Source: a virus. Taken from it: a DNA stretch of 24,604 nucleotides. Every line of letters begins with the position of its first letter. Position 1 is the stretch's first letter. Location: IMG/VR virus record IMGVR_UViG_3300027917_000171, positions 1 to 24,604 of that record, one strand, 5' to 3'. This document shows, one piece after another, positions 1 through 24,604 of this stretch. The notes below the pieces were generated by a model. It ran no database searches, was not told the origin of the DNA, and was given only the letters and a program-made list of their open reading frames with translations. The position numbers were made by a program, and so were the translations under genes.

Positions 1-2
1 GT

Positions 3-311
3 TTGAAGAAACAATATGATCTTGACAATAAAAAAGTTCGAGTAGTTTTGAATCCACCTTCTAATTATAAAGAACAAATGGAACAGAATTTTCTTGAATC
101 ACGATATAATAATTATCAAGCATTAGCTGATAGGACAGAAATGAGTAAATATTATCTAATGAAAAAATTTCTAAAATGGACAGAAGAAGATATTCAAGAA
201 AATATAGAAGGATTGAAAAAAGATAGAGAAAAGGGATTTGAATCATCTGAAGAAGGCGGCATGGGAGGCTATTCAGATAAAAACCTAAAAACAGATATAA
301 AATATTTGTAA
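3..311 (+). CDS. Portal vertex protein, C-terminal end (T4 gp20-like), partial
   Basis: This is the last 102 or so codons of a gene that enters from the left edge; the first in-frame TTG is probably internal. The residues read as the C-terminal region of a T4-type portal: a KKVRVVLNPPSNYKE strand is followed by a helical stretch containing MSKYYLMKKFLKWTEEDI, then an acidic and Gly-rich tail. In the T4 family the portal ring sits at the head vertex, docks the terminase and conducts DNA. The gene order supports the call, since portal is followed by a small core-type gene, prohead protease, scaffold and major capsid, as in T4. The family call rests on remembered motif patterns and synteny, not on an alignment. 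Confidence 0.75.
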   Translation: MKKQYDLDNKKVRVVLNPPSNYKEQMEQNFLESRYNNYQALADRTEMSKYYLMKKFLKWTEEDIQENIEGLKKDREKGFESSEEGGMGGYSDKNLKTDIKYL

Positions 312-355
312 AAAATAAATAATAAACAGTATAAGTTTATGGAGGATTTTTTGAT

Positions 356-868
356 ATGAATAAAGAACAAATTCGTAAAGCATTAGATCATTTCGAGAAT
401 GACGAATATACGGATGCAAAAGAAATTATCCAACAAGAGATTCGTCAATCAAGAGATGAATTTTTAGCTGGCAAACTAGAACTCGAAGCACAGAAAGAGG
501 TTTGTGAGATGTGTGGAAAATCACATTTGCTTCCTTTCTTGTTTGCAACACCTGACCAAAAGAAGAAAAAAGGTGGCGATGTATATCCTGGTGGATTTGT
601 CAAAACAGGACCTCATGCTATGAAAGAAGAAACAGAAGATTTTGAACTTACAGTATGTGATGAATGTAATGATTATCTCAATGAAAAATGGGAGAAGGAT
701 GTAAAAATTCAATCCACAGGCGAGCATGCAGGCAAATCAGTTGGACAAATAAAGAAAGAAATAGAAAATCTAAAAGGCAAACCAGGTAATAAAGAAAAAA
801 TGGGAGAACTTCTATTTGCTCTAAGATCCAAAACAGGATGGAAGAAAGGCGAAGGTGCAACAGACTAA
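356..868 (+). CDS. Prohead-core-like small protein with a four-Cys zinc motif
   Basis: 170 residues, preceded by GGAGG about 10 bases before the ATG. Residues 1-45 (IRKALDHFENDEYTDAKEII and onward) resemble the short helical proteins found beside the prohead protease in many T4-like phages, such as the gp67/gp68 position in T4. Residues 46-110 hold two Cys pairs, C50-x2-C53 and C101-x2-C104, spaced like a treble-clef zinc site. The tail is Lys-rich and ends with a short helix containing ALRSKTGWK. No nuclease HNH signature is obvious. It could be a head-core component fused to a zinc module; function beyond that is not known. The stop overlaps the next start (TAATG), so translation is probably coupled. 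Confidence 0.6.
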   Translation: MNKEQIRKALDHFENDEYTDAKEIIQQEIRQSRDEFLAGKLELEAQKEVCEMCGKSHLLPFLFATPDQKKKKGGDVYPGGFVKTGPHAMKEETEDFELTVCDECNDYLNEKWEKDVKIQSTGEHAGKSVGQIKKEIENLKGKPGNKEKMGELLFALRSKTGWKKGEGATD

Positions 869-1074
869 TGAAAAAACAACTTACAGAAAAATATCTGAAT
901 GAGATGGCTCCTAGAGGGACAGACATCAATAGAGCCAAAATGATGATATTGAATAAAATTGAATCTGTTTCCGATATTTTGATGAAAGAATTTAATGATC
1001 GACTTTTGGTGGCAAAGTTAGTTGATGCTGCCCTACAAGATATTACTAGAATGAGCTGGAGACAAAGAGTATGA
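868..1074 (+). CDS. Small protein with capsid-targeting-like leader
   Basis: 68 residues. The start at 868 is chosen because the ATG overlaps the previous stop (TAATG); an in-frame ATG at 838 lies inside the upstream gene. The N-terminus, MKKQLTEKYLNE followed by MAP, ends in L-N-E and resembles the short leaders cleaved by the T4 prohead protease. The remainder is helical and charged, ending in SWRQRV. Its stop overlaps the next gene by four bases (ATGA). It sits in the head operon just before the protease gene. The core function is unknown; an internal head protein is an inference from leader and context. Confidence 0.6.
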   Translation: MKKQLTEKYLNEMAPRGTDINRAKMMILNKIESVSDILMKEFNDRLLVAKLVDAALQDITRMSWRQRV

Positions 1075-1259
1075 ATTTGAGCAAATACTTAACAGAAAAA
1101 GCATTTGGAGACTTACCTGTTGATATTGAAAATGCTAAAACAGAATTGATACAATCACTAAAAGGCAAAGTCCTTGTTCGTGATCTATCTAAAAATGAAA
1201 TCAGTATTGCTACTGGTGGAAAATCTGTTAAAGTAAAAATATTAGGATACTCCAAATAA
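1071..1259 (+). CDS. Small protein with capsid-targeting-like leader
   Basis: 62 residues, translationally coupled by an ATGA overlap to the previous gene. It begins MNLSKYLTE followed by KAFG, almost the same leader as the gene at 22430 (MNLEKYLTE), although the bodies of the two proteins are unrelated. The L-T-E end fits the L/I-x-E rule of T4 gp21 cleavage. The body (about residues 25-62) looks like a small beta-rich fold with KGKVLVRDL and KSVKVKILGY strands. Function is unknown; packaging in the prohead is inferred. Confidence 0.6.
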   Translation: MNLSKYLTEKAFGDLPVDIENAKTELIQSLKGKVLVRDLSKNEISIATGGKSVKVKILGYSK

Positions 1260-1271
1260 AGAGGTAAAAAC

Positions 1272-1871
1272 ATGAAACTAATAACAGAAACTTCTTATGA
1301 TTTTGAATTGATTGAATCAAAATCAAAGGGTGTCAATATCGTAGGTATTTATAGTACCGCTGAACTCAAAAATAACAATAATAGAGTTTACAAAAAAGAC
1401 ATTCTTGAAAGAGAGATTGAAAGAGTACAAGAGAAAGTCAAAAATGGCACTCTTTGGGGTGAACTAGGTCATCCACCAAACCCTGAAGTCAACCCGGAAA
1501 GAATCGCTATTCTGACAACAGAACTTCACTGGAGAGGCAACGACCTTTATGGTAAATCTAAAGTTTTAGAAACACCTATGGGAGAGATTGCAAAGACATT
1601 AGTGAAGGAAGGCAAGATGGGAATTTCTTCTCGTGGTCTTGGTACAGTTTCAGAGGATGGTTATGTCAATGAAGATTTCAATTTGATTACTTGGGATATG
1701 GTAACAGACCCTTCTAATCATCCATCCTGGGTAAATGGTATATATGAAGATAGAGAATGGAATTTCAATAAAATAAAATCTGATCAAGAGAAAGAAGTTG
1801 AAGAAATTCTTGAAAGACTTCAAAAAATTCTAAGATGCCCTAAAAGCAGAATTGCAGAGATGATAAAATAA
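1272..1871 (+). CDS. Prohead core protease (T4 gp21-like, peptidase family S80)
   Basis: 199 residues, close to the 212 of T4 gp21, with a GAGG ribosome site. It is a serine protease that in T4 is packed in the prohead, cleaves scaffold, capsid and internal proteins after L/I-x-E, and digests itself. Visible family landmarks are the strand VNIVGIYSTAEL with NNRVY (residues 21-40), GELGHP with the probable catalytic His67, and GKMGISSRGLG with the probable nucleophile Ser119 or Ser120. The N-terminus MKLITE itself ends in I-T-E, a possible self-cleavage site. It is flanked on both sides by small genes whose leaders carry putative cleavage sites. The next gene starts directly after its stop. 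Confidence 0.92.
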   Translation: MKLITETSYDFELIESKSKGVNIVGIYSTAELKNNNNRVYKKDILEREIERVQEKVKNGTLWGELGHPPNPEVNPERIAILTTELHWRGNDLYGKSKVLETPMGEIAKTLVKEGKMGISSRGLGTVSEDGYVNEDFNLITWDMVTDPSNHPSWVNGIYEDREWNFNKIKSDQEKEVEEILERLQKILRCPKSRIAEMIK

Positions 1872-2282
1872 ATGAAACAAGATATAATTGATAAATATTT
1901 GGTTACAGAAGACGCAAGAAATCCTAAACGCGGAGATAAATTTGAATATAAAGGAAAGAAACTAACTGTAACAAGAATTGGCTCTGGATTAGGTCCCGAT
2001 AAATATATAACAGTACAATTTGAAAAAGAAAAGCATGCTAGAGAAATCAAAATGACAGACTTTTTCAAAGGTAATGAATTCAAATATATTTCTGAAGCAA
2101 GTGGAGCCGGTACATCATATGAATCTATGTGGAATTCATGGTGGAGCCGTGGTCTTTTTATCTACCTTAGAGATGACCAAGTATTATTTTCACATGCTTT
2201 TGATTTTCCAACAGGGCATCATATGACAGAAGAAGATAAACAAATAGCACGGGCAAGAGGCTATATTCTAATTGATTGGTAG
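1872..2282 (+). CDS. Unknown head-operon protein with leader-like N-terminus
   Basis: 136 residues; the ATG directly abuts the protease stop. The N-terminus MKQDIIDKYLVTE followed by DAR resembles the leaders of its neighbours but ends V-T-E, a weaker match to L/I-x-E. A second possible site, YISE followed by ASGAG, lies near residue 75. Residues 17-60 look like a small beta-barrel (RGDKFEYKGKKLTVTRIG). The C-terminal part is aromatic-rich (WNSWWSRGLFIYLRDD) and ends in RGYILIDW. No family was recognised. It is probably a virion or prohead protein by context only. Confidence 0.55.
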   Translation: MKQDIIDKYLVTEDARNPKRGDKFEYKGKKLTVTRIGSGLGPDKYITVQFEKEKHAREIKMTDFFKGNEFKYISEASGAGTSYESMWNSWWSRGLFIYLRDDQVLFSHAFDFPTGHHMTEEDKQIARARGYILIDW

Positions 2283-2293
2283 GAGAAGAAGAA

Positions 2294-2524
2294 ATGAAAA
2301 TATTAGAAAAAATCGAAAAATATTTATCGGAAGCCAAAGGTGATGAGTTTCATAAAGGCGATATAGTAAAATGGTATAATTCTGCTGGTGGTTTCGATGA
2401 AGGCGAAATTATAGGACATTCATGGTGTGGTTGGATGATAAAAATAACAAAAGGAGCTGGCAAAGAAAAATGTAAAGAGGCAGAAGATATCTGGATGGTG
2501 AAAAAAGGACCAGGACATAAGTAG
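2294..2524 (+). CDS. Small SH3-like protein with capsid-targeting-like leader
   Basis: 76 residues. The start at 2294 is preferred over the in-frame ATG at 2276 because TAGGAG lies just upstream and the resulting N-terminus, MKILEKIEKYLSE followed by AKG, matches the local leader pattern (L-S-E then A). The body, KGDIVKWYNSAGGFDEGEII and what follows, looks like a small SH3-type barrel; the C-terminus is Lys-rich. The 5' end of this gene follows closely on the stop of the preceding gene. Function is unknown; delivery into the head is inferred from the leader. Confidence 0.55.
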   Translation: MKILEKIEKYLSEAKGDEFHKGDIVKWYNSAGGFDEGEIIGHSWCGWMIKITKGAGKEKCKEAEDIWMVKKGPGHK

Positions 2525-2562
2525 AAGATAAACAAATGGCATACGGGCGAGAGGAGAAGAAG

Positions 2563-2820
2563 ATGGATTTATTACAGAGAATAGATGAAGCGGTCTCGGG
2601 AAAAGTAATGAGAAATATAGAATGGGAAAGATTGATGTCTGAATTTTTCCGTATGTATGATGATCTTCTTTGGATGTCAAAAGATAAAAAAAATACAAAA
2701 GCACAAATTGCTATGAGAAATGCCGAAAGTTTATTCAAAATTTTGAACACATTTTTAGAAAATTTTACAGGTATGGAAAAATTATATCTTGCGGCGGAAG
2801 AACAAAAACAAACAACATAA
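2563..2820 (+). CDS. Small helical protein with leader-like N-terminus
   Basis: 85 residues from ATG 2563, chosen over ATG 2536 because AGGAG lies six bases before 2563 and gives the N-terminus MDLLQRIDE followed by AVSG (I-D-E then A). The remainder is predicted mostly helical (RLMSEFFRMYDDLLW, FKILNTFLENF) with a Gln/Thr-rich end. It is the last gene before the terminator at 2845, so it closes the portal-protease operon. No family was recognised. Confidence 0.5.
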   Translation: MDLLQRIDEAVSGKVMRNIEWERLMSEFFRMYDDLLWMSKDKKNTKAQIAMRNAESLFKILNTFLENFTGMEKLYLAAEEQKQTT

Positions 2821-2844
2821 ATACATTTTAGTTGAACTAGGAAG

Positions 2845-2876
2845 AACCCCGTTACTGTTCAGTTTCGGGGTTTTTT
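2845..2876 (+). terminator. Intrinsic terminator after the portal-protease operon
   Basis: Stem AACCCCG pairs with CGGGGTT, with an inner ACTG/CAGT pairing, followed by six T residues. It lies 25 bases after the last stop of the operon. Confidence 0.9.
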
Positions 2877-2968
2877 ATTGGGAAAAGTGAGTATATAAGA
2901 AGTATTTCAAAAAAATAAAAATAAATAAGATAGTTGTATTATGCGCAAAATTATGTGAGGTCAGAAAA

Positions 2969-3406
2969 ATGTTGAGAGACAATATTCTCAATAAATATAG
3001 TTTTAGAACCGTAAATGGTATCATTTATTTTTATGATGCCGCAAGAATGAAATGGCTAAGTATTCAAAAAAGTTACCTTTCATTTGGAATAAACCATAAG
3101 AATATAAATTCTTCACGTTGGCTTGCAATTCAAGGCGTCATTTATTCAAACAATTTAGGTTTCTCAATGCCTGATAATGGCACGATTACTAGGGCAATAA
3201 CTCAATCAAAAGTAAATACTCAGTGTAATTTCAATATTTTTGAAGATAATTCGATAATAACAACGGTTTCACTTACAAACGAGACAGAAAAAATACATAC
3301 ATTAGACATTGATTACAGTATCAATTCACAATTGAGAGCATATTTGGAAATAATAACAAAGGCAGATTATCCTTTTATTGTTTTAGAATGTGCTTCAAGA
3401 ATTTAG
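2969..3406 (+). CDS. Virion surface protein, beta-rich, paralog of the next gene's C-terminal half
   Basis: 145 residues, GAGGT ribosome site. Nearly the whole protein aligns by eye with the C-terminal 135 residues of the next gene: GIIYFYDAARMKWLS against GILYAYDAFRSKWLS, then LSFG against LAFG, a shared Asn-rich section, LDIDYSI against TNIDYDF, LRAYLEI against LQAYLAT, and IVLECASR against TIIEIAWR. The domain is probably a beta-sandwich used in head fibres or decoration proteins. There is no N-terminal attachment region, so it may assemble on its larger neighbour. Function is inferred from paralogy and location before the scaffold and capsid genes. Confidence 0.6.
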   Translation: MLRDNILNKYSFRTVNGIIYFYDAARMKWLSIQKSYLSFGINHKNINSSRWLAIQGVIYSNNLGFSMPDNGTITRAITQSKVNTQCNFNIFEDNSIITTVSLTNETEKIHTLDIDYSINSQLRAYLEIITKADYPFIVLECASRI

Positions 3407-3421
3407 GAGGAAAATAAAAAA

Positions 3422-4351
3422 ATGGAAATGTGGAAAGTATATGTAAAAAGATCAGTACCAAGCGCATCATATCTAATTGAAGATTTAGGTATTGATATTC
3501 CGGCTACCGGATATGTGGAGCTTTCTAATCAATTCAGTTATTCAGAAATTGCAGATTCAGATGATTTGAGAGTTTCAGTTAGTGCAGGTGTTCTTATTTT
3601 AAATAATGGAATAGATGATTTTCCTGCACCATCCGGAGCTGCTTATTTAAAAATAGATAATATTTATCATTTAGAAGGTAATTATTATTCTAAACTCGAA
3701 TTACAAACTTCAGGCGAAGCACAAGTTCATTGGGATAATATAACTAATGCACCATATATTCCATCTGCTATTCCATCTGCTGCTAATACGCTGGATGATG
3801 CATATGATGAGGGTGGTCCAGGAGCTGGCCGTACAATCTATGTTGATTCCGGTTCAGTTCAGCTAACTGCATCTAATGGATATTCACCATTAGAACTAAC
3901 AGAATTATCTGCTTTACCTACTGTTGATCTAGCCGGTGGCCAATTGGCCGTGAAAGATGGTATTCTTTACGCCTATGATGCCTTTCGCTCAAAATGGCTA
4001 AGTACACAAAGAATGTTTCTTGCCTTCGGTAAAGCAGGTAACGCAAAAAATCAATACCTATATCATCTTGCAGGTCCATCGAATAATTCTGGTTACAGAC
4101 TTGCTAGAAACGCAACAGTTGTGTCTATTACAGCACAATTAGATTCCTCAGGTACCTGTGATATTCATATCAGAAGTAATGATTCAATCACAAACCTTAT
4201 TACTTTGAGTTTGACAGCACAACTTGGTGCTCAAGATACAAATATTGATTATGATTTTACAGCAGGAGATTACCTACAAGCATATCTTGCAACAACAGGT
4301 GCTCCTTCACAAGATCCATTGACAATCATTGAGATTGCTTGGAGAGAATAA
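3422..4351 (+). CDS. Probable head decoration or fibre protein
   Basis: 309 residues with an AGGAGG site. Residues 1-90 (VYVKRS, DIPATGYVELSNQFSYSEI) look like a small attachment domain seen in phage virion proteins. The middle contains NTLDDAYDEGGPGAGRTIYV, a motif I recognise as recurrent in marine and large-phage structural proteins. The C-terminal 135 residues duplicate the preceding gene. Codon use and A+T content resemble the neighbours. It is likely exposed on the capsid or neck, given its place directly before the scaffold and capsid genes. A tail fibre role is possible but less favoured by location. Confidence 0.6.
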   Translation: MEMWKVYVKRSVPSASYLIEDLGIDIPATGYVELSNQFSYSEIADSDDLRVSVSAGVLILNNGIDDFPAPSGAAYLKIDNIYHLEGNYYSKLELQTSGEAQVHWDNITNAPYIPSAIPSAANTLDDAYDEGGPGAGRTIYVDSGSVQLTASNGYSPLELTELSALPTVDLAGGQLAVKDGILYAYDAFRSKWLSTQRMFLAFGKAGNAKNQYLYHLAGPSNNSGYRLARNATVVSITAQLDSSGTCDIHIRSNDSITNLITLSLTAQLGAQDTNIDYDFTAGDYLQAYLATTGAPSQDPLTIIEIAWRE

Positions 4352-4377
4352 AAAATATGTAAATTGGTGTTGTTACT

Positions 4378-4896
4378 ATGGTTTTAGGAACTACGGGTTC
4401 CAAAGTCTATGAAAACTTTACAGTAGTTGATTCTGATAATAATTTAGTAACTGGTATTCCTCCTAGTGCGTTTACGGTAGACTTGTATAATCCTTCTGGT
4501 TTTGAAGTTAGCGGAAGCATAACCGTAACTATCACAGAACTTGGAGCCGGACATTATCAATCAGATTTCACGCCTACGAGCGCAGGCACGTGGTATTTGA
4601 CAGTATATCATCCATATTATTTTCCATGGGGAAAATCGGATGATATACTTGTTTATAAAAGTGATTTCAACCTTATATCAGACGATCTTGAAAAGGTTCT
4701 TGGACTCGTTCATTCTAACATCTATATTGACAATCCTGTTTACGACGGTGACGGTAATCTTACAGGTGCTAGAATCAGAATCTATTCAACTTCAGGCAGT
4801 GTTGGAACAAATAGTGATGTTATAGCAACATACCAAATTACTGCACCAGGAGATGGTCCTGGTAGATTTACTTCATGGAAACAAGTTGAAACGTAA
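4378..4896 (+). CDS. Virion protein with Ig-like domain
   Basis: 172 residues. Residues 1-100 have the alternating beta pattern of an Ig-like sandwich (YENFTVVDSDNNLVTG, GAGHYQSDFTPTSAGTWYLTV). The C-terminal section has DLEKVLGLVHSNIYIDNPVY followed by a Gly-Asn turn, RIRIYST and a final TSWKQVE, a pattern I recognise from phage structural proteins. The Shine-Dalgarno is weak (GGTG). Ig-like domains on phages are usually surface modules. It ends the three-gene beta-rich block; a late promoter box follows. Confidence 0.55.
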   Translation: MVLGTTGSKVYENFTVVDSDNNLVTGIPPSAFTVDLYNPSGFEVSGSITVTITELGAGHYQSDFTPTSAGTWYLTVYHPYYFPWGKSDDILVYKSDFNLISDDLEKVLGLVHSNIYIDNPVYDGDGNLTGARIRIYSTSGSVGTNSDVIATYQITAPGDGPGRFTSWKQVET

Positions 4897-4949
4897 CAAA
4901 TTTTCTTTTCATATCAATACTTTATCGAAAAAATCGAAATTATCTATAC

Positions 4950-4957
4950 TATAAATA
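4950..4957 (+). promoter_or_regulatory. T4-type late promoter box before the scaffold gene
   Basis: TATAAATA lies 38 bases before the scaffold ATG in the 99-base gap. It forms one arm of an A+T palindrome; TATTTATA at 4960-4967 is the same box on the other strand, so hairpin formation is also possible. In T4 this box is read by the gp55 sigma factor. Confidence 0.6.
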
Positions 4958-4995
4958 AATATTTATAGAAAATTTTATAAAAGGAGGATAGCTGA

Positions 4996-5862
4996 ATGGA
5001 TAAGATTTTAGAGCTTTTGGGAATCAATAAGTTGGATGAAAGCACTCAAACTGAATTGAAAGAAAAGCTACAAGACATTATCGAAGTAAAGGCTAAAGAG
5101 CTATCTGAAACCTCATTGGAAGAACAAAAGACAAAAATTCTTGAGGAATATGAAGCAAAGTTTGAAGAATATAAAGATGATATCACATCTAAATTCTCAA
5201 ATTTTGTTGACAGTGTTCTTGAAGAAGAAATGACTATTCCTGAAGAGGTTATGGAATATGCTAAGAAAGGCCAATTGTATAATGACTTGATTGAGCAATT
5301 CAAAATTCGTTTAGGTGTCGACCAAGGCCTTCTGGACGAAGAAGTAAAATCACTTCTAAAAGAAGCAAAGGAAGAGATTGTAAAACTTCGTGGCGGCATG
5401 GATAAACAAATCGCTGAGAATTTAGAGGTACGCAAAGACGCACAAGAATTGGCAGCAACAGTTTATTTATATCAGAAATGTGAAGGTTTGACAGAAGCAC
5501 AAAGACAGCATGTTTTCACTGTTCTTGAAGGTATTTTTGATAAAGCTGAAATAGACAGAAAGTTCGATATTCTGAAGGAATCTGACAGATTCGAACCTGT
5601 TGCAGTTTCAAGTACCGAAAATCCTGACGATGCTGCAGAAAAAATCAGAAACAAGAACAAAAAGACTTCTGATCCGAAAAATAATGAAGATCAAGTCGAA
5701 GAGCAAAACAATGGTAATGGAAAGGCTGAAGTAGAGGACGAAGACGACGAGGACGAAGACGAGGACGAAAAAAAGAAAAAGAAAATGGAAGAGCAAAACA
5801 GTCCGTTCTCAGAGTATAAAAACAGATATCTTAAAGTTTTACAAGAAAACAAAATTGGTTAA
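4996..5862 (+). CDS. Prohead core scaffold protein (T4 gp22-like)
   Basis: 288 residues with an AAGGAGG ribosome site. It is long, helical and highly charged: Glu/Lys-rich coiled-coil segments over residues 15-75 and 95-150, then a conserved-looking section with LTEAQRQHVFTVLEG (matching the LTESQKEKVSALVEG pattern of T4 gp22). An acidic run of Asp/Glu near residues 245-258 is followed directly by a Lys run. In T4 the scaffold forms the prohead core and is degraded by gp21; several L/I-x-E triplets are present here, including KLDE near the start. It lies directly before the major capsid gene, as in T4. It is slightly longer than T4 gp22 because of the acidic-basic tail. Confidence 0.88.
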   Translation: MDKILELLGINKLDESTQTELKEKLQDIIEVKAKELSETSLEEQKTKILEEYEAKFEEYKDDITSKFSNFVDSVLEEEMTIPEEVMEYAKKGQLYNDLIEQFKIRLGVDQGLLDEEVKSLLKEAKEEIVKLRGGMDKQIAENLEVRKDAQELAATVYLYQKCEGLTEAQRQHVFTVLEGIFDKAEIDRKFDILKESDRFEPVAVSSTENPDDAAEKIRNKNKKTSDPKNNEDQVEEQNNGNGKAEVEDEDDEDEDEDEKKKKKMEEQNSPFSEYKNRYLKVLQENKIG

Positions 5863-5903
5863 TTAAAAAAGTGTAGAAACAAAATAATATAGGAGGAAAA
5901 AAC

Positions 5904-7145
5904 ATGGACTTACAAGACCTTATGAAAAAATGGGAAGAAGTTTTGAACGAAGGTTCTGAAATCAGAAATAAGAATGTTCGTAAGTCAACAGCAATTATGC
6001 TAGAGAACGAACATAATTTCTTGATGGAAGCTTCTACATATGGATATCCCAATGACAGTTTTGGAACAAACGCTGGTTACGCAACAAGTGGTATGTTTCA
6101 CAAAATTGCAGTTCCTATGGTTAGAAGAACCTTCCCTGAATTGGTTGCCCACGATCTAGTTGGTGTTCAGCCAATGACAGGTCCCGTTGGATTGGCCTTC
6201 GCTCTAAGATTTAGAGCTGGTAATTCATACGGAAATTACGTCAATGCTGGCGATAATCCTGCAAATGATACAGAACTTGGTTACAATACAATTGAATCGG
6301 GATATTCTGGATCATATACAGTATCAGCCGCTGAAGCACTTGGTTCCGCAAGAGGAACAGGTGTTGGTAGTGACATTGGTTTGGGTATCGGAGACGGAAC
6401 CCATATCAGAGAAGTCAACATGACAGTTGAAAAAGCACAAATTGAGGCGAAAACCAGAAAGTTGAGAAGTAGATGGTCATTAGAAGTTGCTCAAGACCTA
6501 AAAGCAATGCACGGCTTGAATCTTGAAGAAGAAATGATGGACATTTTAGCGTATGAAATTACTGCTGAAATCGACCGTGAATTGATCGAAAAGATTGATA
6601 CCGTTGTAACAGCTGGTGGAGCAAACTACTCATGGACATGGTCATACGAAGCCGCTTCTGGTGATGGTGTTCCTGGTGGACGTTGGGAGATGGAAAGATA
6701 TAGAGAATTATATCACTTCATTCTAAGACGTGCACAAGCCATCGCAATCAATACAAGACGTGGTTCTGGTAACTGGATCGTAGGTGATCCTTACTCAGTT
6801 GCTATCTTCGAATCAATGTCAGCTTTTGCAATCGCTCCAGTTCCTGGTAATGTAAATACCGCAATGGTAGGCATTAGCAGAATCGGTAGTCTTGACGGAA
6901 GATTGACAGTGTATCGTGATACATTCCAACAGATAAATCAATTCATCGTTGGTTACAAAGGACCTTCGGAATATGATACGGGTGTTATTTACTTGCCTTA
7001 CATTCAATTGTTGGCATCCCGTGCAACATTCGAGAATTCTTTCCACCCAACAATTGGTTTGATGTCTCGTTACGGAATTCATGATCATTTGTTTGGATCA
7101 AAAAATTATTATCAGAAAGTTCGCTTAACGGATTTACCTCTATAA
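5904..7145 (+). CDS. Major capsid protein (T4 gp23-like)
   Basis: 413 residues with an ATAGGAGG site, shorter than T4 gp23 (521). HK97-type fold is expected. Landmarks shared with T4 gp23 are MVRRTFPELVAHDLVGVQPM followed by TGPVGLAFALRFR (T4: MVRRAIPNLIAFDICGVQPM then SPTG). The N-terminal peptide ends FLME followed by AST, which fits gp21 cleavage after Glu42; T4 cuts after an LTE before its mature end. Later parts contain the LEEEMMDILAYEITAEIDRE helix and the RYGIHDHLFGSKNYYQKVR end typical of the family. It is closed by the terminator at 7164. Confidence 0.95.
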   Translation: MDLQDLMKKWEEVLNEGSEIRNKNVRKSTAIMLENEHNFLMEASTYGYPNDSFGTNAGYATSGMFHKIAVPMVRRTFPELVAHDLVGVQPMTGPVGLAFALRFRAGNSYGNYVNAGDNPANDTELGYNTIESGYSGSYTVSAAEALGSARGTGVGSDIGLGIGDGTHIREVNMTVEKAQIEAKTRKLRSRWSLEVAQDLKAMHGLNLEEEMMDILAYEITAEIDRELIEKIDTVVTAGGANYSWTWSYEAASGDGVPGGRWEMERYRELYHFILRRAQAIAINTRRGSGNWIVGDPYSVAIFESMSAFAIAPVPGNVNTAMVGISRIGSLDGRLTVYRDTFQQINQFIVGYKGPSEYDTGVIYLPYIQLLASRATFENSFHPTIGLMSRYGIHDHLFGSKNYYQKVRLTDLPL

Positions 7146-7163
7146 GAGACTGATAATATAAAA

Positions 7164-7207
7164 ATAAAAAACCCCGTCTGTCTTAGTTGACAGGTGGGGT
7201 TTTTTTA
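7164..7207. terminator. Two-way intrinsic terminator between capsid and large terminase genes
   Basis: CCCC-GT-CTGTC pairs with GACAG-GT-GGGG, flanked by an A run on the left and a T run on the right, so it can stop the plus-strand capsid transcript and the minus-strand terminase transcript that converge here. Confidence 0.93.
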
Positions 7208-7227
7208 TGTTATTTTACGTTGTCTGC

Positions 7228-8787
7228 CTAGTTAGTCAATGAAGTACCATCCAACCATGACCAGTCCTCTTCAAATGCAGTATCAATATCAGTTAGAATA
7301 CCCCAAACATCTCCTTCCTCTTTTTCCATAAACTGATAATTTTCATCTAAAAGTTTCATTTCAAGAACATAACATCCCCAAAGAAGACCGCAAACTAAAT
7401 CATCATGACTATCTTTACCAACAAACTTACCATTTTCTTCAATAAATGATGCCAGCTCTTTTATAGTTTTTTCATCTATAAGTTTCAAGGAACCGTCCTC
7501 AATTAGTTTCTTCATTAGAAGGGCTGCTTTAGGTTTTGTACCTTTGATTTCTCCACCAGTCGATCTAATACCTAATGATTTTTCTTTTGAACCTGAATTT
7601 ACAAGATTAGAATTTTCCAAATCCCACCACAATCTTGAAACAACCACTGAACCTTCGCCGTTGTTTTCACACATAATCCAACCATTATTGTAAAAAATAC
7701 TAAGTCTATTGATTATATCTGCGAAATCATAAGCATCTGTCATATTATCTTGAAAAACAGCAACTTGTTCTAATTGAATTGGTTTCATTGATACAAGTTT
7801 TAGAATTTGAATTGTAGAAAAGTTTTCACCTGTACCTTTTGCGGGATCGACACCTAGAATATAAACAGCTCCTTCTTTTGGTTTTTCCCATACTCTCAAT
7901 CTATTGTTTAGTTCAAAAAACTGAGGTGGTTCATCTTGTGATAAAAGAATTTCAAGGACGGTGGGTTCTATCAATGTGTTTACAGAACCTATAAAGTCAA
8001 CGGCAAACTCTTGTGCAAATTGTCTCGGACCTAAATTCTTTCTTTGTTCCTCTGCCCAGTTTTCATCTCTACCAGGAACAACTTCCCAGGATACTTTTGT
8101 TGTTTTAAACGTATTCTTGCCTGTTGTTGCATCAACCCATAAACGATGAAATATATTGAACATACCGTTAGGTGTAGATATGATAACAATTTTCGATTTT
8201 TTTGATGCAGAAATGGTAGGATAGTTAGCTGACCAGAAGTCTTCTGCTTGATTACCAGGTACAAAAGCGAACTCGTCACAAATTAGAAGATTCATTGATT
8301 CGCCACGAAAGGCATCTTCTGAAGTGGCTGAAATTACTATTTTAGTACCATTATCAAATATAACATATGTTTTTGAATAGTCTGTAACACCAGGTTTCAA
8401 CCAAACTGGTAGACCTTCATATGTCTTTTTGATTCTTGAAAGAATCATTTTTGCAGTTTTTTCTTTATTTGAAACAATACCTATAGATTTGTCTTTATGA
8501 AACATGGCATACCAAAGAACATATGCCGAAACTATTGTTGTCTTTCCAGACTGCCTACTGCACAAACCTATATTGAATCTATGTTTTTCGAACTTTCTTA
8601 GTAAATCCCACTGATAATCGAATGGTTCAAAATATATCTCACCTTCATCTGGATTCACAATCTTGACATATTTGATAAAATACTCACAACTTTCCGAACA
8701 CCTTTTCAATTCATCTATTTCGTTTCCGGTATATTCGAATTCAGCGTTCGGTCTTTTTACAGCAGTATCATCATATTTAATTGGCAT
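7228..8787 (-). CDS. Terminase large subunit (T4 gp17-like)
   Basis: 519 residues; an ATPase-nuclease motor that packages DNA through the portal. Walker A is SRQSGKTT (residues 77-84, T4-like), Walker B is NLLICDE (166-172), and the coupling motif is STPNG (204-208). The C-terminal RNase H-like nuclease has its first Asp in LGVDPAKG (Asp314), a Glu in CENNGEG (Glu374) and HDD at 461-463. Length is below the 610 of T4 gp17 but all motifs are present, so it should be active. The ribosome site GGAGG lies in the stem of the hairpin at 8794-8823. It is on the opposite strand from the capsid genes and separated from the small subunit by three non-packaging genes. Confidence 0.96.
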   Translation of the reverse strand: MPIKYDDTAVKRPNAEFEYTGNEIDELKRCSESCEYFIKYVKIVNPDEGEIYFEPFDYQWDLLRKFEKHRFNIGLCSRQSGKTTIVSAYVLWYAMFHKDKSIGIVSNKEKTAKMILSRIKKTYEGLPVWLKPGVTDYSKTYVIFDNGTKIVISATSEDAFRGESMNLLICDEFAFVPGNQAEDFWSANYPTISASKKSKIVIISTPNGMFNIFHRLWVDATTGKNTFKTTKVSWEVVPGRDENWAEEQRKNLGPRQFAQEFAVDFIGSVNTLIEPTVLEILLSQDEPPQFFELNNRLRVWEKPKEGAVYILGVDPAKGTGENFSTIQILKLVSMKPIQLEQVAVFQDNMTDAYDFADIINRLSIFYNNGWIMCENNGEGSVVVSRLWWDLENSNLVNSGSKEKSLGIRSTGGEIKGTKPKAALLMKKLIEDGSLKLIDEKTIKELASFIEENGKFVGKDSHDDLVCGLLWGCYVLEMKLLDENYQFMEKEEGDVWGILTDIDTAFEEDWSWLDGTSLTN

Positions 8788-8789
8788 GC

Positions 8790-8823
8790 AAAAAAATACC
8801 TCCCATAACTCTCGGAGGTATTT
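8790..8823 (-). terminator. Terminator-like hairpin that includes the large terminase ribosome site
   Basis: On the minus strand, AAATACCTCC pairs perfectly over 10 bases with GGAGGTATTT around a 10-base loop and is followed by a T run, then GC and the ATG at 8787. It can end the SpoVR transcript, and its 3' arm is the Shine-Dalgarno of the terminase gene. Confidence 0.8.
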
Positions 8824-8826
8824 ATG
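8819..8826 (-). promoter_or_regulatory. Possible late promoter box for the large terminase
   Basis: CATAAATA on the minus strand, one mismatch from TATAAATA. A start about six bases downstream would fall in the hairpin loop, giving an RNA that lacks the 5' arm and leaves the ribosome site free. Predicted from position and one-mismatch match only. Confidence 0.45.
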
Positions 8827-8844
8827 AAAAAAGAATAAAAAAAA

Positions 8845-10443
8845 TTAGAAAATCAGACCATTTAGACACATTCTCATATGATTTTTACTAATCGAATGTA
8901 ATAATGTTGAACCAGGATGTGATTGTTCTTCAACATCCTCGATCTTTTCATGTCCAATAGCCTCGGCCGTCGCTGTAATTTTCATTCTTTGTTTATTTAC
9001 AATCGTTTCAAGGATACAATCTCTTCCCCAAAGATCATAAATATGTCCCATAGTTTTTATTGCATACTCATAAGCTAAATCTGCACCTGCCCATCTATGA
9101 ATAAGGTGAAGTTTACCAGCACCCTCATAGTTTATATCTTCTATTTCGACTTGAGGAATATGGCTGTGAGCAAAACTTGAAACAATCAAATCTCTAACCT
9201 CTTTTGCTTCGTGTTTAGTTCTTACAATTTCATAATGGCTAGGTGTTTCTCTTTGGACAAAGATGTACATATTTAATTCGTCAACAAGTTCTGGTGTCAG
9301 AAAATCTTGCATAAAAAACCAATCTTGATAAGATGATAAAGTCTGAAACATCTTTTCTCTACCTTTACCGTCTTTTGTATCCCATTCTTCTTTCTGTTTC
9401 AGATTTGTACAATCATCATATTCTCTTCCATGTCTTCCTTTATCCCACCTTTCAACAATATTTTCCCAAACTTTACATCCTATCAAATATGGATTCATAG
9501 AAAGAGCATGTTTTGCCTTCACAAGAGAATTTGAATAGTTATACTCTGCATGTTCAGTATTGTTGATAAGACCTTCTTTGTAAAGTCTTGAAACTAAAAT
9601 TTGATGCCAATATGTTGCAAAGCCCTCATTCATATATTTCGTTTTGATCTGCGGCCAAAAATACTGACCTTCAAGTCTAAGTATTTCAAGAATATCTCTC
9701 TGCCAATCTTCAAGAATGGTAGAGTGATCAATTATATAACGTAAAAGATCACCACAAGGCTCAATAGGTGTCTTCTGTTTTATTCCTCTCCATAATTTCT
9801 GATTATATCTATTGATATCCATTTTCAATTCTTCTTCTGATTTTTCATGAAAATCTTTGAATTGAGAATCACTAATATTATGTTCTTTCTGTTTTCTCAT
9901 TTCAAAGACACGCTGTTTCTTGATTTCTTCTTTTTCAGTATCAAAAGGAGAAGAATGAAATTGAAGGGCATGCCCAGCATCAATAATTCTTTCAACTTCG
10001 TCAAGGCCATAATTCTTTTCATACTCACTGAACCTTTTTGCTGCTGTGTCAAGAACCTGAATAATATCTTTCTTTGTTTTCATGAAATACTTATTCATTG
10101 TAAAGAAAGAAACGTGACCAATTACATGAGCCATAACAAGACATTGAACACCAAGAGTATTTGAATTCATCAAATATGCTCTTGACGGGTCTGAGTTTAT
10201 AACGACTTCATATGGCAATCCGTCATAAATCTGCTCATTTATCGTTCTAATTCTTTCATAGTCACGTCCAAACTTCCAGTTTGAGATGTTTCCAGGGATT
10301 CTATATGCCATAATTTCAAACATCTTTTGATCTGGAATAATATCCCATTCTATAGGGCAGAATTTCAGACCATATTCCTCTGCAATTTTGTTTAGAGCAT
10401 CTTCAATTTTGATCAATCTTTTTAGATTATTAGGTGTTGTCAT
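8845..10443 (-). CDS. SpoVR / YcgB family protein
   Basis: 532 residues, slightly longer than E. coli YcgB (510). The match runs the whole length: WKFGRDYERI, PYEVVINSDPSRAYLM (YcgB: AYEIVINSNPCIAYLM), LVMAHVIGHVSFF with His106 and His110, GLDEVERIIDAGHAL, then DWQRDILEILR, and MNEGFATYWH (271-280) with Glu273 and His280. These His/Glu sites look like a metal-binding or hydrolase-like centre, but the biochemical activity is unsettled. In Bacillus, SpoVR affects spore cortex formation; in enterobacteria ycgB goes with yeaGH in stress regulons. The ATG starts four bases after the stop of the DUF444 gene, so the two are translationally coupled. No inactivating lesion is seen. The call is family-level; its phage role is unknown. 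Confidence 0.93.
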   Translation of the reverse strand: MTTPNNLKRLIKIEDALNKIAEEYGLKFCPIEWDIIPDQKMFEIMAYRIPGNISNWKFGRDYERIRTINEQIYDGLPYEVVINSDPSRAYLMNSNTLGVQCLVMAHVIGHVSFFTMNKYFMKTKKDIIQVLDTAAKRFSEYEKNYGLDEVERIIDAGHALQFHSSPFDTEKEEIKKQRVFEMRKQKEHNISDSQFKDFHEKSEEELKMDINRYNQKLWRGIKQKTPIEPCGDLLRYIIDHSTILEDWQRDILEILRLEGQYFWPQIKTKYMNEGFATYWHQILVSRLYKEGLINNTEHAEYNYSNSLVKAKHALSMNPYLIGCKVWENIVERWDKGRHGREYDDCTNLKQKEEWDTKDGKGREKMFQTLSSYQDWFFMQDFLTPELVDELNMYIFVQRETPSHYEIVRTKHEAKEVRDLIVSSFAHSHIPQVEIEDINYEGAGKLHLIHRWAGADLAYEYAIKTMGHIYDLWGRDCILETIVNKQRMKITATAEAIGHEKIEDVEEQSHPGSTLLHSISKNHMRMCLNGLIF

Positions 10444-10447
10444 TTTT

Positions 10448-11755
10448 TTATCCTTTCTTGTTTTTCTCGAATAGCATATGTTTCAATGCTGGAAAAACAT
10501 GCTCTCTTGATTTTATTACAGATAAAAGAAATCGTTTTTCTTCATTTTTGAAGAATTCTGTACCAGCATCTGCCGTTCTATCAAATGACCATTTACTTTT
10601 GATTTTATCCATTAGACTTCCTGATTGAATACCCCAAGCAGAATCCATTTGAATCTCAACATATGATAACATATTGACATTCTTTTGTAACATTTCATTT
10701 ATTCTACCAACCGTTATTTCTGGATCCCAATCTTCACCATCTGAAATATAAACACAATAGACATTCCATTCTGCCACTGGATACTCAGTATCAATTATGT
10801 AATTGGCTTTTTCGAAAGCTGTACTACATTTTGTTCCGCCTGATTCGCCAGTATGAAAAAACGTATCTTCATCCACAACTTGGGCTTCTGTTGTGTGGGT
10901 TATAAATTTCAGTTCAACATTATCATATACTTTCTTCAAGAATTCGACAAGCCAAAATAACATTGAACGAGCAAGGTATTTTTTATCAATTGTCATTGAA
11001 CCAGAAACATCCATCATAGAAATTACAACGGCTTGTGACTGAATTTCCATATCAGGTTCAATCTGTTTATATCGTAAATCATCATCCTCAATATTGATTG
11101 TTGGATCAATTGATTGATCGACTTCACCATTTTGAACCAATTCAATAGCATCATTCAAATCTGCTTTAGACTGGATCAATGCTTTTCTTGCCGTATCTTC
11201 GTCACAACCAGTTTCCTCTATGATTTCTATTTCATAAACAACCATTCTTTTTACAGCTTCAAGTAATGTTCTTTTCTTATGAAGTCTGGGTAAAATTCCT
11301 TTCTTGGTAATTGTTTCGAATTTCCAACCTTTAGGAACTAATTGGTGGGCTCTTGTCTTTTCTTCAATCCATGGCAAACCTAAATCGTCAAACATTATCT
11401 TGATTAGATAATCAATATCAACTTCCGCTTCAATATAATCATGACCCTTTTTATCTCCTGGTTTGTTTGGGTCTTTGCCTTCTTTTTCTTCTCTGCCTAT
11501 TACATCTCCAGGCTGACCTTCACCTTGACCTACGCCACCGGCAGCACCGTCATTCTGACCGTGAACAAATCTATAATCTTTTAGACCTCTAACAGGAACT
11601 TTTACTTTACGGCCTCTTTTCTTAGTGATAATAGATTCATCTGCTATAACATCACGCACATTTTTTCTAATTGCATCGTCAATCTTTTCATGATGTCTTT
11701 CTGCATCTTTTCTACCCTTTTCACTAAGGTCCCAATCATCATGGTGTACGATCAT
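10448..11755 (-). CDS. DUF444 / YeaH-YhbH family von Willebrand A protein with UBA-like insert
   Basis: 435 residues from the ATG at 11755, chosen because AAGGAG precedes it and the N-terminus (DDWDLSEKGRKDAERHHEKI) matches the Bacillus YhbH start; an upstream ATG at 11809 lies in a hairpin. Landmarks: a Gly-rich linker at 66-104, EAEVDIDYLIKIMFDDLGLP, KKRTLLEAVKR, then a VWA domain with MIDAS motif DVSGSM (249-254), SGGTKCS with Thr308, and SDGED (338-342). Between KKRTLL and the VWA domain is an extra stretch of about 45 residues absent from YhbH as I recall it; it looks like a UBA/EF-Ts N-terminal helical module (175-208). In bacteria this protein is encoded with PrkA and probably works with it. 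All MIDAS residues are intact. Confidence 0.92.
   Translation of the reverse strand: MIVHHDDWDLSEKGRKDAERHHEKIDDAIRKNVRDVIADESIITKKRGRKVKVPVRGLKDYRFVHGQNDGAAGGVGQGEGQPGDVIGREEKEGKDPNKPGDKKGHDYIEAEVDIDYLIKIMFDDLGLPWIEEKTRAHQLVPKGWKFETITKKGILPRLHKKRTLLEAVKRMVVYEIEIIEETGCDEDTARKALIQSKADLNDAIELVQNGEVDQSIDPTINIEDDDLRYKQIEPDMEIQSQAVVISMMDVSGSMTIDKKYLARSMLFWLVEFLKKVYDNVELKFITHTTEAQVVDEDTFFHTGESGGTKCSTAFEKANYIIDTEYPVAEWNVYCVYISDGEDWDPEITVGRINEMLQKNVNMLSYVEIQMDSAWGIQSGSLMDKIKSKWSFDRTADAGTEFFKNEEKRFLLSVIKSREHVFPALKHMLFEKNKKG
11126..11233 (-). other. UBA / EF-Ts-N-like module inside the DUF444 protein
   Basis: Residues 175-210 of the DUF444 product follow the pattern E-x-TG-x7-KAL-x5-DL-x2-AIE, as in the three-helix UBA and EF-Ts N-terminal domains. 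Seen as EETGCDEDTARKALIQSKA, then DLNDAIELV. Confidence 0.55.
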
Positions 11756-11770
11756 TTTACTTCTCCTTTC

Positions 11771-11809
11771 TAAAAAATAATGCCCTGCCCTACAATGAGG
11801 ACAGGGCAT
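11771..11809 (-). terminator. Terminator-like hairpin between prkA and DUF444 gene
   Basis: On the minus strand ATGCCCTG pairs with CAGGGCAT and is followed by TATTTTTTA. It lies 25-50 bases downstream of the prkA stop and upstream of the ribosome site of the DUF444 gene, so it probably reduces but need not abolish downstream expression. Confidence 0.8.
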
Positions 11810-11820
11810 CTATGAAGGTA

Positions 11821-11842
11821 AAACGTAATACGGTTTACGTTT
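11821..11842 (-). repeat. Inverted repeat overlapping the prkA stop codon
   Basis: AAACGTAA and TTACGTTT, separated by six bases, form an A+T-rich hairpin that includes the TAA of prkA. It may aid RNA 3' end formation or stability, or weakly reinforce the next hairpin. Confidence 0.4.
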
Positions 11843-13835
11843 TTCGTAAGATTTCTCCTACGAAGGCTAATTGAACATTAGCACATGAAGTACAATAACC
11901 TTTCTCCAAAAGGGTTTTGAAGGCTCGGTCACGATTTCGTTTAGCCTTTGGATTAGTATTGGTACTAGAAGCGATGGACAAATTCACTACGTTTTTCAGA
12001 TCACCCATTAGTTTCTTTTCAATCGCCTCTCGTAATGGGGCATAAGAATCAAACTTGAATGTTTCGCCTCGTTCAAGAGCGGCTGCCTTGTGAACAAAGA
12101 TACCATTTCTAAATTCATCTTTTGAATTCTCAGGCACGCCTATAAGCTCTTCAAGAGAGCGCATCAATTCTTCATTCGGATCACTGTATTCACCAGTGAT
12201 ATCATCTTTGATTTTCTCTTTTTTACAAAATGAGCTTACATTCTCCATGTATCTGCTGAATAGTTCATTTGCTTGATCTTCATAGGCATACAAGAAAGCC
12301 ATATTTACGTCTTTCTTGGCGACTTCTTTATATTCAGAAGCTACAGAATGTTTTTCACCAGTCAAAAGACCCGTATAGGTTTTGATATCTTCCTCTTTCA
12401 AACCTACATGGTGTTCAAAGTTATTTCTGATTGCACGAATCAAGTCAATAGGATTGATACAACCAGTATATTTCTTATCGTCTTTATCTTCACACTCACC
12501 TTTTTCTTCTTTGATACCCAAAGAAATATTCATGGCATTGATGATAAAACGAGGACTGATTCCTGTCATTCCTTCGCCTTGCGCTCGGCCGCGCTCACGC
12601 ATGGCCTTTACATCAATCTCATTTTTCTTGAATTCGTCAGTTACTTCACCATTGTAAAGTTTCATTTTCTGGATGAGATTTGAAACTTTTGTATCAGGAA
12701 CAAGCCTTGACAATACTGCAAATTCGGCTGCAACTTTCAATGCCCATGGTGCTATGTGAACATTTCGAAAATCAGATTCACGAATCATTTTCTCATAAAT
12801 CTTTATTTCATCATCCACTTTTAGGTTCCACGGTACAGTAACCTTGTACATACGGTCATGGAGAGCTTCATTCTTTTTCTCTGCTTTGAAAGTATCATAC
12901 TCAGTTTGGTTAGTATGGCTCAAAATCAATTCATCAACATACATCTGAGGAAAACCAGGTGACTTGATCAATTGCTCTTGAGCAGCAGATATCAAAACAT
13001 AATGGAATTTGATATCAGCCTTCAATATTTCTATATATTCGATCATACCACGATTAGCAACTTGAAGTTCACCGTCAAACTGATATGCTCTCGGATCAGT
13101 TTCACCATACCGAGCCAATTTACTCATATTGACACGTCCAATCAATTCAGTAACATCTTGTGATTTTGGATCACTAGGTTGAAACGTACCGATACCAAGA
13201 CGGCTTTGTTCTGATAGCTTGATCTGTTCAACAGGAATCTCATCCCAAGAGACAATTCCCTTAGAATCTGTAAAATTTTCAGCTATCATTTGACGACAAA
13301 CTGGGCATAGAAAACCTTCGATTTTGACACCAAGTTTTTCTTCCCAGAACGATCTATTTTCTTCTGGAATGAGATGTAACGGTTCCTCATGAACTGGACA
13401 ACCTTTTATTGCAAAGATTGGTGTATCATCTCTTTCAAGTCCACGTTTGACAAGAGCGGCAATTGTTGATTTACCAGAAGAAACGGGGCCCATCATGAGA
13501 AGAATTCTCTTTCCTGTTTCCGTACGTCTGGCTGACGCTTTTAGATATCTCATCAAATCATGAATTGCATGAAGTGTTCCGAAAATTTTACCATCAAAGA
13601 ATTTGTATGAGACAAGGTCTTCATATCCTTGAAGCTTTTCGGAAGGGTCAACTTCTGCCGTACCATATTTCATGATCATATTATATATACGGCCTGGAGC
13701 AAAAGTTGAAATTGAAGGGTTTTCTTGAACTTTCTGAAGATAATCAAGGACCGTTCCTTCCCAGGATTCAAATCCCTGACATTCAGAACGCTGCTGAAGG
13801 ATAATTTCTCGGAAATCTTGTTCAATCATTTTCAT
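11835..13835 (-). CDS. PrkA / YeaG family AAA+ protein (serine kinase or protease family)
   Basis: 666 residues from ATG 13835, chosen for AAAGGAG five bases upstream. It matches PrkA end to end and resembles the Bacillus form more than E. coli YeaG: WEGTVLDYLQKVQENP, RILLMMGPVSSGKST (Walker A, about 116-124), AIKGCPVHEEPLHLIP, GIGTFQPSDPKSQD, DPRAYQFDGEL, ANRGMIEY, HTNQTEYDTF, KKNEALHDRM, VPWNLKVDDEIKIYEKM and ESDFRNVHIAPWALKVAAEF. A CPVC pair at 177-180 could bind zinc with nearby Cys/His. The C-terminal PrkA kinase-like region is present to the end. Members have been described as Ser kinases and, in Bacillus, as an ATP-dependent protease; activity here is not decided by sequence. It has its own sigma70-type promoter and lies directly downstream of the small terminase gene. 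Confidence 0.95.
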   Translation of the reverse strand: MKMIEQDFREIILQQRSECQGFESWEGTVLDYLQKVQENPSISTFAPGRIYNMIMKYGTAEVDPSEKLQGYEDLVSYKFFDGKIFGTLHAIHDLMRYLKASARRTETGKRILLMMGPVSSGKSTIAALVKRGLERDDTPIFAIKGCPVHEEPLHLIPEENRSFWEEKLGVKIEGFLCPVCRQMIAENFTDSKGIVSWDEIPVEQIKLSEQSRLGIGTFQPSDPKSQDVTELIGRVNMSKLARYGETDPRAYQFDGELQVANRGMIEYIEILKADIKFHYVLISAAQEQLIKSPGFPQMYVDELILSHTNQTEYDTFKAEKKNEALHDRMYKVTVPWNLKVDDEIKIYEKMIRESDFRNVHIAPWALKVAAEFAVLSRLVPDTKVSNLIQKMKLYNGEVTDEFKKNEIDVKAMRERGRAQGEGMTGISPRFIINAMNISLGIKEEKGECEDKDDKKYTGCINPIDLIRAIRNNFEHHVGLKEEDIKTYTGLLTGEKHSVASEYKEVAKKDVNMAFLYAYEDQANELFSRYMENVSSFCKKEKIKDDITGEYSDPNEELMRSLEELIGVPENSKDEFRNGIFVHKAAALERGETFKFDSYAPLREAIEKKLMGDLKNVVNLSIASSTNTNPKAKRNRDRAFKTLLEKGYCTSCANVQLAFVGEILRKT

Positions 13836-13862
13836 TTGGGCTCCTTTCATTAGGTTACAGTC

Positions 13863-13891
13863 ATTATACATGATTCATAACCAAATGTAAA
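13863..13891 (-). promoter_or_regulatory. Sigma70-type promoter for prkA
   Basis: On the minus strand a -35 box TTTACA (13891-13886, one mismatch), a 17-base spacer and a perfect -10 box TATAAT (13868-13863). The start would fall near 13856, giving a leader of about 20 bases that contains the AAAGGAG ribosome site. It lies in the 60-base gap after the small terminase gene. Confidence 0.78.
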
Positions 13892-13895
13892 CGCT

Positions 13896-14342
13896 CTATT
13901 CTGAATTTTCTGAAGTTTTTTCTTTCAGTAGTTTCAAAACATCTTCTCTGGAAGCCACTATTAGATTTTGATTAGTTGGTCTATCTATTTTTAGTGTCTT
14001 TATTTCTATTTCACGTTTTTTCAATAAAACCAAAGATTTTCTAATATCCAGATATTTATTATAATTTGTATCATCTATTAGAACTTTTGATGCTGTTGTT
14101 ACCGAATTTATAATCTGTCCTGCCACTTCCACAAGTCTGGCAGAGAAATTTCCGTTAGTTATTTCCTCCTGAATTCTGTCTAAAAATTCATTTGCCTTTT
14201 CGATGTTCTTTTTTAGAACTCCCACATTTGAAGTGTCTTTTTCCCATTCCAGTTCAAATTCGTCAACTTCATTTATAATTTCTGGTTCTGTAGTTGACAT
14301 ATTAAATTCTTCTTCTAATCCGCCTCTATCTAAATCGGGCAC
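13896..14342 (-). CDS. Terminase small subunit (T4 gp16-like)
   Basis: 148 residues from GTG 14342, chosen because a full GGAGGT lies six bases upstream; ATG 14300 is an alternative without such a site. The acidic N-terminus is followed by SNVGVLKKNIEKANEFL and a helix-turn-helix-like central pair of long helices (SARLVEVAGQIINSVTTASK), matching the arrangement of T4 gp16 (GVVRRNMHFQQQML, then MEVFATLMGQMTTTNREIL). The C-terminus is charged and flexible. T4 gp16 forms rings that recognise DNA and regulate the large subunit. Sequence identity is low, so the call leans on pattern and on the minus-strand terminase context. Confidence 0.75.
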   Translation of the reverse strand: MPDLDRGGLEEEFNMSTTEPEIINEVDEFELEWEKDTSNVGVLKKNIEKANEFLDRIQEEITNGNFSARLVEVAGQIINSVTTASKVLIDDTNYNKYLDIRKSLVLLKKREIEIKTLKIDRPTNQNLIVASREDVLKLLKEKTSENSE

Positions 14343-14376
14343 AAACACACCTCCAAAAACAAAGTCTATATAATAG

Positions 14377-14384
14377 TATTTATA
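14377..14384 (-). promoter_or_regulatory. T4-type late promoter box, minus strand
   Basis: TATAAATA on the minus strand, 34 bases before the GGAGGT-preceded GTG of the small terminase gene. With the plus-strand box at 14417 it forms a divergent late promoter pair. Confidence 0.65.
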
Positions 14385-14416
14385 ATACCGGAACAAAAAT
14401 GTAAACACAAAATAAA

Positions 14417-14424
14417 TATAAATA
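14417..14424 (+). promoter_or_regulatory. T4-type late promoter box, plus strand
   Basis: TATAAATAC, 37 bases before the ATG at 14462, at the head of the neck-tail operon. Confidence 0.65.
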
Positions 14425-14461
14425 CATAAGAAGAAAAATTTCTAATTAGGAGAGTTACACA

Positions 14462-14659
14462 ATGAATAAATATGATGCAGTACGAAGACTTTATGAAAGC
14501 AGTATTCTTAGAGAACAAGACGAAGAATATAAAGCATTTTTCCAGAAGACTTTGGAAAAATATGGTGTCAAATCACCTACAGAATTATCAGACGAAAAGA
14601 AAAAAGAATTTTATGATGAGATTGATAAAGGATGGAAAGCCAAGAAGGAGACAGACTAA
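14462..14659 (+). CDS. Small conserved-type phage protein, first gene of the neck-tail operon
   Basis: 65 residues, AGGAG ribosome site. The central segment FFQKTLEKYGVKSPTELSDE then KKKEFYDEIDKGW is a pattern I recognise from small proteins in several large phages (fine match to LxKFGVKSPxEL...KKKEFFxxVDK). The N-terminus contains RRLYE and ILRE, possible L-x-E cleavage triplets, so it may be a head-packaged protein. It is the first gene after the late promoter at 14417. Confidence 0.6.
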   Translation: MNKYDAVRRLYESSILREQDEEYKAFFQKTLEKYGVKSPTELSDEKKKEFYDEIDKGWKAKKETD

Positions 14660-14694
14660 TGTTGTATCCATCACTTCCTAGAGGTAGATAAAAA

Positions 14695-15501
14695 ATGACA
14701 AAAAAGGCATTGGCCGAAAAAATAAAGAGAAGACTTGGCTTCCCAATGGTCAAAGTTGAATTAGATAATAGTCAAATTTATGACGCTATTGATTATACAA
14801 GACAGAAATTCATCAAATGGGCAGTCGGTCAAGCAACACAAGAAACATATTTTACTCTAATGTTATCTGCTGGAGCAAATATATATGATTTACCGTTAGG
14901 TGTGGTCGATGTAATTGGATATGGTTATTCTGGAATTTCCTCTGGTATAAATACTTTATTCACTATAGAAAACTATCTCTATAATCAAGGCTTATATGAA
15001 TCTTTATGGAATACTCATAATCAGGGTTATTCGATTGTTTCATATCACATAGCAAGAGATTTTTTAGAAACTGTAAGAAAATATACACCAGATAAGTACA
15101 ATTATAAATATCACCCTTACACGAATCAATTAGAAATTCATCCTGCACCGCCAAGTGGAAATTCTCTTGTTTTACAAGAGGGAACTTTTGATTCACCTGG
15201 TTTCATTCTTCTTAGAACATATATGATAGAAGGTAGTTCAATAGAAGGATGGGAGGCTGGCGATACAGACGAAAGTTTTTATGGTTTAGATTGGATATAT
15301 GATTATGCAACAGCAGAATGTAAAATTCTTCTTGGAATGATCAGACGAAAGTTTCAAAATTTCGCTTCTTTAGGTAATACTGGTGTTGCACTCGATGGTG
15401 ATACATTAGTTACAGAAGGTAAAGAAGAAAAAGACAGACTTGAAGAAACCTTGAGGCTTGAAGAAAACTGGACAGGTTATGAAATAATGATAGGATGGTA
15501 A
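14695..15501 (+). CDS. Neck protein (T4 gp13-like head completion)
   Basis: 268 residues (T4 gp13 is 309). The N-terminus KIKRRLGFPMVKVELDNSQI and YDAIDYTRQKFIKW is the signature I know from gp13-type neck proteins of T4-like and cyanophage genomes. The next part is beta-rich (YFTLMLSAGANIYDLP), followed by DFLETVRKYTPDKYNYKYHP and a C-terminal helix with EEKDRLEETLRLEENW. In T4 gp13 and gp14 form the neck that closes the head after packaging. It is followed one gene later by the gp14 candidate, as expected. Confidence 0.8.
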   Translation: MTKKALAEKIKRRLGFPMVKVELDNSQIYDAIDYTRQKFIKWAVGQATQETYFTLMLSAGANIYDLPLGVVDVIGYGYSGISSGINTLFTIENYLYNQGLYESLWNTHNQGYSIVSYHIARDFLETVRKYTPDKYNYKYHPYTNQLEIHPAPPSGNSLVLQEGTFDSPGFILLRTYMIEGSSIEGWEAGDTDESFYGLDWIYDYATAECKILLGMIRRKFQNFASLGNTGVALDGDTLVTEGKEEKDRLEETLRLEENWTGYEIMIGW

Positions 15502-15508
15502 GAAAAAG

Positions 15509-15859
15509 ATGTCAACAAAAATTCAGTCGATTTATGAGAAAATGTTACAAAATCCGAAAAACAGAATAAAGACGCAAATAAAACAACCTACTCCTTATGA
15601 AGATTTAGGGATAAAAGATCCAAACCTTACTTTAGAAAGCAAAGATGTAAATGTCCTCACACCTGAAGAGGAGGATATGATCAATGCAATCGACAAACGA
15701 ATGGAGATGAGAAAGAAAGGTCTTGATCCTGGGAGTATAAATACATCTTCAGTTGATGAAAGTCGAATTCAAAAACTTGAAGATCAGATAAAAGAAATTC
15801 AAGAAACTTTAATTCATTTAATGAATACACATATGAAATTATTGGAAAAGAATGGCTAA
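15509..15859 (+). CDS. Unknown protein between neck genes, coiled-coil C-terminus
   Basis: 116 residues, start eight bases after the gp13 stop. The N-terminal half is Lys/Asn/Pro-rich and probably disordered (KNRIKTQIKQPTPYEDLG). Residues 80-116 (RIQKLEDQIKEIQETLIHL) form a heptad-like coiled coil. Its last eight bases overlap the start of the gp14 gene. No family was recognised; a neck accessory or assembly role is possible from location only. Confidence 0.5.
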   Translation: MSTKIQSIYEKMLQNPKNRIKTQIKQPTPYEDLGIKDPNLTLESKDVNVLTPEEEDMINAIDKRMEMRKKGLDPGSINTSSVDESRIQKLEDQIKEIQETLIHLMNTHMKLLEKNG

Positions 15860-16508
15860 TATTTCAAAAGTAATAAAACCTAAATTCGTCTTACATGATC
15901 TTTACAACAATATTGAACATGATTTATTTGAAAATATAGTCGTGGAATATTGTGATATTGCTGGTATAGTTTTCGATTACTATATCCGAAATGAAGATAG
16001 AATTGAAAGCGATACTTTATATGGTGAGCCTAAATATCAGAACATACTATATAATGCACCTAGACGTTCAAAGTTCTTATATGAACCTACAGACGAACCG
16101 GCTTTATACGATCCATTTGGTGTGCATTCTGAAGAAATGATACAATATGCTTATATGCCAAAATTCACATTTTCCCGAGACATTTCTGCAGGATATCATC
16201 CAAAGCCAGGTGATGGCATTATTACAATTTGGAATGATAGAGCATATGAAGTTGTGGACGCATATGAAGAAATTCAGATATTCCAAGTTCAGAAATCTAT
16301 GTGGCAATTTATACTGAAACCTTACAGATTTTCAGAACAATCAGCAAGTGCTAGAGCAATTTCAAGATTCAATTATGCTCCTTCAGAAGACCTTGCTGAT
16401 ACACTTACCACACCACTTACAGCATACGGAGATAATAAAGAGATCGAAGAAGAAAGCGATTCGATTGATGCTTATGGTGACGTGGATACTTCAATTTACG
16501 GGTTCTAA
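15852..16508 (+). CDS. Neck protein (T4 gp14-like)
   Basis: 218 residues (T4 gp14 is 256). Matches by pattern: NIVVEYCDIAGIVFDYYIRN then LYGE resembles T4 gp14's [20 protein letters not shown] then FGED; HPKPGDGIITIWNDRAYEVV resembles KEGDLIYFPMDNSLFEI; and the C-terminal SIDAYGDVD resembles the T4 IDQYAEVD. Fits the 13-14-15 order of T4. The start overlaps the previous gene by eight bases. In T4 it joins gp13 to make the neck. Confidence 0.75.
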   Translation: MANISKVIKPKFVLHDLYNNIEHDLFENIVVEYCDIAGIVFDYYIRNEDRIESDTLYGEPKYQNILYNAPRRSKFLYEPTDEPALYDPFGVHSEEMIQYAYMPKFTFSRDISAGYHPKPGDGIITIWNDRAYEVVDAYEEIQIFQVQKSMWQFILKPYRFSEQSASARAISRFNYAPSEDLADTLTTPLTAYGDNKEIEEESDSIDAYGDVDTSIYGF

Positions 16509-16512
16509 GGAT

Positions 16513-16896
16513 ATGAAACTAAAAAATTTTTTGACTGAAGAAAAAGAAAACAAAGTACAAGATGAGATTATAAAGTTCTTTATGAGTAATCCAAAACCTG
16601 AAGACAAACAAGTTCATGCTCTTGCAAATAAATTAGGTATTGATGAGCATGAATTTGAGGATCACATTTATTCTTTACTTGGATCCATTTTAGGTGCAGG
16701 TAAATCTAAAGAGAAAAAATTCGAAGAAGCTATGGCAGATAAAAAACAACTAAAAATGGGTATAGAAGTCGAAATGGAACATACGTCAAATCCTATTTTA
16801 GCTAAACGTATTGCTCTTGATCATTTAGCAGAGATTCCTGATTACTATACACGATTAGACAAAATGGAAAGTGAAGCTGGAGTAAAACATCACTAA
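16513..16896 (+). CDS. DUF5661-like small protein with capsid-targeting-like leader
   Basis: 127 residues from ATG 16513, five bases after the gp14 stop; a longer in-frame reading from 16348 overlaps gp14 and is not used. The N-terminus MKLKNFLTE followed by EKE is very close in style to the T4 internal-protein leader. The C-terminal half, KMGIEVEMEHTSNP, IALDHLAEIPDYYTRLDKME, carries the EHT ... A ... DHLxExPDYYxxLxxME pattern of DUF5661 proteins of phages and bacteria. That family has no firmly known function. The stop overlaps the next start (TAATG). Confidence 0.7.
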   Translation: MKLKNFLTEEKENKVQDEIIKFFMSNPKPEDKQVHALANKLGIDEHEFEDHIYSLLGSILGAGKSKEKKFEEAMADKKQLKMGIEVEMEHTSNPILAKRIALDHLAEIPDYYTRLDKMESEAGVKHH

Positions 16897-17153
16897 TGAG
16901 ATTCAAAAATTTCATAAATGAAGAAGCTATATCGGATAAAGTACGAAAAGAACAAGAGAAGACTTATGCTAGAGACATAAAGAAGGCGAAAGTATCTTTA
17001 TCTAAAATACATAAAGTAGACCCAAAGTTCTTAGAATTTGCCTACTTTCAGGAATATAAAGTAGGAAATAAGAAATTCGGAGATTATTTATTCTTCAACA
17101 TAGAAGATCAATCACATCCGAATTATGGTTCTTCTGTTGGATATCAATTATGA
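16896..17153 (+). CDS. Small protein with capsid-targeting-like leader
   Basis: 85 residues, coupled to both neighbours (TAATG at its start, ATGA at its end). It begins MRFKNFINE followed by EAIS, a close match to the T4 leader MKTYQEFIAE-A (I-x-E then A or E). The centre is basic and helical (RKEQEKTYARDIKKAK), the C-terminus mixed with FGDYLFFNIEDQ. No family was recognised. Confidence 0.6.
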   Translation: MRFKNFINEEAISDKVRKEQEKTYARDIKKAKVSLSKIHKVDPKFLEFAYFQEYKVGNKKFGDYLFFNIEDQSHPNYGSSVGYQL

Positions 17154-17947
17154 AAACCTATTACTATTATAAGGCTTTACGTCGAACTATAACGCAATTT
17201 TTAGATTTGTTCAATGATATAAAGATTGCAAGATATGATGTGAACGGCTCATTCTTGAAGAATGTGGTTGTGCCTTTGAAATATGCACCGAAAGAGAAAA
17301 TCTGGATTTGGCTGAATGAGAGACATGATGACGAAATGTTACCTCAAATGGCTGTCACTCTGACAGGTGTTGAATATTCACTTGAAAGACAGACAAACAA
17401 ACATTTTAGAATTACAGATTGTACTTCTGCAGATGAAAGTTCTATATCAAGATATCTGAACCCTATTCCTTATGATCTAAATTTTCAATTGGGAATATGG
17501 TCATTATATATGTATGATGTCGACCAGATTCTTGAACAAATTTTACCATATTTTCAGCCTTATATTTATATGAGAGTTGGAATTCCAGAACTTTCTTCAA
17601 CATTTGAGACAAAAGTTTTATTCAATTCTGCATCACCAGACATTGAAACCGAATATGCAGATGAAGGAAGAAGAATTCTAAAATATACTCTTGATTTTAC
17701 AGTTCAGACATTCTTATTCAAACCTATAGAAGTTACTGGACTTATTAGAACAATTCTCGCCAATTTCTATATGAATGAATCAACATGGAATACGGCATTT
17801 GCTGATACAGATTCGACATTTACAAGTGCTGCTTCTGGAGAATCAATGAGATTGATTGGACCGTCTGCCGACGATCCTAGCATTTATACATATGAAATCT
17901 TCCAACTTGGCGAACGAGTTGACGGAGTTCTAAAATTTGGAGATTAA
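17150..17947 (+). CDS. Tail sheath terminator / stabiliser (T4 gp15-like)
   Basis: 265 residues, similar to T4 gp15 (272). Shared blocks: YYYKALRRTITQFLDLFNDI (T4 YFYNSSFRRYATLMGDLFSN), WSLYMYDVDQILEQILPYFQ then PY (T4 SIFTRYEDDMFQIVEQILPY then FQPH), and the strand LKYTLDFTVQTFLFKP followed by GLIRTILANF (T4 WSLTFEVNGWMYPP, GLIRTTYTDF). In T4 gp15 caps the sheath and tube and joins tail to head. Preceded by an ATGA overlap with the upstream gene. Confidence 0.92.
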   Translation: MKTYYYYKALRRTITQFLDLFNDIKIARYDVNGSFLKNVVVPLKYAPKEKIWIWLNERHDDEMLPQMAVTLTGVEYSLERQTNKHFRITDCTSADESSISRYLNPIPYDLNFQLGIWSLYMYDVDQILEQILPYFQPYIYMRVGIPELSSTFETKVLFNSASPDIETEYADEGRRILKYTLDFTVQTFLFKPIEVTGLIRTILANFYMNESTWNTAFADTDSTFTSAASGESMRLIGPSADDPSIYTYEIFQLGERVDGVLKFGD

Positions 17948-17950
17948 AAA

Positions 17951-18583
17951 ATGCCCTATTATGCAATAAGAATACCAGAAATCAAGACAACTTTTTCACC
18001 TACTGAACATTGTGCTTCGGCCAGTCTAACTTATATGTTTCTAAGTTCATGTATCAGTGATTGTGATTATGATAACAATAAAAAAAATTTTATGATAACA
18101 CATAAAAGCAATTTTATCCATATAAAATATCTCAGGGGAAGTTTTTCTGAAGATTTTATTTGGGGCGCTATCAGAAATCCATATGATTTAGTATGTGCGT
18201 ATGCTTTTGGTAACAAACCCCCGAATCAGATATCACTCAACTGGTGTAAAAAAGTTTTGGGCAAAAAGGATCCGTCAAAAAGAGGTTGGATTCCTCCCAT
18301 GCATAAAGTTTATAATGCTGAATTAGATTATATAGTTAGATTCGAAAATCTAACGGCCGATTTTGAAAATCTTAGAAAAATGAGGGGTTGGAGTCAACCT
18401 AGACGTTTCCATATACATAGAAATAATCATAGAAAAGGAACAGATTGGAGATTATATTATAGTGATCCAGAAAGTGTAAAACTTGTAAATCAACATTTTG
18501 AAAAAGATTTCGAAATATTTGGATATAAAAAATATACTTTTGATGAAATTGTAGAATGGAGAAAAGAAAACAAAAATGGCTAA
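17951..18583 (+). CDS. Sulfotransferase-like protein
   Basis: 210 residues with a GGAG site. The pattern is that of the Sulfotransfer_2 family: a PAPS-loop-like TEHCASASLTYMF (18-30, replacing the usual K-x-G-T-T-S), the core IRNPYDLVCAYAF (74-86) equivalent to VRNPYDRLVSAY, YIVRFENLTADFENLR (127-142), and HRKGTDWRLYYSDPESVKLV followed by KDFEIFGY (160-192) equivalent to the usual YYDDE ... V ... F..D...FGY. The phosphate loop lacks the canonical Lys-Gly, so activity is uncertain. It lies in a late tail operon between the sheath terminator and tube genes, suggesting modification of a virion or host surface glycan; that is inference. Confidence 0.72.
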   Translation: MPYYAIRIPEIKTTFSPTEHCASASLTYMFLSSCISDCDYDNNKKNFMITHKSNFIHIKYLRGSFSEDFIWGAIRNPYDLVCAYAFGNKPPNQISLNWCKKVLGKKDPSKRGWIPPMHKVYNAELDYIVRFENLTADFENLRKMRGWSQPRRFHIHRNNHRKGTDWRLYYSDPESVKLVNQHFEKDFEIFGYKKYTFDEIVEWRKENKNG

Positions 18584-18710
18584 AGGCAAAATGAAACATA
18601 AAATTGCCCGATGGAAGAAACGTCTTGCGATGATACGAGGCGCATGGCATATAGAAAATTTGAAAAGAAGTGGCAAATGGAAAGCCATGAGGATAAAAGG
18701 AGGATGGTAA
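18576..18710 (+). CDS. Short, very basic Trp-rich protein
   Basis: 44 codons from ATG 18576, overlapping the sulfotransferase end by eight bases and ending directly before the next ATG. About 15 of 44 residues are Lys or Arg and four are Trp (ARWKKRLAMIRGAWHIENLK). The ribosome site GGAGG of the next gene lies in its 3' end. The sequence is too short for family assignment, but tight packing and a complete reading frame suggest a real gene. Nucleic acid binding is possible. Confidence 0.5.
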   Translation: MAKGKMKHKIARWKKRLAMIRGAWHIENLKRSGKWKAMRIKGGW

Positions 18711-19445
18711 ATGGGAAATTTTAACCCTAATGAAGACAAAATACAAGAGGCTTATGAAAAGGCGATTGCTGAAAAATTGATACCATATGATGGTAAACAT
18801 ATTCCTCATTCGTCTTCAATAAGTCATATAAAAGGCATTTACGGTAATACATACAGTATTGTTCAAAGTCCGAGCACTCAAAGCTGGTATGTTACCGGTA
18901 AAGTTGGAAACGAATGGGTTCCTGTAACACCTGGTTTTCCTGACAAAGAAAGTGCAGTCAAGTTCAAAAATTGGCTTGATGCGGCTGGAAAAGATCAGCA
19001 ACAAATGGTTGGTACTATTGATGGTGGTGAAAGACTGAGAGAGGAAAAGGGATTCTTTATAAAGGCAATCAAACTGAATAATAAAAAAGTATCTATGTAT
19101 AGACAAGAGAAAAAATTGACTAGCAAAGTCGATCTTTACATAGATGATAAAAAAGTTGGTGAATATCCTGGCGAAAAAGCAGCTATGAAAGCCGCAGAAG
19201 AGAAAGTAAATGAAGATTCTAGTATCTATGGTGTTGCAAATGCAAAACCAGAAGAAAAAGTAGAAGAAAGTACAGGTAGTTATTTACATGGTCTTTTTGA
19301 ACGGCTTTTAGAAGAATTGGATAAAATAACATTAGGGAAAGGAATGGTTCCACCTAAAACAATTATTTTATTGAAAAAAGAAACAGAAAAACTTTATAAG
19401 TTATGGCAAAAAGAATTGAAAGGCAGTGGTCTTATAGGCTGGTAA
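18711..19445 (+). CDS. Unknown protein before the tube-fold gene
   Basis: 244 residues, GGAGG site seven bases before the ATG. Residues 38-95 look like a small beta-plus-helix module (YGNTYSIVQSPSTQSWYVTG, ESAVKFKNWLDAAGK). A second similar module may follow at 110-165 (FFIKAIKLNNKKVSMYRQ, KKVGEYPGEKAAMKAAEEKV), suggesting an internal duplication. The C-terminus is a long helix pair (YLHGLFERLLEELDKI, IILLKKETEKLYKLWQKEL). No family was recognised. Its position suggests a tail or neck accessory protein. Confidence 0.5.
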   Translation: MGNFNPNEDKIQEAYEKAIAEKLIPYDGKHIPHSSSISHIKGIYGNTYSIVQSPSTQSWYVTGKVGNEWVPVTPGFPDKESAVKFKNWLDAAGKDQQQMVGTIDGGERLREEKGFFIKAIKLNNKKVSMYRQEKKLTSKVDLYIDDKKVGEYPGEKAAMKAAEEKVNEDSSIYGVANAKPEEKVEESTGSYLHGLFERLLEELDKITLGKGMVPPKTIILLKKETEKLYKLWQKELKGSGLIGW

Positions 19446-19446
19446 T

Positions 19447-19962
19447 ATGGCACTTTGTAATACAGTAAACAAAAATTTAGCTAACCCAACAAACTTTGAC
19501 TTAGTGTTTCCTATGATACCGGGTCAGACAAATATTGGTGCAGGTCAAGAATTGATTTTGAATTTACATGGATGTATGCTTCCAGCTATTTCTATGAACC
19601 CGTTCGAAGCTAATTGGCAAGGAACTAAAGTTAGATATGGAACAAGCCCACCTGAATTTGAGGTTTTCACTGCACAATTTGTTGTCGATTCTCAGTTCAA
19701 GAACTGGAGAGTATTACAAGAATGGATAACGTATATTGCAGATAATAAAGAAAAAATGATGGAATTCCACAGAAATTATGCTGTTGATGCAACTCTTAGA
19801 GTGCTTGATAATTTCAATTCTGCTGTTATAGGAATAACTTTTGTTAGTATGTGGCCCACAAATTTACAAGAAGTAAATTTTTCTATGAAAGAGGGCGAAG
19901 TCTTACTTGAAGGTGGAGCAACATTTTATTATGATTACTTTGAGGTCAAAGAAAATATATAA
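19447..19962 (+). CDS. Tail-tube-fold protein (gp19-family paralog)
   Basis: 171 residues (T4 gp19 is 163). The N-terminus NPTNFDLVFPMIPG and the C-terminal VIGITFVSMWPTNLQEVNFS with LEGGATFYYDYFE match the tube fold: T4 gp19 has GLWPTNVGELQLDW and TFEVTLALDYWE. A second gp19-like gene follows the sheath at 21889. This one could be a tube terminator, tube initiator (gp48/gp54 type) or second tube subunit. The stop lies within the tandem late promoter boxes for the sheath gene. Confidence 0.7.
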   Translation: MALCNTVNKNLANPTNFDLVFPMIPGQTNIGAGQELILNLHGCMLPAISMNPFEANWQGTKVRYGTSPPEFEVFTAQFVVDSQFKNWRVLQEWITYIADNKEKMMEFHRNYAVDATLRVLDNFNSAVIGITFVSMWPTNLQEVNFSMKEGEVLLEGGATFYYDYFEVKENI

Positions 19963-19974
19963 ATAATATAAATA
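19958..19974 (+). promoter_or_regulatory. Tandem T4-type late promoter boxes before the sheath gene
   Basis: Two TATAAATA boxes, at 19958-19965 and 19967-19974, nine bases apart, with the first overlapping the stop of the upstream gene. They precede the sheath gene by about 80 bases. Confidence 0.6.
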
Positions 19975-19998
19975 TAAAAGAAAGAAAATCAAAAGGCT

Positions 19999-20012
19999 TA
20001 GAGTACGCTCTA
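19999..20012 (+). repeat. Short hairpin in the sheath gene leader
   Basis: TAGAG pairs with CTCTA around a TACG loop (UNCG class), followed by a T run at 20019. It may be an RNA stability or weak termination element in the leader of the highly expressed sheath gene. Confidence 0.35.
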
Positions 20013-20051
20013 TAATACTTTTTTCGTTCGAGAATTTTTAGGAGGAGAAAC

Positions 20052-21863
20052 ATGGCACTATATTTGTCACCATTGGTTGATATAAATGAGATAGATTTGA
20101 CAACCACTATTCCCGCTGTTGCCACTTCCGTTGCAGCTATGGTAATCAGAAACCCATATAAGGGACCTGAATTGAAAAGACAGTTGATTACCAATATAGA
20201 GGAACTAATTGATACTTTTGGAGAACCAACCTCTGGTTCTTATAAAGATATTCTTGCCGCTACAGGCTATTTGAGATACGGTAATAAACTATATTGTACA
20301 GCCGTATTTCCTCCAAGTGCAACATTCGCAGGTACACATGGACAGTTCGCATCCGCCGGTGATTTTGATGGTTATACACCAGCCGCAAGTGGAGCTTATA
20401 TACTGAGTGACTTCGATTCTGAAGATCCAGACAAATTTGGAGATGAAACAGTCGTTTTCGGAGCAGATAGAGAAGACTATACCTCAGATATTTCATTTAT
20501 AGCAGCTACAAGAGGTAAATGGGGAAATTTTATCAAACTTGCCTTTTGTGGAAAAAATATTTATGACGATGTTAGAAAAGGAACAAAAACATACACCGAT
20601 ATAGGAATGTCACTTGAACTTTATAATGACATTACAGGAGTTGATGTTAGTTTTGATTCTAGTACAAATACAGAATTCTTGGTACTTGTAAAAGTAGCTG
20701 ACCAAGATCAAACAACAAAAACATCTCCAGTCTATACTTTGAAAGAAGCATGGATGGTTTCTACAGATGATAGAAAACTTGACGATGAGGGTGTGAATCT
20801 TTATTGTGAAACTTTTCTTTCAAGTAATTCTAAGTATGTAAGATGTGCTATCAAAAACACATCAAAATATACAGACATGAGCGAATATTTTACCTCTGAT
20901 TATGAAACATTTGCCGGTGGTTTAAATAGACCTTCGTCACAAGTTACAGATGCAGATATTATCACATCCTACGAGCTATACGATGACCCTGAAACAATAG
21001 ATGTCAATATCATTATTGATTCAGATAAATCAACAACCGTAAAATCAGAACTTATCGACATAGCAGAAGAAAGAAAAGATGCTATGGCTATTCTTGATGT
21101 TCCTGAATCAATGGTTGTAAATAATCGTGGAAATGAAGCTACTGATATGAGAGATTTTAGACTTGGACAACATGGTACATATAATCTAAATGAAAATTCA
21201 AGTTATTGTGCCCTATACGGTAACTGGCTTGAAATTTACGATAAATGGAGTGCAAGATATAGATGGATACCAGCATCTGGCCACGTCGCAGGTATTTATG
21301 CAAATACAGACGATGTTTCGGATCCATGGTTTGCTCCTGCCGGTCTGAATAGAGCACTTATTTCTAATATCAGAAAATTGGCGTTCAATCCAAACCAAGC
21401 AAATCGTGACATTATGTATAAAAATGGTATCAACCCTCTAGTATCTTTTGCAGGTCAAGGAAAAGTTATTTGGGGTCAAAAAACAATGCTGGATAAAAAT
21501 TCTGCATTTAACAGAATAAATGTCAGAAGATTGTTTATTATTCTTGAAAAAGCAATTTCAACAGCTTGTAAGTATTTCTTGTTTGAGCCTAATGATTCTT
21601 TTACAAGATTACAGTTGATCAATACAATAGAACCGTTTTTGAGAGATGTACGTTCAAGACGAGGTATCTATGACTTTTTGGTAGTTTGTGATTCTACAAA
21701 CAATACGCCTGCTCGAATAGACCGAAATGAACTATGGTGTGATATCTATATCAAACCTACAAGATCAGCAGAATTCATAGTTCTGAATTTCATAGCTACA
21801 AAGACGGGAGCAAGTTTCACAGAATTAGTGGCGGCTGGAGCAACACCTACAGCCGGTATATAA
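20052..21863 (+). CDS. Tail sheath protein (T4 gp18-like)
   Basis: 603 residues (T4 gp18 is 659), preceded by an AGGAGGAG site. The N-terminus LSPLVDINEIDLTTTIPAVA is the typical sheath start, followed by insertion domains and the conserved C-terminal half: DIMYKNGINPLVSFAGQGKV, IWGQKTMLDKNSAFNRINVR, and a final RLQLINTIEPFLRDVRSRRG with DFLVVCDSTNN. The sheath contracts to drive the tube through the cell envelope. It lies between two tube-fold genes and downstream of tandem late promoter boxes. Confidence 0.95.
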   Translation: MALYLSPLVDINEIDLTTTIPAVATSVAAMVIRNPYKGPELKRQLITNIEELIDTFGEPTSGSYKDILAATGYLRYGNKLYCTAVFPPSATFAGTHGQFASAGDFDGYTPAASGAYILSDFDSEDPDKFGDETVVFGADREDYTSDISFIAATRGKWGNFIKLAFCGKNIYDDVRKGTKTYTDIGMSLELYNDITGVDVSFDSSTNTEFLVLVKVADQDQTTKTSPVYTLKEAWMVSTDDRKLDDEGVNLYCETFLSSNSKYVRCAIKNTSKYTDMSEYFTSDYETFAGGLNRPSSQVTDADIITSYELYDDPETIDVNIIIDSDKSTTVKSELIDIAEERKDAMAILDVPESMVVNNRGNEATDMRDFRLGQHGTYNLNENSSYCALYGNWLEIYDKWSARYRWIPASGHVAGIYANTDDVSDPWFAPAGLNRALISNIRKLAFNPNQANRDIMYKNGINPLVSFAGQGKVIWGQKTMLDKNSAFNRINVRRLFIILEKAISTACKYFLFEPNDSFTRLQLINTIEPFLRDVRSRRGIYDFLVVCDSTNNTPARIDRNELWCDIYIKPTRSAEFIVLNFIATKTGASFTELVAAGATPTAGI

Positions 21864-21888
21864 AATTTAAAATTTTAGGAGTAAAAAC

Positions 21889-22428
21889 ATGCCAGTTAGA
21901 TTTACAATCGACGGGTTCAAATCAAATTTTCGTGATGGTCACCGTTCCAATTTATGGTATTTCTTACCAAATTTTCCTGTTGACGTTGTAAGAGGCGACA
22001 TGAACAATGATAGATCAGTTTATCTTGTAAGAACGGGAAACATGCCTGGTGTATCACTAGAAGAAATCACACTAAATTGGCAAGGTTTTGATTTTTTTAT
22101 TGCAGGTAAACATACTTTTGAAGCTTTGACAATAACATTCAATACAGATCATGATGCTTATATTCGACAAAACCTTGAATACTGGATTCAAAAGATTCAT
22201 AATCCAGTTACAAATGAATATGCTCTTCTGAATGAGTATATGTTAGATCAAAGATTACAATTATTAGGTTATGATGGTGAACCTGTATTAGAATTCAGAT
22301 TACATGATGCTTGGCCTCAATCAGTTGCAGCAGCATCTTTGGATTATGCCGCGAATGATATTACTCAATTTGATGTAACCTGGAGATTTTCTTACTATAC
22401 AATAACTGATAAACCAACAGGTCAATAA
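21889..22428 (+). CDS. Tail tube protein (T4 gp19-like)
   Basis: 179 residues, AGGAG site. Position directly after the sheath is the T4 position of gene 19. The C-terminal block LEFRLHDAWPQSVAAASLDY, then ITQFDVTWRFSYYT, matches T4 gp19 (EIKGLWPTNVGELQLDWDSN, TFEVTLALDYW). The N-terminal strand SNLWYFLPNFPVD and GNMPGVSLEEITLNWQGFDF are compatible with tube-fold proteins. It is probably the main tube subunit. Confidence 0.85.
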   Translation: MPVRFTIDGFKSNFRDGHRSNLWYFLPNFPVDVVRGDMNNDRSVYLVRTGNMPGVSLEEITLNWQGFDFFIAGKHTFEALTITFNTDHDAYIRQNLEYWIQKIHNPVTNEYALLNEYMLDQRLQLLGYDGEPVLEFRLHDAWPQSVAAASLDYAANDITQFDVTWRFSYYTITDKPTGQ

Positions 22429-22429
22429 A

Positions 22430-22642
22430 ATGAATTTAGAAAAGTATCTTACTGAACAAAAATATCATAGTTGGCAAAGTGGTGTTGTCTGGAAAATTAC
22501 AGATGTTGGAGATTATCTTGAAGAAATGGCTTCTGAAGCAAAGAAAGCAAAATTTACTTCAGAACTAAAAGATGCCTTATCTTCATTCAAGACATTTCAA
22601 AAGGCTTACATGACTTTAGCTAAAAAGCTAGATTCTGTATAA
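22430..22642 (+). CDS. Small protein with capsid-targeting-like leader
   Basis: 70 residues; the ATG follows the tube stop by one base, so expression is coupled. It begins MNLEKYLTE followed by QKY, almost identical in its first nine residues to the gene at 1071 although the rest is unrelated (helical: EEMASEAKKAKFTSELKDAL, FQKAYMTLAKKL). It is far from the head operon, so the shared leader is best explained by function. Confidence 0.6.
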   Translation: MNLEKYLTEQKYHSWQSGVVWKITDVGDYLEEMASEAKKAKFTSELKDALSSFKTFQKAYMTLAKKLDSV

Positions 22643-22655
22643 TACGAGGTAAAAA

Positions 22656-23129
22656 ATGGGAATTGTAGAAAAACTAGACAGATTTTTATTTGAAGCTGAA
22701 AAAGATAAGAAATGGGTTTATGGAACAAAAGATAATAAATGGCATCTAGTTGGACCCGAAGATAGAGATTATAAACAAGGAATATCTCAGGATGAATTCA
22801 AAAAAATTGGAAAAGAAAAAGCCAAAAAGAAATATCTCTCTCCAGGATTCGTAAAAGAAGGTTTTGTTGTAGCAAAGAAAAGAGAGAAACAAAAACGAAT
22901 TCCAGACGATCCAAAAACCATAAAGAAATATGAAGACGATGGATGGACAGTTCTGAAAGAAGCAAATATGGATGTTTTCAAAAAACACCAAGAGAAAATA
23001 GCAAAAGATACACTGAAAATGACAGCACCTATGGTTGCTGTTATGGGTGGAATGACAAAGAAAGAGGCTATAGATTTCCTAAAATCAATTGGATATACAG
23101 ACACGCAAATCAAGAAACTAAGTAAATAG
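22656..23129 (+). CDS. Lys-rich protein with capsid-targeting-like leader
   Basis: 157 residues with a GAGGT site. The leader MGIVEKLDRFLFE is followed by AEK (L-F-E then A). The body is strongly basic (KEKAKKKYLSPG, KKREKQKRIPDD) with a tryptophan-containing module (KKWVYGTKDNKWHLVG) and ends in a helical hairpin (KKEAIDFLKSIGYTDTQIKK). Basic character would suit an internal head protein that contacts DNA, like T4 internal proteins. No family was recognised. Confidence 0.55.
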   Translation: MGIVEKLDRFLFEAEKDKKWVYGTKDNKWHLVGPEDRDYKQGISQDEFKKIGKEKAKKKYLSPGFVKEGFVVAKKREKQKRIPDDPKTIKKYEDDGWTVLKEANMDVFKKHQEKIAKDTLKMTAPMVAVMGGMTKKEAIDFLKSIGYTDTQIKKLSK

Positions 23130-23138
23130 TGAGGTTTT

Positions 23139-23969
23139 ATGGTACAGAAAAATCGTGGACCAATAAAAATGGTCGAAAAGAAAAAGGTAACAAAAGAAGT
23201 AAAAGAACAACCTGTCAGAAAACAAGCAGATTTCAGAGATTACCTGAATGTGTTCGAATTCTCAACAAAACTTCCAGGAAGCGGTGAGATAATAAGATTC
23301 AAACCACTAACTATGGGTTCTTTGAAAAAACTATTGACTTTCACAGATGAAGGTAATTCATACCAAACATCGACACAAATATTTGATGAAATTTTTAGTG
23401 AAACTGTTTTGAATGAAGATTTTGATCCTTCTGAACTTTATCTCCAAGACAGATTTTTTCTGTTGATCGAAATAAGAAAGAAAACAAAAGGCGAGACGAA
23501 TCAATATAAAGTCAATTGTCCTGAATGTAATTCTCAAAGTCTAAGACAGCTTGACTTTGATCAAATTGAAATTCAAACAAGAAAACCAGATATTGATTAT
23601 GTTGTAAAATTGACAGATGATTTGTCAGTCAGAATGAGATTTCCACAAAGAAAACATGAATTAGAAATATTTGATTTGTGGGAAGATTATAAGAAAGAAT
23701 TAGAACCAAAAGTACATGATACAGAGATGTCAATATTTTTGGAAGCACAATCAATAGATCAAATTATTACACCCGAAGGACCACAAAAAGATATAACAAT
23801 TTGGGATAAAAAATATTTGATCGAAAATATACCACAACCATTATATATGAGAATGGATAAATGGTTACATGAAAACAGATTTGGTCCGAATATGGAAATA
23901 GAAATAAAATGTTCTCATTGTGACTATTCAATAAAACAAAATATGATGGCGCTTGATTTTTTTCAGTAG
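23139..23969 (+). CDS. PF12322-type protein (T4 gp26-like), probable tail assembly chaperone
   Basis: 276 residues, GAGG site. The core FSTKLPGSGEIIRFKPLTMG followed by SLKKLLTF resembles the T4 baseplate family that includes gp26. A four-Cys zinc site is visible as C127-x2-C130 and C258-x2-C261. A further feature is SIDQIITPEGPQKDITIWDK. The gene lies directly before the tape measure candidate and ends in a slippery T TTT TTT sequence with an overlapping open frame, as tail assembly chaperone genes of many long-tailed phages do. Whether it acts as baseplate hub or chaperone is not decided by sequence alone. Confidence 0.75.
   Translation: MVQKNRGPIKMVEKKKVTKEVKEQPVRKQADFRDYLNVFEFSTKLPGSGEIIRFKPLTMGSLKKLLTFTDEGNSYQTSTQIFDEIFSETVLNEDFDPSELYLQDRFFLLIEIRKKTKGETNQYKVNCPECNSQSLRQLDFDQIEIQTRKPDIDYVVKLTDDLSVRMRFPQRKHELEIFDLWEDYKKELEPKVHDTEMSIFLEAQSIDQIITPEGPQKDITIWDKKYLIENIPQPLYMRMDKWLHENRFGPNMEIEIKCSHCDYSIKQNMMALDFFQ
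23957..23963 (+). promoter_or_regulatory. Putative -1 ribosomal frameshift site
   Basis: T TTT TTT in the reading frame of the gene at 23139, two codons before its stop. It is the canonical X XXY YYZ form. Slippage opens the -1 frame that ends at 24157. Confidence 0.65.
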
Positions 23970-24157
23970 ATAATCTGTTTGGTTTCGAATTACAAGATGT
24001 TGTACGAGCGCAGTTTTTAATTTCAAGATATGGTATAGGAGTTGACGTATCAAATAAAATGGCCATTTTTGAAACTGAAATTTTTTCATCAATGGCTACA
24101 GAAATGGAAAAAGCCAATTTAGAACTAATACAAGCAGGAATACCTCGCTTAGCTTAG
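23963..24157 (+). CDS. Frameshift extension of the PF12322-type protein
   Basis: The -1 frame is open from 23957 to the TAG at 24155 and has no start codon with a ribosome site at its beginning; the first ATG is near 24058, without a well-spaced site. A -1 shift at 23957 would add 64 residues, giving a product of about 339. The extension (VDNLFGFELQDVVRAQFLIS, MAIFETEIFSSMATEMEKAN) is helical and coding-like, without the bias of noncoding DNA. Alternatively it is a separate short gene started at a non-AUG codon. Confidence 0.6.
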   Translation, partial: SVDNLFGFELQDVVRAQFLISRYGIGVDVSNKMAIFETEIFSSMATEMEKANLELIQAGIPRLA

Positions 24158-24170
24158 GCTAATGGATCAT

Positions 24171-24207
24171 AAAGGTCTGAAGGGTAATAAACTTTCAGAC
24201 CTTTTTT
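24171..24207 (+). terminator. Intrinsic terminator before the tape measure gene
   Basis: AAAGGTCTGAA pairs with TTCAGACCTTT over 11 bases, loop of 12, followed by a T run. It lies between the frameshift extension and the next ATG. Confidence 0.85.
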
Positions 24208-24217
24208 ATTTAAAACT

Positions 24218-24604
24218 ATGGCAACAGAAGCAGAAAAACAATCAAAATATTTAGATAATCTAAACAAGGGCATAAAGGAACTTGTAGATCAGATAAAACT
24301 AGGTTTTACAAAAACTGCCGACAAAGTTGGTGAAACATTCAATCAAGTTATTCAAGATGAAATGAAAGAAGTTTATGACCTTGCAAAAGATGGTTTCTCT
24401 TATATAAAAGATACTGGTAAAAAATCTATCGAATTCACTACAAGACTTTTTGGTATTGATTTGAAAAGTTGGATAGAAGCAAGAAAACAAAGAAGAGCAA
24501 CAGAAAAATTGGCTAATATAGCAGCAAGAGATGAAAAAAGGAAATTGATGAAATTCAAAGGCGGAGGAGTAAAAGGATTTCTTGCTGCACTTTTTGATAT
24601 ATTA
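24218..24604 (+). CDS. Probable tape measure protein, N-terminal part (partial)
   Basis: 129 codons from ATG 24218, open to the right edge. The translation is helical and charged (KYLDNLNKGIKELVDQIKLG, QVIQDEMKEVYDLAKDGF), then basic (KQRRATEKLANIAARDEKRK) and then becomes Gly-rich and hydrophobic (GGGVKGFLAALFDI), as in tape measure proteins with membrane-like segments. The position after a frameshifting chaperone-type gene supports the call. There is no clear Shine-Dalgarno, and a terminator lies just upstream, both of which are odd for an essential tail gene. Other large tail proteins cannot be excluded from the N-terminus alone. Confidence 0.6.
   Translation, partial: MATEAEKQSKYLDNLNKGIKELVDQIKLGFTKTADKVGETFNQVIQDEMKEVYDLAKDGFSYIKDTGKKSIEFTTRLFGIDLKSWIEARKQRRATEKLANIAARDEKRKLMKFKGGGVKGFLAALFDIL

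Follow-up and report, generated by a model that had tools for sequence, protein, structure and literature searches.

Leader genes around the prohead protease and along the window

The window, i.e., the whole stretch of DNA analysed here (24,604 nucleotides), is the entire IMG/VR record IMGVR_UViG_3300027917_000171, a 24.6 kb fragment. Judged by its genes, it is a segment of a T4-superfamily myovirus from an uncultured lineage; prohead protease, scaffold, major capsid protein and large terminase are encoded, with tail sheath, sheath stabiliser and baseplate hub genes downstream. The protease shares 40–48% identity with those of named phages and the capsid protein about 35%, and no isolate near the window was found, the named-phage identities for these two proteins peaking at approximately 35–48%; relatives of higher identity are nearly all environmental contigs. 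The sole MAG match, in a Thermoplasmata bin, is probably mis-binned. At least ten genes of the window, mostly small, start with a short N-terminal leader ending in [LI]-x-E. The features are as follows, with residues numbered back from the terminal Glu (P1) and a slash marking the end of the leader:

868..1074, plus strand: 68-aa protein, leader MKKQLTEKYLNE/M, type 2 variant
1071..1259, plus strand: 62-aa protein, leader MNLSKYLTE/K, type 1, profile score 17.8
1272..1871, plus strand: prohead protease, Peptidase_S77, gp21 family (PF03420, E=1.7e-27; phrog_207), proposed processing enzyme
1872..2282, plus strand: 136-aa protein, leader MKQDIIDKYLVTE/D, with a second [LI]xE junction
2294..2524, plus strand: 76-aa protein, leader MKILEKIEKYLSE/A, type 2, profile score 13.9
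2563..2820, plus strand: 85-aa protein, leader MDLLQRIDE/A, type 2 without aromatic P4, weak
4950..4957, plus strand: T4-type late promoter TATAAATA, 46 bases upstream of the scaffold gene
4996..5862, plus strand: T4_CASP-like scaffold (PF25623, E=4.3e-7)
5904..7145, plus strand: major capsid protein Gp23 (PF07068, E=1.4e-90)
7228-8787, minus strand: large terminase
14384 (minus strand), 14417 (plus strand) and 19958 (plus strand): further TATAAATA late promoters
16513..16896, plus strand: 127-aa protein, leader MKLKNFLTE/E, of a family with several different leaders
16896..17153, plus strand: 85-aa protein, leader MRFKNFINE/E; the G009 homolog has MRLKQYIKE
18711..19445, plus strand: 244-aa protein, type 3 leader DKIQEAYEKAIAE/K
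22430..22642, plus strand: 70-aa protein, leader MNLEKYLTE/Q, profile score 20.4
22656..23129, plus strand: 157-aa protein, leader MGIVEKLDRFLFE/A; the L116 body homolog has the type 3 leader NDKINEAYEKMFE

The initial annotation had described six leaders between 868 and 2820, and all six are present at these genes. It had regarded the leader at 1872 as the weaker one, which indeed deviates from the pattern by one extra residue; however, the weakest of the six is that at 2563, where P4 lacks an aromatic residue (compare MSILDRIDEHLNE at G001 112322). The leader at 868 is likewise off-pattern, with Thr at P7, and its start is ambiguous due to another in-frame ATG at 838; all three score weakly or do not reach the threshold of the profile. 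The N-terminus of the protease, MKLITE/T, is kept in P-SSM2 and HTVC008M and is close to MELITE of T4 Alt. Leader genes flank the protease, as had been proposed, but they also occur beyond the head operon, at 16513, 16896, 18711, 22430 and 22656. Homologs of the bodies of 868, 1071, 2294, 2563 and 22430 were absent from the fetched loci.

The protein at 1872 carries, besides its leader, a second [LI]xE junction (YISE/ASGAG, approximately residue 75) preceding a conserved C-terminal domain. In most of seven homologs the C-terminal domain starts right after an [LI]xE-like junction, with a stretch of about 13 to 75 residues ahead of it, and the N-terminal domain recurs in L130 behind a type 1 leader. 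In the AlphaFold model, which is of modest confidence, leader and linker are the low-confidence parts flanking folded domains. Some further candidates were not retained: 15509 fits the type 3 pattern and has Gln instead of Glu at the expected site, 8845 matches the type 2 pattern and is SpoVR, and 3422 and 14462 pass a loose motif and fail the profile.

The T4-type sequence TATAAATA lies 40–47 bases upstream of the scaffold, terminase and sheath genes in the window or in its relative G001, which suggests that late transcription is probably T4-like. An exact copy before the protease operon is absent from the window and present in G001, and exact late promoters could not be assigned to every leader operon.

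Enrichment and residue pattern of the leaders

The motif [YF][LI]xE was detected within the first 20 residues of 8 of the 35 window genes as compared to 0.6 expected from internal stretches, and none of 500 shuffles gave more than 4. The broader motif put forward by the initial annotation was enriched as well (19 of 35 genes, 5.0 expected). With G001 and G002 as the sole training genomes, a nine-position profile matched 7 genes of the window as compared to 0.22 expected. As the window is a fragment, the genome-wide enrichment anticipated in the initial annotation was assessed in relatives, using explicit patterns for three leader types and genes called by a simple script blind to leaders, so that some starts may be wrong. 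In G001 (161.6 kb), 38 of 249 genes carry a leader as compared to 1.3 expected, and leader genes were similarly in excess in G002 (17, 0.7 expected), G007 (18, 2.1 expected), G008 (14, 1.3 expected) and G009 (13, 0.8 expected); in the window the same patterns gave 10 matches, two of which are not claimed as leaders, with 0.1 expected. By contrast, seven named T4-superfamily genomes yielded just 2–7 matches each, with expected values in brackets: T4 6 (1.5), P-SSM2 7 (1.5), Melnitz 4 (0.7), S-PM2 4 (0.7), HTVC008M 3 (1.2), KVP40 2 (1.8) and ACP17 2 (1.1). In the lineage of the window, the tag thus sits on far more genes, enzymes among them, than in the T4-like genomes used for comparison. A looser motif applied to T4 picked up the known protease substrates IPII, IPIII, Alt, gp22, gp24, gp68 and gp21. 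Leader genes are moreover clustered, with 15 adjacent pairs in G001 as compared to 4.5 expected (p=0.0005). Two radical-SAM-like proteins of G004 (MKLTLFLTEQCSRKCTYCDIG), in which the motif abuts a cysteine cluster, are likely false positives of the profile. A degenerate DNA scan of IMG/VR for MRLKRYLTE returned 9 stretches and was too strict for gauging spread.

In the profile, P7 (F/L/I), P4 (Y/F), P3 (L/I) and P1 (E) are conserved, while P6, P5 and P2 are freer. The capsid-targeting sequence (CTS) of T4 is a short N-terminal leader of about 10–19 aa ending in [LI]-x-E, and in the IPIII leader MKTYQEFIAE residues 4 and 7 govern targeting and residues 8 and 10 processing (PMC9026906). Counted from the Glu, these residues are P7, P4, P3 and P1, thus the four positions critical by mutagenesis in T4 are the ones conserved here, in agreement with the likeness to T4 internal-protein leaders first pointed out from the window. 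In held-out genomes, N-terminal LxE sites were enriched over internal ones in aromatic residues at P4 (odds ratio 3.5, p=2e-12) and in hydrophobic residues at P7 (odds ratio 2.0, p=4e-6), with no enrichment at P5 or P6. The P4/P7 signal was absent in the pooled named phages, which is to be expected if leaders account for few of the LxE sites in those genomes. The helical moment of the leaders was 0.588 as compared to 0.355 for shuffled sequences.

Furthermore, the inferred maturation site of Gp23 encoded in the window, HNFLME/ASTYG, matches the leader motif [YF]-[LI]-x-E. Most capsid proteins of the group have HN[FWYS]L[MQVT]E/[AT] where T4 gp23 has FLTE/A (alignment A1); the T4 FLTE ends at residue 65, in accordance with the reported gp23 propeptide length of 65 residues (PMC5694885). 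This shared motif suggests that the leaders use the phage's own capsid cleavage motif.

Bodies behind the leaders and alternative readings

We consider it very probable that the leaders are T4-type capsid-targeting sequences and that the bodies behind them are cut free, kept in the head and probably injected. The small leader proteins might instead be parts of the prohead core, comparable to T4 gp67 and gp68, which are destroyed and expelled by the protease. This would be in line with the genes at 868–2820 adjoining the protease, the position of gp67 and gp68 in T4, with the size of many leader proteins of just 60–85 aa, and with the second conserved internal junction of 1872. However, [LI]xE sites are not enriched in leader bodies (157 as compared to 153 expected, a ratio of 1.03; other small proteins 1.23), unlike in the scaffolds, five of which, tested as a set, showed a twofold enrichment (70 as compared to 34 expected), as expected for a protein degraded by the protease. 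[VM]xE was at 0.80 of expectation in leader bodies and at 1.22 in other small proteins, while LxD and LxQ were not reduced in leader bodies. Thus, the leader bodies look shielded from the protease and the scaffold looks made for cutting, although internal sites are avoided to a modest degree and structure composition could account for part of this. Moreover, outside the window, many of the group's tagged proteins can be recognised as enzymes, 200–480 aa in length. Taken together, a role as core parts appears unlikely for the leader proteins, while remaining the best of the alternatives.

The tagged enzymes comprise a tRNA nucleotidyltransferase (G007 34268; PF01743, E=2e-30; phrog_2244), a Zeta/PNK-like kinase (G007 22854), a HAD phosphatase (G002 82088 and L046, under the Pfam cut-off) and a carbon-nitrogen hydrolase of the nitrilase type (G002 17863); RimK-like ATP-grasp proteins have a clear leader in Melnitz and a weak one in G001. 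An RNA-repair kit carried in the virion is possible but speculative. Most likely, the tagged genes represent a greatly expanded repertoire of internal proteins that includes enzymes. The largest tagged family (alignment A2) was modelled with a pLDDT of 84; a Foldseek search gave no credible match in the PDB, and strong structural matches were obtained to predicted jumbo-phage proteins. Its R..S..E-like appearance had suggested an ADP-ribosyltransferase, an identity that neither the PDB profile search nor Foldseek supported.

Alternatively, the leader could serve another target, such as a membrane, the host RNA polymerase or docking to tail or baseplate, and merely resemble a capsid-targeting sequence. 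Short amphipathic helices have many uses, and some leader genes lie amid tail genes, with 22430 and 22656 coming after the sheath gene. Nevertheless, Glu at P1 and L/I at P3 are what the protease family encoded here recognises for cleavage, and the capsid maturation site has the same signature, which a plain docking helix would not need; we therefore regard such a target as very improbable.

Common leaders on unrelated bodies, as claimed for the head operon, were also found in the wider set: the bodies of 197 leader proteins fall into 136 families, 93 of which are singletons, and at least three leader types are present. Among homologous bodies, the leader type can be swapped or the leader can be missing. 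Members of the 16513 family (DUF5661, to which the relative L033:11616-12095 belongs) have the leaders MKLKNFLTE, MKLRNFLRE, MSENKFIKYLLE or MDTISKINNYLNE, and those of the G001 105880 family either MNFEKYLTE or the type 3 leader DKIQEAYNKMLE. Within one genome, nucleotide identity between leaders is 65–79% and falls to approximately 30–36% immediately upstream and downstream, while synonymous codons differ at 15–40% of identical leader residues. Because synonymous codons vary and nucleotide identity drops to background outside the leader, the leader is, as read from these comparisons, conserved as a protein. Chance or a common ancestry of the N-termini by recent gene duplication, without a targeting role, could account for the paralogs making up part of the arrays and for the codons shared above random by the leaders of the G007 and G009 arrays, but it is already contradicted by the number of body families, by single bodies with different leader types and by an enrichment that persists in genomes outside training, and its probability appears negligible.

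Proposed role and comparison with known systems

What the sequence as such shows is that the leader exists, that it is enriched and constrained at particular positions, that it is swapped between bodies and that it matches the capsid site. Core binding, cleavage, presence in the virion and injection are what we infer beyond it. We propose that the leader forms an N-terminal amphipathic helix, with hydrophobic or aromatic residues at P7 and P4, L/I at P3 and Glu at P1, which would bind to the core of the prohead while the head is being assembled. Cutting after the leader Glu, the S77 protease, a gp21 homolog, would then release the body, which would remain in the head beside the DNA and probably enter the host along with it. 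The predictions that the initial annotation had made at the level of sequence all held, and its interpretation of these proteins as packaged in the head is supported at that level.

A further-reaching view, which we judge to be evenly poised, is that the heads are pre-loaded with exchangeable effectors, up to approximately 40 tagged proteins per genome, that are delivered before phage expression. If so, the cargo would include the PNK-like kinase, the HAD phosphatase, the CCA-adding enzyme and the multi-copy family without structure match, and new cargo could be recruited just by acquiring a nine-residue tag. A tag readable from sequence would single out, among hypothetical phage genes, those whose products can be tested for a role at the very start of infection. 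T4 IP1-3 each inhibit a type IV restriction enzyme of their own (PMC12373910), and for this reason candidates for anti-defence factors can be drawn directly from the larger tagged set. In addition, the tags may help to load foreign proteins into phage heads.

The jumbo-phage proteins matched by the alignment A2 family, distant relatives by fold, form in Agrobacterium phage Atu_ph07 a tandem array of ten genes, gp053-gp062, each starting with M[RK]WxxL[TNI]E; an S77 protease is encoded there as well. Virion mass spectrometry of this phage, the experiment that comes nearest to the present case, detected 29 proteins from the 46-gene block CDS 31-76 (PMC6102473); these data would back the block holding the array as a whole rather than individual genes. 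As in the lineage described here, tandem proteins of homologous fold share a leader and accompany an S77 protease; in Atu_ph07 the array lies within a block rich in virion proteins. Contrarily, Atu_ph07 is a jumbo phage of 490 kb with a different leader sequence lacking an aromatic P4, and in the accessible part of PMC6102473 the leader array is given no capsid-targeting interpretation. In phiKZ and SPN3US, inner head proteins, including ejection proteins, have N-terminal propeptides that the prohead protease cuts after Glu; however, most of these propeptides in SPN3US exceed 100 residues, and its protease has diverged far (PMC5694885).

The initial annotation had spoken of an undescribed set of proteins. 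This holds for the proteins themselves, and no account of the lineage or of an expansion of this size was found in the open-access literature, but the principle of a leader as the only shared part has long been known from T-even phages. Discovery of internal-protein genes by a common packaging leader is established there, and at least 10 such genes have been reported for the T-even group (PMC12373910). T4 Alt, a virion ADP-ribosyltransferase with the leader MELITE, represents an enzyme packaged and injected behind a LITE leader, whereas the alignment A2 cargo has no sequence or PDB-fold match to ADP-ribosyltransferases or other solved structures. The closest parallel is offered by T4 IPI, IPII and IPIII, which have a leader of approximately 10 residues ending in [LI]-x-E with the same critical positions, unrelated bodies and a gp21-type protease encoded in the genome. 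While T4 has three internal proteins and Alt, the lineage has tens of such genes per genome, organised in arrays and with at least three leader types, some of them encoding enzymes.

Leader types and neighbouring protein families

KIQEAYxKxLE constitutes a third type of the short N-terminal leaders proposed as capsid-targeting sequences; it is found in the protein encoded at 18711-19445 and also in the fetched loci L007, L008, L013 and L173. The motif hardly ever occurs in protein interiors, and it is present in a sister group, where leaders of types 1 and 2 are few. A C-terminal segment is common to the neighbouring proteins 2969-3406 (IYFYDAARMKWLSIQ) and 3422-4351 (LYAYDAFRSKWLSTQ), for which Pfam gave no match. 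In the cultured jumbo phage Atu_ph07, homologous-fold proteins are encoded in tandem (gp053-gp063, L243:14485-25593), and a Zeta/PNK-like kinase is fused to the array member gp053.

Insert in the prohead protease of relatives

The prohead protease of two relative contigs, G007 and G008, contains an in-frame insert with intein-like ends (first residues CIFGDNEIL, last NFYVRN..SF.TGN). The insert sits at the motif GELGHP, which is presumed to be the active site.

Proteases with the insert
G007:C1:198796-200517, intein-like ends
G008:C1:107292-108965, intein-like ends

Late promoters and the operon adjoining the terminase gene

The T4-type late promoter TATAAATA was detected 42-94 bases upstream of late genes in the window, two copies forming a divergent pair.

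Late promoters TATAAATA
4950
14384, minus strand, divergent pair
14417, plus strand, divergent pair
19958

A minus-strand operon (7228-14342) adjoins the terminase gene and encodes SpoVR, DUF444 and PrkA kinase.

Operon genes
8845, minus strand, SpoVR (PF04293, E=5e-101)
10448, minus strand, DUF444 (E=2e-92)
11835, minus strand, PrkA kinase (PF08298, E=2e-112)

The PrkA-like gene is kept by many relatives (family of 43), and the three genes together are a trio of the bacterial yeaG-yeaH-ycgB type in a phage operon.
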